Below are positions 1 through 64,000 of a stretch of 64,000 nt of DNA, piece by piece. This DNA comes from a virus. The notes below the pieces were generated by a model. It did no database searches. It saw only the letters and a program-made list of their open reading frames with translations, and was not told the DNA's origin. The position numbers and the translations under genes were made by a program. The stretch spans positions 1 to 64,000 of the IMG/VR virus record IMGVR_UViG_3300023184_003926. One strand, 5' to 3'. The first letter of the stretch is position 1. Each line of letters starts with the position of its first letter.

Positions 1-584
1 CCGTAAGCAGCCATGCCCATGGTGATGTATTCTTCGTCTAGTGGGTGTAGGCCCACACGCTGAGTAATTGCACTATAAAAGAGACCCAGGCTGTGCGGAT
101 AGTGTTGTGCCCACAGTCGTCGATATCTTGCTCGTCCTTGCTTGTCATATTCTGCTCCCCAGATTGTGATTGTATCCCACTCGCCTATGGCGTCAATTAC
201 CACCACAGTGGCACGATCATATGGTGAAGTTTGAAACCCGCTGGCAGCATGCGACAGATGATGGCCGTGGCAACTGTGTGATGTACCTGGCAAAAATCCT
301 CGGAGTTGTTGCTTTAAGATTTGTTTTGTGGTCAGCTTGTTCCACTCTATGCCTTGGCCACTGTACAACTGGCGTAGTTGTTTTTTCCAAGGTGTTTCGT
401 AATAGGCCACATGATCAATGCCGCCAACGTTACAAGTATCCCAGATTAGATCTAAGTGGATATTAGCATCGTTCTTGTGTTTGCTGTAGCGTTCACTGTG
501 GCCGGCAAACAAGATGTCGCCCTGTGTGTTGACAACTGAGATGGCAGCATCATGGTAGCCAGCACTGATACCTAGGATATTCAT
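1..584 (-). CDS. Carbamoyltransferase, NodU/TobZ/CmcH family (N-terminal part, runs off the left edge)
   Basis: I translated 194 codons by hand from the ATG at 584. The protein begins MNILGISAGYHDAAISVV, which matches the N-terminal ASKHA-fold strand of NodU/TobZ carbamoyltransferases (LGIS..YHD.A). It continues with FAGHSERYSKHKND, YYETPWKKQ and the metal-binding HHLSHAAS motif near residue 113, and ends in M-G-M-A-A-Y, like the family's (G)LAPYG. In this family the enzyme makes carbamoyl-adenylate from carbamoyl phosphate and ATP, then O-carbamoylates a sugar, nucleoside or antibiotic; the substrate here is unknown. The C-terminal catalytic half lies outside the window. The start overlaps the stop of the 33-aa gene upstream (ATGA), so translation is probably coupled. 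It is the last visible gene of the accessory operon. Confidence 0.88.
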   Translation of the reverse strand, partial: MNILGISAGYHDAAISVVNTQGDILFAGHSERYSKHKNDANIHLDLIWDTCNVGGIDHVAYYETPWKKQLRQLYSGQGIEWNKLTTKQILKQQLRGFLPGTSHSCHGHHLSHAASGFQTSPYDRATVVVIDAIGEWDTITIWGAEYDKQGRARYRRLWAQHYPHSLGLFYSAITQRVGLHPLDEEYITMGMAAY

Positions 585-682
585 TTGTAGATAAATGGAT
601 CATGTTTACGAAGTTCTTTCAACTTCTTACGATAACGAATTTCTAATGTGATTCTTGCCCAAAGTCTACGTATCCATTTCAT
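581..682 (-). CDS. Small basic 33-residue protein ending DPFIYK
   Basis: This short frame is MKWIRRLWARITLEIRYRKK followed by LKELRKHDPFIYK. ATG is at 682-680 and TGA at 583-581. Both ends are ATGA overlaps: its start overlaps the stop of the 342-aa gene, and its stop overlaps the carbamoyltransferase start. This is the same coupling used along the whole operon and is the main argument that it is translated. It is highly basic and probably one amphipathic helix. From memory, small basic proteins ending in DPFIY occur in other T4-like aquatic phages next to carbamoyltransferase genes, but I could not check. Function unknown. As a small peptide in a radical-SAM cluster it could be a modification substrate; that is speculation. 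Confidence 0.6.
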   Translation of the reverse strand: MKWIRRLWARITLEIRYRKKLKELRKHDPFIYK

Positions 683-1707
683 CGCAATCTCCAAATTTGT
701 TGGTCGACATAATCTGCATCACTCCAACGATAATTGTATGTAGTCCACTCATCACTTGTGCGAATTCTATACACATCCAAGCGAGTGGCAATTTGCTGCC
801 AGATTTGATTGTAATCTAATGTGCCAAATGTTTTTGTTAAGTTAACTTGTGCTACTTTAGGGTGGCCAATTGTGAGGCTTTGATCTTCAGGATTAAAATT
901 ATTGGCCACTAGCCATTTACGAAACTCAGTAATTTTTTTAATCTGCCACTCGTATGCACCAGGGTCTCTTGCCCACTCAATATCAAAATCTCCAGCTGCT
1001 TCAGTTTGATTACGCAAGGAACTGGTTGTTAATTCATCTACGTCACGACCTTCATCATTGAATACTTCCCAATGTGCTTTACCTACTGCTTTGTTTACTC
1101 CCACATACACTCCTCCCAGTTGTCGGTTAAGTGTTTCTATTCCAAACAGTTCGTAATCTTCATGGTCTAATGCAAAGCGTGGTGCGTTGAGCCAACACAT
1201 CAACTGACTGGGTCTGCGCCATTCGGGTGCTTGTATCACTTTGCGCATGCTCAGCACAAGGCTTTCGTATTCATGACACAACAAGTTGAGTTGGCGTATG
1301 TGCCAACGTGTTACAGTATCTGCCTTGAGCCAATAAGAACTCATATGACCTGAGTGTCCTTGAAGATCTTCAAAATACCTATGCAACCAGTTCATACGTT
1401 CATGGTCAACATCTAAATTATCTTGTATTGTGTTTTCTACTGTGAAATGATCTCTTATTTCATATCCTAAATTGGCTGCATTGATTACACCAATACTGGC
1501 ATTGATTTGATTGATAATGTATTCAGCATTTCTTTCGCTCTCAGTCCAGCCCAACCAACAATAGTTTTTCTCCAAATGCAAATTATTTCGTATGATAACA
1601 TTTAATGCAGTAAGCCATTTACGGCTGAGACTGTTGTCCTCTACGTCAATAAACAACTTAAGAGTATCAGTTTTGCCGCGTAAGTCTATTTCAATTCTGT
1701 CAAGCAA
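679..1707 (-). CDS. Conserved phage protein of unknown function (342 aa)
   Basis: A complete 342-residue protein beginning MLDRIEIDLRGKTDTLKLFI. I do not recognise a catalytic family. It is rich in Trp, Tyr and charged residues, has no evident signal peptide or membrane segment, and has only two cysteines (in NYCWLG and LLCHEY), so it is not an iron-sulfur enzyme. The C-terminal part contains a DIEWARDPGAYEWQIKKI segment and ends in a Trp/Asp-rich stretch. The start overlaps the end of the preceding radical-SAM gene by 8 bases, and the stop overlaps the next start. Its tight embedding suggests it works with the radical-SAM enzymes, perhaps as a partner or substrate-binding protein; this is inference from position only. 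Confidence 0.75.
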   Translation of the reverse strand: MLDRIEIDLRGKTDTLKLFIDVEDNSLSRKWLTALNVIIRNNLHLEKNYCWLGWTESERNAEYIINQINASIGVINAANLGYEIRDHFTVENTIQDNLDVDHERMNWLHRYFEDLQGHSGHMSSYWLKADTVTRWHIRQLNLLCHEYESLVLSMRKVIQAPEWRRPSQLMCWLNAPRFALDHEDYELFGIETLNRQLGGVYVGVNKAVGKAHWEVFNDEGRDVDELTTSSLRNQTEAAGDFDIEWARDPGAYEWQIKKITEFRKWLVANNFNPEDQSLTIGHPKVAQVNLTKTFGTLDYNQIWQQIATRLDVYRIRTSDEWTTYNYRWSDADYVDQQIWRLR

Positions 1708-2977
1708 TGTTGTTCCACCATTCTAGCACCGCAGGACGAGCAGCAAGTATTTCTGTCATTGTGATCTTCTGTGTGCGTATGCTTTCTAATTGTAACACAC
1801 GATTCCGACCTTTTGCAAGACCTGCACGATATTGATCAGGCCATTGTTCTTCAAATGTGGGACGGGTTTTTAGTTGTACCAGAACATCACGCAATGCCCC
1901 ATCCACCTGCGGAACAAGTTCATCAATCCACGGATCCAGCACGGTTCTGGGCAATGCTAGTGGGCTCATTACTATATCTGGTGAAAATGCAAACATTACT
2001 TTAGCAAGGACGTCGACTCCGTATGCTTGTGCAAGTTGTCTAATACGTGTAACTTCGAACATTCCTGGCAGAGTGAGCGTAAAGTCAATTCGTACTTGAC
2101 GTCTGTGACGCCGGACCGCAAGTGCTTTACCAAAATTATCAAGCCAGCGATCATACTCGAGACCTGTTCTAATGTATTCTCCAATTGGGCCTGTACCGTC
2201 GAGACTTGCACATATCTGCCAAGCCCTAATCCTGCTAAGAATATCGCTGAATAGATTAACCCCTCGATAATCCACTCTGGATAGATTTGTGTTGTATCTA
2301 GCATATACCTTTGGTCCGTCCCCTAATTCAACTATGCGTTTCATGTAACGCCAATGTTGTTCGTACATCAAGGGTTCGCCACCTACCCAGTATACTTCTT
2401 CAACACGATGCTGTTCTACTGCGTCTGCAAACTCTGCCTCAATCTGGCTGTCTTGAAATGCACTGATGTTCTTGCGAACTTCAGGCTGCATCCAGGCATT
2501 CTTGGGATTGCTCCAGTCCGTCATATTGTGTTGACGTTGCTCTGTTTCCCATGCACTGCTCAGCATATCACCGCACATACGACATTTGAAATTGCACAAG
2601 TTTGAGAATCTATAATCCCAACTAACAGGTCGCATTGTGGTACGGCCTGCTGTGTCTGTGGTTTCCCAGATGTCAGGATACTTATGCTTGAACAACTGCC
2701 AAAAATATGAGCGGTAAACATCTGTGTTCAACAGTTTATCATTGCATACTTCACACTCAGGCAGTGTTTCACCTGCCATCATTCTACTACGCACACTCAT
2801 CATGTGTGGCGAATTCCAATGTTCATCAAGTGTAATAGGCATGTACTTGCCGGTGCCTGCTGCGGTGTCTATGTATTGCTCAAAATTTTGTGCAGGTTCT
2901 CTTGACGCACAACACATGCGTCGTTCTGTTTGTGGACTCAAGTAGGTATGCACCCAAGGTGCCAGGCACAAGCTCAT
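1700..2977 (-). CDS. Radical SAM enzyme with N-terminal twitch-type domain (copy A)
   Basis: The 425-aa protein carries the radical-SAM triad C128-x3-C132-x2-C135 in NLCNFKCRMCG and the SAM-binding GGEP at 199-202. Before it lies a cysteine domain with C4, C22-C23 and C75-x2-C78, the auxiliary-cluster arrangement of the 'N-terminal twitch' radical-SAM family. Such enzymes cleave SAM to a 5'-deoxyadenosyl radical and use the extra cluster for substrate binding or electron transfer; no phage member I know has an assigned substrate. It is last of the five radical-SAM genes in the operon order. It overlaps the next radical-SAM gene upstream by 4 bases and the 342-aa gene downstream by 8. Confidence 0.88.
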   Translation of the reverse strand: MSLCLAPWVHTYLSPQTERRMCCASREPAQNFEQYIDTAAGTGKYMPITLDEHWNSPHMMSVRSRMMAGETLPECEVCNDKLLNTDVYRSYFWQLFKHKYPDIWETTDTAGRTTMRPVSWDYRFSNLCNFKCRMCGDMLSSAWETEQRQHNMTDWSNPKNAWMQPEVRKNISAFQDSQIEAEFADAVEQHRVEEVYWVGGEPLMYEQHWRYMKRIVELGDGPKVYARYNTNLSRVDYRGVNLFSDILSRIRAWQICASLDGTGPIGEYIRTGLEYDRWLDNFGKALAVRRHRRQVRIDFTLTLPGMFEVTRIRQLAQAYGVDVLAKVMFAFSPDIVMSPLALPRTVLDPWIDELVPQVDGALRDVLVQLKTRPTFEEQWPDQYRAGLAKGRNRVLQLESIRTQKITMTEILAARPAVLEWWNNIA

Positions 2978-4179
2978 TGGTAATCAATCAGGTCAGAAAA
3001 TTCAGGAGCAACATCTCGCATGTTTTGATTGCGTTTTTGATCTAGATCACGTATTTTCATGCGCAACATAAATCCATCTGTGCTGGCCCCAGTGTTCATA
3101 AAATCTACAATACGATCAAACTCCGCACGATACTGTGGCGGCACATCTGATGAACGTAAATGTTCTGTAATTGCAGCTTTGGCCGTGTCTGGCAATGTGG
3201 CAATACTGAAGTACCAAGCATCATGCATCATGTTCCAGTATACAAAATCAAACCGTTGCAGTGCCACCCATTGGGCCAGTTGATCAATATAGCGCACATT
3301 GAATACGTTCACAGTGCTACAGCATTGTAATTGCAAGTTGGGCATGGACTCTTGCAAGTATTGGAAACTTGTGATGTTGTCTAGTACCGCCGCCCAGTCT
3401 GCATTGGTGCGTTGATATTCAAATCTAGCCCCTATATCATCAATACTAAATGCAATTTCTACAGTTTTAAAATGTCTCCAAATTGCTTCTCCTCTAGCAG
3501 GATAATGTGTGCCATTAGTGTTGTAGTGTATTTCAACCTGGTGTGCGATACCACGGGCCACAATGCCTTGCAACATATCAAAGTGTTCGTCGATCATGAA
3601 CGGTTCGCCACCAGTGAATTCAATGTAACGAATGTCTGTCAGCACACTGTCAATCTGCTGCCAGAACTGTGCGTTCTCTCTGGGCCAAGCGCCGGCACGT
3701 AGCATTTGATATGCATGACTTGACTTTTGTTGCTCACGTGGTAACTGATTGATTTCTTCTGTGGCAAACTGACTGCTGCTCCATGATCCGCAGATGCGAC
3801 ATTTCAAATTGCAAATGTTTCCCAGTTTCAAATCCAAGAACATCAAGGGCTTGGCATCTGCTGTCCATTCTGTATCTGTTATACTGTGCTTGAGTCTGTC
3901 CAAGGTGTGCATGCGTTTGCTTGTACGGCCACCACGTTCTTCATTCCAACACTTGCGACATGTCTGGGGTCGTTCACCAGCAAGAAATTGCTCACGTAAT
4001 CCACGCATGTGATTTGAGTTTTGTATGTCTGCAAAGTTGGCTGTGCTTAATTCAAATTTGTTACCAGTGTCATCTAATATTTCGTCATCAGCTAAACAAC
4101 AAGGGCGCACTGTACCTATTGGTGAGGCCTCAATGCTGATCCAAGGTAACACACAGAATTTGTCGTGTGGTATATTCAT
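2974..4179 (-). CDS. Radical SAM enzyme with N-terminal twitch-type domain (copy B)
   Basis: A 401-aa paralogue of copies A and C. Auxiliary cysteines: C9 in FCVLPWISIEASP, C27-C28 in VRPCC, and C74-x2-C77 in CRKCWNEE. Radical-SAM triad: C123-x3-C127-x2-C130 (NICNLKCRICGS). FTGGEPFM is the SAM-binding glycine motif. The xPxGxVxPCC pattern is a typical SPASM/twitch signature, but it sits ahead of the radical-SAM barrel rather than after it. Start and stop each overlap neighbouring radical-SAM genes by 4 bases, so copies A, B and C form a continuous coupled block. Substrate unknown. Confidence 0.9.
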   Translation of the reverse strand: MNIPHDKFCVLPWISIEASPIGTVRPCCLADDEILDDTGNKFELSTANFADIQNSNHMRGLREQFLAGERPQTCRKCWNEERGGRTSKRMHTLDRLKHSITDTEWTADAKPLMFLDLKLGNICNLKCRICGSWSSSQFATEEINQLPREQQKSSHAYQMLRAGAWPRENAQFWQQIDSVLTDIRYIEFTGGEPFMIDEHFDMLQGIVARGIAHQVEIHYNTNGTHYPARGEAIWRHFKTVEIAFSIDDIGARFEYQRTNADWAAVLDNITSFQYLQESMPNLQLQCCSTVNVFNVRYIDQLAQWVALQRFDFVYWNMMHDAWYFSIATLPDTAKAAITEHLRSSDVPPQYRAEFDRIVDFMNTGASTDGFMLRMKIRDLDQKRNQNMRDVAPEFSDLIDYQ

Positions 4180-5438
4180 TTTAATGCTGCCAATTCTGGA
4201 ATTACATCCATGATATTTTCTCGTCGCATGTCATCTAACTCGTGTGTTTTGCGCCAGAATGTGTCCAACAAATGTGTATTGTCCGTAGCCATCATAAACT
4301 TGATAGCACTTTCAAATCCCACTGTGGCTCGTTGCAGTGGGTCCTGATTTTTCAGCCAGTTAATATGATCAGTGAACTTTGTTAGTAATTGTTCTTTGTA
4401 TTCTGCAGGCGCGATATCTATTCTGTAATGTAGCGGATCTTGTAATATGTTTACATTTAAATCTTGCGCATGAATCAATCCACGTTCTACCCAGTCTCTA
4501 TGAAAGTTTGGCAGGTGCCATGCGTTCATTATACTCAAGGTGGGTGAGATGTAAAAGTCTACTCGGGGGCATATTGCTAACATTTCTTGGCGATTGCGTT
4601 CTACCACTGCCCAGTCTGTGCCTTTGCGAATGTATTCTGCACGTGACCCCGAGTCATCAAGACTGGCACCTACTGCTACACTGTCAAATTGCTTCCAATA
4701 TTCAAATACGCTTTTGCCTTTAAGTTCAGTATGCGTAAAGTTTGTGTTGTAAATCAATCGCACATCAAAGCGTTTTCTTTTGACTAATTCTGCTAGGATG
4801 TTGTAATGTTCTTCCATCAGCAATGGCTCGCCGCCAGCAAAGTAAATTTGCTCTACATAATCCAAGTGTGGTTCTAGTTGTTGCCACATGTCCGTCTCAG
4901 TACGTCCTGCGTAGTTCAACACAGTGTTGCGATCCTTCCAATCGCCGCCGGCAAGTCGGGCTTGGTCTTGATACCATTGGCTGCTGAATATGTGTCCGCA
5001 ACTGCGGCATTTTAAATTGCACAAGTTTGAAAAACGAATATCCCAATAAGTCATTTCAAAAGGATTCTCGTCTAATTTCTTAATCTGATGGCCGTGGTGC
5101 TTGTTGGCCGATTTGCGTCCACTAAAAAAACCATTGGCTTCTTGTTCATAGCAACGTCCACAGGCAGCATTTGGTATTTCTGTCAACATGTCCTGGCGTA
5201 GTTGTTGCATGGGTGCATCAGTCCATATTTCTTCTAGAGTATTCTTGCGGCAATTACCAACTTGACCTACTGCCATTTCAGCATGGCAGCAAGGATATGC
5301 TTCTCCTGTGGGATAGGCATGCAAATGTATCCAAGGATATATGCAAAACGTTTTTGAGTCTGTCAGTAAAAACTGCTCACGCTCAGTTAACTCTGTTGGA
5401 TGCACTAAGTCTGTACTGTTATACTTGTATTGAGTCAT
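4176..5438 (-). CDS. Radical SAM enzyme with N-terminal twitch-type domain (copy C)
   Basis: 420 aa, with an N-terminal extension of about 30 residues relative to copy B. Auxiliary cysteines are C32 (FCIYPWIHLHAYPTGEAYPCC), C50-C51, and C93-x2-C96 (CGRCYEQE); C63 is an extra cysteine. The radical-SAM motif is C140-x3-C144-x2-C147 in RFSNLCNLKCRSCG, followed by IYFAGGEPLLMEEHY. The RFSNLCN.KCR segment is shared with copy A, so A and C are closest in this stretch. The start overlaps the end of copy D by 20 bases. The reaction is inferred only at superfamily level. Confidence 0.9.
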   Translation of the reverse strand: MTQYKYNSTDLVHPTELTEREQFLLTDSKTFCIYPWIHLHAYPTGEAYPCCHAEMAVGQVGNCRKNTLEEIWTDAPMQQLRQDMLTEIPNAACGRCYEQEANGFFSGRKSANKHHGHQIKKLDENPFEMTYWDIRFSNLCNLKCRSCGHIFSSQWYQDQARLAGGDWKDRNTVLNYAGRTETDMWQQLEPHLDYVEQIYFAGGEPLLMEEHYNILAELVKRKRFDVRLIYNTNFTHTELKGKSVFEYWKQFDSVAVGASLDDSGSRAEYIRKGTDWAVVERNRQEMLAICPRVDFYISPTLSIMNAWHLPNFHRDWVERGLIHAQDLNVNILQDPLHYRIDIAPAEYKEQLLTKFTDHINWLKNQDPLQRATVGFESAIKFMMATDNTHLLDTFWRKTHELDDMRRENIMDVIPELAALK

Positions 5439-6762
5439 ACCATTTGCTTAATTCAGGAAAACACTTGTCAAAGTTTTTGCCACGACGTTGATCGTATTGA
5501 GTATAAAACTGTCGAAAGTCATTCAACAACTTGGGCATTTCAAATGCTTCTGAGTGCGGTGTTTTTACCACATCCAAATAATCAATTAATCGCTGTACAT
5601 GATTGATTTCATGTTCGTGTAAGCAAGGATTGTGTTGATTATGAAACAACCAGGCTTGGAGTTTTAGTCGATAACCATTGCGCAGGTCATCTGGCAACAC
5701 TAGAGCACTCTGGAAGCTGGGAAAGCGTAGGATGTTCAACGTAAAATTAATTTTATCACTTCCATATTTTTGTTTCAACGCCAACAGCATGTTCAAGTTA
5801 TCAACTAATGTGGTCAAACACAAGGCATTGATTGTGCCCATGACGTGTATCTTGTTGACAAAGTTGCCTTCCAGCAAGTACAACATGTTACCAAACCACT
5901 GATCAAAGTCTAGTCCATCTCTGATGTATTCTGCTTGTTTGAATGTGGCTTCCATTGATGTGTACACCTCCACATCGGGCAGTGTACGAATAGCTGCGCC
6001 AAACTCCATCATCTTAGGCAAGTCAATTCCCAAGTTTGAATTGATTGCTAGGCGTGTGGTACTGCGTCCTTGATTGGTTTTGAACCATTCTATCAGTTTC
6101 CAGGTATAACCCGACATCAGCGGTTCGCCGCCTGTTATTCTGAGCTCTTGCAGTGTTCTGTAGAGGTCTCGTTCCCACCAGTCAAAGAAGGCATCCACGT
6201 AAGGATTAGTCTCACCGAATTTATAAAGTTGACTGCTATCATGAGTGTGAGTAAAATGGTTCCTGCCATCGCTAACCAACCCGTTGTAGGGTCCATGCCG
6301 GCGTATATCATTGACCCAAGTGGAACTAAAAGCAGGATTGCAATAAGAACAAGCAAATTGACAAGTACGATCGAAACTGATTTCCAATGTTCTAAGATTA
6401 ACATCATCTTGGATGGGTGTGTTGACTGCTTCATGTAGTGCCTTTATGGGATAAATTTTTGATTTGTACACACGGTCGCTTACTGCGTTGGTGTCCATGT
6501 CTTCAATCTTCCAGCAGTATTCACAGCCTGCAGGACGTTCACCAGCCAACATCTTGCGCCGGTCTTCTTTCTTTTGATCAGAATTGTGCAGCAGCCTAGA
6601 GTTGTTATTGACTTTATCAGCGTCAATCAAATGAGCTGGCGGGTGATGGCAACTTGTGGTCTGCCCACTTCCTAACCAAATGGTAGCATTGTACCATTTT
6701 GCTGCACAAAAACTTGAGGACACCGGGTCCAACACCTGTTGTTTAAATTCTAAATCATTCAT
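5419..6762 (-). CDS. Radical SAM enzyme, variant N-terminal cluster domain (copy D)
   Basis: 447 aa. The radical-SAM triad is C134-x3-C138-x2-C141 (TCQFACSYCNPAFSSTW), with RITGGEPLMSGYTW as the SAM motif. The N-terminal domain differs from A-C: C19 (SFCAAKW), a single C38 in SCHHPP in place of Cys-Cys, and C80-x2-C83 (CEYCWKIED). Copy E shares this SC.HPP form, so D and E make a second subfamily in which a histidine may take the place of one cluster ligand. The gene lies between copy C and a glycosyltransferase-like gene, overlapping both, so co-translation is likely. Confidence 0.88.
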   Translation of the reverse strand: MNDLEFKQQVLDPVSSSFCAAKWYNATIWLGSGQTTSCHHPPAHLIDADKVNNNSRLLHNSDQKKEDRRKMLAGERPAGCEYCWKIEDMDTNAVSDRVYKSKIYPIKALHEAVNTPIQDDVNLRTLEISFDRTCQFACSYCNPAFSSTWVNDIRRHGPYNGLVSDGRNHFTHTHDSSQLYKFGETNPYVDAFFDWWERDLYRTLQELRITGGEPLMSGYTWKLIEWFKTNQGRSTTRLAINSNLGIDLPKMMEFGAAIRTLPDVEVYTSMEATFKQAEYIRDGLDFDQWFGNMLYLLEGNFVNKIHVMGTINALCLTTLVDNLNMLLALKQKYGSDKINFTLNILRFPSFQSALVLPDDLRNGYRLKLQAWLFHNQHNPCLHEHEINHVQRLIDYLDVVKTPHSEAFEMPKLLNDFRQFYTQYDQRRGKNFDKCFPELSKWYDSIQV

Positions 6763-7864
6763 TTATATATTGGGCTAACCGGTTGGGCAGTTCTGCACGT
6801 TCTCGAGCATTGTGTTCTCGAAGTTGTTGATAGTTGTATTTACAAATGGGTTCAGCAGCCTCCAAGAAACTAGCAGCACCATTATAACATATATCTGCCA
6901 CAACGTCAACGATGCGATCGGCACGATCTTTTGCATTATCTATATGATCAAAACTTTCGTCTATCAAATGAGCGAATGTTTGAAATCCTGCTCGGTGCAA
7001 ATCTTTGTAGTAATCACGATTGGCCGCTGCCACAAATGGATGACACATGATCATGGGCTTCCAGATCTTCTCTGTACGGAATGTGTAAGGATAATCAAAT
7101 ATGGTTTCGGTCACAACACTAAAGTAGGTGTCAATATACGGAGCAGGATTGACTTCGGCATCGCCCCAGGTGTTGCCAAACAAATGATGTTTTATAAATC
7201 CTGTTGGTACATTGTCCATGTTAGGCAAAGCACGATCAATTTCGTATTGTGGGGGCAACAATCGCACAGGTTCAGACTCACTGGGTCGCAATATGCTGCT
7301 CCAAGAAAAGTCCACCTCGCCTTGCAAGTTGGTCCATAATGCACGATCCAGTAACCCACGTGATCGAAATGCATCTATCAAATACTTGCGGTGTGGCCTT
7401 AGTCGCCCATTTAAAAACAAAAAGTCATAAGGTTTATTGACCTTGCGATACACTTGCGGGCACGATTCGTGCGCACGTAAGTTCTCTAAATATTCTACAA
7501 TATTTGAAAAATAACAATCTGTCTTGCAATAACGCCAAGGTATTTCTAAATTACCTGATGCTAATAATCCAATTCTTCCATCTTGTACAAAATTTGTAAT
7601 TACCAATCTACGCAGTTGTAATAATATAGTTTCACTACCTTCTGCAGGATTGGAAAATATAATATGACCTGGGTGTTTTGTGGCCCATTCAGTTACGGCC
7701 TGCCAATTTTCTTTGAGAACAACTCTACCTATGACATAAATGGCATTGGGATCTAGTTCCTTGGGCCACTGCCAAAAACTGTCATCAGCATAAGGCTTGA
7801 GCAAGTCCCATACTTCGGCCCATTCATCCACAATAATTCTACGATTGCCTAGCATGATACGCAC
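6755..7864 (-). CDS. Glycosyltransferase-like protein (369 aa)
   Basis: The C-terminal third reads FRTEKIWKPMIMCHPFVAAA, then a YxxxLhxxGFxTF block and IDESFDHIDN. This resembles the nucleotide-sugar-binding end of fucosyltransferase-like (GT10-like) and other GT-B enzymes (TEK.wkP...g.PFI), a pattern I associate with viral and marine phage proteins. The middle contains FLFLNGRLRPHRKYLIDAF, also typical of this group. The N-terminal 100 residues are not recognised. No signal peptide or membrane helix is seen. It sits between the two SC.HPP-type radical-SAM genes and overlaps both (8 and 26 bases), which suggests one pathway. The fold is a pattern-based guess; the donor and acceptor are unknown. 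Confidence 0.55.
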   Translation of the reverse strand: MRIMLGNRRIIVDEWAEVWDLLKPYADDSFWQWPKELDPNAIYVIGRVVLKENWQAVTEWATKHPGHIIFSNPAEGSETILLQLRRLVITNFVQDGRIGLLASGNLEIPWRYCKTDCYFSNIVEYLENLRAHESCPQVYRKVNKPYDFLFLNGRLRPHRKYLIDAFRSRGLLDRALWTNLQGEVDFSWSSILRPSESEPVRLLPPQYEIDRALPNMDNVPTGFIKHHLFGNTWGDAEVNPAPYIDTYFSVVTETIFDYPYTFRTEKIWKPMIMCHPFVAAANRDYYKDLHRAGFQTFAHLIDESFDHIDNAKDRADRIVDVVADICYNGAASFLEAAEPICKYNYQQLREHNARERAELPNRLAQYINE

Positions 7865-9239
7865 ACTCCTCCCACCATGATTTCATCTCCGGAAATGTCT
7901 TTACGAAGTCTGTACCGCGTCTGCGGTCGTGTTCACTAAAGAAACGATAAAAGTCTGCTTGAGCACGTGAGTGATCGTTCAGTTGTGTAGACCGCATCCA
8001 GGCAATGTCACGATCCAGTCGGTGCAGTTCATAGTCCTTGAATCCTTTGAATGGTTCCGCTTCTGTTTCAATCTGTCGTATCATCCAAGCCCACAACCAT
8101 TCCAGTTTTTCGGCATAACTCTCTGGCAGGATTTGTAAGCTCTGCCAGGCAGGTTCACGTAGTACAGGTGTGTCAAACCACACACGTTGATAGTCTGTAC
8201 TGTATACCTTGCGCAACCCCAATATACCAGCAAACAGTTTGTCTAAACTGGTCACACTCAAGTTGTTCACTGTGACAATAAATGTAAGACTTGAGTAATT
8301 GGGCACTTCTGTAAGGAACTGATTTACTCGATCCCATAACAAGTCAAAGTCCAGGCCATGACGCATGTATTCTGCTTGCTCGCCCCAACCATCCAGGCTC
8401 ACGTACTGCATGAAATGTTCAATACGCCCATCACAAATCTGTTTTACATAACTCAAATATTTCTGCCATGACTTTTCATCTACTGAGAAGTTGCTTGTGA
8501 CATTTAAATGCAGTCGAGGACTAGGGTTCTCCAGCACATAATCAAACACCCGATAGGTATTTTTGTCCAGCAGTGGTTCACCACCAGTCATACGAAAATG
8601 TTCTAGGTGCGGATACAGTGTGGGCCACCAGTCCCAGAAAGCGTCAACATAAGGATTTGATTCTCGAACGGGAATGGGCTGTCGTTGGCCCACAAAATGC
8701 TCAGGAGCATTATGAGGACTGCTAGTAGGATAAGCACCATGCCTTGTAACTTCGTCCTGCCAAGAGCTTGAAAACTGAGGGCTACAATAACTACACTTGA
8801 GATTACAAGCATGGTTGAAATTAACTTCAACATAACTGGGGATAACATCTTCGTCTCCTGTTGAATTTTTTATTGATTCAAAGTCAACTGCGGCCCAGGG
8901 TTCACCTGAACGGTAGTGACGGTCACTTAGTTTGCCCGCATCTTCCATGTTCCAACAATATTGACATTCGCTAGGACGTTGGCCACTCAGCATAAGTTTA
9001 CGTTGTTGTTTTTTATATTTGGTGTTGTGCAATGCAGAAACATCTATTTTGATCTCTGCAGGATCAATGGCGTGCAATGGAGGATGATAGCATGAGTTGT
9101 TCATGCCTGTGGTCAAGTGCAGACTGACCTGCTTCCACTTGGCCAAACACAATGCCGGACCCAACTTATCATGCATTTGTTCAGCAGAGGTCAAGAACTT
9201 GCTTTTAGTCCCAACAGACTCATCGCCTTTGTTCATCAC
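7839..9239 (-). CDS. Radical SAM enzyme, variant N-terminal cluster domain (copy E)
   Basis: 466 aa. Radical-SAM triad C145-x3-C149-x2-C152 (HACNLKCSYCSPQFSSSW), SAM motif RMTGGEPLLDKNTY, and a SLDGWG segment at the end of a barrel strand. The N-terminal domain has C31 (LCLAKWK), C50 in SCYHPP, and C92-x2-C95 (CQYCWNMED), matching copy D and not A-C. The C-terminus (FFSEHDRRRGTDFVKTFPEM) is also close to that of D (YTQYDQRRGKNFDKCFPEL), so D and E probably arose by duplication. The start overlaps the preceding GT-like gene by 4 bases. Confidence 0.88.
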   Translation of the reverse strand: MMNKGDESVGTKSKFLTSAEQMHDKLGPALCLAKWKQVSLHLTTGMNNSCYHPPLHAIDPAEIKIDVSALHNTKYKKQQRKLMLSGQRPSECQYCWNMEDAGKLSDRHYRSGEPWAAVDFESIKNSTGDEDVIPSYVEVNFNHACNLKCSYCSPQFSSSWQDEVTRHGAYPTSSPHNAPEHFVGQRQPIPVRESNPYVDAFWDWWPTLYPHLEHFRMTGGEPLLDKNTYRVFDYVLENPSPRLHLNVTSNFSVDEKSWQKYLSYVKQICDGRIEHFMQYVSLDGWGEQAEYMRHGLDFDLLWDRVNQFLTEVPNYSSLTFIVTVNNLSVTSLDKLFAGILGLRKVYSTDYQRVWFDTPVLREPAWQSLQILPESYAEKLEWLWAWMIRQIETEAEPFKGFKDYELHRLDRDIAWMRSTQLNDHSRAQADFYRFFSEHDRRRGTDFVKTFPEMKSWWEECAYHARQS

Positions 9240-10162
9240 CAGCCTTCTTGTTGGCGTATGACATCAATCTCTCGTGTCATTATGCCACGATTGTGCCAGT
9301 TTGAACGATAATGTTGTTTGAAGAATCGACTTTGTTCACCTTCAAAGATGGCCATGGGCAAGTCCAATTGCCCGTACAAGTCATCCGCCACTCGGCCACC
9401 TAGCAGTCTGGGGTCTGAATCTTTTACTGAATCCCAGATTTCAGCCAATGCATCAAAGTCTTGCACCTGTCGGTGATCCCAGTTTGTGAGCATGGTCATG
9501 TATGTGCCCTGTCTGGCACCGGCCATGGCCCACTGTCCATTGTTGACGTCTGCACCAATGTTGTGCCATATGGTCAAGTGATCCAAGTTGCGTTGATGCA
9601 CTTGCTGTTGAAATTCTTCCACTGTGGGTTTAGCACCTCGGCTCAGGCACATCTTTACACCTTCGCGGAAGCCGGCACGCCAGGCTTGAAATGCTGATGC
9701 ATTAGGATATGTGGTTGAGTAGCAGTCGTACATGGACCAATACAAGGGATCAAAACAAAACTCCACTTCGGTTTCTGTACGCCCGTCTGTAGCTTCGTGT
9801 GTGCGCATGTTAAACACAAACTCTTTGGTCCATGAACTCAAGCCGCCGTTGCCATACATCAGGCCATTGATGTGATTTCTTGCTCGCCAACGAAACACTG
9901 CTTGTTCCCAGTCTGGTGTGTCAAATGTCAATGTTTGATTGAAGAACACTGCATCAGGAATGTTGTCACCGTCAATCAAGATAAAACGTTCAGTAGTACT
10001 GGCTGTGGCAGCGGCTTTGTGTGCCGCGTCTGATCCTTTTATGCCATCTACTCGTGTGGCCCACGGTACCATGTTCTTGATCTTTACCCAAAACTCTTCT
10101 TTTTCAGGTTCGTCATAACTCAAGTACACACAGTCCAAGTCTGCAATGTCAATTTGATTCAT
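9236..10162 (-). CDS. GT-A-type glycosyltransferase-like protein
   Basis: About 308 aa starting MNQIDIADLDCVYLSYDEPE. A Rossmann-like start is followed by TERFILIDGDNIPDAVFF, where D-G-D matches the metal- and nucleotide-sugar-binding DxD of GT-A enzymes. I chose the ATG at 10162 over an in-frame ATG at 10204. It is preceded by GGAG 11 bases upstream and overlaps the previous gene by only 14 bases, while the longer form would add an unconserved-looking leader. Later segments are rich in Trp and Phe, as in acceptor-binding regions. The donor sugar is unknown. It could also be a degenerate GT-fold protein without activity. Confidence 0.6.
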   Translation of the reverse strand: MNQIDIADLDCVYLSYDEPEKEEFWVKIKNMVPWATRVDGIKGSDAAHKAAATASTTERFILIDGDNIPDAVFFNQTLTFDTPDWEQAVFRWRARNHINGLMYGNGGLSSWTKEFVFNMRTHEATDGRTETEVEFCFDPLYWSMYDCYSTTYPNASAFQAWRAGFREGVKMCLSRGAKPTVEEFQQQVHQRNLDHLTIWHNIGADVNNGQWAMAGARQGTYMTMLTNWDHRQVQDFDALAEIWDSVKDSDPRLLGGRVADDLYGQLDLPMAIFEGEQSRFFKQHYRSNWHNRGIMTREIDVIRQQEGW

Positions 10163-10484
10163 ATGTTTGTTTGCTCCATTTGGTATGAGGTTGGTCCTCG
10201 GCAACGATTACAGCGACATTGTCAGGATGACAAGGGGATCCAGAGTTACCGGGGACCAATTTTGTTGTGGTTGCCCACGTTACTTGCACTAGTCGTCCGT
10301 TGCGTACACGCACATTGCTGGCACCACGGTGATATTCTTCCGGTGTTATCTCAATATATGTACCAAGTTCGTGTGCCATGCTGTAGAATAATGGGAGACC
10401 CTCGGCATTGTGGTATAATCTAAAGAATGGTGCTGGTGGCAATGGCGCATCTTGCAATAGTTTTTGTAAATCTTCAGGTGTCAT
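10149..10484 (-). CDS. Conserved small phage protein (111 aa)
   Basis: The start is taken at the ATG at 10484 (MTPEDLQKLLQD), which overlaps the preceding stop as ATGA. A longer in-frame reading to 10568 lies wholly inside the upstream gene and looks spurious. The protein contains FFRLYHNAEGLPLFYSMAHE, GTYIEITPEEYHRGASNVRV and a basic C-terminus. The pattern LYY.e.G.PLFYSM...G.YIE...e.y is one I associate with uncharacterised proteins of T4-like aquatic phages. No enzymatic motif or membrane segment is visible. Its function is unknown. Confidence 0.72.
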   Translation of the reverse strand: MTPEDLQKLLQDAPLPPAPFFRLYHNAEGLPLFYSMAHELGTYIEITPEEYHRGASNVRVRNGRLVQVTWATTTKLVPGNSGSPCHPDNVAVIVAEDQPHTKWSKQTYESN

Positions 10485-11248
10485 GCTCGCCATTCTTTTA
10501 CATTGTAATGAAATGCGCCGGTCTGTGCTACTGTTTGTATGCGCAGTCGTAAATCCTGATATTCCCAAACAAGCTCTTTGGCCCAGGCTTCTGTGGCAGT
10601 TCCTGCTGTGTGTCTTTTCATGTGTACAATCTTGGGATATGTACTGAATGGCATTGTCACGCGATCTCGGCCCATGATTTCAGCAGCCATGGCATACACT
10701 AAATCAGTTGACGGAATTTCATCTGGAAACTTCAACAGTTTTTTAAACTCTGTCCAGTTGGCAAATATCTGTGCCACCCACCCAAAAAACTCCTTGGCAG
10801 TTGCACTACGCCGCCAGTATGTGATGGCATTGTATACATCTGGTAAGTTGTTAACATCAAACACTCGGCGGTAATGTCTTGCTGTGCTCACGCGGTCTTG
10901 CCAATCTCTACAGCCTGTACTGATTACAATATCTCTATGCCTAAACTGTGCCCACCAATGGTCAATTGGGCTCACAATCAACATGTCTGCTTCTAGTTTG
11001 ATGGTTTCACGAAATGGTGTCAGGGCAAATAGTTGTGCATCGTTGGCAAATGGATTTGCCTCAGGCACAATCTGTCTGTGATGATCATACAAGGGGTCAG
11101 TGTAAGGGCTGTCTGTGACCAAACAGATTTTTGCACTTGGATCCCAGTAGCGTATGGTCTTGGCTAGAGTTCTAGCACAGTCCAAGTAATCAACCGTGTC
11201 GCTGTTGACTGCAACAATTAAGTAACCTTGTTCATCCGTTGGCTGCAA
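10481..11248 (-). CDS. Glycosyltransferase-like protein of the nucleotide-diphospho-sugar transferase fold (255 aa)
   Basis: The N-terminus reads GYLIVAVNSDTVDYLDCART, then KTIRYWDPSAKICLVTDSPY. This is the beta-strand/helix pattern of nucleotide-diphospho-sugar transferases that begin with 'vi.a.n...Y...a...a.sl........v.lvtd'. A metal-site-like E-A-D occurs in KLEADMLIV, where family members have DaD. The start codon is TTG at 11248, preceded by a near-perfect Shine-Dalgarno GGAGGTGA, so initiation there is well supported although it overlaps the previous gene. It resembles the next gene upstream, and the two are probably paralogues. The sugar donor and target are unknown. Confidence 0.6.
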   Translation of the reverse strand: MQPTDEQGYLIVAVNSDTVDYLDCARTLAKTIRYWDPSAKICLVTDSPYTDPLYDHHRQIVPEANPFANDAQLFALTPFRETIKLEADMLIVSPIDHWWAQFRHRDIVISTGCRDWQDRVSTARHYRRVFDVNNLPDVYNAITYWRRSATAKEFFGWVAQIFANWTEFKKLLKFPDEIPSTDLVYAMAAEIMGRDRVTMPFSTYPKIVHMKRHTAGTATEAWAKELVWEYQDLRLRIQTVAQTGAFHYNVKEWRA

Positions 11249-12065
11249 CTATCACCTCCAGGTGTTTCTTGCACATGGCATGGAAGTCCATGCCTTTCCA
11301 ACTCATGGTTTTTAATCTACCTTCTGTGTTGGTGTATTCAATTTCATAATGATCCTGTTCGACACAAGTCAATTTGTGTTCAGGCATGATATTAAACATA
11401 GGTTTTGATATAGCATGCACTGATTGTTCAGCGCCTGCCACTAGGCCCAGGGCAATACTCAGGGCATAGTCATTGCGATAGTTGCTTTGGTGAATGCCGT
11501 ACAAGTCTCGATAGTGTTGCCAGTTGTTGCGTATCATTTGCATTGAATCAAATATGTATTGGCTGATGTTGCCACGACGGAACATCATCACAGTGGCCCA
11601 CCACATGGGCATATTATACGCACCAAATGTGTCAAGATTGGTCATGCTGCTGGGCTCAAAAGCATCCTTAAAGGCCGCAAATTGTTGCGGTATTTTCAGC
11701 ACATCCAATAGTGAGTCACTGGCTATAACATAGTCAGCGTCCAACACTAGTGTCTGATCAAACGGAGATAACTCGTATGCATTGATGCGTCCAGCATTGT
11801 GCCAGGTTATTGTTTGTTTGTAATCTGCAAAATATCTTGCACCGCCAGTGTCTGGCGCAGTTACAATGATGTGCTCAAAACTGTGCTCAGCGGCTGCTTC
11901 AGGATTGTCTGTGATCACAGCCACAGGCAAGTTCAAATGGCGACGAATGTTCTTTGCCGACCATGCTGCCATGGCAATGTAATCTGTTGCCTCATTGTTG
12001 AATGCAAAGATTAACGCACCTTGTGTCAACGTCGTTGGTTTAGTTCGTCCCATTCCACTTTCCAT
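11232..12065 (-). CDS. Glycosyltransferase-like protein with DxD motif (277 aa)
   Basis: After a short leader the protein reads GALIFAFNNEATDYIAMAAW, SAKNIRRHLNLPVAVITD and, further on, FDQTLVLDADYVIAS. The DAD motif is the expected divalent-metal and nucleotide-sugar site of a GT-A fold. The TDYIAMA...A..I...L..P..vitD pattern is repeated in the next gene (VDYLDCAR...I...DP..KICLVTD), so the pair look like tandem paralogues. The annotated ATG at 12065 overlaps the upstream gene by 40 bases; the ATG at 12053 (MGRTKP) has a better GGA spacing and may be the true start. The acceptor is unknown. Confidence 0.62.
   Translation of the reverse strand: MESGMGRTKPTTLTQGALIFAFNNEATDYIAMAAWSAKNIRRHLNLPVAVITDNPEAAAEHSFEHIIVTAPDTGGARYFADYKQTITWHNAGRINAYELSPFDQTLVLDADYVIASDSLLDVLKIPQQFAAFKDAFEPSSMTNLDTFGAYNMPMWWATVMMFRRGNISQYIFDSMQMIRNNWQHYRDLYGIHQSNYRNDYALSIALGLVAGAEQSVHAISKPMFNIMPEHKLTCVEQDHYEIEYTNTEGRLKTMSWKGMDFHAMCKKHLEVIVAANG
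11252..11259 (-). promoter_or_regulatory. Strong Shine-Dalgarno GGAGGTGA in front of a TTG start
   Basis: On the minus strand GGAGGTGA is followed, after three more bases, by TTG at 11248-11246. It lies inside the last codons of the upstream glycosyltransferase-like gene. It settles the start of the 255-aa gene, which has no suitable ATG nearby. Confidence 0.7.
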
Positions 12066-12334
12066 GAGTTCATTTGTTCTTGCCAGCGTTCATGTGCTTG
12101 AGCAAACAAGTCTGTTATAACAATTTTAACAGGGGTTTCATACAAGTCTAGTATCACAACATCTTTGTCCTGTGCGCAGGCCAATAACACAGTCAGTAAT
12201 TCTGGCCCAGCACGCCACATTCCACCAGCATGGGCAAACACCATCTTTGCTTGATATTTTTCTTTAAGCACTCGACGTGCGGCTGCATGATCAAATCGGG
12301 CTCGTGCATGAGCAACCAAGGCATCAGTATTCAT
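12026..12334 (-). CDS. Conserved small phage protein (102 aa)
   Basis: The sequence has a helical N-terminus (MNTDALVAHARARFDHAAA), then KYQAKMVFAHAGGMWRAGPE and DVVILDLYETPVKI, and a Trp- and charge-rich C-terminal helix. The blocks AKm.FAHaGGMW and ViLDLYe.PVk are ones I associate with a small unassigned protein in T4-like aquatic phages, usually near tail genes. It is the first gene after the terminator-like hairpin and overlaps the start of the glycosyltransferase-like gene. No promoter motif is obvious in the 50 bases upstream, so transcription may be read-through. Function unknown. Confidence 0.7.
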   Translation of the reverse strand: MNTDALVAHARARFDHAAARRVLKEKYQAKMVFAHAGGMWRAGPELLTVLLACAQDKDVVILDLYETPVKIVITDLFAQAHERWQEQMNSWKVEWDELNQRR

Positions 12335-12365
12335 ACGTTATTGTACAGGGAAAGTGGGAAGAAGT

Positions 12366-12385
12366 AAAGGGGCTGTTGCCCCTTT
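12366..12385 (-). terminator. Terminator-like hairpin between virion and accessory operons
   Basis: AAAGGGGC, loop, GCCCCTTT forms an 8-bp stem with a 4-base loop just after the TAA stop of the 329-aa structural gene. On the minus strand it is followed by TTTACTTCTT, a weak U tract. It is symmetrical enough to work on either strand. Its position marks a transcriptional boundary. Confidence 0.6.
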
Positions 12386-12388
12386 TGG

Positions 12389-13378
12389 TTAAGCAGAGAC
12401 CGAAGCAACCACTGTGGGAGTTCCCCAGGAAATAGTGGTAAGATTGGTTGATTCTGGTGGGAAATAAGTTACAATAGTGCAGGGTGCTGTACCCGGGGTT
12501 GCACCAGTTGGTGCTGTACCGCCGGTGATTGGGTCAGTACCACCCACAGGAGGTGTGTTGGTATCATTTGCACTCCAAGTTGTGGTGATTACTAATTGGG
12601 TTCCAGTTCCAGCTTTGGCAAGAGAAGTTTCGATATAATTAGTGGTGTAAGGTGCAGTGTCAGCAAACTGTTTGTACACAACGGTAGCCGCAGCAGCATC
12701 TACAAGAGCATCCCATCCGGTGGCAGTTGATAATGTAGTAGGGGTACCTGTACCTCCAATTTTTGTAGTGCCAGTGTAGGCCACAGCAGCTATAGTATGA
12801 CTAGTGGCCAATCCAGAAACATATATTACACCACACAATGTGCCAGCCAAGTCATTCCATTCTGCATCACCTGTTGCACCTGTTGATGTTTTAGATGTTT
12901 GAATTTTGATTGTTCCGCCAGCGTTGAAAAAATAATTGGCGGCTGCGGCACTGGTCCAGGTCACTGTGTTGGTAAACACCATGGTCCAAGCTGCACCTCC
13001 CGAAGTGCCTCGTCCTGCGGTGTAAGAGTTTGTGCCAGACCAACCAGTAAATTGAGTACCTTGGGCGTAAGCATTATAACGATTGGTAAAGACACTGCCA
13101 ATGTCAGTGTTCACAGCACTCAGCACAGCAATGGTTGTTCCTGCTGTGGGAGCAGATCTTGCAGTGAGAGTGGTGTTGGTATGTGTTCCAAGCGAAGCAA
13201 GAGTGTTGACCAAACTGGCCCATTGTGTGGCAGTAACCGTGTCGGTTGTAGCCACAGTGGCCAGTGCTGGTTGGCCATACGCAGTGTTCAAAGTTGCATT
13301 GACGTTGGCCGCCACTGTGGTACTTACAAAACCATTGTAATCTACCGCTTGAATTGTTCCACCGCTTGAATATGTCAT
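12389..13378 (-). CDS. Virion structural protein (329 aa), Ala/Thr/Gly-rich
   Basis: Starts MTYSSGGTIQAVDYNGFVST and is strongly enriched in Thr, Ala, Ser and Gly with alternating hydrophobic residues, the look of beta-rich phage appendage proteins. Blocks such as QWASLVNTLASLGTH, AEWNDLAGTLCGVIYV and KIGGTGTPTTL match, by recollection, an uncharacterised structural protein found beside tail fibre genes in T4-like aquatic phages. A GGAA ribosome site lies upstream of the ATG. It is last in the virion operon and directly followed by a terminator-like hairpin. A tail-fibre or capsid-decoration role is possible; the sequence does not decide. Confidence 0.65.
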   Translation of the reverse strand: MTYSSGGTIQAVDYNGFVSTTVAANVNATLNTAYGQPALATVATTDTVTATQWASLVNTLASLGTHTNTTLTARSAPTAGTTIAVLSAVNTDIGSVFTNRYNAYAQGTQFTGWSGTNSYTAGRGTSGGAAWTMVFTNTVTWTSAAAANYFFNAGGTIKIQTSKTSTGATGDAEWNDLAGTLCGVIYVSGLATSHTIAAVAYTGTTKIGGTGTPTTLSTATGWDALVDAAAATVVYKQFADTAPYTTNYIETSLAKAGTGTQLVITTTWSANDTNTPPVGGTDPITGGTAPTGATPGTAPCTIVTYFPPESTNLTTISWGTPTVVASVSA

Positions 13379-13391
13379 TTCTGTTTCCTAA

Positions 13392-15407
13392 TTATTTCAC
13401 GCTTACTGTTGCTTCGATTGTGCCCAGGTCACTAGAATCTTTGTTTTCTAATGCACGACCAATCACATTAAACATGGTAGCTTCTCCAGATTGCGCTGCT
13501 CTAGCAACACCGTTGCCTGCTGAAACTAATCTATCACCTTTTTGCACTTGGCCAATTACTTTTACTGGCACACGTCCAGCTATGGCCACTGGGGGATGTG
13601 TATTGTCATCGCCTGCACCGCTGTTCATCATGTAAGCAGCCGACGTACTTATCACTCCAAATACTGCATCGCTTAGATCGTGTTTTGATTGGGTAATTTC
13701 GTGTGTACCACCTAGATCCACAACTGTGCCAGGTTCCAATACCTCATCGGCTGCGTAGCGTTCTGCCAAGTCAGCGTATAATGCTGTGGTTGCTGTGGCG
13801 AAGATTGTGTTGAATGCGGCACCACTTGCGCCAATATTGCCTGCACCAGTGGTACCAGTGTGTGTGATACTGTTGACACTTAGAACGCCAGTTGTACCAG
13901 TTGTAGTCATAGTAGCAGCACTGATTACCCCGGCTGTAATAATGTTACCACCAGTTACGTTACCACTTGCGCTGACTGTTGTTGAATTGACCCCAGCAAC
14001 ATAGGCTTGATTAAACCAGCCGCCAGTTACTGCACCGATGTTACCAACAATGTTGGATCCACCTTTTTCAATACCAGTAACATTGGCATTACCAGAAAAG
14101 TATGCTGAACTGGTAGTCAGTACCAGTACGTTGCTGGTGCCAGCAACGTTGAAGTTGATGTTGCCGTCTGTGGCACCAATGTTGCCTTCTGTTGTACCAT
14201 TAACAAATTTAGTTACGCTAACACCCAAGCTCAAGCCTGTGAGTTGTGATCCGTTGCCCAAGAAATATGTACCAAACACGTTGGCTTGTGATGTGACGTT
14301 GCCTGTAGCTGAAATTAATCCTACTGTACGCAGGTTGCCACCTTGCACATTGGCTGTGGCACTTAATGTTGCACCTTGCACCAGGGCAGCAGTGATAATA
14401 TTACCACCAGTTACGTTGGCTGTGGCAGATACCAATCCGCCTGTGAGCAAATTGCCACCTGTGGTATTACCTGTTACGTTTAGTGTGGTACCTATTGTGG
14501 CAGCATTGGCTATGGCAAATGTACCATTACTACCTAATGCTCTTGCAACGTTGTAAAGGGTGCCAGCAACGTTGGCTTGAATGATCAAGTTACCACCTGA
14601 GATTGCACTCAAGACATTGGCATCAGTGCTAGATGTGTTAACGTTGTACACGTTGCTAACACCCACAAACATACCTGTGTTATTTTGAACACGTAAGATA
14701 CCTGTGGTAGAAGTATTGGTATCACTGCGCATGAATTGTGAACTATCCAGGCTGTCCAACAACTGTGAATTTGTAGCTGAGCCAGCAAACACTGCACCTG
14801 ACACAGACAAGCTCAGTGTCAATCCTGGATAGATTGTGGGGAACGCTGCTTGCAATGATGCTTGTGGGGTGAAGCTGGCACCATCAAAAACTATGCCCAC
14901 ACGCACATTGTTCACATACAAGCTGGTGATGTATTTTGTGGCACCAACGTTGTTTAAAATTGTTTCGGGAATAGCACCACTTGTGCCTTGTGCGCTGGTA
15001 TAACCAGGCCCCACAACCAGCCAAGCAGCGCCAGTATATACTTTTAATTGTTGATTTGAACTGTCAAACCACAAGTCACCTGCAACCACAGTTGTTGTGG
15101 GTGCGCTGGCCGATGAGGTTGATCCGGTGATGGTTTTAAACCCTGTGCCGCTATAGACTTTCATCAAATTGTTGGTTTTATCCCACCAAAGCTGCCCAGT
15201 CAATGGCGATGACGGTGCAACAGTATTTGATCCACTTTCCAGCAAGTGAACAAAGTTTTCGTCCAAAAACTCACCGTATCCAGCATAGTTTTTACCCACC
15301 AAAGTGACCAAGGGTACACTGGGTGTGCCGCTTGCAATTTGATTGATTGTGCCATCAGCAATGGTAGCAAAAACTGTGCCGTCTGTTAGATTGATTGTAT
15401 ATGCCAT
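13392..15407 (-). CDS. Tail fibre-like protein with tandem GN repeats (671 aa)
   Basis: The N-terminal region (MAYTINLTDGTVFATIADGT, then PLVGKNY.GYGEFLDENFVHLLE and GQLWWDKTNNLMKVYSG) is typical of fibre-attachment parts in T4-like phages. Residues about 290-530 hold many short imperfect repeats of the type NVTGGNIITAGLVSAT, consistent with a fibrous beta structure. A C-terminal domain starts at about 545 with DLAERYAADEVLEPGTVVDL and continues with VFGVISTSAAYMMNS and VKVIGQVQKGDRLVS. I associate this with the folding or distal end of phage fibres. It has its own TATAAATA late promoter. Likely a receptor-binding or connecting fibre; the receptor is unknown. Confidence 0.78.
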   Translation of the reverse strand: MAYTINLTDGTVFATIADGTINQIASGTPSVPLVTLVGKNYAGYGEFLDENFVHLLESGSNTVAPSSPLTGQLWWDKTNNLMKVYSGTGFKTITGSTSSASAPTTTVVAGDLWFDSSNQQLKVYTGAAWLVVGPGYTSAQGTSGAIPETILNNVGATKYITSLYVNNVRVGIVFDGASFTPQASLQAAFPTIYPGLTLSLSVSGAVFAGSATNSQLLDSLDSSQFMRSDTNTSTTGILRVQNNTGMFVGVSNVYNVNTSSTDANVLSAISGGNLIIQANVAGTLYNVARALGSNGTFAIANAATIGTTLNVTGNTTGGNLLTGGLVSATANVTGGNIITAALVQGATLSATANVQGGNLRTVGLISATGNVTSQANVFGTYFLGNGSQLTGLSLGVSVTKFVNGTTEGNIGATDGNINFNVAGTSNVLVLTTSSAYFSGNANVTGIEKGGSNIVGNIGAVTGGWFNQAYVAGVNSTTVSASGNVTGGNIITAGVISAATMTTTGTTGVLSVNSITHTGTTGAGNIGASGAAFNTIFATATTALYADLAERYAADEVLEPGTVVDLGGTHEITQSKHDLSDAVFGVISTSAAYMMNSGAGDDNTHPPVAIAGRVPVKVIGQVQKGDRLVSAGNGVARAAQSGEATMFNVIGRALENKDSSDLGTIEATVSVK

Positions 15408-15428
15408 GTCAAAGGTTCCTAGTTGCTA

Positions 15429-15436
15429 TATTTATA
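15429..15436 (-). promoter_or_regulatory. Late promoter TATAAATA
   Basis: Exact T4 late-promoter octamer on the minus strand, 21 bases ahead of the ATG of the 671-aa fibre gene. It overlaps the end of the upstream coding region. It would be used by RNA polymerase carrying the phage gp55 sigma factor. Confidence 0.75.
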
Positions 15437-16040
15437 CAGCATTTATGTTACTCAGCGTCTGTATGCGCAGGGTGTAATCAATTTGAATCTGTCGATTCAA
15501 ACTCTTTTGTACTGGGTGAAAAATCACGTGAGTAATCAGGCGTAGATTGTCCACTGCGCCATTCCAAACTTTTAACCCTAGCTCATCAAATACATATTCA
15601 CCATTGAAATTGGTTGAATTGTCAAAGGCTTGTTGTTCAGGTGGCTCGCCGTAGTCCAGCAAACAAGTCACAAGAATATCACTGTAAACATTGCCACTGG
15701 TGTGCAGTGGGGTCATTTTGTTGTTTTCAGGGTCAGTATCAGCTGCCGAATTATCATCAACTACTTTGGTATAAGTTTGATTGTACAAGTCAGCATTTTG
15801 TCCAATTGTGTTAGGGGGCAAGTACGTAATAACACCTGTGGGGTCTACCGAACTGCCGCCGTTGCCAAACGCCATGAGATAGATATATCCCAGATTGCGA
15901 TTACTCAGTGTTTGCGCCATGGCCAAACTGATGTTTTCATAGTGAATTGCGTTCTTTTTGTCCACAAGAATTTCACCGGAGTTGGGATCATGTATCTTGA
16001 CAAATCCTTCAATTTTGCACAGTCCAGGCTGAATAATCAT
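15432..16040 (-). CDS. Conserved virion-associated protein (202 aa)
   Basis: Begins MIIQPGLCKIEGFVKIHDPN. It contains KKNAIHYENISLAMAQTLSN, MAFGNGGSSVDPTGVITYLP, a GEYVFDELGLKVWN block and a C-terminal THVIFHPVQKSLNR segment. I recall this order of blocks from an uncharacterised protein next to giant tail proteins in T4-like aquatic phages. It is beta-rich with no catalytic motif. Its start overlaps the stop of the preceding 50-aa gene (ATGA). Both share a KIHDPN/RIFDPK-type segment, which hints that they are functionally linked. A tail or fibre-connecting role is inferred from context. Confidence 0.7.
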   Translation of the reverse strand: MIIQPGLCKIEGFVKIHDPNSGEILVDKKNAIHYENISLAMAQTLSNRNLGYIYLMAFGNGGSSVDPTGVITYLPPNTIGQNADLYNQTYTKVVDDNSAADTDPENNKMTPLHTSGNVYSDILVTCLLDYGEPPEQQAFDNSTNFNGEYVFDELGLKVWNGAVDNLRLITHVIFHPVQKSLNRQIQIDYTLRIQTLSNINAV

Positions 16041-16189
16041 GCTCGTCCCTCCACATAAGTTTTCTGGGTTTTTGGATCAAAAATTCGCATGTGCGCTTGC
16101 ACACTGATTGATCCAGTTTCGTTGGGGCGGCGAGGTTGCGCTGCTGTTTTTTGAGTCTCTGTTGACTGTTTTGATGCTGAGTTTGCCAT
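16037..16189 (-). CDS. Small conserved protein (50 aa) in the tail operon
   Basis: Found by hand translation: MANSASKQSTETQKTAAQPR, then a basic and polar stretch, then MRIFDPKTQKTYVEGRA. The stop overlaps the start of the 202-aa gene as ATGA, which supports real, coupled translation. The N-terminal half is low-complexity and probably disordered, while the C-terminal RIFDP..qk.YVE.RA part looks conserved. A GATAAATA late-promoter-like octamer ends 7 bases before the ATG. Function unknown; perhaps a small structural or chaperone peptide. Confidence 0.6.
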   Translation of the reverse strand: MANSASKQSTETQKTAAQPRRPNETGSISVQAHMRIFDPKTQKTYVEGRA

Positions 16190-16196
16190 GGTCTTT

Positions 16197-16204
16197 TATT
16201 TATC
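16197..16204 (-). promoter_or_regulatory. Late promoter-like GATAAATA
   Basis: Matches the NATAAATA form of the late promoter on the minus strand, but ends only 7 bases before the 50-aa gene's ATG. A transcript starting at the usual distance would have almost no leader. It may be fortuitous. Confidence 0.4.
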
Positions 16205-16208
16205 CGTG

Positions 16209-19200
16209 TTATCTGTCACATAGAAACCTTGCGGCCACTGTTTCAGTTTCTTGCAGTGCCACACCATCGCTGGCTGTGTTGATGCCTGGTTGATACCAAC
16301 TCAGTCCACGACGTTGCAGAATAGTAACTTCACTGCCGGCTGCTGGAGCCTGATACGTGCCATCAATAATAAACTCTATGGCCAATGGGCCAAAATCAGT
16401 CACAATATAACGATATTCAGAGTTGCCTGCGGTTTCACTGTAATTGTATTGACGTATTCCGCCCACATAAACTTCAATGCTTTCTACATAGGCTGTACTT
16501 GAATCACCAAATTCAGATATGTTAATATTTGGTGCATAGAATATTGCGGTGGTACCGTCGCCCATGCCGGTGTCTTTTACCACGTAGTTTTGATATGTGG
16601 TATTCAGTAGGTTTCCAATACCAATATCATAAACAGTTGCACCAACATTGTGACTTGCGGCAGCTGTTCCGGCTGTGCCACGTTGTAGTCCAGAAACAGT
16701 GTTGAGTGCAGTGTCTCGGTTGCGGTACATGATACGCTCACCATCAATGGTAATAATACCAAAGATACCTGCTGGTAAATCAGGTTGACTTAAATTGTTA
16801 GCGTCAACCACATAAATTACATCTGCTGTAGAACTGACTGCTTGTGCCAATGTAGTGGTAGTTGACGCAGTCATTCTGTAAGTGGCTTGTACTCCACGCA
16901 TGTCCTGGAATATACGGAATGCCACTGCCTCAGGTACAATACTTTCTGTAAATTCTGTCACAGCCACGATTGATCCTGGGTTAATTGCGCCGCCGGCCAA
17001 TATTAAATATTGCCCTTGTACAGTGTAGTCTGAACCTTCAAACAACCGATAACCATCTAAAGTAACCCACAGTCTGTTGGCATCAATACCTGTGCGTTGC
17101 AGATCAAAATCATTGATAGCAACAGCAGTGCCAATGGTGTAATCATACGCACCTGGAGCATAGTCTATGGACCCACTGTCATAGTTGGTACTGTCATATG
17201 GCTCATTAATAGTCAGTCCACTTTGCACTGGACCATTAAACACCAAAGTTAATATGTTTTGTTGTGTGGTGTCGTTCCAAGTTATGGCGCTGATACTATC
17301 CCCAATATTGACATTGGAAATAATTTGCAGCTGGTCACCAGTTATTGCATACCCGGCCTCAGTGGCAACTGATATCAAAATTATTGCACCAGCTGCTGGT
17401 GCTGTATTAAACACCACCTGACGTCCGGGAACATTGCTGCCATCCCAGTTTGTGACACTGTAATTTCCAATTATTGCGCCAACACTTTGTACCTGCAATA
17501 CACTATCAACCCACACGGTGATGTCTGCCGGAGCATCAATAATATCTTGATCAAATCCAGTGCGTTGTGGCAGTCCAAAACTGACACTGCTGTCATCACC
17601 AATCCACTCAATCCCGGCATAGGGGCGCAATCTCAGTCCATTTTGCATTACAATTATATTAGCAGGGTTGGTACCTTGCAAACTAGCAGTCAGTGTAAAT
17701 GTTTTTGTACCGTAAGTGTTGTTGTCTACAACAAAGTTTTCTACAATTGGCGTACTCCAGCTGGTAAAATCAGTTGGTGTGAACTTGGCAGTTAGTTCAC
17801 CAATCCAGGTGGCGCTGTCAGTTAGCAATGCTACAGGAATTCCAGAACCCAAGGTCTCTTCAATGGTAAAATTAGCACCGTTAATAACACTCAGTACGTA
17901 GTACGTGATACCAGTCTCAATTCCGCCCACTGAGCTGCCTGAGAACGACACTGCTTGTCCCACACTAAACGAGCTACTACCTTGGATGGTAATTGCATTT
18001 GTGCCAGTTGTGGTGTTGGTTACTGCTAGTGATAGACCAATACCCAAAGCGGTTAAACTAACTCCATCACCTACGTTAACAGTTTGTGCAAATGTTACTT
18101 TGGTATTCAGTGTGGGGACGTATGGTAACCAATATGTAGTATTGTTTAAAAATATTCCAGGAATCACTGCCTGTATGGCACGATAATATGTTCCAGTAGG
18201 CGAACCAGTCATTGACCCTGAGGCATTTGTTAGTGCAAATACAGTGTCTGATCCAGCAACATCAGTGATAAAGAATTGTGTAGAATTAGCAATACTAAAC
18301 ACATAATAAGTGGTGCCGGCTACAATACCACCAAACACAGTTCCAGAGAACACAATAGGCTGCCCAATTACCAACGCACTGGTGTTATCACAGCTGATAG
18401 TGCTATAGACTGCACTAGTAGCGGTACAAGTAATTGCATAGTTATTGTACACAATATCCATGACTGCATACGAGTTGTTTAAATTCCAAGCAATGGATTC
18501 AGAGTATGGGCGATATGTAGGCTGTGCTTGGTATTCACCGTTTTGAAACACCGGAATTTCAATGATTTCTTTGTAGTTGACCGGTATGATTACTGAATTA
18601 TCACCACTGTCAACAATGTCTTGGCCAACATAGTTTTCACGATACAGTTGACTGCCGCCACCAAGTTCGTACACTGTGATATTGATAATTTGTTGATCGG
18701 TTATACCATTTACAATTTCAACCTGTTGTGTGCTCCAATTTATAAAATAATTAACGTTAATTACCAACTCTGTACCAGAACTGAGGTTGGCCACTAAAAC
18801 TTGTACAGGACGGTTGACCACGCCGGCCCAACTGTATAGTTGAGTAATAGCAGGTTCATAAGTGTAGTTGATTGATGAGATTTGGAATCCATGTCCGTTG
18901 TTGGACCAATCAGCTCCGGGTCTTGTGTAAACACGCATGTCCAGTGTGTCATATTCGCTGCCGTTTACTAGTTCTTCAGGAGCATGACCTTCGTATGGTC
19001 CAATAAATTCACCGCCGTCAACGTTGATATCTGAAAATCGTTGTCCAAGATAAATGTCCGCAAACTCACTTTGATAATTGGCATCTAGAGTTATATTGCC
19101 AGCAAAGTAATCGCCCCAAACTTGTACCCCAGGATAATCAACGCCGTCCACCAACAGTGGTAGTTCAAGTCCTGGCTCATTGATACCTGGCACATACAAG

Positions 19201-22200
19201 CCCATAGTACGGTCAACACCAGTTAAACCAGTGGGATACGTAGCCCCAGGATAGGTATATGTGGCAGCATCAACTGGCACCCAATTTTCAATATCAAAAG
19301 TAGGACCAACCACTGCGCTGCTGCCATCAGCATTGAGGGCCGACCACACCCGATCATCATAACGTACTAGGGTACCATTTTCGTATGTACCGTTACTACT
19401 CCAAGTTTGAACTGACGTCTGATATTGGTACCGGTCATAGCGAATCACTGTGCGGAATTGACGAATAACATCATTGGTCATTCTAGGATAAGCCACAGCG
19501 CCCGATCCTGCCCCGCCACCTCCTTCAATAGTGACTGTGGGAGTAGCAGTGTATCCACGACCTGCGTATGTGACATTTATGGCCACAACTGCCCCCAAAC
19601 TGTTCAATACCGACACTGCCTGTGCGGGTTCAATGGCTGTACCGGTAAACACTACCAAGGGAGGTTCTGTATAGCCAGACCCACCGGCCACCAAAGCCAC
19701 ACTATCCAGACTCAATGTGTAATTCTCAAACCACTGGCTGTACGGCCAACTGGTCCATACTGTGCTGTCGCTAGGCAAATCACTTTGATTGTTGGTACTT
19801 GATCCCACTGCTGTGCTATGATTATAAGGCAACAATACAGGACTGGTGTAGCCGGGAATGGCAAGATCAGTGTTATAGTATGCTGGCAAATCAAAGTCAG
19901 TCATATCACCAAACCACTCGTTGAAACCATTGTATATCAAATTAAATGCCTTGACTTGCACATGATATGGTTTGACTTCTTGAATGTAGTCCAGCACAAA
20001 CTCTTGGTTGTCTCGGCTGTAGTTCTGGAATGGCAACAAACTGCGAATTCTATGCTCAACATCAATCAAACTAGTTTTAATAATCCAGCCTGGTGCAGAG
20101 AACTCGCTGAGCACAAAGTTAAACATCAATGTGAGTTGACGGTTACGTTCAATTTGCAATTCATCAATAAAAATTTCTGCGTTTATTGCTTGAATGATTC
20201 GTCGAGTTTCAATCACGGGCTCTTGGTCAAAATATTGTGCATCAAACACTTCAACATCAAATCCAAAACGTCCCAGGGCGTAATCCCACAACTCAGCAGA
20301 AAATTCAATAGTACCATCTTCCAGTCCCACACGATCCCAGCCAGTAAGTGTACGAATATAAATTTCGTATTTGCCTTGCGCATTGGCTGTGACCTTGACA
20401 CTGCTGCCTATTGGTACATCAATAAATCCCAACCCAGCATAGTTTACAACTTCGGCCACAATCTGTGCGCTGGTGTTGTATCCAGGCAGGTACCAGTTGA
20501 TATAACTCCAGTATTGACGAGTGTCGTAGTTTTGTACTTTGTTCAATGTTAGTGATCTAATAACACCAGCTGACGTTGATGTGGTGCCTACTGAGTAAAT
20601 GGTCCAAAGGCCACGATTACGACTGTCTGAATCTACCAAATATTTGTATCCAACTGGTACTGCATACAAGTCCTGAAATCCTAAAATTTCCAAGTTGGCC
20701 ACACGTTTGTCCCATTCACCAGATGTTGCACTGGGCTCAGGTTCTCTGCTGTTGAGCAGCACAAAAGTGCGATTTTCAGCTATGGGGTAACGAGCCATTA
20801 CTGTGTTGGCTCGAACAAGATAGTTTTTTAATGCTGCAAATCTGTCCACAAACATACTCTGGCGAGGACGGAATTGCACGCCATATCGTTCTGCTGGGCT
20901 GAGATTGATGTCGGGTACTAAGTTACCTGCTGTGTCAACACCACAAAAACTGTCTTGTAATTTACGATATAAATTGTTGCTGATCCACCCATCTGCTTTG
21001 TCTTGTGGAACCAACTCATATTCAACGTGAACATTGTCGTTTGTGAGTTCACGATCAAACTCAATGCTGATAATAGTATCTTCGGCTATGATATAATCTA
21101 ATGCATTGTACAAGGCAATGGTGCTGGCATTGATTGGTGCAATATAAGCAATACCGCTGGCACGTGGGTCTGCGATGTAATTGGCCACTGTGCTGACTGG
21201 CAGTGTTTTGCCTTTTTGTGTAGCAGTTGTAGTAATACCGCGCACCCAGAAATAGTATTGTGTTTCAAATATTCCAGTCTGTGTGAGCACAGTATTGATT
21301 ACGTAACTTAATGTATCTCTAGGAATACCTTCGCCAATATAAGTTGCAGGGGGAGTAGTACTCACAATCCATTGATACACATCCACTGTACTGCCCGGGA
21401 ACAACTGTCCCCAACGTCGGCTGGCATACACAATGTCATCTTGATTGGGATCAATAAATCTCACCGTACTAGTATCCCACCAAGTTTCTCCCACTCGGCT
21501 AGCACCCCATGTTGTTCCTAGGATGTTGGTTGGACCAACGTTGTAGTTGGCAGGGTCTACTGCACCAATATAGTCTAAGTTTTGTCGAGCAGCACCAAGG
21601 ATCTTTCCTTGCAGTGGATCAAAGAAATCAAAGTATGTGGCAGTGGCCGAAGTAATTCTATCATATGCATAAACAGAATTTAACAATCTAACATCTACTA
21701 CTGGTTGTTCAACAGTGAGCACAGTCCAAGCCGGAACACGATTGGGATTCTCACTCACAAACACACGGCCATAGTTGGCGCTCATTGTACTATCGTCTAA
21801 TTCGTTGCCTGGTGCGCCAGACAACAACACGCCACTGGCGTAACTTACAGAGGTACCGTATTGGTCATATGGTGAAATATCAGTGTTGACAATTTGTTGA
21901 CCAAACACAAACTTGTCAGGATTGCTGAGTGTGCTGGTAGAACTTGGCAGCAGGTCATATGTGTACACTGTGCCACTCTGGAACAATAAATCAAAGAACT
22001 CTGTAGCACCAGCGTCCCACAAAGCTGTGTAGTTATCAAAATCTGTGGGAATGTACATTGTGCCATTTGGTGCACCAACCACAAGATTCACTGCTGAATC
22101 ATCAATGCTGAGGCTGGCGCCAAATTGTGCATAAGTCTGTGGATAAGGGCTGAGAATAGTTTGTGTGTATACAAAAGTATCAAAGCCAATGTCATCAAAA

Positions 22201-25200
22201 GTTGTGCCAACTGAGCCGGGGGCAACTTGCAGTTTGTTGCCTACTGCTGCGGCTGCTGAATTTTTAACTGCCAAGGTCAAATAACCTGTGGCACTCACTA
22301 TAGCGTCTACATTGGGTACTGCGGCATTAATGGCTGCAGCCAGTCCAGCAAGATTTTGATTGGGCGAATTGGGCACTGCAACATCAATGTCATTGATGCG
22401 AATTGTGTCTCCATTGTCAAGTGTGTTTATGAACTGGTATTGTATTCTCCCATTCACAGTGCCAGTGTTTTGATACATGCCTGGCGTAAAACTTGGACTG
22501 TAATCAGCCAGTGGATTTTGTGTGCCTTGGTAAGTGTACAAACTTGTTATAATACCATAAGCTCTGCTTTGGTTGATGTTGCGCTCTACGATACCACCAT
22601 GAAACTGTTGTACACTGCTGTTGGGTGCGCCAACATATAAACTACAATTATAACTGCAGAGATCAACAGCTTGTCCAAAGTGAGCAGCGTCTTCTGCTGT
22701 GCTTTGTGCAACTTGTTGTACTTGTGCAAATTGATTAGTTTCAATTTCAACAATGTCACCAACTTGTAGATCAGCATTGATTGTGACAGTGTTACCTGAT
22801 ACGGTGAACGTATTGGCAGCACCAAGTACGGTGCATTCTTCGTTGATCAAGAATGTGCCGTTGACCAACACACTAACTGGTTCAGTAACACTGCCCAGCA
22901 CAGTGAAACTCACACTGCTAGGATCAGTTCCGTAGATGAACTTTTGTACATTGCGATCAAACACGTACACAGATCCTGCACCAATTTTGCTGTCTTGTGT
23001 GCTGTATGGTGTGCCAATCAGCACTTGACGTCCATCAGTGCTGGTACTAACCGAATAGCCAAACTGATCTGTGGCGCCTAGCCCTGCCGCAGTGATGGTG
23101 TTTACATATTCAAAATAGCCCTCAGCACGTATAAGAATACTTGTGCCACGTGCAGGACTGTTGACAAATGTAAGATTTTGCGTTATGTTGCTGAATGTAT
23201 AATCAATATTGGGACGTTGTAGCACATCATTGACCAACACTGAGAAACTGTAGATGCTTGTGGCAGTAAAGAAATATTCATTTAAACTGAATACATTGGT
23301 CAACACTGTGGGTGCATAGTATGTTGAGAACCCTGTGATGCCCCCAGTTCCGTTGATGCTGGTAATGGTCAACACAATGCTGCCATTGATTGCTGCGCCA
23401 CCAAACTTGACGTAGCCAATTGTGACTGTGTTGCCCACTGCATATCCTGAACCTGGGGTGCTGACTGCCACCAAGCCCACAGTGGCTGCTGGCGCATTGC
23501 CTTGGCCAACTTCATCGCGTTGGCGTATAATAGTGAATTCAGCGTTGATGCCACTGCTACTGGTACTGGTCTGTGTAACATTGTAATAGACACCATAGTC
23601 CATGAGCTTGCGGCTAGTGCGTTTGATTTGAATTGCAACACCTTCTACTGGCGCTGTGGCAAATGTCAATTCAGTAAACGAGCCGTTGACTGTGTAGTCA
23701 ATATTCAATGTTTGATCAGCACCGCCTACTAGCACTTCTAACTGCGTGGCTTCGTCAATTTGTATAATATCAGCAATACCGTAAACTTTGGTGGTGCCGT
23801 CACCATACAAGTTAATCACTTGATTTTCCCAGTCTACACGGCCATACGCATATACCTTGTTCACAGCAGGTGCGCCAATGTACATCCAGCGCTCGTCCAG
23901 GCTCATGGCCACAGAATAGCCAAACTTGCCTTGATCAACACTGACGCTGTCTGGTGTGGTCAACAACTGCCATTGTCCGTAAGGAACAGTGTCGGGTGTG
24001 CTGAGGTCGGGTGCCAAATAAATCACACAGGCGTACCCATTGTCAGCTTGTGCCAACGATCCCAAACTGTTGGGAGCGCCTGCAACTGCCCAGGCTCGGT
24101 TACCAAAGTCTACACTTGATCCGTAACCTCTAGTGGCAGGTTTTCCATTCTCTGCGCCACCACTGGCATCAAGAACATCCAGGGTCAACACAGCATCACC
24201 AGCCACAAGTGGGCTGATTGGGATGTACTGGTCAGATGTTGAACTCTTGACATACACATATACCCCACCTTTTCTGGGTAGTGAGCTCAGTGAATATGGA
24301 GTCCAGTATGCTGTATTAAAAATATTCACGCCTTGTGACACAGGTTGTGATGCTTGGAAAAACTCTGTTTGATAAGGGTCTACAATATAAACAATGTCAT
24401 TGACAGCATAATCGTCGGCTACATTCCACAATGTGGCGCCTGCGGGGAATCTAAAACGTGGGCTGCCAACCAGGGCAGCAAACTTGTCTCTTGCTTGGGC
24501 GACACTGCTTCCGTATTGTTGATCAACGTCAGTTAGCACAGGTGCCAACTCAGTTAACTGTGTGAACACTTCTTCTTTTTGTATGGTTTCCCACAAACCG
24601 TCACCATTATCATCAACCCAAACTTTGGCTCCAGGTTGCAAGGTATTGGCATACGTTAAATTTAATACGTCACTGGCCTGTGCCACACGTTGTGTGGCCA
24701 GGGTAAATCCAATACCAGTGCCATCAACTACTGTTCTGCTGCCAGTGAAACTAAAAGCAATTAATATTGTGTCTAAACTTACTATGCTGAGAACATCATA
24801 CACACCATTGACTTCGGCATCAAAGAATTTGATAATCAGTTTGTCATTAACACTCAATCCATGTTGTTGGCTGAATATCACCCGACTGGTGCCATCTAGG
24901 TTGTCACAAACGTGTGCAATGATGCCCGGCACGGCTGCTGCTCGATAAATGTTCCAATCATATGCATTGGTTTTTGCCACCCAAATTGTAGTTCCCACAT
25001 TGATATCATCAATGTTTGCTGCCAAACTGTCAGGATTGTTGATATCAAACACAGTGATATCAACATCATTGATATTGACATAGCCTGCTGTGGGCAAGGC
25101 AATATCTGTGGGCAATGTTGTAGTTGTAGGCAATATGTCAGGTGACGTCAGACGATAACTCTGACGCCACACATTGTTTAATAGTATGGGTTGATCAGCT

Positions 25201-28200
25201 TTGCTAGTTTCTCCAGAATTGATCACTTGTACCAGGCAAGGATTACTGTTGAGCAGGGCACGATTCAATCGCAGTTGGAAGAAACTACGGTTAGCGTTGG
25301 CTCCATACACTGCACGTTGTACTGCCCAATTTTCATATATGTTGTAGTCACCAGACTCTTTACCAAGGTTGGCTTGACCAAACAACTCAGCACTAAGTAT
25401 GGTTCCTTTGCTGCCCAAAAATTGACGATATACGTTGAGCTGACTGACATCATCAAGATTAAGTGATGCCATGTACTGACGTGGGCGGAATCCAATTAGC
25501 CCATAGCTCAATAAATCATTATCAGATTCAAGATTGGCTCGATTGATATTATAACTGTCAGACAACTGATCTGCTTTGTTGGCCAAGTTTGGCAGCAAGC
25601 CAAGTTCAATTCTAGTATAATCACTCTGATACCAGTCGTTGGCATTGAATAATGCACTGGGTTGCACAATGATCGCAGCTGACCAATAACCGCCTTTATA
25701 ACTTACAATTTCACCTTTGGCGTATGTGGTATAAGAATTCCAGGGTTTGATATTGTCTTGATTTAAAATAAATCCTTGGGCATCTACACTGCCATTCCAC
25801 TCAGTGCTGGTATATGCAATCAAGTTCAACCGACTTTGTCTTGCACCAGTTGTGGGCTGATAAATCAAGTCACCAAAAGAACTTGTGTTGTTCAACACAA
25901 TCATGTGTTCGTAGCTGGTGTACTTGAGGTCAATACTGCTGAGTGTTTGATCCGTTGCTGGTTCCACAGTGAATGTGTTATCCAGTCTAGTAATAATTAA
26001 ATTACGTGTGGGCAGTTCACGGTTGTTCTGGTCCAACAACACATTTTGATTGGTTTGTGCAGCAATACTGTCGACCACTGCTTGTTCTTTTGTCACGGTG
26101 AGTTTGAACGCCAATGGATTCAAATTGATCAGGGCGTTTTCATCCCAACCTTGTTGACTCCAGTACAGGAACTCGTTGACCATTTGCTGCCAGCTCAAGA
26201 TGTAGCCATTGGTGGCATCTTCAAAAATTAAGCCCTGTCGTTGTAAATATTCACCGTAGCCTAACAAGAACGCACTCACTGCGGTTTCGTTGGCAAGCAC
26301 ATATCCGTAAGGAATCTGTACCATTTGGTTGGTGTAGAATGTGGGGACTCGTACAGTGACCCCACCTGATGTGAACGTTTGCAGCTGGCCAGTGTACTGA
26401 CTACCAATTGTATTAAAAAACGGTTGCGTTTTACTGTACCCAAACACAGCATATCCGCCAGCAGTTTTTTGTATCACCACTGCCGAGTAACTAGCACGAT
26501 CAAACGGTTGATTCTTGTACAACACAAGATCATAACTTTCGTCAGGAATTAAAAATGTTGTATTAATTGAGTTGGGACTAGACTTCTCGGTGTAAATTTT
26601 AATGTACTGTTTGTCTGAAAAACTGGCCATGCGATAGCAAAGTCTCACATCAAGGAATCCAAGATCGGCTGTGAGTTCTTCGGTGCTGTCCAGCCCGCTT
26701 TGACGATTAAAGTCCACAATCCAGTCAATGTAACTGGCTTTGCTTGTACCATTACCATACACTTGAATGTCATTGGCATTGAGTCTGTAACGACCGTTGT
26801 ACACATACTGGTTCAAATCAAGATCAAATTTATACAAATCTCGATCAGCAAACAGTGCAAAGAACTTGCCGGGGCGTGTCAACGCCAGCAAACGCATCAC
26901 AGCAAATGGATATGCACTTGAGTTCCACCATGACGCTTCTGTGGGACTACCGTCACCCAGTGCCCAGCTCTTGCGGAAAGTTTGTGCGTTGTATGTGCCT
27001 ACTACTGAATCAAATGGACTTAACAATTCGCCTTCAGTGCCTGTAGGAATTACTGTTGTCAGTCCTGGTCTTGCAAATTTTGGCAAATAGTAAGCGCCTA
27101 GTGGGTCTGCCACTTTACCTGCTTCAAGGTCATCCCACAACACCAAGTTGTCCTGTGTGTACGGGGCCGGGCCATAAATTTCTTGCCACCAGGTGGGCTC
27201 AATACTGAATCCCAACATTTCCCAAGGAGTTAATTCTGGTTGTTGTGTATCATAATAATAGCGATAAATGCCGCGCCAGGCGCCCGGAAGTGAATCATTG
27301 TTTAGTTTGCTCTGACTACCACTGTAGTTCCAGGTGAATTCGTTGTTGGCTTGATAATCTTGTGTGCGATAATCTAACTTGTTCCAGGCCACATAGCTCA
27401 AGAAGTCTTGACTTAAAATACTATTGATATCAGCAAGACTGTAGCCAGTGGTTCTAAATTGTCCAGGCAATACATCGTATATTGTGAGTGGTACAGGATT
27501 GTCATCTAGTTTCAAATTGTTGTAGATGCGTTTTTCAAATTCCAACAACACTTCATCTCGCACATCTAAGAATGCTCGGGTAATACTGCCATCATGTCCC
27601 AATATGCATAAAGCCGTGCCAGTGCTGGTTTTTTGTTCAATATACTGTGGACGGTACGCAGGATACAATCCCAATTTGGTGGGAGTATTGGGCACAAAGT
27701 TGCCATAAGTGGCAGCATATTCTTGAATCTTGATCACATCACCAACATTCAGTGTTGTAGTGATTGTTATACGTGGACCGTCAGTGGCCACGACATATTC
27801 ATATCCGCGAATTAAAATGTTGTTATTTAGATACACATCCATGCCAAGGTAGTTGGCTGAAGTATAGTTGTACACTTGTTGTGTGGGGAATGATGTGCCA
27901 CTGATGTATGACACTGTGTATGAATTAGAGATGTAGGTGCTGCCCGACGGCAACATGTCACTCCAATAGAATGGTTGTGTTTCAACTCGACCCAAAGTGA
28001 TATCAGCAATGGCTGCATCAAGTATTTCTCCGGCTGTTTGATACTGCAAAGTCTGTTGTGTCACAGCATTGAGCATTTGCCCTTTGAATTTCAAATATTC
28101 TTGGCTGTTGTATTGCAAGCTGGCAAATATGTTAAATGTTTCACTGCGCAGAAAGTATCCAGCCAGGGTCAACGGAGCACTCTGTTGCAAAATAATTAAT

Positions 28201-31200
28201 CCGTACGGCACAATGTTGCCAAGATCTCTACTGTTATTTGATCCATTAACTGGGCCAGTTAAGTCGCTGAGATTCTCACAGATGCTTTCGTAGTGCGTAC
28301 GAATTGTGCCCAACGTAAATCTTTCACTGTTGCCGTTTAAAGGGTTTGATTCCAAATTAATAGGAACCTGATAAAACCCTTGCTTACTGGTTTGATCACT
28401 CAATACTAAAACTTCAATAACGTCTGTAGGCAGGTATACATTGTTTAATGTTATTGTGGTGGTATCAGCTGTGGTGGTATAACTGTAAGTTTCTGGGCGT
28501 TGAAATACTGACCCTACATAAATTTTAACAGCTGGAACCACGGTATCGGTGCTGGCAGCAATATCTAACTTGAGAGTTGCGCCAGTGTATGTAAATTTAA
28601 ACTGTTGATAAATTTGACTGGTAGTAACAGCATCTTGCCAACCAATCAACTTTTGATATGTGACTCGATCTGCATATTCTCTTGCAGCGCCTGAACTGAT
28701 GTCGGATGTGATTGAAACATTGTCTTCTACGTATAAGAACGTGTCAACGTACAGGTTGTTTTCAAACACAATGTCGCCAACGTTGTTGATGTTGAGATAC
28801 TGCAATGGAAATTGCAATATTGGATCTAATACACCAGTATCGCTCACTGCGTAGCTGAACAGCTTGGTTCCAATAAAAGTACTGCTGGGGTATTTGACTC
28901 GATCGCTAAAACTTATGCTTTGTAAATCATAAGCATTAAACAACGGTGCTTGTTGCACTTGTGTTTTTAATTGTGCTTCAGTCCATACCTCGCCGTCATA
29001 CCAAAAAGTCAATCCTTTTAAATCATTGCCTTCAAGGCACACAACTGATTGATCGTATAGTACAATGCCATCTGCGGCCAACACCAAGTTGATAATAGGC
29101 TCATCAAAATATGCAGTGCCTGTGCCGGTCCCAGAATTAGCTGCAATAAACGTGTCGCCCACAGCATAGGTAATGCCAGTTGTGCCTGCAGCAGCGTTCC
29201 AGTCAGTTGTGCCTAGTGTGTTGATTCTGTATGTTGCTTTGAGTGCAAAACTTCCAGCAGTGGTCAACGGCAGTGAATCAGGTTCAATGAACTGTACAAT
29301 GTAAATTTTGTTACGAACGTTGACGTCAACATCAGCAGCAAAAACAATTCTAGTACCATCTACAATGGCATATCCATCAACAGTGTAACTGGTTGATCCC
29401 TGAATATTACTAAATGCATCAGTTTGCACAAAGTCAATAATGTCAACCGGTTGTTTACCTTGGGTGCCCATGTTGAACAATCGAATACCTGGTCGGAATT
29501 CAATAATAGGACGCTTGGCTCTGTAGTTGTTGTCCAAACTGGCCACGGTATTGTTGTACTTGGCTGTGGATTGAATAACGTCAACATGGAACCAACGATT
29601 ACTGCGAGTCCATGCGTTTAAATCTTTGCTGGCTCTGCTGATTGTGAGGTAGTCCAGTTGATCGGGCTCTGCAGCAATGGTGCTGTCATTTGAATCAACA
29701 ACATAAGTTTCAGGAGTAACAAAGTCAGTAACTGGCAGCAACTCAATGGCTGTGCCTACCCCTGACACATAGTATTCTTTGTTGCTGGTGGCCAATGCAG
29801 TCATGGTACCTGTGGCAGTGCTTAACTGAACTGCTGGGCCATCAGCCACAGTTGATATTGAGAATTGTATGCGGTTTGCTGATATACTTTTGATGTAATA
29901 CACTCGGCCGGTCACAATACCGCCCAAGGTTCCGCTGGGGAACACAATTTGTTCACCTTCGTACAATCCTTCTGTAGAAGAAGTAGTGATATAGTTGCTG
30001 CCGGCTAATGTAGCTGTACAAATGAAATCAGTTATGCCCGAACCGTAACTGGCTGGCGTTATCTCACCAACGAATCTAATTTTTAACCCGTTAGTGAGTG
30101 TTATGCCATTGGGCGATGTATAATTTTTCTTACCTAATATATCTGCAATGTCTAAATTATTAACATCAGCTTGTTCAATCAGTCGAATGCGCCCATATAT
30201 ATTTGGATTAGTACCATCCTGGTAATACAGCGTGTCAAGGTTGGCAGTGAGTTCAGGAATCTGTGTCCAAGTGCCAATAGAATCTTTATACCAACTTGTA
30301 TTGCTCCAAGTTAACCCATACAATATAGTAAATTTTTGGTTAATACTAACATCTTGTATTTTTGCCAATTGAATGTATTCTACGCCGCTGCGGTTGACAA
30401 AATTAATTTGCCAAATTTGATAACGATCTGCTGGCGGCACTGGATCTGTTTGATCATACAACAGGGTATCATAACTGCCCGGCAATCCATAATTTGCTGG
30501 TACTTGCGCCAATGGATCAAAGAATGATGTGTACAGCCAACCCCCAGCATCAGCATCAGTTTCAAGATTTGTAAAAATCAATGTGCGACCTTGCAGATAG
30601 GTAGTACCATCAATACCACCGTAGGTGTCCAGAAATTCTTGTACTGGTTGATTATTGATTTGATCAAATCTCAATTCAGTCAATAAATCAACCGGCCCAA
30701 CATCTGTTAAATTGAAGTAAAATTGTTGCGCAGTTTTTTGTGGCACCTCAAACGTGATGACGCCAAGATCTTCACCGTTGTTTGACACTCCATAGACATT
30801 TCTAGTAGTAAGATTTGGTGTTGTAGGGTTAGTGCCATCCACTCCAGGGAAAGACTGAATCCAAAACTGATTTCCAGTTCCAGCAGTGCCATCAATCACG
30901 TTGAATGTACCACGGAGATTTGTTTGGTTCTCACTGACATAGTACAGCGTGTCGGGTGCATCTTGCGGCACAACAAAAGTCACAAGTCCAAATGTACTGC
31001 CATTGCGTGTGACACCTGAATCATATACATTTTCAGTGCCCAGCACTTGTGCGGTTTTAATCCAAAAAGGAAAAATACCATTTAAGTTTAGATCAAACAC
31101 ATAGGTATTGCCACGAACCAAGGTCAGTGTGGGATTGGGCTGTTGATTGATTACGTAATAACTGAGTCCTTTATTTCCAACTCTAAAATTAACTGTTTCT

Positions 31201-31781
31201 TTTGCATTCTGTGCCACTTGGAATGTGTAGCTGCCGCCACGGACCAGGTCAATGGTGGGGTTGTTGCCATTTTGTCCTGAAAAAGTATAAACGCTGTTGG
31301 CACGGGTGACCACAAAGTTTTCTGTGGTAGGGACACCTTCAGACTTGACATCCACAGTGGCAGGACCACTTGGCAACCAATAGTATTGACTGAAGTTAAT
31401 AAATGTATCATAGTTTACAAACGGATCCCAAGTGTAGTAATCACTGCTGTACAACTGATCTGGACGAGTGCTGTCGCCGCCTTGGAATCCCACAGCATCG
31501 TTCATGCCTGGGTAAGTTATGACATTTTTAATGGTGTCAGTATCTGGCACCAAGCTAATCACACCTGGTTCAAGTTGATAATCTCGTCTGGCAGTTGTGG
31601 GCTCAGTTACATAAGTGTCGTTGGGGTTGACACCGGGACCCACAGTACGGCCAATAAAACCTTGTGTCTTTTTAAACTTGGGTTCTTGGGTCAGGGTATC
31701 TAGTGTGGCAGATAAGAACTGTTTGTTGACTGGTGTTTGAAATATCTGTGGAAGAAAATCAACTGATCTTGTACGTGCCAT
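16209..31781 (-). CDS. Giant virion structural protein (5190 aa), probably baseplate or tail
   Basis: One uninterrupted frame of 5190 codons. The N-terminus (MARTRSVDFLPQIFQTPVNK, then QLEPGVISL) belongs to a virion protein type that follows gp6 in T4-like aquatic phages. About 170-370 has two or three cupredoxin-like modules (LTLVRGNTYVFDLN). Repeated short beta modules occur at about 607-634, 4460-4497 and 4600-4627 (type VGQ.VSFSG...GGI..G..YYV.S). GxGY...P.V.I glycine-rich repeats occur near 2780, 4035 and 4075. Six FG-GAP-like repeats lie between about 2550 and 3330. A distinct C-terminal domain includes IITIDGERIMYRN near 5010. It may replace the gp7/gp8/gp10 part of the T4 wedge, by position. 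The start overlaps the gp6 stop by one base. Confidence 0.85.
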   Translation of the reverse strand: MARTRSVDFLPQIFQTPVNKQFLSATLDTLTQEPKFKKTQGFIGRTVGPGVNPNDTYVTEPTTARRDYQLEPGVISLVPDTDTIKNVITYPGMNDAVGFQGGDSTRPDQLYSSDYYTWDPFVNYDTFINFSQYYWLPSGPATVDVKSEGVPTTENFVVTRANSVYTFSGQNGNNPTIDLVRGGSYTFQVAQNAKETVNFRVGNKGLSYYVINQQPNPTLTLVRGNTYVFDLNLNGIFPFWIKTAQVLGTENVYDSGVTRNGSTFGLVTFVVPQDAPDTLYYVSENQTNLRGTFNVIDGTAGTGNQFWIQSFPGVDGTNPTTPNLTTRNVYGVSNNGEDLGVITFEVPQKTAQQFYFNLTDVGPVDLLTELRFDQINNQPVQEFLDTYGGIDGTTYLQGRTLIFTNLETDADAGGWLYTSFFDPLAQVPANYGLPGSYDTLLYDQTDPVPPADRYQIWQINFVNRSGVEYIQLAKIQDVSINQKFTILYGLTWSNTSWYKDSIGTWTQIPELTANLDTLYYQDGTNPNIYGRIRLIEQADVNNLDIADILGKKNYTSPNGITLTNGLKIRFVGEITPASYGSGITDFICTATLAGSNYITTSSTEGLYEGEQIVFPSGTLGGIVTGRVYYIKSISANRIQFSISTVADGPAVQLSTATGTMTALATSNKEYYVSGVGTAIELLPVTDFVTPETYVVDSNDSTIAAEPDQLDYLTISRASKDLNAWTRSNRWFHVDVIQSTAKYNNTVASLDNNYRAKRPIIEFRPGIRLFNMGTQGKQPVDIIDFVQTDAFSNIQGSTSYTVDGYAIVDGTRIVFAADVDVNVRNKIYIVQFIEPDSLPLTTAGSFALKATYRINTLGTTDWNAAAGTTGITYAVGDTFIAANSGTGTGTAYFDEPIINLVLAADGIVLYDQSVVCLEGNDLKGLTFWYDGEVWTEAQLKTQVQQAPLFNAYDLQSISFSDRVKYPSSTFIGTKLFSYAVSDTGVLDPILQFPLQYLNINNVGDIVFENNLYVDTFLYVEDNVSITSDISSGAAREYADRVTYQKLIGWQDAVTTSQIYQQFKFTYTGATLKLDIAASTDTVVPAVKIYVGSVFQRPETYSYTTTADTTTITLNNVYLPTDVIEVLVLSDQTSKQGFYQVPINLESNPLNGNSERFTLGTIRTHYESICENLSDLTGPVNGSNNSRDLGNIVPYGLIILQQSAPLTLAGYFLRSETFNIFASLQYNSQEYLKFKGQMLNAVTQQTLQYQTAGEILDAAIADITLGRVETQPFYWSDMLPSGSTYISNSYTVSYISGTSFPTQQVYNYTSANYLGMDVYLNNNILIRGYEYVVATDGPRITITTTLNVGDVIKIQEYAATYGNFVPNTPTKLGLYPAYRPQYIEQKTSTGTALCILGHDGSITRAFLDVRDEVLLEFEKRIYNNLKLDDNPVPLTIYDVLPGQFRTTGYSLADINSILSQDFLSYVAWNKLDYRTQDYQANNEFTWNYSGSQSKLNNDSLPGAWRGIYRYYYDTQQPELTPWEMLGFSIEPTWWQEIYGPAPYTQDNLVLWDDLEAGKVADPLGAYYLPKFARPGLTTVIPTGTEGELLSPFDSVVGTYNAQTFRKSWALGDGSPTEASWWNSSAYPFAVMRLLALTRPGKFFALFADRDLYKFDLDLNQYVYNGRYRLNANDIQVYGNGTSKASYIDWIVDFNRQSGLDSTEELTADLGFLDVRLCYRMASFSDKQYIKIYTEKSSPNSINTTFLIPDESYDLVLYKNQPFDRASYSAVVIQKTAGGYAVFGYSKTQPFFNTIGSQYTGQLQTFTSGGVTVRVPTFYTNQMVQIPYGYVLANETAVSAFLLGYGEYLQRQGLIFEDATNGYILSWQQMVNEFLYWSQQGWDENALINLNPLAFKLTVTKEQAVVDSIAAQTNQNVLLDQNNRELPTRNLIITRLDNTFTVEPATDQTLSSIDLKYTSYEHMIVLNNTSSFGDLIYQPTTGARQSRLNLIAYTSTEWNGSVDAQGFILNQDNIKPWNSYTTYAKGEIVSYKGGYWSAAIIVQPSALFNANDWYQSDYTRIELGLLPNLANKADQLSDSYNINRANLESDNDLLSYGLIGFRPRQYMASLNLDDVSQLNVYRQFLGSKGTILSAELFGQANLGKESGDYNIYENWAVQRAVYGANANRSFFQLRLNRALLNSNPCLVQVINSGETSKADQPILLNNVWRQSYRLTSPDILPTTTTLPTDIALPTAGYVNINDVDITVFDINNPDSLAANIDDINVGTTIWVAKTNAYDWNIYRAAAVPGIIAHVCDNLDGTSRVIFSQQHGLSVNDKLIIKFFDAEVNGVYDVLSIVSLDTILIAFSFTGSRTVVDGTGIGFTLATQRVAQASDVLNLTYANTLQPGAKVWVDDNGDGLWETIQKEEVFTQLTELAPVLTDVDQQYGSSVAQARDKFAALVGSPRFRFPAGATLWNVADDYAVNDIVYIVDPYQTEFFQASQPVSQGVNIFNTAYWTPYSLSSLPRKGGVYVYVKSSTSDQYIPISPLVAGDAVLTLDVLDASGGAENGKPATRGYGSSVDFGNRAWAVAGAPNSLGSLAQADNGYACVIYLAPDLSTPDTVPYGQWQLLTTPDSVSVDQGKFGYSVAMSLDERWMYIGAPAVNKVYAYGRVDWENQVINLYGDGTTKVYGIADIIQIDEATQLEVLVGGADQTLNIDYTVNGSFTELTFATAPVEGVAIQIKRTSRKLMDYGVYYNVTQTSTSSSGINAEFTIIRQRDEVGQGNAPAATVGLVAVSTPGSGYAVGNTVTIGYVKFGGAAINGSIVLTITSINGTGGITGFSTYYAPTVLTNVFSLNEYFFTATSIYSFSVLVNDVLQRPNIDYTFSNITQNLTFVNSPARGTSILIRAEGYFEYVNTITAAGLGATDQFGYSVSTSTDGRQVLIGTPYSTQDSKIGAGSVYVFDRNVQKFIYGTDPSSVSFTVLGSVTEPVSVLVNGTFLINEECTVLGAANTFTVSGNTVTINADLQVGDIVEIETNQFAQVQQVAQSTAEDAAHFGQAVDLCSYNCSLYVGAPNSSVQQFHGGIVERNINQSRAYGIITSLYTYQGTQNPLADYSPSFTPGMYQNTGTVNGRIQYQFINTLDNGDTIRINDIDVAVPNSPNQNLAGLAAAINAAVPNVDAIVSATGYLTLAVKNSAAAAVGNKLQVAPGSVGTTFDDIGFDTFVYTQTILSPYPQTYAQFGASLSIDDSAVNLVVGAPNGTMYIPTDFDNYTALWDAGATEFFDLLFQSGTVYTYDLLPSSTSTLSNPDKFVFGQQIVNTDISPYDQYGTSVSYASGVLLSGAPGNELDDSTMSANYGRVFVSENPNRVPAWTVLTVEQPVVDVRLLNSVYAYDRITSATATYFDFFDPLQGKILGAARQNLDYIGAVDPANYNVGPTNILGTTWGASRVGETWWDTSTVRFIDPNQDDIVYASRRWGQLFPGSTVDVYQWIVSTTPPATYIGEGIPRDTLSYVINTVLTQTGIFETQYYFWVRGITTTATQKGKTLPVSTVANYIADPRASGIAYIAPINASTIALYNALDYIIAEDTIISIEFDRELTNDNVHVEYELVPQDKADGWISNNLYRKLQDSFCGVDTAGNLVPDINLSPAERYGVQFRPRQSMFVDRFAALKNYLVRANTVMARYPIAENRTFVLLNSREPEPSATSGEWDKRVANLEILGFQDLYAVPVGYKYLVDSDSRNRGLWTIYSVGTTSTSAGVIRSLTLNKVQNYDTRQYWSYINWYLPGYNTSAQIVAEVVNYAGLGFIDVPIGSSVKVTANAQGKYEIYIRTLTGWDRVGLEDGTIEFSAELWDYALGRFGFDVEVFDAQYFDQEPVIETRRIIQAINAEIFIDELQIERNRQLTLMFNFVLSEFSAPGWIIKTSLIDVEHRIRSLLPFQNYSRDNQEFVLDYIQEVKPYHVQVKAFNLIYNGFNEWFGDMTDFDLPAYYNTDLAIPGYTSPVLLPYNHSTAVGSSTNNQSDLPSDSTVWTSWPYSQWFENYTLSLDSVALVAGGSGYTEPPLVVFTGTAIEPAQAVSVLNSLGAVVAINVTYAGRGYTATPTVTIEGGGGAGSGAVAYPRMTNDVIRQFRTVIRYDRYQYQTSVQTWSSNGTYENGTLVRYDDRVWSALNADGSSAVVGPTFDIENWVPVDAATYTYPGATYPTGLTGVDRTMGLYVPGINEPGLELPLLVDGVDYPGVQVWGDYFAGNITLDANYQSEFADIYLGQRFSDINVDGGEFIGPYEGHAPEELVNGSEYDTLDMRVYTRPGADWSNNGHGFQISSINYTYEPAITQLYSWAGVVNRPVQVLVANLSSGTELVINVNYFINWSTQQVEIVNGITDQQIINITVYELGGGSQLYRENYVGQDIVDSGDNSVIIPVNYKEIIEIPVFQNGEYQAQPTYRPYSESIAWNLNNSYAVMDIVYNNYAITCTATSAVYSTISCDNTSALVIGQPIVFSGTVFGGIVAGTTYYVFSIANSTQFFITDVAGSDTVFALTNASGSMTGSPTGTYYRAIQAVIPGIFLNNTTYWLPYVPTLNTKVTFAQTVNVGDGVSLTALGIGLSLAVTNTTTGTNAITIQGSSSFSVGQAVSFSGSSVGGIETGITYYVLSVINGANFTIEETLGSGIPVALLTDSATWIGELTAKFTPTDFTSWSTPIVENFVVDNNTYGTKTFTLTASLQGTNPANIIVMQNGLRLRPYAGIEWIGDDSSVSFGLPQRTGFDQDIIDAPADITVWVDSVLQVQSVGAIIGNYSVTNWDGSNVPGRQVVFNTAPAAGAIILISVATEAGYAITGDQLQIISNVNIGDSISAITWNDTTQQNILTLVFNGPVQSGLTINEPYDSTNYDSGSIDYAPGAYDYTIGTAVAINDFDLQRTGIDANRLWVTLDGYRLFEGSDYTVQGQYLILAGGAINPGSIVAVTEFTESIVPEAVAFRIFQDMRGVQATYRMTASTTTTLAQAVSSTADVIYVVDANNLSQPDLPAGIFGIITIDGERIMYRNRDTALNTVSGLQRGTAGTAAASHNVGATVYDIGIGNLLNTTYQNYVVKDTGMGDGTTAIFYAPNINISEFGDSSTAYVESIEVYVGGIRQYNYSETAGNSEYRYIVTDFGPLAIEFIIDGTYQAPAAGSEVTILQRRGLSWYQPGINTASDGVALQETETVAARFLCDR

Positions 31782-34700
31782 TAAATTACCCCGCTGCCTG
31801 GTGCAGTACGCAAGTTGGTACTGGTCAATGCTTCAATTACATCAATATTGTTGATGGTTGCGCCGTTTGCAAAAATTTCATTGGGCTGGCTACGAATTTC
31901 GTACAAGTCACCAAAGTACTTTTGTTGATCCAATGGCACCAACACCACTGAACTAATAATTGTTCCCAGCTGGCGGTGCAGGTATGCTGCCAGCTCTGAG
32001 AAGTAGAATGTGTCGCCAAAGTTCCATTTGTCTATGCTGAAATACGCATTCATTTCTGCCAATACTGAACTTTTAATTTCACTTGTGCTGGCTGTTGAAT
32101 TTTGCGCACGAATAACTTTGATTGTTGCTCGCAACTCTTGTGCTGCTTTGGAACCAAACAATGGTTTGAATACAACTGAGTTAACAATCACGTTGTCACT
32201 CAACATCTTGTAGTCTTGCAGTCCTTGATACTCAGTGCTGAGTTCATCAATGGTGGGCACAGCAGGTTCGGTCACAGTGCCTGTGGTGTCACGCAACCAG
32301 TTTTGATATGCAGTGTAATATGACTGTGTCACAACATACAAGTCAATGATGTTTGTAGATCCTGGATCAATTCTGTTTGTGAGTGGTGAATTATGACGAT
32401 ATTGAAAATACAGAGATTGCCGACCAGTACGTGCGATCCAACCTGTTACAGAGATAATGGTTCTAGCTCCAGTTACATCAATGCTGAGTTGATAAAATGC
32501 ATCTTCACTGTAGGCATAGAACACTTGTCCCGGAGTCCAAGCAGTTTTGTTCAATTCAATTTCATCATAGGTGGCATAGTCATAGTTCACTACACCTTGT
32601 TCTGCCAACAAATAACGTTGCAAGTTGTCAAAATCCACAGTTTGCTGCAAGAACACCAAGGGTCCTGGATTGGTATCAGTGCCCACAATTTCGTCAAAGA
32701 AGTCTGGATTATCTGGTACACCATCGTTGTCTGAATCTCTGTAGCCCACAAGGACTTGGAAGTCGTCAACATAGCCGTCACTTTCCACAGGTTGACCAAT
32801 AATAGTAGTGTAGATGTCACCAGGCAAAGGCTCTGTTGAATTGGGCTGTGTATTAACTGCCAACACATTAATAAAGTCTTTGATAATTGTACCTGTGCGA
32901 CTATCATACACCAGTTGATCTTCATAGAAGAAAAATCGTGTTTGCAGTACTGATCCAAAGTAGTAGCTTAATCCACGGGAGGTGATGGTGTAGTTTGAGT
33001 TTACAACTGTGAATGCCACCAACCAGGATGCATCAAGATTGGCACCTGTTGTATTGCCAGCATACTGCTGACTCCAAGGCGTGATGCTTTCTTGTGTGCC
33101 AAAGTTCAAATTGGTACTGGTAATCAAATACCAAGTGTAAGGAGATCCAGTTACAGATCCGTCATTGTCGTATCCCAGTCCAAATTGACGATTTAACAAA
33201 ATTTGCTGTGTCATTTGCTGTTCTATTGAATTGGGCAAATCTGATATAAACAATGGAATAATGGTGTCAATGATGGCACCAGTTGGCACAAAGTTGTTGA
33301 TAGTGACCGGTCCGGTGCCGCTGGTAAAATTGCCTAAGCCACCATTATACCCATCTCCCACAATGACTTGTGCGCTGGCCCAAATTTCCATGGTTTCATC
33401 TGCTCGCATGGGCGTACCTTGTACCAGGCGATTGTTGCGATCAAAGTAGTAGCCTGTGGGCGGAATGAATTTCATCAGCGCACCTGGCACAACATATTTG
33501 AACACACTAGTTGTTGAATCGCCCACAGGTATAGGCGTGCCGTTGGGCCATGTTGCACTGGTAGTGGTATTTCTAAAATAGCCAGTGGTCTCATTGGCCA
33601 ATGTTGTGCTTTGATTCCAGGTGTAACCAGCTGTGGCACCAGTGTTTACAGTCTCTCTTGGAAAGTTAGCATAGTAGAATTGTTTTACGGTTGCGCCAGT
33701 TAGATCTGGTTGCACTTGATTAGTAATGACATTGGCAATGTCATTACGATTGGTCCAAGAAAACAGTATTGTGGGGTACACATTGTTTTCCCACAGCGCA
33801 CCATCACTTGAGAATGTGTTGGTTGAGCTATATTTGCCAGTGTTGTCCACAAGGTCAAGATAACGACTGGTACCAATACTCGCACGGTTCAATGCTTTTG
33901 ATTTGATAATTGAATTGTAAGCAGTGTATGGAAACAGGTTGTAGTCTTCACCGTTGACCATGCGGTTCTGTGTGTAGTAACGTGCAGGGGCACGTTGTTT
34001 GATTTCAGCAATGGGTTCACGCGATTGACTGTTTGACACTGGGCGTGTGATACCACACGTAAATGTAATAGTTTGCAAGTTACCATTGCGGTCAATGTAA
34101 CTAATGGGCAACACTACATTTTGCATTTCTTCTGGATTGATAATGTATTGCAGACCATTGCTGGCGCGAACATACGCACGAAATATACCCACTGGAATCT
34201 GTGAAAATACACCATCACCAAATATCATGGTAATTTGATCATTTGCCCTAGAAGTTACTGAATATACCGGCAACAAGGTAGTACTGCGTTCCGCTGCGGC
34301 CTGATAGATGTTTTCAACATAGTTCCACTCTTGGTTGATGTTGCCAAGATTGTCTAATTGGAACAACCAACGGTCTTCGTTGTTGACACCTTCAATGTTG
34401 ATGTCTACTGTGCGATTGGCAATGCGTTCGCTCAAGTTAAAGTCTTGGTTTTGCAACACGCCTTGTTTGAACAAGAAAAAATACCCTGTGTTGGCTGATT
34501 GGTAGCCCAGTTGGTCATTTCTAAACAACACATTGAAACTGGTATTAGGCTGTGGGCTAGGCTCATACACATAGTCCCGCCCCACACTGGTTGATGTCAT
34601 GGCTTCAAACGGCATGTTGATGCCATCCACTGTGGCTGAATAAGGAATTACTGGCAAGAATCCTGGCACTAGATTGATAGCATACTCATCTGTACGAACA

Positions 34701-35242
34701 CCTAATATGGTCTGTCGGTTGCCAGGGCGTCCTACTTTCTGACTGTCAATTAGGCTGGCATTGATAATGGCATTGAATTGTTCCTGCCAGTCATTGTTGG
34801 TGGGGTCAGCCCAGTTCACTGTGACATTGGCCAAGTTTACGCCGTTGTAGTCCACAACATTTTCAGTTGTTGTGACGTTGAATACTTTGAGATACCCTTC
34901 TGCGGCAGTGTTGCGCTTGGCTGTGTAACTTACTAAATTTGCTAACCGTACTACTGAATCTCTACGTTCAGCAGTGTCCATGTAATTTTCACGTGTGTTC
35001 AAGTCTGTGCGGAAAGCCAGCGCCTGGCCCATGAATGCCATGACGTCCAGCAATGCAATAAATTCACTTGATTCAATGTAGTCATTGAATGTTTCAGGAT
35101 AATACAAACGCAAATAGTCAATGAAACTTTTACGAAGAGTCTCAAAGTCGTAACTTTGGAAGTCGGCTTCGCGGTAGGTTTGGTAGATCTGTTTCCAATC
35201 TTCTACGCCAAATATCGCTGTTTGTCTTGTGGTTGTTGCCAT
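31781..35242 (-). CDS. 6: Baseplate wedge protein gp6-like (1153 aa)
   Basis: The first 130 residues match gp6 of T4-like phages: IYQTYREADFQSYDFETLRK, then YYPETFNDYIESSEFIALLD, ALAFRTDLNTRENYMDTAER and RDSVVRLANLVSY. gp6 dimers form the inner ring of the baseplate wedges. At 1153 residues it is almost twice the length of T4 gp6 (about 660), the extra being central beta-rich insertions; the C-terminal part (LRATIKVIRAQNSTASTSEI, FSIDKWNFGDTFYFSELAAY) is again gp6-like. The order gp25, gp6, giant protein mirrors the T4 wedge gene order. AATAAATA lies 19 bases upstream. Confidence 0.88.
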   Translation of the reverse strand: MATTTRQTAIFGVEDWKQIYQTYREADFQSYDFETLRKSFIDYLRLYYPETFNDYIESSEFIALLDVMAFMGQALAFRTDLNTRENYMDTAERRDSVVRLANLVSYTAKRNTAAEGYLKVFNVTTTENVVDYNGVNLANVTVNWADPTNNDWQEQFNAIINASLIDSQKVGRPGNRQTILGVRTDEYAINLVPGFLPVIPYSATVDGINMPFEAMTSTSVGRDYVYEPSPQPNTSFNVLFRNDQLGYQSANTGYFFLFKQGVLQNQDFNLSERIANRTVDINIEGVNNEDRWLFQLDNLGNINQEWNYVENIYQAAAERSTTLLPVYSVTSRANDQITMIFGDGVFSQIPVGIFRAYVRASNGLQYIINPEEMQNVVLPISYIDRNGNLQTITFTCGITRPVSNSQSREPIAEIKQRAPARYYTQNRMVNGEDYNLFPYTAYNSIIKSKALNRASIGTSRYLDLVDNTGKYSSTNTFSSDGALWENNVYPTILFSWTNRNDIANVITNQVQPDLTGATVKQFYYANFPRETVNTGATAGYTWNQSTTLANETTGYFRNTTTSATWPNGTPIPVGDSTTSVFKYVVPGALMKFIPPTGYYFDRNNRLVQGTPMRADETMEIWASAQVIVGDGYNGGLGNFTSGTGPVTINNFVPTGAIIDTIIPLFISDLPNSIEQQMTQQILLNRQFGLGYDNDGSVTGSPYTWYLITSTNLNFGTQESITPWSQQYAGNTTGANLDASWLVAFTVVNSNYTITSRGLSYYFGSVLQTRFFFYEDQLVYDSRTGTIIKDFINVLAVNTQPNSTEPLPGDIYTTIIGQPVESDGYVDDFQVLVGYRDSDNDGVPDNPDFFDEIVGTDTNPGPLVFLQQTVDFDNLQRYLLAEQGVVNYDYATYDEIELNKTAWTPGQVFYAYSEDAFYQLSIDVTGARTIISVTGWIARTGRQSLYFQYRHNSPLTNRIDPGSTNIIDLYVVTQSYYTAYQNWLRDTTGTVTEPAVPTIDELSTEYQGLQDYKMLSDNVIVNSVVFKPLFGSKAAQELRATIKVIRAQNSTASTSEIKSSVLAEMNAYFSIDKWNFGDTFYFSELAAYLHRQLGTIISSVVLVPLDQQKYFGDLYEIRSQPNEIFANGATINNIDVIEALTSTNLRTAPGSGVI

Positions 35243-35261
35243 GGTTCTCTCGTTTGTGCTT

Positions 35262-35269
35262 TATTTATT
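35262..35269 (-). promoter_or_regulatory. Late promoter-like AATAAATA before gp6
   Basis: NATAAATA on the minus strand, 19 bases before the gp6 ATG and just inside the gap after gp25. The spacing is like that of the TATAAATA site before the fibre gene, so this is a plausible late promoter for gp6 and the giant gene. Confidence 0.55.
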
Positions 35270-35288
35270 GATAAAGAAAACGGCGTAG

Positions 35289-35663
35289 TTATACGTAGCT
35301 GGCTTGACGAGATTGTTGATCAAAGAACACGCTGAGAATTTCAGCATTGGTGGTTTGTACCACAGTGATTTCTATCTGCAGTAGTATACCATTTTCTTGT
35401 GGGTACACTTGAACATCGTTTAACACTATTCTAGGATCACCACCGCACACACGTTGTATTTCAGCTCGTATATCTTGTTGCAGTTGCTCAACTTGATTTT
35501 CAAACAAGAAGTCCCAAATTATTGTGCCGTACCCCGGGCGTCCTGGCAACTCACCTTGACGAATGTTAAATGCGTTTAGTAGGTCACGCTGAATCAAATC
35601 ATAGTCTGTGAGTGTGAACTTTTTATACTGGTTGACAGTGTTGAAGCCGATAAATGTGGTCAT
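35289..35663 (-). CDS. 25: Baseplate wedge protein gp25-like (124 aa)
   Basis: Length and sequence fit gp25 (T4: 132 aa), a sheath-initiator and wedge protein with a lysozyme-like fold but no muramidase activity. Recognisable blocks are KKFTLTDYDLIQRDLLNAFN, IRQGELPGRPGYGTIIWDFL (the family's conserved G....P..G..i.d.lF region), an E-Q-V-E-Q-L-Q-Q-D-I helix and VNDVQVYPQENGILLQIEIT-type strands. It lies directly upstream of gp6, as expected for the wedge module. Confidence 0.88.
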   Translation of the reverse strand: MTTFIGFNTVNQYKKFTLTDYDLIQRDLLNAFNIRQGELPGRPGYGTIIWDFLFENQVEQLQQDIRAEIQRVCGGDPRIVLNDVQVYPQENGILLQIEITVVQTTNAEILSVFFDQQSRQASYV

Positions 35664-35668
35664 GTTGA

Positions 35669-35676
35669 TATTTATG
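35669..35676 (-). promoter_or_regulatory. Late promoter-like CATAAATA, 5 bases from the gp25 start
   Basis: CATAAATA on the minus strand followed by TCAAC and the gp25 ATG. The same octamer-to-ATG spacing occurs at 63870-63877. If used as a promoter the transcript would be essentially leaderless for gp25. Confidence 0.4.
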
Positions 35677-35681
35677 GATCA

Positions 35682-37376
35682 TTAACCTTTGATTCTGCGC
35701 AGGTTGGGCAGATACAATGTTCTTATGTCGTCAATCAAGGCCAAAACTGCGGCCAGTCCTTCATCCACTGTGGCAATAAATTCAGTATAAGGCTTGCCTG
35801 CTACATCTTTTTGCAAGGATGCATAGTCTTTGGCCACGGTGTTTAGATACTTAAGAATAGCTTCATACTGAGAAATCAATGTGGCGGCTGTTTTGGCAGT
35901 GGGTTCTTGGCTGCCTAGATCAGCCAATTTAGTTTGTTGTTCTTTGGTCAAGGTGGTTAATCGTCGGTTTTCAGCAAACAACGGGCCCGGCGGTTGTGGC
36001 GGACCATTGTAATCTATAGGCGGAATCTTGTCGTTACCAAACACCCGTCCCATGGCCGCAGTCAATGTTTCTCTGTTTACAGTGTCAGTTGCTTCCCCTG
36101 GGGGTGCCATTTGCAACATTGCGTCATTCATTTTTGAGTCTGTTGATCCTATGGCAAATTTTGCCTCGGCAAATCGTGTGTCAAACTCTGCTTGTTTGTC
36201 TGAGGGTAATTGTCCTTTGATCCAGTCTGCACCTTCTGCCGCGGACTTGCTAAAATTTGCTGCCAGGCCAGCAGTGTCTTTGGCATTGAGCCCGCTGATT
36301 GGTATTCCAAGAGCACCAGCTGCTGCCAGTCCTGAACTCATTAAGTTTTGTTGCGTTAAATTTTGCGCCGCGGGGTTACTTAACAAGCTGTCAAGGTTGT
36401 TGATGCCACCCTTGCCGGTCCAAACTGCTGGGCTTTTTAACACACTGGTCAAGTCGTTTGTTCCTTGACTGAGGTATGTGCTGGCAGTGCCTGGTTTGAG
36501 CAATCCTGCTGATTCTAGTTGTGTGGCATCAAATCCATATTTGCCACATCCCACAGAGTTACTGACGTCAGTAAAACTTTGTCCAGTACCGGTGCCAACT
36601 GATGCCATAGTGGCACGAACTCCTGTGGTACTGAGTCCTGCCATGGGCAGTAACGCTGGTGCTGTTGTTGCAAAATCAGCATTGGTGATACCATTGTTAA
36701 CCGGAGCACCAAACAAACTGCTGACTTTGCCGCCGGTCTGTTGTGCTATTGACCCAAAGTTGGAAAAACTGGTGCTTAGATCGCCTGTGGTGCCTGCAGC
36801 AATTGATGCCTTGGCAGTGTCTGCAATATTTTTAAATGAATTTAATGTGCCTTTGTCTGTGCCCGGAAATCCCGAAGCACCTTGGCTTACCAGAGCTTGT
36901 GCTGAAGCAAGTCCATCGGCGGCTTGAGTTTGTGCGCTGAGTACATCTCCTGGACTAAATCCAGTGAGCCCGCCTGATTTAGATTGTTTCTGAAAGATCT
37001 CAAATGCTTGTTCACGAGTCATGCCCGGTGGGCCATCCACGTCAAATGTCTTTGCTGTTGCTGTGGGGTCTGGTAGTCCAAACTGTTTGGCCAAAGCTGC
37101 GGCTTTTGCCTTTTCTTCCTCAGTTAGCGGTCTGTTTGCGGCAGTGTTGTTTGTGGTACCACCACGAGTGTTATAAGTTTTTCCGTCATCTACTGGTCTA
37201 GGACCCGGCAACGGATCAAGTCCTCGACGTATTCTTTCATTGTTGGTTCTATCCCATACTATGGGATCATTCCCAGAATAGGTTAATTTGTCATCAGGTG
37301 TCTTAGAGTTCAAGCCTGCTTCGATGCTTGACCCAAAGTTGCCGGCATCTCCTAAAGAAAATGTAAATGTACTCAT
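35682..37376 (-). CDS. Virion/baseplate protein of unknown function (564 aa)
   Basis: Starts MSTFTFSLGDAGNFGSSIEA; the first 100 residues look disordered (Thr, Asn, Gly, Pro). The central region contains GKYGFDATQLESAGLLKPGT and LKSPAVWTGKGGINNLDSLL, LTQQNLMSSGLAAAGALGI. I associate this block with baseplate or tail-associated proteins of large myoviruses; its function is not known to me. The C-terminal 100 residues are helical (coiled-coil-like) and end with an IDDIRTLYLPNLRRIKG segment. The start overlaps the end of the gp5-like gene. Position between the spike and gp25 argues for a baseplate role. Confidence 0.65.
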   Translation of the reverse strand: MSTFTFSLGDAGNFGSSIEAGLNSKTPDDKLTYSGNDPIVWDRTNNERIRRGLDPLPGPRPVDDGKTYNTRGGTTNNTAANRPLTEEEKAKAAALAKQFGLPDPTATAKTFDVDGPPGMTREQAFEIFQKQSKSGGLTGFSPGDVLSAQTQAADGLASAQALVSQGASGFPGTDKGTLNSFKNIADTAKASIAAGTTGDLSTSFSNFGSIAQQTGGKVSSLFGAPVNNGITNADFATTAPALLPMAGLSTTGVRATMASVGTGTGQSFTDVSNSVGCGKYGFDATQLESAGLLKPGTASTYLSQGTNDLTSVLKSPAVWTGKGGINNLDSLLSNPAAQNLTQQNLMSSGLAAAGALGIPISGLNAKDTAGLAANFSKSAAEGADWIKGQLPSDKQAEFDTRFAEAKFAIGSTDSKMNDAMLQMAPPGEATDTVNRETLTAAMGRVFGNDKIPPIDYNGPPQPPGPLFAENRRLTTLTKEQQTKLADLGSQEPTAKTAATLISQYEAILKYLNTVAKDYASLQKDVAGKPYTEFIATVDEGLAAVLALIDDIRTLYLPNLRRIKG

Positions 37377-38875
37377 TTGGCTCTTATGGTTACTCCTGCT
37401 GGTACAGGCACAGCACCCGGCGGAGGCGAGGGTTTACCTTCTTCAAATTTAATCTTAACATCAACACCTTTGTTGTGATAAGGGTAGGGTTCATGTGTGG
37501 GTGCTCTAGGTACAATAGTTTTCAGTGCGTTGGGATCAACTTCCCATCCCTTGCTGGTGCTAAATTTTGTATCATCCAATTCAATAGTAGCAATGGGCTT
37601 GGGTGTTGTGACTGTGGGGGCTGCTGGGCCATTTAAATCTATGCCGCCGGCAGTGAATTTTAAATCACTACCACCAAGCCATGATCCGCCTGAACTCTGC
37701 AGGGCCATGGTGCCATCTGCCCGAACACCTATTGTGGCTTTGCTGTAGAGTTTGAAATCTTTTTGTGCTGTGATGTTAAAGTCTGTAACAGCTTCCATTG
37801 TGGTGCTTTTTTCACTCTTGACTTGTATGTTGCCGCCAGCATACATGTTGATGTCACGGTCAGCATGCATGTTGATGTCGCCCTGGGTGCGTATGTTTAC
37901 TGAGTTTGTGGAAAATATGTCTACAGTGCCTTCTCTGCCAAACTCTAACCATGTTTGTCCATTGGCATGTGTGATATAAAAAAAGTCATCACTGTCATTC
38001 ATTGTGATTTGATGGCCTTTGGGTGTGCGCAATCTAAACAAGGCGTTGTTGCCCTGAAGATCGCCATCATCCATCACAAGCGTATGTCCGCCCATGCGTC
38101 CAATTACTTGTGCATCTGCAGGTTTAAGTTCGTTGTTTTGTATTTTTTGACGTATATCATTGGGCTTCATACCACCCTGATAGATAGGTATGCCCGGAGT
38201 GCTAATACCAAATACAGCACTGGGAGTTTCTCGCTGACTGCTGCTGCGTATAGGTCCACGCTCTGGATCATTGGCCAGGCCTTGCTGGAACATAGCACCA
38301 GCTACCACGGCCTGTACAGGCTTGGGCTGATCAAAAAATCTTCCATTGTTTACAATGGCTTGGTTGCTGGTGTTGATTTCTGTGACTGGCAACAACGGTG
38401 CATCAGCAAAGTATGTTTCTTGGTTTTTATTTCCTGTGACATACTTGCTGCTGCCGCCTATGGCCGGAACCATAGCACCTACGCCGTTGTCAGGTACCAC
38501 TCCAATGTAATAACCCAGTTGACGGTCACCATTGACAAATATGCACAGCACCGTGATACCAACATCTGGCGGTGTGAACCACATGCCGTATGAGTTTTGA
38601 TTGCCAGGATATGTGCCCACACCAGCGCCAGCTGTTAAGTTAGTAGAAGTGCTGCCATAAAAACTGGGCAAATAATTTACTGTGGTCCACTTGGTGGGAT
38701 CGTCAGGATTTCCATTAGCAAATACTTCAATGTAAACTTGCAATCGTCCTGAGCGTGTGGGGTCTACATTGTTTTTTACAACACCAGAAAATGGACCAAA
38801 TTCCGCAGGTACACCACCACGATTTTGTTTGTAGTTTGATGGTACGCCACGACTTCTTTGAATTTCTTCTGACAC
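37373..38875 (-). CDS. 5: gp5-like baseplate hub/spike protein lacking a lysozyme domain (500 aa)
   Basis: About residues 25-130 form the OB-fold part: FGPFSGVVKNNVDPTRSGRL, VYIE, and a GYYIGVVPDNG segment. This is followed by a glycine- and polar-rich segment and, near 330-420, VgrG/gp5-type beta-helix repeats (INMHADRDINMYAGGNIQVK, then FNITAQKDFKLYSKATIGVR). T4 gp5 has a phage-lysozyme domain between these parts; I find none here, and the spacing contains QRETPSAVFGISTPG instead. It should form the trimeric membrane-piercing needle below the hub. Cell-wall cleavage may be supplied by the two tail proteins at 56550-62067. Confidence 0.82.
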   Translation of the reverse strand: MSEEIQRSRGVPSNYKQNRGGVPAEFGPFSGVVKNNVDPTRSGRLQVYIEVFANGNPDDPTKWTTVNYLPSFYGSTSTNLTAGAGVGTYPGNQNSYGMWFTPPDVGITVLCIFVNGDRQLGYYIGVVPDNGVGAMVPAIGGSSKYVTGNKNQETYFADAPLLPVTEINTSNQAIVNNGRFFDQPKPVQAVVAGAMFQQGLANDPERGPIRSSSQRETPSAVFGISTPGIPIYQGGMKPNDIRQKIQNNELKPADAQVIGRMGGHTLVMDDGDLQGNNALFRLRTPKGHQITMNDSDDFFYITHANGQTWLEFGREGTVDIFSTNSVNIRTQGDINMHADRDINMYAGGNIQVKSEKSTTMEAVTDFNITAQKDFKLYSKATIGVRADGTMALQSSGGSWLGGSDLKFTAGGIDLNGPAAPTVTTPKPIATIELDDTKFSTSKGWEVDPNALKTIVPRAPTHEPYPYHNKGVDVKIKFEEGKPSPPPGAVPVPAGVTIRAK

Positions 38876-38884
38876 TATTTTTCC

Positions 38885-41827
38885 TTAACTATCTTTGGCT
38901 ATTTGTTGTATGCGTTGTCTTACATTTTGCAATGTAGTATTTAAAGGCAAAGGCGCATCAGTAAAAGTAATAGGGTTTACTCCTGCTCCTGTAGGTGCTT
39001 TTGGATACCCAGCCAGTGCAATAGTGTCGGCTGGTACTATCCCTGAGGCGGTAAATGCTGTGCCACTTATGGCGGCTGCTGAGTAGTTTGGATTAGAAAA
39101 TATTGGAGCCATTGGCGTGCCGGTGCCAGCAAATGCTGCGCTGGCTTGATTCATTGCTGATTGCACTGCAGGTATCTGCGGAGTTATTGCTGCTGCTCCA
39201 TCACCAGTTACCACTGCTGAGCCTGACACCGGCACAGAACTTCGATTACCTTGTCTGGCAAATTTAGCATCTTCTGCACGATTTACACTGTCATCTTCTG
39301 GCTGAGCAGTGTTAGATCTTGTGCCTCGACTGTTGTCTGCTTCTAGATCTCTAAGATCGGCTTTCTTGGATTCAGGTATGGGAATCATATACAGCAACCC
39401 TGTAATGGTTTGTTCAAACTTGCCGCCACGGAATTCATTTAAAACTTTGGTGGCTTGATACACATTGGTCTGGATGGGTTCTCCAGGCGTGCCATTTTGC
39501 CTATTTTGTCTGGCGTAAGGATCAGCCAAGCCAGTGCTCAAATCATAATCTTCAGGACGTTGCCACACAACTTCAAACAACACCTGCATGTTATCAAAAT
39601 TTATTGTACCGTCAGGAAGAAATGCACTCACTGAGAGATCTTGGGCTGTTATGCCGCCACACAAACTGCCTTGTTGTATCCACGCAGGATCACCTATGAT
39701 TTTCACTGTGCTGCCACCAGGTTGATCCATAGCATACAAATATTCACTAGCATTGGCTCCGGCCTCGTTGCCCTTGCCCTCAGCACCTTTACTGCTTTCT
39801 GTGCTTCGAGAAGCAACAGAATACTTGATAAGGTCTCGTGTGTTACTGCTTAACCTTGCCCTAATTGCAGCATCAGCACTTTCAACATCTGGGCCACCTG
39901 ATATGGTCATGTTGTAGGCAGCATTGAAATTGGCTGAAAAATCTATTATTGCAGTGTTTAGTCCCGTAAACCAGTACGGATACCGTTTGTGTACTCCGCG
40001 GAATTTGCCAATTGGGAAATACAAGCTGTCAAAATTAGGAATTTCATATTTGCTGATTATGTATACCACATGATATGCAAAATCTCTTGTTCGACTATCG
40101 TAGCCAATGGGGACGGCTTGAAAATTGATCTTGTACCATTGCACTGGTTTGCCTGCTGCGTTGGGATTGGGTTTTTCTTCGTTTTGTTCATCATTAACAG
40201 TCAGTGCTTGATTGTAAATGTAACTGGAATTTCTAATGGCCAGGTCTATAACTTGTGACATCTGCATGCCAGCAGTGATACTCCAATTACGTGTGGTAAT
40301 TTTTATAGAATCAGTATTTGGATTTAGAGTCTGATTGGGATTACCAGTGTTGCTCATGCTGGTTTGTTTTTGATCAACTATGCTGCCTGGCAGAATAATT
40401 GTGGCATTTTTTATGTCCTCAGCACCGTCGGCAAAAATTATTTCATAGGTATCGGCTACTTTAATTTTTCCTTGAGTCACATATTGAGCTGAATATTCTG
40501 TCATTGCAGCGGCCAGGCCACTTTTGCTTACAGTTTTAGGTGTGGGGGCTGTGTTGGTCTTGGGTGGTGGGTATCTGGCCGCCAAGTTAGCAGTTTCTCT
40601 GTTGGCGTCTCTGGTGTTTTGTCCGGCAGTGGATTTGGGTGTAGTGGTTGCTCCTGGATTGTCTGCTGGTGCTGTTTTGTTTTCATACACTGCATTACCA
40701 CTCAACAATTCTTCCAATGTTTGGGCTGTGAGTTGAACGTCATATGGGATAGTGCCGCGTTTGGTGCTACCAGCCACCATATGCCCAGTTGGCACACATT
40801 CAAACTCATAATTGACCAGTTTGCTGGTCACACTCCAATCAACTTTGTAAATTTGAAAGGGAAAAAACTTTTCCACAATAGCATTGGTATCCGAAATGCC
40901 ATTCGCGTCTGGGGCAGTTTTACCAGCAACAAGATTGCCATTGATGTCATAGCCGTACCAGCGTATGACCATGAGGTACTGTGCGGCTGTGTAATTTACA
41001 GTGTCAGTTTCGCCAAGAGTTTGAGCCATGTCTTGTACAGCAGCATGTATGCGATCTAACAATGTGATATTGCCAGGTTCGATCACAGTAAATTTCAAAG
41101 ATACTATATTGTGTGCTGCTTGTGTTTGTTTACCGGGCAACAAGTTTTCAAATGTCACACTGTCAATGTAGAAGTCTTGTGCAAATGCAGGATTACGTCC
41201 TGCATCTGGAGCATTGCTGCCAGGCACGCCAGGTGCTACCCCTTGATTTCCGCCTTCTGCATCAGTCTTGGCTTGAAATGCAGGATTTGATGCACCTTGG
41301 TATCCACCCACATTGTTGGGAGCGCCGCCACTTTGGAACAACAAGTTGTAGCCGTTGACTCGCCTTTTCTTTGTTGTCACTAGTTCGGTGTACTGAGCTG
41401 GGCTCAACAAATATACTGACGCTGTCCAGACGGTACTGGCAAAATTGTCCAGCACGTTGCCTTGCGGAGTTATGTCCCCATTTGCATTGAGATTGCCTTG
41501 TGCGTTGGTTTCTTGTTTTGTTGTGGATGTTACAGCCGTTTGTGGATTGTTGTCATTGGCTAAATTATTGTTTTTTTGTATAGAAGTTAATATATTGGTA
41601 TTGGTTTGATTTACAAAGGCCTGTGCAGATGCTGCCGCAGGCGGAGTAACAACACCAAGTGCGTTGAGTACGCTGGCGTTGGTTTGAGCTGTTGTGGCAG
41701 CTCCTCCCAGACCTGTAATAGTTGGTGCAGTCTTGATGTAGTCACCAATCTGTCGACGTTGTTCGTCAGCATTGTCTGGCAATACTGGCGGGGCCGGTAT
41801 GTACTGTCCTCCGAGTGTGGTTGCCAT
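38885..41827 (-). CDS. Large baseplate-hub-region structural protein (980 aa)
   Basis: A Gln/Asn/Ala-rich, probably disordered N-terminus (first 120 residues) precedes two beta-rich parts. The first contains DFYIDSVTFENLLPGKQTQA and VDWSVTSKLVNYEFECVPTG. The second contains YEIIFADGAEDIKNATIILP, WYKINFQAVPIGYDSRTRDF and FDSLYFPIGKFRGVHKRYPY. I recall similar large structural proteins beside gp5 in T4-like aquatic phages. The position next to the spike would suit a gp27-like hub, but I see no direct gp27 signature, so the assignment is by context. The C-terminal 150 residues are again low complexity (Ala, Pro, Thr). Confidence 0.65.
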   Translation of the reverse strand: MATTLGGQYIPAPPVLPDNADEQRRQIGDYIKTAPTITGLGGAATTAQTNASVLNALGVVTPPAAASAQAFVNQTNTNILTSIQKNNNLANDNNPQTAVTSTTKQETNAQGNLNANGDITPQGNVLDNFASTVWTASVYLLSPAQYTELVTTKKRRVNGYNLLFQSGGAPNNVGGYQGASNPAFQAKTDAEGGNQGVAPGVPGSNAPDAGRNPAFAQDFYIDSVTFENLLPGKQTQAAHNIVSLKFTVIEPGNITLLDRIHAAVQDMAQTLGETDTVNYTAAQYLMVIRWYGYDINGNLVAGKTAPDANGISDTNAIVEKFFPFQIYKVDWSVTSKLVNYEFECVPTGHMVAGSTKRGTIPYDVQLTAQTLEELLSGNAVYENKTAPADNPGATTTPKSTAGQNTRDANRETANLAARYPPPKTNTAPTPKTVSKSGLAAAMTEYSAQYVTQGKIKVADTYEIIFADGAEDIKNATIILPGSIVDQKQTSMSNTGNPNQTLNPNTDSIKITTRNWSITAGMQMSQVIDLAIRNSSYIYNQALTVNDEQNEEKPNPNAAGKPVQWYKINFQAVPIGYDSRTRDFAYHVVYIISKYEIPNFDSLYFPIGKFRGVHKRYPYWFTGLNTAIIDFSANFNAAYNMTISGGPDVESADAAIRARLSSNTRDLIKYSVASRSTESSKGAEGKGNEAGANASEYLYAMDQPGGSTVKIIGDPAWIQQGSLCGGITAQDLSVSAFLPDGTINFDNMQVLFEVVWQRPEDYDLSTGLADPYARQNRQNGTPGEPIQTNVYQATKVLNEFRGGKFEQTITGLLYMIPIPESKKADLRDLEADNSRGTRSNTAQPEDDSVNRAEDAKFARQGNRSSVPVSGSAVVTGDGAAAITPQIPAVQSAMNQASAAFAGTGTPMAPIFSNPNYSAAAISGTAFTASGIVPADTIALAGYPKAPTGAGVNPITFTDAPLPLNTTLQNVRQRIQQIAKDS

Positions 41828-41830
41828 TTT

Positions 41831-42133
41831 TTAGAATCCCAATGTTGATTTGAGCGTGGTAATTTTGGGTAGGTATATATTGGTACCCACAACAAAATCC
41901 AAGGGAGGTTTTGTAAGTGTGTTTGGGTTGCGTTGATAAAACACCCACCACAGTCTAGCGTCACCATAGAGATCATGTGCCAACAAGTCCGGGCGGTATT
42001 GGTATGTGAGATTTATTTGAAATCCTATGTCATCACTCTCTTGAGGGATGGGTCGGTTAATCATTACATCCAAGAAAAACTGACTGTAGCCTGTGTTAAA
42101 ATACGGGCTTGTGGCATCGTAATTTGCGCTCAT
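41831..42133 (-). CDS. 53: Baseplate wedge protein gp53-like (100 aa)
   Basis: The core YQYRPDLLAHDLYGDARLWW, VFYQRNPN, then PLDFVVGTNIYLPKITTLKS matches the gp53 family: RPD.la..lYG...yWWvf...N....P..d...G..i.iP. gp53 joins neighbouring wedges in T4. It is about half the length of T4 gp53 (196 aa), which is normal for shorter homologues. It starts one base before the end of the preceding 712-aa gene and sits next to other baseplate genes. Confidence 0.72.
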   Translation of the reverse strand: MSANYDATSPYFNTGYSQFFLDVMINRPIPQESDDIGFQINLTYQYRPDLLAHDLYGDARLWWVFYQRNPNTLTKPPLDFVVGTNIYLPKITTLKSTLGF

Positions 42134-44271
42134 TACCAGAATCCCCCTCTTAACAATGCACCGTTAGCATAGTCTTTGAGACCAAATTGCTGGCTGACTT
42201 GATTGCGTGTTTGTATAGGAAGCAGTGTTAATTGTATTTCTATTTTGGTGGGCACGTAGGTAGCATTACTAGTATTGTACACTGCTTGTTGCGCCACTCC
42301 TGGTTGTCCACTGGGGTTAGATCCGCCGCCACCGGGCAATGCACCTTTTTTCAATATGTTGCCTAGCAAATCAACTGCGTGACTCAGCCGACCCACTACA
42401 GAACCAATGGTGTTGGCCGGTGCATTTGATTGTTTTACTCTGCGGTTCAACAAGTTCACACCATAGTTGTTGGGCTGTACCCGAACGTAATCAACATCCG
42501 TGGGCAAAGCATAATTAAAACTTTTTACCACACAAGGATGGCCATTGAATTGATATGGGCCAAATCCTGACAGGTAAACCAAGGGAGGTGGTGCACCACG
42601 TTCTGCATCTTGGCCATAAAACATTTTTGTCACACTGCGGAAAAAGTGTATCACTGCCAGCATGTATTCTGCTTCCATAGTGTCTTGTGCTGTGAATGTG
42701 CCGTTTAGACTGATATCACCTGTGTTGCTGTTTTTGTAAAATTGCCCACGATAATTGCTGTGTGTCAAGTCAGTTGTGTCATAATTGGCATTGTATGAAG
42801 TGGTAATGCTTGGGGTGTAGGGAAATATAACTCCGTCACTGGCTTTGAGTGGTGCCAAAATTCCTGGCACTTCAGCTTTGTAAAGATATGTTGCGTTTGG
42901 TGCAAGTCGTAATCGCACACGCCAATCACCGTTGGCACTTTGTCCTAATCGAGCTTGTAATGCTGCTTGTTCTTGTGCTCGCAGTTTTGTGGCTGCCTCT
43001 TGTGTGGCCGCTGCATTTGCTGCATTTTCTTCTGTGTTACCACCACGAGCCCCAGTAATGGTACTCTCGCCACCACCAGTAGCCAAATTGGCTTCTTCAG
43101 CATTAACGGCAGTAGCTTCTGTGCTTACTCTAGTAATTGTGCCTTGATTTCCGCCACCGCCGCCAGTTTCAAATGTTTGTTGGTCAACTGGTGCAGCCGT
43201 ATCAGTCACTGTGGTGATTGTGCTTTGGCCTTCATTGAATGTTTCTTGAAACTGTTGAGGCTCGGGTTCTACCAAGGGTGGATTAACAAATCCACGGCCA
43301 GCACCTGCATTGGGATATGGATCTTCTGCGGCGGCTGGTGCACCGTTCACATCGCCAGCTGGTACATAGTTGTTGGTCAATTGTGTGCCCGCTTGTTCAT
43401 TGACTGCAGGATCATCACCAGCGGGTGCGTTTACCGGGGTGTTGGTGTTGGTTCTTTCATAAGTTGTGGTATTTTCTGTGGTAGTGGTATTTGGTACCGT
43501 TACTGTGCTTCCTGGAACAGTGGTTTTGAGATCGTCGGCTGCGTTTTGTGCGGCAGTTTTTTCGGCATTTAATTCTCTGAGTTTGGCTGATCGTTGTGCA
43601 GCTTCTTCCTGACTCAGCGGTGGGAGTCCCATTTGTTTTCTCTCGTAAGGGCTGGGATTCTCTTCGTAAAAATTATCAAGCTGTGTTTGTTTGGCGTCTA
43701 CTGCTTTTTGTGCTTCAAGACTGGCTGGGTTATCTTTTTTGGTTGCTGCATAAGTTGTTGTAGACCCGCCGCCACTTACTGTTTCAGTGTTGTTTGTAAA
43801 TGTTTGAGTGACTGTTTTGCTACCTGGTGGAGTTTTTGCATTGATGGGCATGTCAGCCCGGTCAAATTCTTCATCGTCGTTGCCATCGGATGTGCCTGGT
43901 TTACCTTGTTTGCCATCTAGGAACTTCTGTTCCTCTCGAATGAATGCACGATCGGACTCTTGTGCGGCTTTTTTTGCTTGTATCTCAGCATAGGCTTCTT
44001 GTTCCGTTTTGCCCGACGCAATGGATTTGTTGTAATCCTGGAAGTTTTGGCCTGACACTTGCGGGCCCATCTTGCCATAGTTGGGGTTGTAGCTGGCACT
44101 TTTAGGATCGTTGCTGCCAACTTCATTCACCATGTAATGTTTAGTTTCTGTTTTAGAGATGCCCGCTTGATCAGCTGCTTGATTTTCACTCAAGCCTTGT
44201 TGTCTCAGCTGGTTGTATGTTGCCGCTTTGGCTGGATCATAAGCAGTGTTTGACTTAGGTGGTAATGGCAT
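42133..44271 (-). CDS. gp48/gp54-like baseplate-tube junction protein with long disordered N-terminus (712 aa)
   Basis: Residues 1-440 are low-complexity and charged or Gly/Thr/Asn-rich, with an early LRQQGLSENQAADQAGI helix-turn-helix-like segment. The C-terminal 250 residues are ordered: DWRVRLRLAPNATYLYKAEV, FPYTPSITTSYNANYDTTDL, THSNYRGQFYKNSNTGDISL, AEYMLAVIHFFRSVTKMFYG, VYLSGFGPYQFNGHPCVVKS. I associate these blocks with the gp48-type (tail-tube cap) protein of T4-like aquatic phages. It is the first gene of the leftward virion operon; GGTAAATA, a weak late-promoter match, lies 18 bases before the ATG. The long N-terminal extension is unusual. Confidence 0.6.
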   Translation of the reverse strand: MPLPPKSNTAYDPAKAATYNQLRQQGLSENQAADQAGISKTETKHYMVNEVGSNDPKSASYNPNYGKMGPQVSGQNFQDYNKSIASGKTEQEAYAEIQAKKAAQESDRAFIREEQKFLDGKQGKPGTSDGNDDEEFDRADMPINAKTPPGSKTVTQTFTNNTETVSGGGSTTTYAATKKDNPASLEAQKAVDAKQTQLDNFYEENPSPYERKQMGLPPLSQEEAAQRSAKLRELNAEKTAAQNAADDLKTTVPGSTVTVPNTTTTENTTTYERTNTNTPVNAPAGDDPAVNEQAGTQLTNNYVPAGDVNGAPAAAEDPYPNAGAGRGFVNPPLVEPEPQQFQETFNEGQSTITTVTDTAAPVDQQTFETGGGGGNQGTITRVSTEATAVNAEEANLATGGGESTITGARGGNTEENAANAAATQEAATKLRAQEQAALQARLGQSANGDWRVRLRLAPNATYLYKAEVPGILAPLKASDGVIFPYTPSITTSYNANYDTTDLTHSNYRGQFYKNSNTGDISLNGTFTAQDTMEAEYMLAVIHFFRSVTKMFYGQDAERGAPPPLVYLSGFGPYQFNGHPCVVKSFNYALPTDVDYVRVQPNNYGVNLLNRRVKQSNAPANTIGSVVGRLSHAVDLLGNILKKGALPGGGGSNPSGQPGVAQQAVYNTSNATYVPTKIEIQLTLLPIQTRNQVSQQFGLKDYANGALLRGGFW

Positions 44272-44289
44272 TTTTATAGTCCTATACCT

Positions 44290-44297
44290 TATTTACC
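44290..44297 (-). promoter_or_regulatory. Weak late promoter candidate GGTAAATA
   Basis: Minus strand, 18 bases before the start of the leftward virion operon. It has one mismatch to NATAAATA, but a leftward promoter is needed in this divergent gap and this is the best candidate. The same GGTAAATA sequence stands just before the portal gene at 62068-62077. Confidence 0.35.
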
Positions 44298-44328
44298 CAA
44301 TTTTTTAACCGCGTAGTTTATAAAAAGG

Positions 44329-44356
44329 TTGACAAATGTTGTAAATGTGCTACAAT
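44329..44356 (+). promoter_or_regulatory. sigma70-type promoter for gp55 (TTGACA, 16-bp spacer, TACAAT)
   Basis: TTGACA at 44329-44334 and TACAAT at 44351-44356, 16 bases apart, in the divergent intergenic gap. A start site about 7 bases downstream leaves room for GGAG before the gp55 ATG at 44381. This is a host-type (early) promoter, in contrast with the NATAAATA motifs before virion genes. Confidence 0.75.
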
Positions 44357-44380
44357 AAGTACATATCTGGAGAACCGTGC

Positions 44381-45277
44381 ATGACACTACTTGCAAAACC
44401 CGCAGCCAAGGTCAACTACCTTAACAACCGTGACATTTTAAAAGAAATACATTCAAGCAAAAACACCTACTGTAGTTTTTTAAACCCAGCAACTGATCAT
44501 CAGTTTGACATGATTCTGCCATCAGTGGACAAGATCAATCAAAAGACCGTGGCCGAGGCACGCCGTGTTCGTGCAGACCGACACAAACGTGAAACAGGTC
44601 TAGTGATTGATCCCAAAAAAATACCCAATACAGAGGTGGTTTTCCGCATAATGACCTGGGAACACATACCCATGGCGCCCAAGAAAATACCAAAAACTGC
44701 TGTCAAAAAGAAAAAGATTGAAGACATCCTGGACTTGGATGACATAGTGGAAGATCCACTAGCAGACTTGGTTGAAGATGTTGTGCTGAATCCCACACAC
44801 ATGCGAGTTAACTTTCCCCCGTTTTGGCACTACAGACTGGATGAAAACAAAACCCCTGTGCTGGTGGGCAAAAGCCACTGGAAAGGCGATTTAGAAACAG
44901 GTGAGTTTTCTAAGGATCACGGCAACATGACACGCAAACTGGCCACTATGTTTATGAAACTGTGTGAACGTTATGCCACACGAAGCAACTGGAGAGGATA
45001 CACTTACAATGAAGAAATGCGTGGACAAGCCCTGTTGCAACTCAGCCAAATTGGCTTGCAATTTGACGAATCAAAATCGCAGAACCCTTTTGCGTACTAC
45101 ACTGCTGCCATCACCAACAGCTTTACTCGCATCCTGAACATTGAAAAGAAAAATCAAAACATCCGCGATGACATTTTAGAAATGAACGGATTAAACCCGT
45201 CATGGACACGACAGAACTCTGGCAAAGCTGGCATGGCAGCCATGTCCGGTCCGGTTGTAATTACCTACGAAGAGTAG
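44381..45277 (+). CDS. 55: Late-transcription sigma factor gp55-like (298 aa)
   Basis: The conserved core at about residues 183-280 reads MTRKLATMFMKLCERYATRS, NWRGYTYNEEMRGQALLQLS and FAYYTAAITNSFTRILNIEK, the region-2-like part of gp55 that recognises the late-promoter octamer. T4 gp55 is 185 aa, so an N-terminal segment of roughly 110 extra residues is present, including Lys-rich and acidic stretches (PKTAVKKKKIEDILDLDDIV). The start is placed at 44381 (MTLLAKPA) because GGAG stands 8 bases upstream and the alternative ATG at 44345 overlaps the -10 box. It heads the rightward operon with gp47 and gp46. Confidence 0.88.
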   Translation: MTLLAKPAAKVNYLNNRDILKEIHSSKNTYCSFLNPATDHQFDMILPSVDKINQKTVAEARRVRADRHKRETGLVIDPKKIPNTEVVFRIMTWEHIPMAPKKIPKTAVKKKKIEDILDLDDIVEDPLADLVEDVVLNPTHMRVNFPPFWHYRLDENKTPVLVGKSHWKGDLETGEFSKDHGNMTRKLATMFMKLCERYATRSNWRGYTYNEEMRGQALLQLSQIGLQFDESKSQNPFAYYTAAITNSFTRILNIEKKNQNIRDDILEMNGLNPSWTRQNSGKAGMAAMSGPVVITYEE

Positions 45278-45289
45278 TATACTAGGTAG

Positions 45290-46306
45290 ATGACTAATCT
45301 ATTTAAAAAAGCCGCGATCTTCACAGACATACATTTTGGTTTAAAATCCAATAGCCAGACACACAACGATGACTGTTTGGATTTTGTGAAATGGGCCACT
45401 GCCACTGCCAAAGCAGAGGGTTGCGAAACCGCAATGTTCCTGGGCGACTGGCACAACAATCGTGCCAGCATCAACATTGTCACATTAACTTATAGCCTGC
45501 GAGCGCTGGAGCATTTGAATGCCAATTTTGACACTGTTTATTTTATCCCTGGTAACCATGATTTATATTATCGCGATAAACGTGATATACAAAGTGTGGA
45601 GTGGGCTAAACATCTTCCGAATGTGGTCATATGTAACGATTGGTTCAATAGCGGCGACGTGGTTATCGCTCCTTGGCTGTGTGGCGATGACCACAAGCGT
45701 ATTCCCAAACTAAAAGGCAAGTACATGTTTGGGCACTTTGAACTGCCTGGCTACTACATGAATGCCATGGTACAGATGCCAGACCATGGTACCATACAGC
45801 GTGGAGACTTTGGTGGATTTGATCAGGTGTTCACCGGTCACTTTCACAAACGTCAAACTGCCAACAACATCACCTACATTGGCAACTGCTTTCCGCACAA
45901 CTATGCTGATGCAGGAGATGACGAGCGTGGCATGATGATATTGGAATGGGGCAAAGAGCCTGAGTATCATGCCTGGCCAGATCAACCACGATACAGAGTA
46001 CACGGTCTGGCCAACTTGATCGACAATGCAGCCACACTGCTTGCGCCCCGGATGCATGTGCGTGTGAACTTGGATATTGAAATATCTTACGAAGAAGCCA
46101 ACTTTATCAAAGAAACATTCATCCGAGATTACAGCCTACGCGAAATGGCCTTGATCCCCAACAAGACTTCGGGTGTGGATGTGGATCTTGCACCTGGTGA
46201 TGTAAAGTTTGAGTCTGTGGATCAGATTGTCACCGACCAGCTGACCAACATTGAATCAGAATTCTACGACAACCGACTGCTGTTGCAAATTTATCAAAAT
46301 TTATGA
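45290..46306 (+). CDS. 47: Recombination nuclease subunit gp47 (SbcD/Mre11-like, 338 aa)
   Basis: Calcineurin-type phosphoesterase motifs are in order: D13-x-H15 (FTDIHFG), GDWHNN at 52-57, PGNHD at 87-91, a GHFELPG segment near 145, and GHFHKRQ near 183. With gp46 it forms the Mre11-Rad50-type nuclease needed for recombination-dependent replication and host DNA breakdown in T4. Length matches T4 gp47 (339 aa). AGGTAG precedes the ATG. In T4 gp46 lies close downstream; here two accessory genes intervene, the first overlapping the gp47 stop as ATGA. Confidence 0.92.
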   Translation: MTNLFKKAAIFTDIHFGLKSNSQTHNDDCLDFVKWATATAKAEGCETAMFLGDWHNNRASINIVTLTYSLRALEHLNANFDTVYFIPGNHDLYYRDKRDIQSVEWAKHLPNVVICNDWFNSGDVVIAPWLCGDDHKRIPKLKGKYMFGHFELPGYYMNAMVQMPDHGTIQRGDFGGFDQVFTGHFHKRQTANNITYIGNCFPHNYADAGDDERGMMILEWGKEPEYHAWPDQPRYRVHGLANLIDNAATLLAPRMHVRVNLDIEISYEEANFIKETFIRDYSLREMALIPNKTSGVDVDLAPGDVKFESVDQIVTDQLTNIESEFYDNRLLLQIYQNL

Positions 46307-47013
46307 AATTTCAAGATACCAGATTCTGGAAAAATTATAGCCAATATGACAAAATGGTGTTTAACTCATCTATGCGATCAACTGTTGATGCTGTGATATA
46401 TTGGCGACTATTAAATCAGTTTAAATTTAATAAATTTTTAGAAATTGGAATATATCAAGGCCTGACCACTGGATTGATATTTGAGTCAACTCCGACTGCG
46501 TGTGTAACCGCTATCGATCCAGATGACCATTTGGAATTATTTTACAAAAACTATCCAGAATATCAAAATCAATTTACTTTTATAAAACAAAAAAGTCAAG
46601 AAGTAGATCTAGGCACTGACATGTATGATTTTATTCTAATTGATGGTGATCACAATCATTATTCAGTAAGCAATGACATTTTAAAAAGTCTACCAAGACT
46701 CAACACCTCTGGAATTTTGGCAATTGATGACTATAAATTACCAGGGGTCGCTCTGGCCATACAAGACCTGTATAATGTAAAATCAGACTGGGTGCCATTT
46801 TTGAGAGCAGAACAAACAGAATTTTGGCACCATCGTAGTTGTGATCGCAGTAATTTTTTAGATTTATTACTAGATGATCCTATTAGCAAATTTATTTTTA
46901 TTCAAAATACAGTCGATCAAGATAACAACACAGTGTGTGTTGCAAAAACATTAAGTATATTCACTGACCAAATTGAATATTTTGACATGGCACTACAACA
47001 TTACAATATATGA
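46303..47013 (+). CDS. Class I SAM-dependent methyltransferase-like protein (236 aa)
   Basis: The Rossmann SAM site is FLEIGIYQGLTTGLIF (E-x-G-x-x-x-G at 47-53), followed by an acidic strand end AIDPDD at 70-75 and FILIDGDHNHYSVSNDI near 109-125, as in small-molecule or sugar methyltransferases of the Methyltransf_24 type (D-G-D-H-x-Y). LNTSGILAIDDY is the post-motif strand. The reaction and acceptor are not shown by sequence. The gene is visibly more AT-rich than gp47 and gp46 and is inserted between them with the next radical-SAM gene, with 4-base overlaps at both ends. Confidence 0.75.
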   Translation: MKFQDTRFWKNYSQYDKMVFNSSMRSTVDAVIYWRLLNQFKFNKFLEIGIYQGLTTGLIFESTPTACVTAIDPDDHLELFYKNYPEYQNQFTFIKQKSQEVDLGTDMYDFILIDGDHNHYSVSNDILKSLPRLNTSGILAIDDYKLPGVALAIQDLYNVKSDWVPFLRAEQTEFWHHRSCDRSNFLDLLLDDPISKFIFIQNTVDQDNNTVCVAKTLSIFTDQIEYFDMALQHYNI

Positions 47014-48485
47014 TATCAATCAATCAGCTAAAACAAAGTCTTTCAAATCTTTATACGTTGAAGTGTTTTGTTGATTTAGCAGAGTTGACTGTTTCTCCAA
47101 CCAGTGTATATCAGCAGGTTAACAGTTGTCACCAAGCAGTGTTTGATCATAATGATCGACTGATTTTTTACACATCTGAAATTATATCTGATCAACTGTT
47201 ACAGCATTTGTATCAAGCCACTAGCCTAATTGATGTATCTAATTATTTTGTGTTGATTTGCAGCCCACACCAGATCAACCAACCAACCAATGTAGATCCA
47301 TTTCAAACTTTGCAAATATCAATCGAAATCACCAACCGTTTGCAGGACAATTTTTTTGTGTCAGATACACTGTGCCCAATGCCCTGGAGTCATATTGAAG
47401 TCTCGTCTTCTGGAGAAGTACGCCCTTGCTGTGTGTATATTGACAGTGTTGATCATGCCAAGCACAATTCACTTGACCATGCATTCAACAACAACAAATT
47501 TCAAACGCTACGGCAAGACTTATTGAGTGGCAAAAAGCCAGATGGATGTAGCAAATGTTGGGAAAATGAAAAAAACGGATTGATCAGTAACAGACATTAC
47601 CATATGAGCTTGTTGAAGAAAGAACTGTTAACTTCGTATTTAGATAGTCCCTCTATAAAGAGCATGGACCTCAAACCAGGGAACACTTGTAATTTTAAAT
47701 GCCGTATTTGCAATCCTGTATCAAGTTCCTTGTATGCTCAAGAAGCAAAATCAAACACAGGTATTTCTATAGAAAGTTTTAATTGGGCGGAGTCAGAATC
47801 TAAAACTATTAACGAAATAGTAACATTACTGCCAACTCTGACCAACATAGACATGTATGGCGGGGAACCTTTTTTAATCAAACCCTTGTTACATGTGATC
47901 AAACAAGCGGTAGAACAGCACTGCGCACCACACATAAGATTGCATTACAACAGCAATGGATCCATTTATCCCGAAGACCTAATTGAGCATTGGAAGAAAT
48001 TTAAACACGTAGATATACAGTTTAGCATTGACAATATTGGAGGCCGGTTTGAGTTTGAACGTGGGGGGAGTTGGCAACAAGTTGAATCAAATATTAAAAA
48101 ATTAATTAACCTTGGTCTACCCAATGTCACTATTGGTGTCATGCCCGCAATTAATATCATGAATATTTTTTATCTTGACGAAGTGTTGCAATGGGCGCAC
48201 GAGTTGGGACTCCCAGTTAGTCCGCAATATGTGACAGAGCCATCAGGCTTTGCTCTTAAAAATCTTACTGCCAATGCCAAAAAATTAATTGTAGAAAAGT
48301 TTCAAAATCACTCTTGGCCTGAAATAAAGAACATTCTCAAACACATTGAGTCAATGCCAGACTCTGACGGTGAAGAATTTTCAAAACTGTGCAAGCACTT
48401 TGATCGGCTAAGGAATCAAAATTTTTCTATTTCTCATTCTACCATTGCAAATGCCATGGGATATGTGTATAATAACAACATATGA
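47010..48485 (+). CDS. Radical SAM enzyme with N-terminal twitch-type domain and extra leader domain (copy F)
   Basis: 491 aa. Residues 1-118 are an additional domain I do not recognise. The cysteine domain follows: C122 (LCPMPWSHIEVSSSGEVRPC), C140-C141, and C180-x2-C183 (CSKCWENEKNG). The radical-SAM triad is C227-x3-C231-x2-C234 (NTCNFKCRICN), with DMYGGEPFLIKPL as the SAM motif. It belongs with copies A-C by its PCC pattern. It lies between gp47 and gp46 and is AT-rich relative to both. Coupled by overlap to the methyltransferase upstream, so the two may act in sequence on one substrate. Confidence 0.88.
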   Translation: MISINQLKQSLSNLYTLKCFVDLAELTVSPTSVYQQVNSCHQAVFDHNDRLIFYTSEIISDQLLQHLYQATSLIDVSNYFVLICSPHQINQPTNVDPFQTLQISIEITNRLQDNFFVSDTLCPMPWSHIEVSSSGEVRPCCVYIDSVDHAKHNSLDHAFNNNKFQTLRQDLLSGKKPDGCSKCWENEKNGLISNRHYHMSLLKKELLTSYLDSPSIKSMDLKPGNTCNFKCRICNPVSSSLYAQEAKSNTGISIESFNWAESESKTINEIVTLLPTLTNIDMYGGEPFLIKPLLHVIKQAVEQHCAPHIRLHYNSNGSIYPEDLIEHWKKFKHVDIQFSIDNIGGRFEFERGGSWQQVESNIKKLINLGLPNVTIGVMPAINIMNIFYLDEVLQWAHELGLPVSPQYVTEPSGFALKNLTANAKKLIVEKFQNHSWPEIKNILKHIESMPDSDGEEFSKLCKHFDRLRNQNFSISHSTIANAMGYVYNNNI

Positions 48486-50563
48486 TTCAAATTAAAAATC
48501 TCACTGTTCGCAACTTTATGAGTGTGGGCGCGGCCACACAAGGCATTGACTTTGACCGTCAAGATCTTACCCTGGTCTTGGGCGAAAACTTGGACCTGGG
48601 CGGCGATGGCAGTCGTAACGGCACAGGCAAGACCACAATCATCAATGCCTTGAGTTATGCCATGTACGGACAAGCACTCAGCAACATACGCAAAGACAAT
48701 CTTGTAAACAAGACCAATGCCAAGGGCATGATGGTGAGCCTGGACTTTGCTGTCAACAGCAAAAACTACAGAATTGAACGTGGACGCAAGCCCAATGTAT
48801 TGCGCTTCTTTGCAGACAGCGAACAAGTAACTGCACAAGATGACGCACAGGGCGATAGTCGAGAAACACAGGATGCTATTGAACAAATATTTGGCATGAG
48901 CCATGACATGTTCAAACACATCTTGGCCCTGAACACCTACACAGAACCGTTCTTGAGCTTGAAGGCCAATGACCAACGCACCATAATTGAACAGTTGTTG
49001 GGTATTACATTGCTGAGTGAACGTGCTGATCGAATTAAAGAACTCAATCGTGGTACCAAAGAATCCATTACATCAGAAGAATTTAGAATACGTGCTGTAC
49101 TGGAAGCCAACAAGCGTATTGAAGAACAGATAGAAAGCCTGCGACGAAGACAAGGCCTGTGGCGAAAGAAATATGACAGTGACTTGGCATACCTTGTGGG
49201 GCAATACGACGACTTGGCCAGAGTCAATATTGAAGCAGAGTTACTGGCACACAAAGACTTGGCTGTATGGAACGAACGTAAAAAGCAAACAGATGCACAT
49301 GCACGACTATTGGCTTTTCAAACTGCATGGCAACAAACACAAAACAAAGAAATTGCTGCATTAAAAGTCAGTTATGATCAACTCAGTCACATTGACATTG
49401 TGACAGAACTACAAGCACATCAAGACTTAGCTGCATACAATCAACGGGCCAAGGACATTGCTGAACTTGAAAAACTCATTGCTCGGTGTGTAGCAGATGA
49501 AGCACGAGAACTAAAGACGTCTGACAAACTCCGAGCAGAGATTGCTGAGCTAGAGGCACACAAGTGTTATGCTTGTGGCCAAGAATTTCACGACGGTGCT
49601 CACGAAAGTGTACTAGAAGCCAAACGTAAAAGTTTGCAGGAGTCTGCACTACAAGCCTTGGCCACCAATGGTCAATGGATAGAGAATACCAATGCTCTCA
49701 AAGCCCTGGGTGATCTAGGCACCCGACCTACTACTTACTATAAGACCGAAGCCGAGGCCATTCGTCACAGCAGTGAAGTTGAAAACATACAACAAAAGAT
49801 TGCAGACAAGTCAGCAGAAGCAGATCCTTATGTTGACCAACTTGCAGGTTATGTGCCTGTGGAACTGGGTGTACAGCCTGCCACTCATTATGATACCGAA
49901 GCACAGGCCATCAAACACTCAACACAAGTCAACAACTTGCTACAGCAGATCACCAGCAAACATGCCGAAACTGATCCTTACAGCGAGCAGATTGAGGAAA
50001 TGCAACAACAGGCCCTGCAGGTTGTGAGTTATGATCATTTGAATGATCTCACTCGAGTACAAGATCATCAAGAGTTTTTGTTAAAACTGCTCACAAGCAA
50101 AGACTCATTTGTTCGCAAAAAGATCATTGATCAGAACTTGAGTTATTTGAATGCAAGACTCACATGGTACTTGGATCGTATTGGTTTGCCACACACAGTG
50201 AAGTTTCAAAATGATTTGAGTGTGAGCATTGAAGAGCTGGGACGTGAACTGGACTTTGACAACCTGAGTCGTGGCGAACGCAATCGATTAATTTTAAGTA
50301 TGAGTTGGGCATTCCGTGATGTATGGGAAAGTTTGTACAGCCCCATCAACATTTTATTCATTGACGAAATGATTGATTCAGGCCTGGACACACAAGGTGT
50401 AGAGAACGCCCTGGCATTGCTGAAGAAGATGACTCGTGAACGTAATAAATCTGTTTGGTTGGTATCACATAGAGACGAACTCACAAGTCGTGTGGAAAAT
50501 ATCTTGCGTGTGGTAAAAGAAAATGGTTTTACCAGCTATAATACAGATGTAGAAGTTGTATAA
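48482..50563 (+). CDS. 46: Recombination nuclease subunit gp46 (SbcC/Rad50-like ATPase, 693 aa)
   Basis: The N-terminal ATPase half has the Walker A GSRNGTGKT at 43-51, and a Q-loop-like region follows. Long coiled-coil arms flank a zinc hook CYACGQ near residue 362. The C-terminal half holds the ABC signature region LSRGERNRLILSMSWAFRD near 590-610, Walker B ILFIDEMIDSGLD near 622-634, and a switch histidine in VSHRDE. It partners gp47. Length is somewhat above T4 gp46 (560 aa), the extra lying in the coiled coils. The start overlaps the radical-SAM gene upstream as ATGA. Confidence 0.92.
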   Translation: MIQIKNLTVRNFMSVGAATQGIDFDRQDLTLVLGENLDLGGDGSRNGTGKTTIINALSYAMYGQALSNIRKDNLVNKTNAKGMMVSLDFAVNSKNYRIERGRKPNVLRFFADSEQVTAQDDAQGDSRETQDAIEQIFGMSHDMFKHILALNTYTEPFLSLKANDQRTIIEQLLGITLLSERADRIKELNRGTKESITSEEFRIRAVLEANKRIEEQIESLRRRQGLWRKKYDSDLAYLVGQYDDLARVNIEAELLAHKDLAVWNERKKQTDAHARLLAFQTAWQQTQNKEIAALKVSYDQLSHIDIVTELQAHQDLAAYNQRAKDIAELEKLIARCVADEARELKTSDKLRAEIAELEAHKCYACGQEFHDGAHESVLEAKRKSLQESALQALATNGQWIENTNALKALGDLGTRPTTYYKTEAEAIRHSSEVENIQQKIADKSAEADPYVDQLAGYVPVELGVQPATHYDTEAQAIKHSTQVNNLLQQITSKHAETDPYSEQIEEMQQQALQVVSYDHLNDLTRVQDHQEFLLKLLTSKDSFVRKKIIDQNLSYLNARLTWYLDRIGLPHTVKFQNDLSVSIEELGRELDFDNLSRGERNRLILSMSWAFRDVWESLYSPINILFIDEMIDSGLDTQGVENALALLKKMTRERNKSVWLVSHRDELTSRVENILRVVKENGFTSYNTDVEVV

Positions 50564-51331
50564 ATGTCTTTGAATATGTTGCGTTGGAAAGGCGGGTTTG
50601 GTGGTGATTTGCTGATGAAATTAATTTCTGAATCATCGGCAGTGCATACCAATACCCAATTTCAAACTGGCTTGTCAAGTCAAGGTGGAATGCTTTTAGA
50701 TTTTTCGTACTTGAATATTGATAGACTACAACAAATAGATTGTATTGCTAGCCAGGAATTTATTCCAAAAATTGATACAATCTTATTAAAACAAGAGCTT
50801 GATGCATTAGCTATTAGTGATCAAACATGGTGGCTCAAGAGTCATTACTACGAACAAGATTTCTATACTGATTGTATTGTAGACATTGTAGTTGGGCAGG
50901 ACCAGTTACCATTTGCAGTTTCTGCAAATATCAATAAAACAACAACATTGCAAACTGACTTTGATGCGCTAGTAACCAAAATTACTGACCCACACATTCG
51001 TTATCAATATTCAATTTACAGCGTGGCCAAAGATTTTGTTTGCCCATATCAAACAACTCGTGTCATACAACTGAAACAGGTGTTGTCTGGATGGGATCAA
51101 TTAAAACAGACCTTAAGAACATTTGATATAACATTGGATGACAAACTAAAAAACATGTATGAAAATTGGCTGGCTGCTAATGCCAAGCATCTTTCATCAC
51201 CTATCTATCAATATCTGGCACAAAACAATGATTACAATATTGATCATCCCAAGCTCACGTTGATAGAACGATATTGTTTGTTGGTACTTTCAGGACGCAA
51301 ATTTCAACTGTTAGACAAAAATGAAATTTGA
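50564..51331 (+). CDS. Unknown protein (255 aa)
   Basis: Begins MSLNMLRWKGGFGGDLLMKL immediately after the gp46 stop. I do not recognise a family. The early G-G-F-G-G-D sequence is loop-like but is not a complete Walker motif. The body is hydrophobic and aromatic with cysteines scattered singly and no signal peptide or clear membrane helix. AT-rich base use, as in the methyltransferase and radical-SAM genes between gp47 and gp46, suggests the same origin. The 3' end overlaps the next radical-SAM gene by 11 bases, so it may serve that enzyme. Confidence 0.65.
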   Translation: MSLNMLRWKGGFGGDLLMKLISESSAVHTNTQFQTGLSSQGGMLLDFSYLNIDRLQQIDCIASQEFIPKIDTILLKQELDALAISDQTWWLKSHYYEQDFYTDCIVDIVVGQDQLPFAVSANINKTTTLQTDFDALVTKITDPHIRYQYSIYSVAKDFVCPYQTTRVIQLKQVLSGWDQLKQTLRTFDITLDDKLKNMYENWLAANAKHLSSPIYQYLAQNNDYNIDHPKLTLIERYCLLVLSGRKFQLLDKNEI

Positions 51332-52418
51332 CTTTGATGTTATTGACGAGTATCAATTAGAAATTACAACATATTGTAATGCTGCCTGCCCTCAGTGTCC
51401 ACGCAACAACTTGGGCACAGGTATCAATCCTTACATGCCACTCACACATTTACCACGTGCAACTATTGATCAAGCATTTGACCAAGAATTATGTCAACGT
51501 CTACGGCAAGTGTTCTTCTGCGGCAGTTATGGTGATCCCATCATGCATCCAGACTTTTTAGAAATACTGCGTGACTTTAGAAGCAAGAGTCCTACGCTGT
51601 GGCTGTACATACACACCAATGGTGGTGTACATGATGCTGAGTACTGGGCAGAGATAGCCCGTATCATGAATGGTTACGGACAGATAGACTTTGGTATTGA
51701 CGGGCTTGAAGACACTTTACATTTGTACAGAAAGAATGTAAAATACAACAATGCTATTGCCAATGCACAGGCGTTTATTGCAGCTGGTGGGCGAGCACAA
51801 TGGAATTTTATTGTGTTCCGGCACAACGAGCATCAAGTTGATCTAGTTCAACAGCTGGGTCAAGATATGGGTTTTTATAATGTGTTGATACGCAAGACTG
51901 GAAGATTCTTAAATCACACCACTATGTCTGAAATGGATTCGTGGCCAGCAGCTGGCACAGACCATGTGTTGGAACCGCCTGTTACCGAACAGTATAGAAA
52001 CCGCAGCATACAGTCGTTGCCTGAACTCAAGAAACAATATATCAACATCAAACAATATTTTGATAATACAGCAATACGTTGTGATGCATTGATGGGAAAG
52101 AAGGTAGCCGTAAATGCTGAGGGCATTGTACTCCCGTGTAATTTTTTCAATCACAACTTGTATGATGCAAGATTTAGAGACGGCAGCATGCCTGGTGCAA
52201 ATCCACTCAGCACAGTAGATGGTAAAAATCAAGTACGTGAATTTTTACAACAGTATGGGCTAGGCAATTTAAACATACACCACAAGACATTGCCGGAGAT
52301 ATTTGCCAATGCCTTCTGGCAGGATTTAGTAGCATCGTTCAACAACCACAACAGACTGTTTGAATGTGCAATGACTTGCGGTGAGAAGTTTACAAAAGTA
52401 TGGGATCAATCAAAATGA
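51321..52418 (+). CDS. Radical SAM enzyme with C-terminal SPASM/twitch-like domain (copy G)
   Basis: 365 aa with the ordinary domain order. The radical-SAM triad C19-x3-C23-x2-C26 (TYCNAACPQCPR) stands at the N-terminus, and FFCGSYGDPIMHP replaces the GGEP motif. The C-terminal cysteine set is C254, C273 in GIVLPCNFFNH, and C349-x3-C353 (ECAMTCG), an auxiliary cluster domain. This separates it from copies A-F, whose cluster domain comes first. ITTYCN.aCPqCpR is typical of SPASM-type peptide- or sugar-modifying enzymes. The stop overlaps the SDR gene start (ATGA), so they are probably co-translated. Confidence 0.88.
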   Translation: MKFDFDVIDEYQLEITTYCNAACPQCPRNNLGTGINPYMPLTHLPRATIDQAFDQELCQRLRQVFFCGSYGDPIMHPDFLEILRDFRSKSPTLWLYIHTNGGVHDAEYWAEIARIMNGYGQIDFGIDGLEDTLHLYRKNVKYNNAIANAQAFIAAGGRAQWNFIVFRHNEHQVDLVQQLGQDMGFYNVLIRKTGRFLNHTTMSEMDSWPAAGTDHVLEPPVTEQYRNRSIQSLPELKKQYINIKQYFDNTAIRCDALMGKKVAVNAEGIVLPCNFFNHNLYDARFRDGSMPGANPLSTVDGKNQVREFLQQYGLGNLNIHHKTLPEIFANAFWQDLVASFNNHNRLFECAMTCGEKFTKVWDQSK

Positions 52419-52999
52419 AAATGTTAGTAACAGGCGGTAATCGAGGACTAGGCGAGCACCTAGTGGGTGTGTTTGGTGCAGACAGCGCAAGTCGTACCAA
52501 TGGGTTTGACATCAATCTCAATACACATGAGCTTGCTGTGTTGAGTTTGGAATACGATGTGTTTGTAAACAATGCATTTGACGGACCTCCCCAGGAGTTG
52601 TGGGCTGACTTCGGGCAAGCACAGTTGTATTTTGCCGTGTACGATGCATGGAAAACAGCTGGTAAGTCTGGACACATTTTTAACATTGGGTCAGTGGGAG
52701 AGCAACATGTTGTAGCACCTGAACCCAGATTTGAAACGTATCGTGTGGCCAAGGCAGCACTGAGTCATGCCAGTAGGCAAGGCACACAAGCATTCAAACA
52801 AAATTTAGTAAAGTTTCGAACCACGTTGATCACTCCTGATCGACTGGACACAGCTCTGAGCCGTAGTCGTCCCACATGGACTGGAAACGGTATTGATTTA
52901 ACAGACGTTAGCAATTTTATACAATACGCTACCACAGTGTCCTCAAATACTGTGATAGAAGAGGCAACTTTTTACGTGAACTTTGAACACAAGGCATAA
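52415..52999 (+). CDS. Short-chain dehydrogenase/reductase-like protein (194 aa)
   Basis: Start at MKMLVTGGNRGLG, whose ATG overlaps the preceding stop; an ATG five codons earlier is less likely. The NAD(P)-binding TGGNRGLG, VFVNNAFDGP (NNA motif) and IFNIGSVG with the catalytic Ser strand are present, followed by the YRVAK catalytic pair near 109-113. At 194 residues it is shorter than classical SDRs (about 250); the C-terminal substrate loop is reduced. It could oxidise or reduce a hydroxyl on a product of the adjacent radical-SAM enzyme; that is inferred from coupling. Confidence 0.82.
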   Translation: MKMLVTGGNRGLGEHLVGVFGADSASRTNGFDINLNTHELAVLSLEYDVFVNNAFDGPPQELWADFGQAQLYFAVYDAWKTAGKSGHIFNIGSVGEQHVVAPEPRFETYRVAKAALSHASRQGTQAFKQNLVKFRTTLITPDRLDTALSRSRPTWTGNGIDLTDVSNFIQYATTVSSNTVIEEATFYVNFEHKA

Positions 53000-53032
53000 C
53001 TATAGCACGAAAGGCAATTCCCTGAAACTCAC

Positions 53033-53461
53033 ATGACATGGCAATATCAAGACACCCCAGTTGAGACTTTACCTGAAGAATGTGTGGGATTTGTTTATCA
53101 GATCACAAATAATCTATCTGGACGCAAGTACATAGGCAAAAAATTAGCAAAATTTAGTAAAACAACGTACAAGACAGTAAATCAAAAGAACGGCATCAAG
53201 AAGCGGAAGAAGATACGCACAAAAGTTGACTCAGACTGGCGTGAGTACTACGGGTCAAGCCCAGAATTAACCGCAGACGTAATCACTTTAGGCACCGAAA
53301 ACTTCTCCAGAGAAATACTTTACTACTGTAAAAGCAAGAGTGAATGCTCATACATTGAGGCACGAGAGCAATTCAGTAGGCGGGTATTAGAATCAGCAGA
53401 TTATTACAACGGCCATATACAAGTACGTGTACATGGCTCACACATAAAAGACAAAATTTAA
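53033..53461 (+). CDS. GIY-YIG endonuclease, Seg/phage homing type (142 aa)
   Basis: The GIY-YIG core is read as GFVYQITNNLSGRKYIGKK at 19-37. It is followed by a basic region and DWREYYGSSPELTADV, FSREILYYCKSKSECSYIEA and a late glutamate. This block order is that of small phage GIY-YIG proteins related to the T4 Seg homing endonucleases. It would cut DNA at a specific site and favour its own spread. It is immediately upstream of a DUF3820-like gene and of the structured RNA region, a setting where mobile genes are common. Confidence 0.75.
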   Translation: MTWQYQDTPVETLPEECVGFVYQITNNLSGRKYIGKKLAKFSKTTYKTVNQKNGIKKRKKIRTKVDSDWREYYGSSPELTADVITLGTENFSREILYYCKSKSECSYIEAREQFSRRVLESADYYNGHIQVRVHGSHIKDKI

Positions 53462-53475
53462 AATCAACGTAAAAC

Positions 53476-53727
53476 ATGGACTACGATATTGAACAGAGTG
53501 AAAAAAGACGGAGAGAACGAGCAAGGATAGGATCTGAGCAAGTTCACAATGACCTTTATTACAAGTACAAACAAGAAAATCGTTGGACAATGTTTGGCAA
53601 ATATTACGGCACACCAATAAGCGATCTTCCAAAATCATATTTAGAATGGGTAATAAAAAATCTCAACGGCAAGTACAAGGAATTTGCTGAAAAAGAATTT
53701 TACCGAAGAAAATCAACTAACACTTAA
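53476..53727 (+). CDS. DUF3820-like small protein (83 aa)
   Basis: A charged helical N-terminus (DIEQSEKRRRERARIGSEQV) is followed by TMFGKYYGTPISDLPKSYLE, which fits the short DUF3820 motif (fGKykG..i.dlP..Yl.Wl) also seen at the C-terminus of some exonuclease X-like proteins. The rest (WVIKNLNGKYKEFAEKEFYR) is helical. It is probably a nucleic-acid-associated helper but has no known activity. It is the last rightward gene before the gene-free region. Confidence 0.6.
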   Translation: MDYDIEQSEKRRRERARIGSEQVHNDLYYKYKQENRWTMFGKYYGTPISDLPKSYLEWVIKNLNGKYKEFAEKEFYRRKSTNT

Positions 53728-53734
53728 GGTTGGC

Positions 53735-54158
53735 GGGCCAGTTTGTAATACCGCTGTGGAAAAACCGGGGAATAACCGGACACGTGACATATTGAGACAC
53801 TCCCCTGGGTAAATCCCAGTATCCTGAAAAATTGGAAGTGAGTTTGAAGGCAGAACCCTACGCCTGACGTATTGATATAGTATGAATGTTAGCATACGAG
53901 AACACTGGCTATAAACATCTAAACACTAGGAACGAGGTTTAGAGCGCACTAGCGTATCGTGGTAGGAAGGAAAAGCACAGAGTCCTTTAGCATACAGTGT
54001 ATAAAAATTACCTACTTCCAATGTCCAGGCTGATTCAACTCACATGAAGACACAAGCGGAACCGAGCAAAACGGTTCCGTCTGACTAAAACAATCTACAT
54101 GAATACTTAATCGCTTTGCTCTTGAAAACAATACGTTGATGAGCAAAGCGAAATCAAC
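53735..54158 (+). ncRNA. Candidate structured RNA in a 450-base gene-free region
   Basis: No credible coding frame spans 53728-54177, yet it holds many perfect pairings: CTGGG/CCCAG (53805-53819), AGGC/GCCT (53848-53865), GTATG/CATAC (53880-53897), CTAAAC/GTTTAG (53919-53942). A multibranch closes with GTAGG/CCTAC (53962-54015) and contains AAGGA/TCCTT and ATAC/GTAT. CGGAACCG/CGGTTCCG (54057-54079) and an 11-bp stem, 54111-54121 with 54141-54151, follow. GTTGAT/ATCAAC (54135-54158) competes with the last stem. The strand is assumed + because it follows the rightward operon. No group I or group II core, tmRNA or RNase P signature was recognised. Confidence 0.5.
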
Positions 54159-54180
54159 AGATGTACGCAGTACATCTTTA
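54159..54180 (+). terminator. Hairpin between convergent genes
   Basis: AGATGTAC, GCA loop, GTACATCT is an 8-bp stem followed by TTTAAT. It directly abuts the stop of the leftward 113-aa gene and could end transcription from the left, with a weak U tract. Confidence 0.45.
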
Positions 54181-54519
54181 ATCGTCTAAGTTAGTATCTG
54201 GCCAATCACGAAACAATGCATGTTGTATATTGCCACTAACAAACTGATTAAAACTTTTGTGTTTGACTTCTAGTTCACCCTTTTGAGGTGCCACACGTTT
54301 GAATGCTGAATCCATTTGGCCCATGTCACGGAACTCCATTATGATCATCCATTCTGGCATGTCGGCTATGCTACGGAATCCCATCTTGCAACGTGTGATC
54401 CTATAGGTTTCCATTCTGCCCTCATTAACCAAATGGTCAAAGAAACTCTTCATTCCGTTAACCCAGTCAATATCTGATATATCGCCCTCTTTGTCTGCCC
54501 AAATTGTGTATAAATCCAT
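54178..54519 (-). CDS. DUF6614-like protein (113 aa)
   Basis: The sequence MDLYTIWADKEGDISDIDWV, NEGRMETYRITRCKMGFRSI, MPEWMIIMEFRDMGQMDSAF and KRVAPQKGELEVKHKSFNQF follows the DUF6614 pattern known from alphaproteobacteria (IW.DLk.g..d..f........L...G.i.gyRltR.KlG......eFhimie..dl.qLd.AF..V). It is a ferredoxin-like (dimeric alpha/beta barrel) type fold by appearance, function unknown. GGAG 5 bases before the ATG is contained in the end of the upstream gene. The resemblance to alphaproteobacterial proteins is a weak hint about the host. Confidence 0.65.
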   Translation of the reverse strand: MDLYTIWADKEGDISDIDWVNGMKSFFDHLVNEGRMETYRITRCKMGFRSIADMPEWMIIMEFRDMGQMDSAFKRVAPQKGELEVKHKSFNQFVSGNIQHALFRDWPDTNLDD

Positions 54520-54521
54520 GT

Positions 54522-54956
54522 TTACTCCAGTGGTCCTAGTATTTCAAATCCGTCTATTTCACTCTTGTACAAGTGTGCTTGTTCAAGGTACAAGTACTTG
54601 AACCCTCGTGCTTTGTACATGGCACATTCTGCTTTCATTGTTTCTATACCCATGCGCAGTTTTGGATTGTGATAAGTCCAGGCAAACTGATCGCACAAGG
54701 CGTTGTGCTCGTCAAAGCGTCGGATCAGCGAGAATGCCACAAGTCGAGCTCGGTCATAGTATCCAATTACATCAGTCATGGGGTCAAGATATCGTGCATC
54801 AAATATGGGCATTACTGACGCAAAGTGTTTGTAAGTGCAGTAAGTTTTATAGATGGCATTCAACGCAGGGATGTCTGGCTTGGGCATGTACATGCATTCC
54901 ACATTGATTTTATAATTGGTTTGACTTAGATCTATTCTTGCAAACTGGTAACTCAT
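54522..54956 (-). CDS. GNAT-fold protein, aminoacyl-transferase-like (144 aa)
   Basis: Segments DVIGYYDRARLVAFSLIRRF, FAWTYHNPKLRMGIETMKAE and YKARGFKYLYLEQAHLYKSE follow the GNAT acyltransferase order: strand 4, the lG...m...e acceptor helix, and the kyLYLg strand. They most resemble the C-terminal lobe of leucyl/arginyl-tRNA-protein transferases (lG..tm..ei..A...g..YvYLG). Only this one lobe is present. Function is unknown; it may be a small acetyl- or aminoacyltransferase. It overlaps the 168-aa gene by 4 bases and is closely followed by the DUF6614-like gene. Confidence 0.55.
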   Translation of the reverse strand: MSYQFARIDLSQTNYKINVECMYMPKPDIPALNAIYKTYCTYKHFASVMPIFDARYLDPMTDVIGYYDRARLVAFSLIRRFDEHNALCDQFAWTYHNPKLRMGIETMKAECAMYKARGFKYLYLEQAHLYKSEIDGFEILGPLE

Positions 54957-55459
54957 CTTGGATCCACTCTGTGTTTAAATAGACCAGTCAAATACTGTTC
55001 GGGCCAGGTATGATAAAAGCCTTTTGAGCCCATTTGCTGGGCAGCGGTGTTTAACTTGCTGAGACTCTGTACCAGCACCAATGCATACCGGCCTTGATTC
55101 ATTATGACTCCATTGACATCTTCTACATCAGCAGGGTGGTCTTCTAGGGCCAGCATGTCACGGGACAGTAAAATTTCTGTGTTTGCACTTTCTATTGCAC
55201 TGTGAAAACGCGAGTAAGGCCAGTCTTCTGGGTCGTATGCATACACAATGACTTCATACCGGCCCATGCCCCAACGGGCTCGATTGCGTAGATCAAAGTA
55301 AGGGTCGGCACCGGTTAGTACTTGTATAGTTTTGTTGAGTCGTGCTTGCCGTGCAAACGGACAAGGTGGCCAGCCGCCCAGGGCAGGATGCGGGACTTCT
55401 ACAAAGCGTTCACTCCATGCCAGTATATCAGCAGCAACAGTTTCTGTATTTAGAACCAT
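54953..55459 (-). CDS. Conserved unknown protein (168 aa)
   Basis: The N-terminus contains FVEVPHPALGGWPPCPFARQ, a striking P-rich CP-containing motif shared with uncharacterised phage and bacterial proteins as far as I recall. Later parts include WGMGRYEVIVYAYDPEDWPY and NGVIMNQGRYALVLVQSLSK. No catalytic family is recognised. It overlaps the small CTG-start gene upstream by 10 bases and the GNAT-like gene downstream by 4, so all are probably expressed with the gp26-like hub protein. Confidence 0.65.
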   Translation of the reverse strand: MVLNTETVAADILAWSERFVEVPHPALGGWPPCPFARQARLNKTIQVLTGADPYFDLRNRARWGMGRYEVIVYAYDPEDWPYSRFHSAIESANTEILLSRDMLALEDHPADVEDVNGVIMNQGRYALVLVQSLSKLNTAAQQMGSKGFYHTWPEQYLTGLFKHRVDPR

Positions 55460-55668
55460 GGTAAGTTGGTTTTCTTTGTGGTTTCAATATTATCTTTGGC
55501 CAAGGCATTGATCAATTCGCGCTCAACGTGACTCATGTTCATGACTTGATCATACGTGACACCGCCGCGCATGTACCATGTTAGGCGCAAACTCTGTTCT
55601 CGAATTTGATTAGCCTCCTTGTCTAACCGTTCAAGATACTTGCCTATCTGTTCAGGGGTTGAAGTCAG
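55450..55668 (-). CDS. Small tail-assembly-type protein (72 aa) with apparent CTG start
   Basis: Hand translation gives LTSTPEQIGKYLERLDKEAN, QIREQSLRLTWYMRGGVTYD, then VMNMSHVERELINALAKDNI and KTNLPWF. The pattern W.MRGG..Y......s..ER..i......N.e.TKK..LP.F is, from memory, a small conserved protein placed after gp26-like hub genes in T4-like phages. No ATG, GTG or TTG occurs between the upstream in-frame stop and the conserved part. The only near-cognate is CTG at 55668, which overlaps the previous TGA as CTGA just as other genes here use ATGA. The first ATG would lose about 32 residues. A sequencing or assembly error (A to C) is possible. Confidence 0.65.
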   Translation of the reverse strand: MTSTPEQIGKYLERLDKEANQIREQSLRLTWYMRGGVTYDQVMNMSHVERELINALAKDNIETTKKTNLPWF

Positions 55669-56507
55669 GAGGCGTGTTCGAAAAAATTAGTCATGTCCAG
55701 ATCCAGTGACTGGTCATATTCATGACTGCACGAGTTACATTTTAGATGCACTGGTTGTAGGTCACTGTCTTTGCGTAGTTCAATGATTTGATCTCGTATG
55801 GCATTGAACATGAGTCGATCACAGTTGTTTAGAAATTCTGCAATCATGTCATGATCATCCACAAATGTGTCAGGAGTTTTAATACCTGCAATGCTGGCCG
55901 CCAGGACTTCTATGGTGAGTTTTGTGATTTCACTCATGGCAGCATTTATTCTGGCAAGTTTTTCTTCTTCACTCAAGTCTGATCTTGTGATGCTGTTCAA
56001 CTGTTGTTGTTGTTCAAACTGCTTTTGACTGTGATGGTTTTGCAACTCGTAGCTGAGTGGGGCAAACACAATCTGCAAGTCGCCATGATCCAGCATTTTT
56101 TTATAGTCAGGAGTTTTGATTTTGTCCAGCACTGACCTCAGATCCAACAAATATTCTTCAGACTCATTACAAGCAGGACACAAGGATTCAATTTCAAGTT
56201 CGTGTCCATGGCTGGCAATTCTAATGGCAATCAACACTGTGTTGATATCAATGTTGGGCATGTGCCAGGCATTTTTGATTGCGGGTATACAGCTTTGTAC
56301 CACATTGACCACAGACTGCCCATTGAACAAGGCATCTGGTGTGCGATATGTGATTTCATCTATTGCAGTCATGGGATACACTGGAATTTCATGATTCTGC
56401 GGCATGTCCAAGCTGCCAGCTGGCCAATTGGCGCCGTCACTGGGCAATTTAATGTAGATAGCCGGTTGTCTAAAAAACTGGCGCAGCGGGTTGTTAGATT
56501 GGGTCAT
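55665..56507 (-). CDS. 26: gp26-like baseplate hub protein (280 aa)
   Basis: Start chosen at MTQSNNPLRQFF (AGG about 10 bases upstream); a longer reading to 56561 passes over the divergent late promoter. Blocks FRQPAIYIKLPSDGANWPAG, YPMTAIDEITYRTPDALFNG, VVNVVQSCIPAIKNAW and IDINTVLIAIRIASHGHELE match the gp26-type hub protein of T4-like aquatic phages. CPAC and CNSC pairs, about residues 130 and 262, could together bind a zinc ion. It would take part in baseplate hub assembly. The divergently transcribed tail paralogues begin 43 bases away. Confidence 0.72.
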   Translation of the reverse strand: MTQSNNPLRQFFRQPAIYIKLPSDGANWPAGSLDMPQNHEIPVYPMTAIDEITYRTPDALFNGQSVVNVVQSCIPAIKNAWHMPNIDINTVLIAIRIASHGHELEIESLCPACNESEEYLLDLRSVLDKIKTPDYKKMLDHGDLQIVFAPLSYELQNHHSQKQFEQQQQLNSITRSDLSEEEKLARINAAMSEITKLTIEVLAASIAGIKTPDTFVDDHDMIAEFLNNCDRLMFNAIRDQIIELRKDSDLQPVHLKCNSCSHEYDQSLDLDMTNFFEHAS

Positions 56508-56516
56508 TTTGATACC

Positions 56517-56524
56517 TATAAATA
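56517..56524 (+). promoter_or_regulatory. Late promoter TATAAATA
   Basis: Exact late-promoter octamer on the plus strand, 25 bases before the ATG at 56550 of the first tail paralogue. It probably drives both paralogues and the portal. Its presence argues against a coding start at 56202. Confidence 0.78.
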
Positions 56525-56549
56525 TAGTTCTACTTATAGGTACTTTTGC

Positions 56550-59009
56550 ATGACCACACAAGAAGACGAATATGCCAGACTGCTGGCCCAGGCCAATTAC
56601 GAGTTAGCTGCCTACGGCCAAACAACTGAAGACACTCAGGACGCACTGGCAGATCACTCAAGTGGGGTCAAAGGCCTGAGCAAAGCCACAAAAGCAGCCT
56701 ACACCGGGGTCAAACAACTGGGCGATGCTGTGGGCAAAACAGCCTCGGCCATGTACGAAGGCAAACAGGGTGCTTCGGCCTACAATGGCGCATTGGACAG
56801 CATGAGCGATGCAGCCGGTTCGGCCAGCAAAGCCTTGTTCTTCTTTGGTGGCCCATTTGGCATGATAGCCGGAGCCATTGCGTTTTTGATTGGTGTTGCC
56901 ATCAAAGCCACCAAAGTGGTAAACGAACAGCTGGACAACAACTACAGCGCATACAAGGAACTCAGCAAATCTGGTGCTGCTGCTGGTGATGGCATGGAGG
57001 GTGCGTTTGCAGGCATACAAAAACTGCGCATGGATGTCAAGGACTTTAAAAAGTACGGTGATCTGATTGCAAACAATGCCAAAGAACTTGCAATATTTGG
57101 CGGTACTGTTGCTGGAGGACGTAAGAAATTTGAAGATGCCACCCAGGCGCTAGAGCCATATCGCAAAACTCTTTTAAAATTGGGCGAAGGGACTGAGCGA
57201 CAGGCTGAAGGGATGCTTGCTTTTATTGCGTCTGAAACACGCTACGGTCGTGCTCAAAACAAAAGAGACGTTGACATGGCTGCGTCATACGAGGCCTATG
57301 TAAAAGAACAAGACTTGTTGACCAAGATAACTGGTGTAGAACGATCAGAACGAGAATCTGCCCGGGCCGACGCATTAAAACAACAACAGTATGCATCCAA
57401 ACTACAAAGTTTAGAAAACAGTGGTCAGAAAGATGTGGCAGACAGATTCAAAGAAGTGAGCGAGATTTTAGCGTCAAATCCTGAATTGCGAAAAGCCTAT
57501 CAGGCCAGTATAACTGGTAATTTTACTGACGCTGAATCAAGAAAATTATTGAATTCCAGCAATGGCAAAATAATAGAATTGAATGCCAAACTGGCCAAAG
57601 GCACAATAACGGGAACAGAGTTTGTTAGTCAACTGAATTCTTCTATCAAAGACTTCAGTGATTCAACTGGTAACATGGCAGCGCAAACTGAACAAAACGA
57701 CAAGTTTGCTCTCACTTACGAGTCTCAGCTCAAAGCAAGAAATGATGTTGTTATAAGTCTTGTTGACAGAGAGAAAGCAGCCAAAGACGAGCAAGAAGGG
57801 CAATTAAAAAAACTAGACAAGCCAACAGAGAACATGATTGATGCTGAAATAGCCAACACCAATGCCATGTTGAACGCACAAAAAGCAGTGCAGGCAGCAG
57901 CACCAGCAGCATCAAAAGCCATGCTGACCATGGCCCAAGCAACCGAACAAGCATCAAGACGGGCGCTGGGGCTGGCCGAAGGCAAATGGTATGATTATTT
58001 TTTCAAACAGTCAGAAACGTCAGAAATGGGCAGTGAAGCAGACATGTATGGCGGCAGTGGTCCGGCAGTTCCCTACACACCACCAGCAAAACCCGCAGAA
58101 CAACCACCAGCAAAGCTACCAGCAAAACCCGCAGAACAACCACCAGCAAAACCTGCAGAAAAACCACCAGCAAAACCTGCAGAAAAACCACCAGCAACGC
58201 CCGCAGAACAACCACCAGCAACGCCCGCAGAACAACCACCTGCTGCGCCAGCGCCCAGCAAAGAACAAGTATCACAACGACAACTTGCAGAGCGCGGACT
58301 CAAAGTTAAAAAAGGAGATGTACAAGCCGAAAACGCATCATTGAGTACAAAGATGTTGGAAGTGGCACAACAAGTGCAAAGCAGTGTGCCGGGGTTTGCA
58401 TATTTTTCAGGATTCAACGACAAGTACCATCAAGAAAAATCTCCAGCCAGTCAACATACCAAAGGCCTGGCAGCAGATTTTACACTAACGTCTGCACCTG
58501 ATGAAGCCACAGGTAAGAAAATATCTAGCGACATCAAGGGCATGGGTGCATCCATGGTAATTGATGAATACAACCATCCCAGTTCCAAGGCCACTGCAGG
58601 ACACATACACTTTCAAGTGCCTGAGGCCAGAGCAGCTCTGGGTGGTGTGTTTCCAGCCAAGTCTGGTGGCACCCATGTGCTGTTGGCCGAAGGCGGGCAA
58701 GACGAAGCAGTGATTCCCATGAAGGACGGTGCTGTTCAAGTCAGCATGAAAAATCAAGGACCACTGTCCAATATGGCACATCCAGATATTGATGCCATGC
58801 TAGACGAAAAGTTTTCTAGCACTGTGTCTGCAGATATTCGAGAAGACTTACGTGCTGTGGTCATGGACATTGTGCGTCAACTGCAACCAGTCAGTACAAC
58901 CAGTTCAGGAATGTCACAAGCAGTATTGGAGCAATTGGATCAACTGATAGCATATCAGAAAGAAGCCAATGACATTGACAATCGCATGTTGGCTGTGGCC
59001 AGCAATTAA
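56550..59009 (+). CDS. Tape-measure-like tail protein with M15-type peptidase domain (819 aa)
   Basis: Start at MTTQEDEYARLLAQANYELA, behind the TATAAATA promoter. The N-terminal half is helical with a hydrophobic hairpin near residues 90-120 (FFFGGPFGMIAGAIAFLIGV), typical of tape-measure proteins. A Pro/Ala/Lys linker of repeated PAEQPPAKPAEK units covers about 510-570. The domain at about 610-695 has SQHTKGLAADFT and, later, HIHFQ, the S-x-H-x3-G-x-x-x-D and H-x-H metal motifs of M15/VanY-like peptidases. The C-terminus (EGGQDEAVIPMKDG) is tape-measure-like. It is paralogous to the next gene. Probably cleaves peptidoglycan cross-links during entry. Confidence 0.78.
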   Translation: MTTQEDEYARLLAQANYELAAYGQTTEDTQDALADHSSGVKGLSKATKAAYTGVKQLGDAVGKTASAMYEGKQGASAYNGALDSMSDAAGSASKALFFFGGPFGMIAGAIAFLIGVAIKATKVVNEQLDNNYSAYKELSKSGAAAGDGMEGAFAGIQKLRMDVKDFKKYGDLIANNAKELAIFGGTVAGGRKKFEDATQALEPYRKTLLKLGEGTERQAEGMLAFIASETRYGRAQNKRDVDMAASYEAYVKEQDLLTKITGVERSERESARADALKQQQYASKLQSLENSGQKDVADRFKEVSEILASNPELRKAYQASITGNFTDAESRKLLNSSNGKIIELNAKLAKGTITGTEFVSQLNSSIKDFSDSTGNMAAQTEQNDKFALTYESQLKARNDVVISLVDREKAAKDEQEGQLKKLDKPTENMIDAEIANTNAMLNAQKAVQAAAPAASKAMLTMAQATEQASRRALGLAEGKWYDYFFKQSETSEMGSEADMYGGSGPAVPYTPPAKPAEQPPAKLPAKPAEQPPAKPAEKPPAKPAEKPPATPAEQPPATPAEQPPAAPAPSKEQVSQRQLAERGLKVKKGDVQAENASLSTKMLEVAQQVQSSVPGFAYFSGFNDKYHQEKSPASQHTKGLAADFTLTSAPDEATGKKISSDIKGMGASMVIDEYNHPSSKATAGHIHFQVPEARAALGGVFPAKSGGTHVLLAEGGQDEAVIPMKDGAVQVSMKNQGPLSNMAHPDIDAMLDEKFSSTVSADIREDLRAVVMDIVRQLQPVSTTSSGMSQAVLEQLDQLIAYQKEANDIDNRMLAVASN
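58075..58255 (+). repeat. Direct repeats encoding a Pro/Ala/Lys linker
   Basis: Eight or so imperfect 24-base-class repeats (core CAGAACAACCACCAGCAA) encode alternating PAEQPPAK, PAEKPPAK and PAEQPPAT units between the helical part and the peptidase domain. They are in-frame coding repeats, not CRISPR. The same unit recurs in the next gene. Confidence 0.8.
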
Positions 59010-59022
59010 CCGGACTTGATGC

Positions 59023-62000
59023 ATGCAAGACGAACACGCACGATTACAAAATCAAATAAACGAAGAGCTTGCTAAGTTTGGCCGGCTGCTGCCGGACAGT
59101 GAACACAAACTTCAGGACGTAAACACCGGCATCAACAACTCACAACTGGCAATTGAACAAGCCATTGCAGCCTTGGGTGGGCTCAAAGATGCAGTGGGCA
59201 AAACTATTGTTTCAGCATACAAAGGTGCTCAAGGTGCTGAAGCCTTTGCTGGGGCTGCTGATGGTGTAGCCACCGCTGCAGACTCAGCCGGCGACATGTT
59301 GATCACCATGGGTGGCCCACTGGGAATTGTGGCTGGTATAGCAATGAAGATCGTGGGCAAACTTATAAAACTGTCCAAGGTGGTAGCAGAGCAAGCAGAA
59401 GCTGAGTTCAAAGGCTATCAGAAAATGTCACAGATAGGTGCTGTCACTGCCAAGGGACTAACTGGAGTTGCAGAAGGCGCACAAAAGATAGGTATTGGAG
59501 TTCAAGATCTCAATGCTTATTTTACTCAACTGCAAGCACACAGTAAAGATCTTGCCGGTCTAGGTGGCACAGTTGCACAAGGCAGAGAGAAATTTGAAGA
59601 CATCACCAAGGCCATGGAGCCTTACAGATTGCAGTTGTTACTGATCGGATCAGATCAAGAAGCACAAAATGAAGCAACACTAGACTACGTTTCAGAACTG
59701 TTTCAAAACAATCGCATACGTGGCAAAACTGACCAGCAGATTGCCGAAGGTGCAAAAGAAAAAATAATTTACGAACAAAAGTTGACCATGATGACTGGTA
59801 CAACTAGAAAAGAGCGAGAAGAAGCACGCCGCTCTGCACAGGCAGAAGGGAGATATGAAGCTAAACTCCGACAAATGGAACTTGCGGGTGATCAAGTTGG
59901 CGCTGATCGAGCAAGACGATTTAATGCTGCATTGGTATCAGTCAGTCCGGGTATAGCCGAAATGTATCGTCACAGTATCACTGGAAATCTTGACACTGAA
60001 AAGGCACAACAGTATAACAGAAATACCCTGGGCGAAGGCATTGCAATCAATGAAAAAGTGGCCAATGGCACCATGAGCGTTGAAGATGCAGTTACTAAAA
60101 TTACAGGAAAATTCAAACAAACAAACGATAACATAGGAGTACATTTGGGCATAATTGGCCGTGCTGAAGATTTGTTTGGAGCACAACAAACTCAAAACGA
60201 AGCTAGACTTCGTGCCGACCAAGACATAACAAAAGCATATAAAACAGCGTCAAATGAACTGATTGACATGGGGGCTGAAAACGGCAAAGCAAAAAGCAAG
60301 TTGTTACAAGACGCAGCCGAAACAAGATTGGCACAACAAAACACCATGTTGAATTTGCAAAAGACTGCGCAAGCGGCTGTGCCAGCAGTGACGTCGGCCA
60401 TGAATACCGTGGCACAAGGTTCTGAAAAAGCAACAGGAATAATCAACAAAACTTTCTTAAAATCTGACACTGATAAAATCAAAGCTGACGCCAAGGAAAA
60501 ATTTGATAACCTAGAAGCCAAGAAAAAAGCTGATGACACCGCAGCCCGAGCCGCTGCTGAAAAACAACAACAAGAAGAAGCCAAACGCCAACAAGATGCG
60601 GCTGCCGCTGCCAAGGCTGCACAAGAGAAGAAAAAAGCTGACGAAGCCGCAGCTCGAGTCGCATACGAAAAACAACAGCAAGAAGAGGCCAAACGCAGAC
60701 AAGACGCAGAAAAAGCAGCGGCAGAAGCCAAACGCAAACAAGAAGAGATCAAGCGGCAGCAAGAAGAAGCCAGACGCAAACAAGAAGAAGAAAAGAAAAA
60801 AGCGCCCCCAGCAAAACCTGCAAATCAACCTCCTTCGTCACCGACAGAAAAACCCCCAACAGCGCCAGCCAAGCCACCAGGTGGTGGCGCTGCACCTGCA
60901 GAACAACCTCCAGCAAAACCTGCAGAACAGCCACCAGCAAAGCCTGCAGAACAGCCACCAGCAAAGCCTGCAGAACAGCCACCAGCAAAGCCTGCAGAAC
61001 AGCCAGTGCCAGGCGGCACTGGGACTCCTAGTCGCCAGGGTAGAATTAAAAAACCCAAAGATGCCACAGTTGATCCAAACAGTCTGGCAGCAAGATTACA
61101 GGAACATGGATTTTCTCGAGCAGCCATTGCTAACATACTAGCACAGGTTCAAGGAGAATCAGGGTTTAGACCCAGATCTGAAGAAATTGCAAAATATTCA
61201 GCCAAAACGATGTTTAGCTTTTGGGGGCCCCCAGGCGCAGAAGGCGGGCAGCCAACAGATGGAAAGAACACTGTTAAGTTCAAAACGTTGGCAGAAGCGC
61301 AAAAAGTTCATGATGGAGATCCAGTCGTTCTTGGGGACTTACTGTACGGTGGTAGGTTTGGCAACGACAAACCAGGTGATGGTTTTAAATATCGTGGTCG
61401 CGGACTGATTGGCGTCACGTTCAAGGACAATTACAAATACTATGGAGATTACCTTGCAAAAGTAGGTTATCCAAAACAAGATTTACTTGCCAACCCTGAC
61501 CTGGTAAATGATCCAGAGATTAGCCAGCAATTAGTAGTTGCATTCTTTAAAGATAAAGATACTCAGTATGATCCCAAGAAAAAAGGTGGCGCCAAAAAAT
61601 ATGATCTTGAAGACTTGGCGTCTATTAGCAAGGCAGTGGGATTCGCTGGTGGCAAAAAAGAAGTTGAAAAAAGAGCACAGTTTGCCAAAGAATACTCAAA
61701 CGACTTAGAGCATGCCGCTAGTGGTGGTGTGTTCCAAGCTCGCGGCGCCAGTCGTCGGGGCAGCAGTCGATCACCATTTGAAATCATGCTCAAGGGCGGT
61801 GCTGTACCTGTAAACATTGTTGGTGGCATGATGGGCGATATGCCCCGGCCAGACAGCGCACCAAGTTCAGTCAAGTTAGGAACAAAAGTCACTAGAAGCA
61901 TTGCTGGAGAATTAAGAGCTGCGGCCCGAGAAGTTGTAATACAAATGCAATCAGAAATCAACACAGAAGTTGAAGAAGCCATTGTGTCTCGACTGGCACA

Positions 62001-62067
62001 ACTGGCACGGGCCAAACAAACAGCCAATTCCATAAATCAACGTTTGTTGCGCTCAAGCATGAACTAA
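59023..62067 (+). CDS. Tape-measure-like tail protein with GH19-type muramidase domain (1014 aa)
   Basis: The N-terminal 480 residues parallel the preceding protein (LKDAVGKT, GGPLGIVAGIAMKIVGKLIK, GGTVAQGREKFEDITKAMEP; the earlier copy has GGTVAGGRKKFEDATQALEP). A long Lys/Glu/Ala coiled-coil (about 480-600) and a PAEQPPAK linker follow. At about 687-892 are ILAQVQGESGF, KYRGRGLIGVTFKDNYKYYG and LLANPDLV, matching the GH19 lysozyme/chitinase fold used by endolysins (ESG catalytic Glu, YRGRGL...NY). The C-terminus resembles the copy's QK..N.I..R.L. It is expected to cut the glycan strands. It starts 13 bases after the first paralogue. Confidence 0.8.
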   Translation: MQDEHARLQNQINEELAKFGRLLPDSEHKLQDVNTGINNSQLAIEQAIAALGGLKDAVGKTIVSAYKGAQGAEAFAGAADGVATAADSAGDMLITMGGPLGIVAGIAMKIVGKLIKLSKVVAEQAEAEFKGYQKMSQIGAVTAKGLTGVAEGAQKIGIGVQDLNAYFTQLQAHSKDLAGLGGTVAQGREKFEDITKAMEPYRLQLLLIGSDQEAQNEATLDYVSELFQNNRIRGKTDQQIAEGAKEKIIYEQKLTMMTGTTRKEREEARRSAQAEGRYEAKLRQMELAGDQVGADRARRFNAALVSVSPGIAEMYRHSITGNLDTEKAQQYNRNTLGEGIAINEKVANGTMSVEDAVTKITGKFKQTNDNIGVHLGIIGRAEDLFGAQQTQNEARLRADQDITKAYKTASNELIDMGAENGKAKSKLLQDAAETRLAQQNTMLNLQKTAQAAVPAVTSAMNTVAQGSEKATGIINKTFLKSDTDKIKADAKEKFDNLEAKKKADDTAARAAAEKQQQEEAKRQQDAAAAAKAAQEKKKADEAAARVAYEKQQQEEAKRRQDAEKAAAEAKRKQEEIKRQQEEARRKQEEEKKKAPPAKPANQPPSSPTEKPPTAPAKPPGGGAAPAEQPPAKPAEQPPAKPAEQPPAKPAEQPPAKPAEQPVPGGTGTPSRQGRIKKPKDATVDPNSLAARLQEHGFSRAAIANILAQVQGESGFRPRSEEIAKYSAKTMFSFWGPPGAEGGQPTDGKNTVKFKTLAEAQKVHDGDPVVLGDLLYGGRFGNDKPGDGFKYRGRGLIGVTFKDNYKYYGDYLAKVGYPKQDLLANPDLVNDPEISQQLVVAFFKDKDTQYDPKKKGGAKKYDLEDLASISKAVGFAGGKKEVEKRAQFAKEYSNDLEHAASGGVFQARGASRRGSSRSPFEIMLKGGAVPVNIVGGMMGDMPRPDSAPSSVKLGTKVTRSIAGELRAAAREVVIQMQSEINTEVEEAIVSRLAQLARAKQTANSINQRLLRSSMN
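60890..61008 (+). repeat. Direct repeats encoding a PAEQPPAK linker
   Basis: About five near-identical 24-base units (core GCAGAACAGCCACCAGCAAA) encode PAEQPPAK. They precede the GH19-type domain, mirroring the linker of the neighbouring paralogue. They are more uniform than in the first gene, so probably recently expanded. Confidence 0.82.
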
Positions 62068-62083
62068 CGGTAAATAACACACT

Positions 62084-63874
62084 ATGGCAGAACCCAAAAA
62101 TCCCGGCTGGAAAAAGTATTTTAAAATAGCAGACACCTCTGGGGTCATGAGCCCCATCTCAGGGAGGAACCAATATGGCCTTCCTGGTTATGCAAAAAAT
62201 GATGGTAACGATGGCGGCATGCCTGCAGACTTTGTGTTCCGTAATTATGCGTCAAGACTGCCAGAAGTTTACTCTGGTCACCCCAACCGTGTTGAACGTT
62301 ACAACCAGTACGAGAACATGGACATGGACTCGGAGATCAATGCATGCTTGGACATCATTGCTGAGTTCTCTACACAGATGAACGAGCAAAACGGCACGCC
62401 GTTTGAAGTTGATTATCGTGACAAGCCTACAGACAACGAAGTTTCAATCATCAAGAAACAACTGCAACAGTGGATCAAGCTGAACAAACTGGATCAGCGC
62501 ATATTTAAACTGTTCCGTAATACCATCAAGTACGGTGATCAAGTGTTTGTGCGTGATCCAGAAACATTTGAAATGATGTGGGTGGACATGAGCAAATTGG
62601 CCCGTGTGATTGTGAACGAATCAGAAGGCAAACGTCCTGAGCAGTATGTGATTCGTGATATCAACCCCAACTTTCAAAACATGACTGTGGCAGCCAAGAC
62701 CACCACAGACTACATGACCAATCCTGTGACAGGGTCAATATCAGGCAACGCCAACTACACCATGCCCAACGGTGGCACCGGAGGCGGCACAGGCAACAGT
62801 CGTTTCATGACTGCTATGAACGAAGTTTGCCTGGATGCCAAGCACGTGGTACACATCAGTTTAAACGAAGGCCTGGATGTGTTTTGGCCATTTGGACGTA
62901 GCATATTAGAACAAATTTACAAAGTATTCAAGCAGAAAGAACTGTTGGAAGACGCTATCCTGATCTATCGTGTGAGCCGTGCTCCAGAACGTAGAATGTT
63001 CAAGATTGACGTGGGCAACATGCCATCACACTTGGCCATGGCCTTTGTGGAACGTGTGAAGAATGAAATGCATCAGCGACGAATTCCTACCATGACTGGT
63101 GGCGGCAACAACATGATGGATGCCAGTTACAACCCACTCAGCATCAATGAAGATTACTTCTTTCCCCAAGGACAAGACGGCCGTGGATCCAGTATTGAAG
63201 TATTGCCCGGTGGACAAAATCTAGGCGAAATTGATGACTTGAAATATTTCAACAACAAAATGGCTCGTGGTTTACGTGTACCAAGTAGCTATTTGCCCAC
63301 TGGTCCTGACGACTCAGACCGTGCCATGAGTGACGGCAAAGTGGGTACAGCCTTGATACAAGAATACAGATTCAACCAGTATTGCGAACGACTGCAAGCA
63401 CTGATTGTGCAAAAATTAGACGACGAATTTAAAATGTTCATGAAATGGCGTGGGTTTAACATAGACTCTAGCCTGTTTAATTTGAAGTTTAATGCACCTC
63501 AAAACTTTGCCAGCTATCGTCAAAGTGAGCTGGATACCACACGTATCAGTGCATTTACACAGCTGGAACCACTGCCTTACATGAGCAAACGTTTCCTGTT
63601 GCAACGCTTCTTGGGCTTGACTGAAGAAGAAATTGCAGAAAATGAAGAAATGTGGCGTGAAGAACGTGATGAGCCCGAACTGGAAACCAATGCAGGACAA
63701 GACATGCGTAGCATTGGTATCACTCCTGGTGGCTTGGAAGCTGATGTTCAAGCTGGTGAAGAAGTTGCTGGCATGGAACCTGGGGGCGCAGGCGCACCTC
63801 CTGTGGGTCCGGGCGCAGGACCTGCTGCTCCTGGCGGTGCAATGCCAGCCGGTGGCGCAGCTCCTCCAGCATAA
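62084..63874 (+). CDS. 20: Portal protein gp20 (596 aa)
   Basis: Clear gp20 homologue: MAEPKNPGWKKYFKIADTSG, ENMDMDSEINACLDIIAEFS, LFRNTIKYGDQVFVRDPETF and the later VPSSYLPTGPDDSDRAMSDG block are characteristic of the T4-type portal (T4: 524 aa). Twelve copies form the DNA gate at the head-tail vertex. The C-terminal 50 residues are Gly/Ala/Pro-rich and probably disordered, as in related phages. GGTAAATA stands 7 bases before the ATG, similar to the weak promoter-like site at 44290. The final codons include the CATAAATA octamer leading to the next gene. Confidence 0.93.
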   Translation: MAEPKNPGWKKYFKIADTSGVMSPISGRNQYGLPGYAKNDGNDGGMPADFVFRNYASRLPEVYSGHPNRVERYNQYENMDMDSEINACLDIIAEFSTQMNEQNGTPFEVDYRDKPTDNEVSIIKKQLQQWIKLNKLDQRIFKLFRNTIKYGDQVFVRDPETFEMMWVDMSKLARVIVNESEGKRPEQYVIRDINPNFQNMTVAAKTTTDYMTNPVTGSISGNANYTMPNGGTGGGTGNSRFMTAMNEVCLDAKHVVHISLNEGLDVFWPFGRSILEQIYKVFKQKELLEDAILIYRVSRAPERRMFKIDVGNMPSHLAMAFVERVKNEMHQRRIPTMTGGGNNMMDASYNPLSINEDYFFPQGQDGRGSSIEVLPGGQNLGEIDDLKYFNNKMARGLRVPSSYLPTGPDDSDRAMSDGKVGTALIQEYRFNQYCERLQALIVQKLDDEFKMFMKWRGFNIDSSLFNLKFNAPQNFASYRQSELDTTRISAFTQLEPLPYMSKRFLLQRFLGLTEEEIAENEEMWREERDEPELETNAGQDMRSIGITPGGLEADVQAGEEVAGMEPGGAGAPPVGPGAGPAAPGGAMPAGGAAPPA

Positions 63875-63877
63875 ATA
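63870..63877 (+). promoter_or_regulatory. Late promoter-like CATAAATA, 5 bases from the next start
   Basis: CATAAATA overlaps the portal stop and is followed by ACAAC and the ATG of the last gene, the same arrangement as before gp25. If functional, it would give an almost leaderless transcript; it may be coincidental. Confidence 0.4.
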
Positions 63878-63882
63878 ACAAC

Positions 63883-64000
63883 ATGCTCTTAAACGAATTC
63901 TTTCACAAAGATCCTGAAGCCTATCAGGACTTGTCGCAGGACAACAGCCAAACACAAAAAGGTGATTTGCGCAAGAGTCGTCTCACACTGCGTCAGCTCA
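63883..64000 (+). CDS. Start of a conserved gene after the portal (partial, 39 codons)
   Basis: Hand translation gives MLLNEFFHKDPEAYQDLSQD, then NSQTQKGDLRKSRLTLRQL, running off the right edge. The DLRKSRLTLRQL segment resembles small charged proteins encoded after gp20 in T4-like aquatic phages. In T4 this position holds prohead core genes (67, 68) and the protease gene 21; the fragment is too short to choose. Confidence 0.6.
   Translation, partial: MLLNEFFHKDPEAYQDLSQDNSQTQKGDLRKSRLTLRQL

Follow-up and report, generated by a model that had tools for sequence, protein, structure and literature searches.

A block of 13 genes at one end of the window (the whole 64,000-nucleotide stretch of viral DNA analysed here), lying on the minus strand behind tail genes and including five radical-SAM enzymes, is a core module of its phage lineage, inherited as one set. 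The lineage is that of Rak2-related T4-like jumbo phages, widespread in lakes. As to function, we consider it an even call that the block is a core late operon, which post-translationally decorates a component of the virion tail, probably the product of T1 or T0 (the genes preceding the block), with a radical-SAM-tailored glycan. A fuller version is put forward a shade more tentatively: that a glycan on tail proteins owes its synthesis or tailoring to the radical-SAM enzymes (or that these modify its attachment residue), and that this is a conserved five-enzyme virion decoration, core to the jumbo lineage and mirrored by a separate radical-SAM set at the corresponding tail position in cultured rhizobial phages.

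The five radical-SAM genes R1 (7839-9239), R2 (5419-6762), R3 (4176-5438), R4 (2974-4179) and R5 (1700-2977) are adjacent or overlapping on the minus strand between positions 1700 and 9239. The initial annotation had recognised five N-terminal-twitch radical-SAM enzymes within 12 kb, and all five products indeed pass the curated cutoff of 170 bits of NCBIfam model NF033640 (N_Twi_rSAM), with 272-389 bits (331, 292, 389, 337 and 272 for R1 to R5, respectively). Its count of seven for the window becomes six and one: R6 (47010-48485, plus strand; 297 bits) is a sixth such enzyme outside the cassette, and the seventh does not count because the protein encoded at 51321-52418 (27.7 bits, below the cutoff, with a SPASM-like C-terminal end) belongs to another radical-SAM type. 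In each of R1-R5 the CX3CX2C motif and four auxiliary-cluster cysteines are retained, all seven cysteines being 100% conserved (37-46 representatives for each enzyme). R1-R5 form five separate ancient clades and are ancient paralogues. (A sequence search of solved structures with R3 returned nothing useful.) The NF033640 model names no function, nor was a described function for N_Twi_rSAM proteins found in the literature searched; a search of the literature likewise found no paper on phage radical-SAM proteins of the twitch type. What distinguishes this locus within the family is that a single late tail operon holds five orthologous copies in a fixed arrangement. N_Twi enzymes number 8-21 per contig in 16 jumbo relatives, and neither such numbers nor the fixed five-copy array in a late tail operon is described in searchable papers.

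G (3-584, minus strand) is indeed a carbamoyltransferase of the NodU/TobZ type, as had been proposed: it matches PF02543 with 72 bits (cutoff 24) and its HHxxHA motif is conserved. The contig end truncates it, leaving only the N-terminal 194 residues in the window; among relatives at full length, which have ~490 residues, the single one scanned matches NodU without reaching the equivalog cutoff. Aminoglycoside-like pathways combine radical-SAM, glycosyltransferase (GT), carbamoyltransferase and aminotransferase genes, and BtrN-type dehydrogenases and TobZ/NodU carbamoyltransferases share enzyme classes and sugar-tailoring logic with the present set. The parallel with BtrN and TobZ that had been drawn earlier holds as a resemblance and goes no further: the auxiliary domain of BtrN is C-terminal, whereas a BtrN-like C-terminal auxiliary twitch domain is absent from R1-R5, the auxiliary cysteines preceding CX3CX2C in 5/5, and no aminocyclitol pathway is seen. 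That the set produces a small aminoglycoside-like metabolite would fit the joint occurrence of radical-SAM, GT and carbamoyltransferase genes, joined in some relatives by those for aminotransferases, but is very improbable, since no export or resistance gene was seen among the scanned neighbours and the linkage to tail genes is invariable.

The initial annotation also listed three or four GT-like genes. The product of E (6755-7864, minus strand) is confidently predicted to be a GT-B glycosyltransferase with a two-Rossmann fold: its model has a pLDDT of 90.5, and the listed structural matches are GT-B enzymes, with Z of 11.0-13.2 over 260-300 residues. B (11232-12065), C (10481-11248) and D (9236-10204), all on the minus strand, look like GT-A proteins by motif only, namely LDADY, LEADM and DGDN, respectively, which are conserved in relatives (DGDN invariantly). 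None of the GT-like genes falls in a Pfam family of its own; B has no Pfam match, and a relative of D matches the GT2 family weakly and below cutoff (PF00535, E 0.009). D is among the best-conserved cassette genes (median 76%), and C belongs to phrog_1903, a remote relative of it sitting within the GT/sugar cluster near a tail fibre gene of the cyanophage Synechococcus phage ACG-2014f.

T4 beta-glucosyltransferase heads the structural matches of E (Z 13.2), and this is what speaks for hypermodification of phage DNA bases with sugar, after the manner of the T4 glucosyltransferases. The rank is shared, however, with other GT-B enzymes tied within Z 1 (the rows for GT10 fucosyltransferase and for T4 beta-glucosyltransferase are that close, with no sequence match to separate them). 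Moreover, the unit is late and linked to tail genes, and the thymidylate synthase/dCMP hydroxymethylase family (PF00303) is found in 0/16 jumbo contigs, which may be incomplete but in which controls were detected. DNA decoration, one of the roles suggested initially, is thus scarcely credible.

The remaining cassette genes, also on the minus strand, encode conserved proteins. For F (679-1707) the model (pLDDT 86.7) points weakly to a cyclophilin-like barrel carrying a helical insertion: the best match has Z 8.1 and cyclophilins/PPIases make up at least 10 of the top 15 rows, while Foldseek alone gave no match at E<=0.001. A (12026-12334; 102 residues) has no family match in Pfam and further profile scans, and the small C2 (10149-10568, with a probable ATG start near 10490) matches no family profile. 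Searching solved structures by sequence with profiles of B, C, D, E and F gave nothing useful. Simple hydropathy predicts no membrane segment in the core proteins.

The gene order T1-T0-A-B-C-C2-D-R1-E-R2-R3-R4-R5-F-G is repeated in ~107 non-redundant contig groups, and is held more loosely in relatives down to ~35% identity; the order T-A-B-C-D-rSAM extends to distant contigs as well. Cassette genes are under purifying selection (median dN/dS 0.06-0.12), and this, together with the recurring order, implies that the arrangement is not due to chance. Linkage was assessed from T2, which is a tail gene but not part of the set: 59/59 T2-anchored loci contain T1, T0, A, B, C, C2 and D, and 57 contain R1. 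The designation 'accessory', which the operon had originally been given, is therefore wrong: the cassette is core to the lineage. The notion of a jointly inherited set stands, since independent scatter of homologues and loss of catalytic cysteines were both looked for in relatives and neither was found. The T1-T0 and T0-A gaps are 13 and 55 nucleotides, and nearly all subsequent junctions overlap, as first noticed in the window and now seen in relatives also. At fixed slots in this frame sugar-modifying genes are gained and lost, among them genes for an epimerase, a GDP-mannose-dehydratase-like protein, a PfkB kinase, a DegT aminotransferase and an FkbM methyltransferase, which strengthens the sugar theme of the first reading.

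The genes immediately upstream belong to the tail. T2 (15432-16040) is a virion structural protein gene (phrog_11259) whose product has 43-53% identity to proteins of Rak2-like phages; its relative CBB_230 was detected in virions by mass spectrometry (PMC5259590). T1 (13392-15407) is tail-fibre-like, with PHROG virion/tail fibre matches. T0 (12389-13378), which in almost every contig group immediately precedes A and has no family match in profile scans, encodes a Thr-rich protein (22.8%; family median 20.9%); it is a putative virion protein and candidate acceptor, though the Thr could perhaps be merely structural. (N-glycosylation-like sequons occur in the tail proteins at roughly the expected frequency, and the idea of such glycosylation was dropped.) All three genes are on the minus strand, as is the T4-type late promoter element TATAAATA directly upstream of T1 (15429-15436). 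The lone occurrence of TATAAATA in the window has no significance on its own, and what counts is its conservation alone: exact matches are found at the start of T1 in 54/70 contig groups and beside 0/13 cassette genes, and within 200 nt after T2 in 69/80 T2-anchored loci. It is the sole conserved exact T4-type late promoter element; sigma-70-like sites occur at chance level.

The tail decoration favoured here can be sketched as follows, with the proviso that we infer the transcription, the acceptor and every reaction of the pathway. Late sigma-type transcription from TATAAATA would yield the cassette along with T1 and T0. As the tail is assembled, or earlier, the cytoplasmic GTs (E of the GT-B and B, C and D of the putative GT-A type) would assemble a short glycan on the protein. 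R1-R5 would each catalyse a different C-H reaction, be it dehydrogenation, epimerisation, deoxygenation or a C-C step, and the target would be either a sugar within the glycan or the residue to which the glycan is attached. A carbamoyl group would be added by G, and the slot enzymes would vary the sugar between phages. Alternatively, the tail linkage could reflect a gathering place for late or host-recognition genes, with no tail substrate.

The main rival is that during infection the cassette alters a glycan of the host surface, be it O-antigen, capsule or a lipid-linked intermediate, and so blocks rival phages or prevents progeny from adhering to debris. Published clusters have been read in this sense. 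The host recognition cluster of pelagimyophages comprises tail fibre genes, glycosyltransferases and radical-SAM gene cassettes, and was interpreted by its authors as modifying the host O-chain (PMC7029224); GT clusters of jumbo phages were interpreted as host-surface modification (PMC7824862). Variable sugar-enzyme slots would also suit surface diversification. However, the pelagimyophage cluster is hypervariable, whereas here 13 genes hold their order across the lineage and the slots alone vary, the core being unchanged, not swapped, across many phages. GTs and radical-SAM cassettes near tail fibres are thus known from pelagimyophages; what is new is the fixed five-enzyme array. The jumbo-phage and cyanophage clusters contain GTs and sugar-nucleotide enzymes, as here, but not the radical-SAM array, and the text of the 2021 jumbo-phage survey does not mention radical SAM (PMC7824862). 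The late promoter common to the cassette and the tail fibre genes argues against a host-surface role. So does the absence from the phages of the carrier-lipid and flippase families tested, even if host machinery might serve: the initiating sugar-1-phosphate transferase (PF02397) and the Wzx flippase (PF01943) are found in 0/16 jumbo contigs (possibly incomplete; controls detected). The evidence leans toward the virion, and host-surface modification is judged rather unlikely. Glycans on virions have a precedent in the capsid and tail tube proteins of mycobacteriophages, with no mention there of radical-SAM enzymes (Freeman 2023, cited in PMC12619734). Moraphages have four core glycosyltransferases (PMC12619734); no link between them and the present lineage was found.

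In a search of cultured phages, only Vibrio phages K566 and K567, which carry N_Twi enzymes, matched R1 and R3, and in K566 the N_Twi genes are interspersed with genes of GT8-type and GT4-like proteins; no match was obtained with D, E, A, C2 or the sequence at 38885-41827. In Agrobacterium phage Atu_ph07 and Sinorhizobium phage Phosso other radical-SAM genes occupy the same spot behind T2-T1, adjoining a gene for a protein that ends CHxSCHASCHxSRSRR (gp170 in Atu_ph07). In Atu_ph07 this protein is the first of CDS 170-215, a cluster of virion proteins identified by mass spectrometry (PMC6102473). These radical-SAM enzymes have C-terminal SPASM domains and no recognised GT-like gene accompanies them, unlike the present cassette; the profiles of R1-R5 do not match the Atu_ph07 enzymes, so that the parallel is one of analogy. 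(T0 has no detectable kinship with gp170.) The pairing, at this tail locus, of radical-SAM/SPASM enzymes with a protein whose C-terminus is rich in Cys, His and Ser, and the possible cyclophilin-like fold of F, would accord with a RiPP-like scheme, in which the radical-SAM enzymes act directly on protein (T0, T1 or A) and the GTs merely finish modified residues. Alignments of T0, A and C2 show neither an obvious short precursor nor a conserved Cys-rich tail (the survey of relatives covered ORFs of 70 aa or more), and the variable slots are occupied by sugar genes; we regard direct action on protein as improbable.

N_Twi_rSAM enzymes are thus present in this lineage as five ancient versions in fixed order beside tail fibre genes, with up to 21 per contig. 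If virions are decorated in the manner proposed, a new chemistry would be at work in phage adsorption and defence evasion, and unusual enzymes for modifying sugars or peptides could be drawn from it. The idea is open to direct test in cultured phages, namely Vibrio phages K566 and K567 and, as regards the parallel set, Atu_ph07 and Phosso.

The IMG/VR virus record is 66,847 bases long, the window covering its first 64,000, and a tight run of genes occupies the minus strand at 1-12334. All five radical-SAM enzymes ascribed to this run by the initial annotation (R1-R5) exceed the curated cutoff of the N-terminal-twitch profile NF033640 (N_Twi_rSAM) by 100 to 220 bits in a profile search, and the NodU/TobZ-type carbamoyltransferase G is genuine, though truncated by the contig end. 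Six of the seven radical-SAM enzymes counted in the window are N_Twi_rSAM, including R6 (47010-48485) outside the cassette; the seventh (51321-52418) is of another type. R6 and a methyltransferase-like gene lie between SbcD-like (gp47) and SbcC-like (gp46) genes (46303-48485). In a second small cluster (50564-52999), a radical-SAM enzyme whose C-terminal end is SPASM-like is grouped with an unknown protein and a short-chain dehydrogenase; a group I intron endonuclease match at 53033-53461 is weak (TIGR01453, under cutoff).

The CX3CX2C motif and the four auxiliary cysteines N-terminal to it show no variation in any of R1-R5 (37-46 diverse representatives each). Their tree resolves five separate clades, each spanning 12-16 phages (support 0.965-1.0), implying ancient paralogy of R1-R5, with a distinct role kept by each; across all tested genes the median dN/dS is 0.06-0.12. 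Each of the 16 large contigs searched (G001-G016) has 8-21 N_Twi matches, many of them outside the tail cassette. E is predicted with high confidence to be a GT-B glycosyltransferase (structure model pLDDT 90.5; Z 11.0-13.2), B, C and D are, by motif only, putatively GT-A-like, and the conserved protein F may, weakly, be cyclophilin-like.

Viral contigs scanned with R3, R1 and E yielded loci that reduce to 107 groups once redundancy is removed, with the gene order A-B-C-C2-D-R1-E-R2-R3-R4-R5-F-G (A and C2 being small conserved proteins). The suggested joint inheritance is borne out: the 68 groups with A and F on one locus all hold R1, R2, R5, C and D, and R3 and R4 are each found in 67, B in 66 and E in 61. 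Since these loci had been picked by cassette genes, a control was anchored on the virion structural protein gene T2, outside the set (best 80 relatives, at least 84% identity, covering the lineage rather than all jumbo phages). Where 7.5 kb or more of downstream sequence was available, 59/59 loci contain the tail-fibre-like T1, the Thr-rich T0, A, B, C, C2 and D, and 57 contain R1. Searching more widely, with the radical-SAM motif as the sole criterion, extended the survey to relatives at 35% identity; among 72 newly fetched loci, B, C and D occur together in 46 and tail genes fall inside the fetched flank in 36. In the remotest relatives the R order is looser, and F, G or E is missing in some. 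Marine bacterial and archaeal MAG-binned contigs keep the tail genes followed by A-B-C-D-radical-SAM; those carrying this tail module in MAGs of Rhodobacteraceae, Neomarinimicrobiota, Pacearchaeota and others (L228-L235) look like misbinned phage contigs. By survey and control, the gene set is a core module of the lineage, not the accessory operon first described.

At 32-35% identity, the baseplate wedge protein resembles those of Atu_ph07, Phosso, GAP32, 121Q and relatives, which places the phage in a Rak2-related T4-like jumbo lineage; its relatives reach 364 kb. One 5190-residue tail-region protein spans 16209-31781, its positional counterpart being Atu_ph07 gp180, annotated as a virion structural protein. 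The exact sequence TATAAATA, the T4-type late promoter element, stands ahead of T1 in 54 of 70 groups and ahead of no cassette gene in these 70; it occurs 115 times on the coding strand against 7 on the other (partly redundant loci), and within 200 nt after T2 in 69/80 T2-anchored loci. A gp55-like late sigma factor gene lies at 44345-45277. T1 and T0 are separated by 13 nt and T0 and A by 55 nt; beyond A nearly all junctions overlap (F-G gap, ~94 nt). It is straightforward to infer from this arrangement that the cassette would be co-transcribed late with the tail genes.

We give about an even chance to the cassette decorating the virion. The Thr richness of T0, between T1 and A (22.8% in the window; family median 20.9%), makes it a reasonable but unproven candidate acceptor. 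Additional genes occupy slots mainly behind D, R3, R4 and G. Those sampled encode, among others, NAD-dependent epimerase, GDP-mannose-dehydratase-like, PfkB kinase, DegT aminotransferase, FkbM and other methyltransferases, AMP-binding enzyme, GDSL, further radical-SAM enzymes and E paralogues, a content that fits a diversifying glycan. Modification of the host surface with host machinery, the published interpretation of similar pelagimyophage clusters (PMC7029224), is a tentative second reading. The evidence weighs against a self-contained lipid-linked polysaccharide pathway: PF02397 and PF01943 are absent from the 16 jumbo contigs, and the cassette core has no predicted membrane segments. DNA decoration, which the initial annotation had also entertained, is very improbable given the late, tail-linked placement and the absence of the thymidylate-synthase family from the same 16 contigs; a small-molecule product is equally improbable.

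D and E have no match among 50,697 cultured-phage records; matches to R1 or R3 came from Vibrio K566/K567 alone. In K566 (L008, 15042-26010) N_Twi radical-SAM genes are interleaved with GT8-type and GT4-like glycosyltransferase genes. The cultured rhizobial jumbo phages Atu_ph07 and Phosso carry different radical-SAM enzymes in the matching position, next to a protein that ends in CHxSCHASCHxSRSRR. By analogy these parallels speak for a virion protein or, at the minimum, for a partnership of radical-SAM enzymes with glycosyltransferases. Direct protein maturation is unlikely. At the tail loci of Atu_ph07 (L320, 19424-26162) and Phosso (L322, 18626-26369), SPASM-type radical-SAM enzymes and a cupin-like gene follow the same tail genes, and the ~300-aa protein there, ending CHSSCHASCHNSRSRR or CHTSCHASCHSSRSRR, is possibly a radical-SAM-modified virion protein. 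The Atu_ph07 mass-spectrometry virion cluster (CDS 170-215) begins with gp170, the CHxSCHASCHxSRSRR-ending protein (PMC6102473), and this cluster boundary suggests that gp170 was detected in virions.

Tail-fibre-adjacent glycosyltransferase clusters with radical-SAM cassettes have already been noted in phages. What is new, against the openly accessible literature, is five radical-SAM orthologues, glycosyltransferases and a carbamoyltransferase as a fixed set, and this set is the late-promoter-linked core of a widespread lineage.
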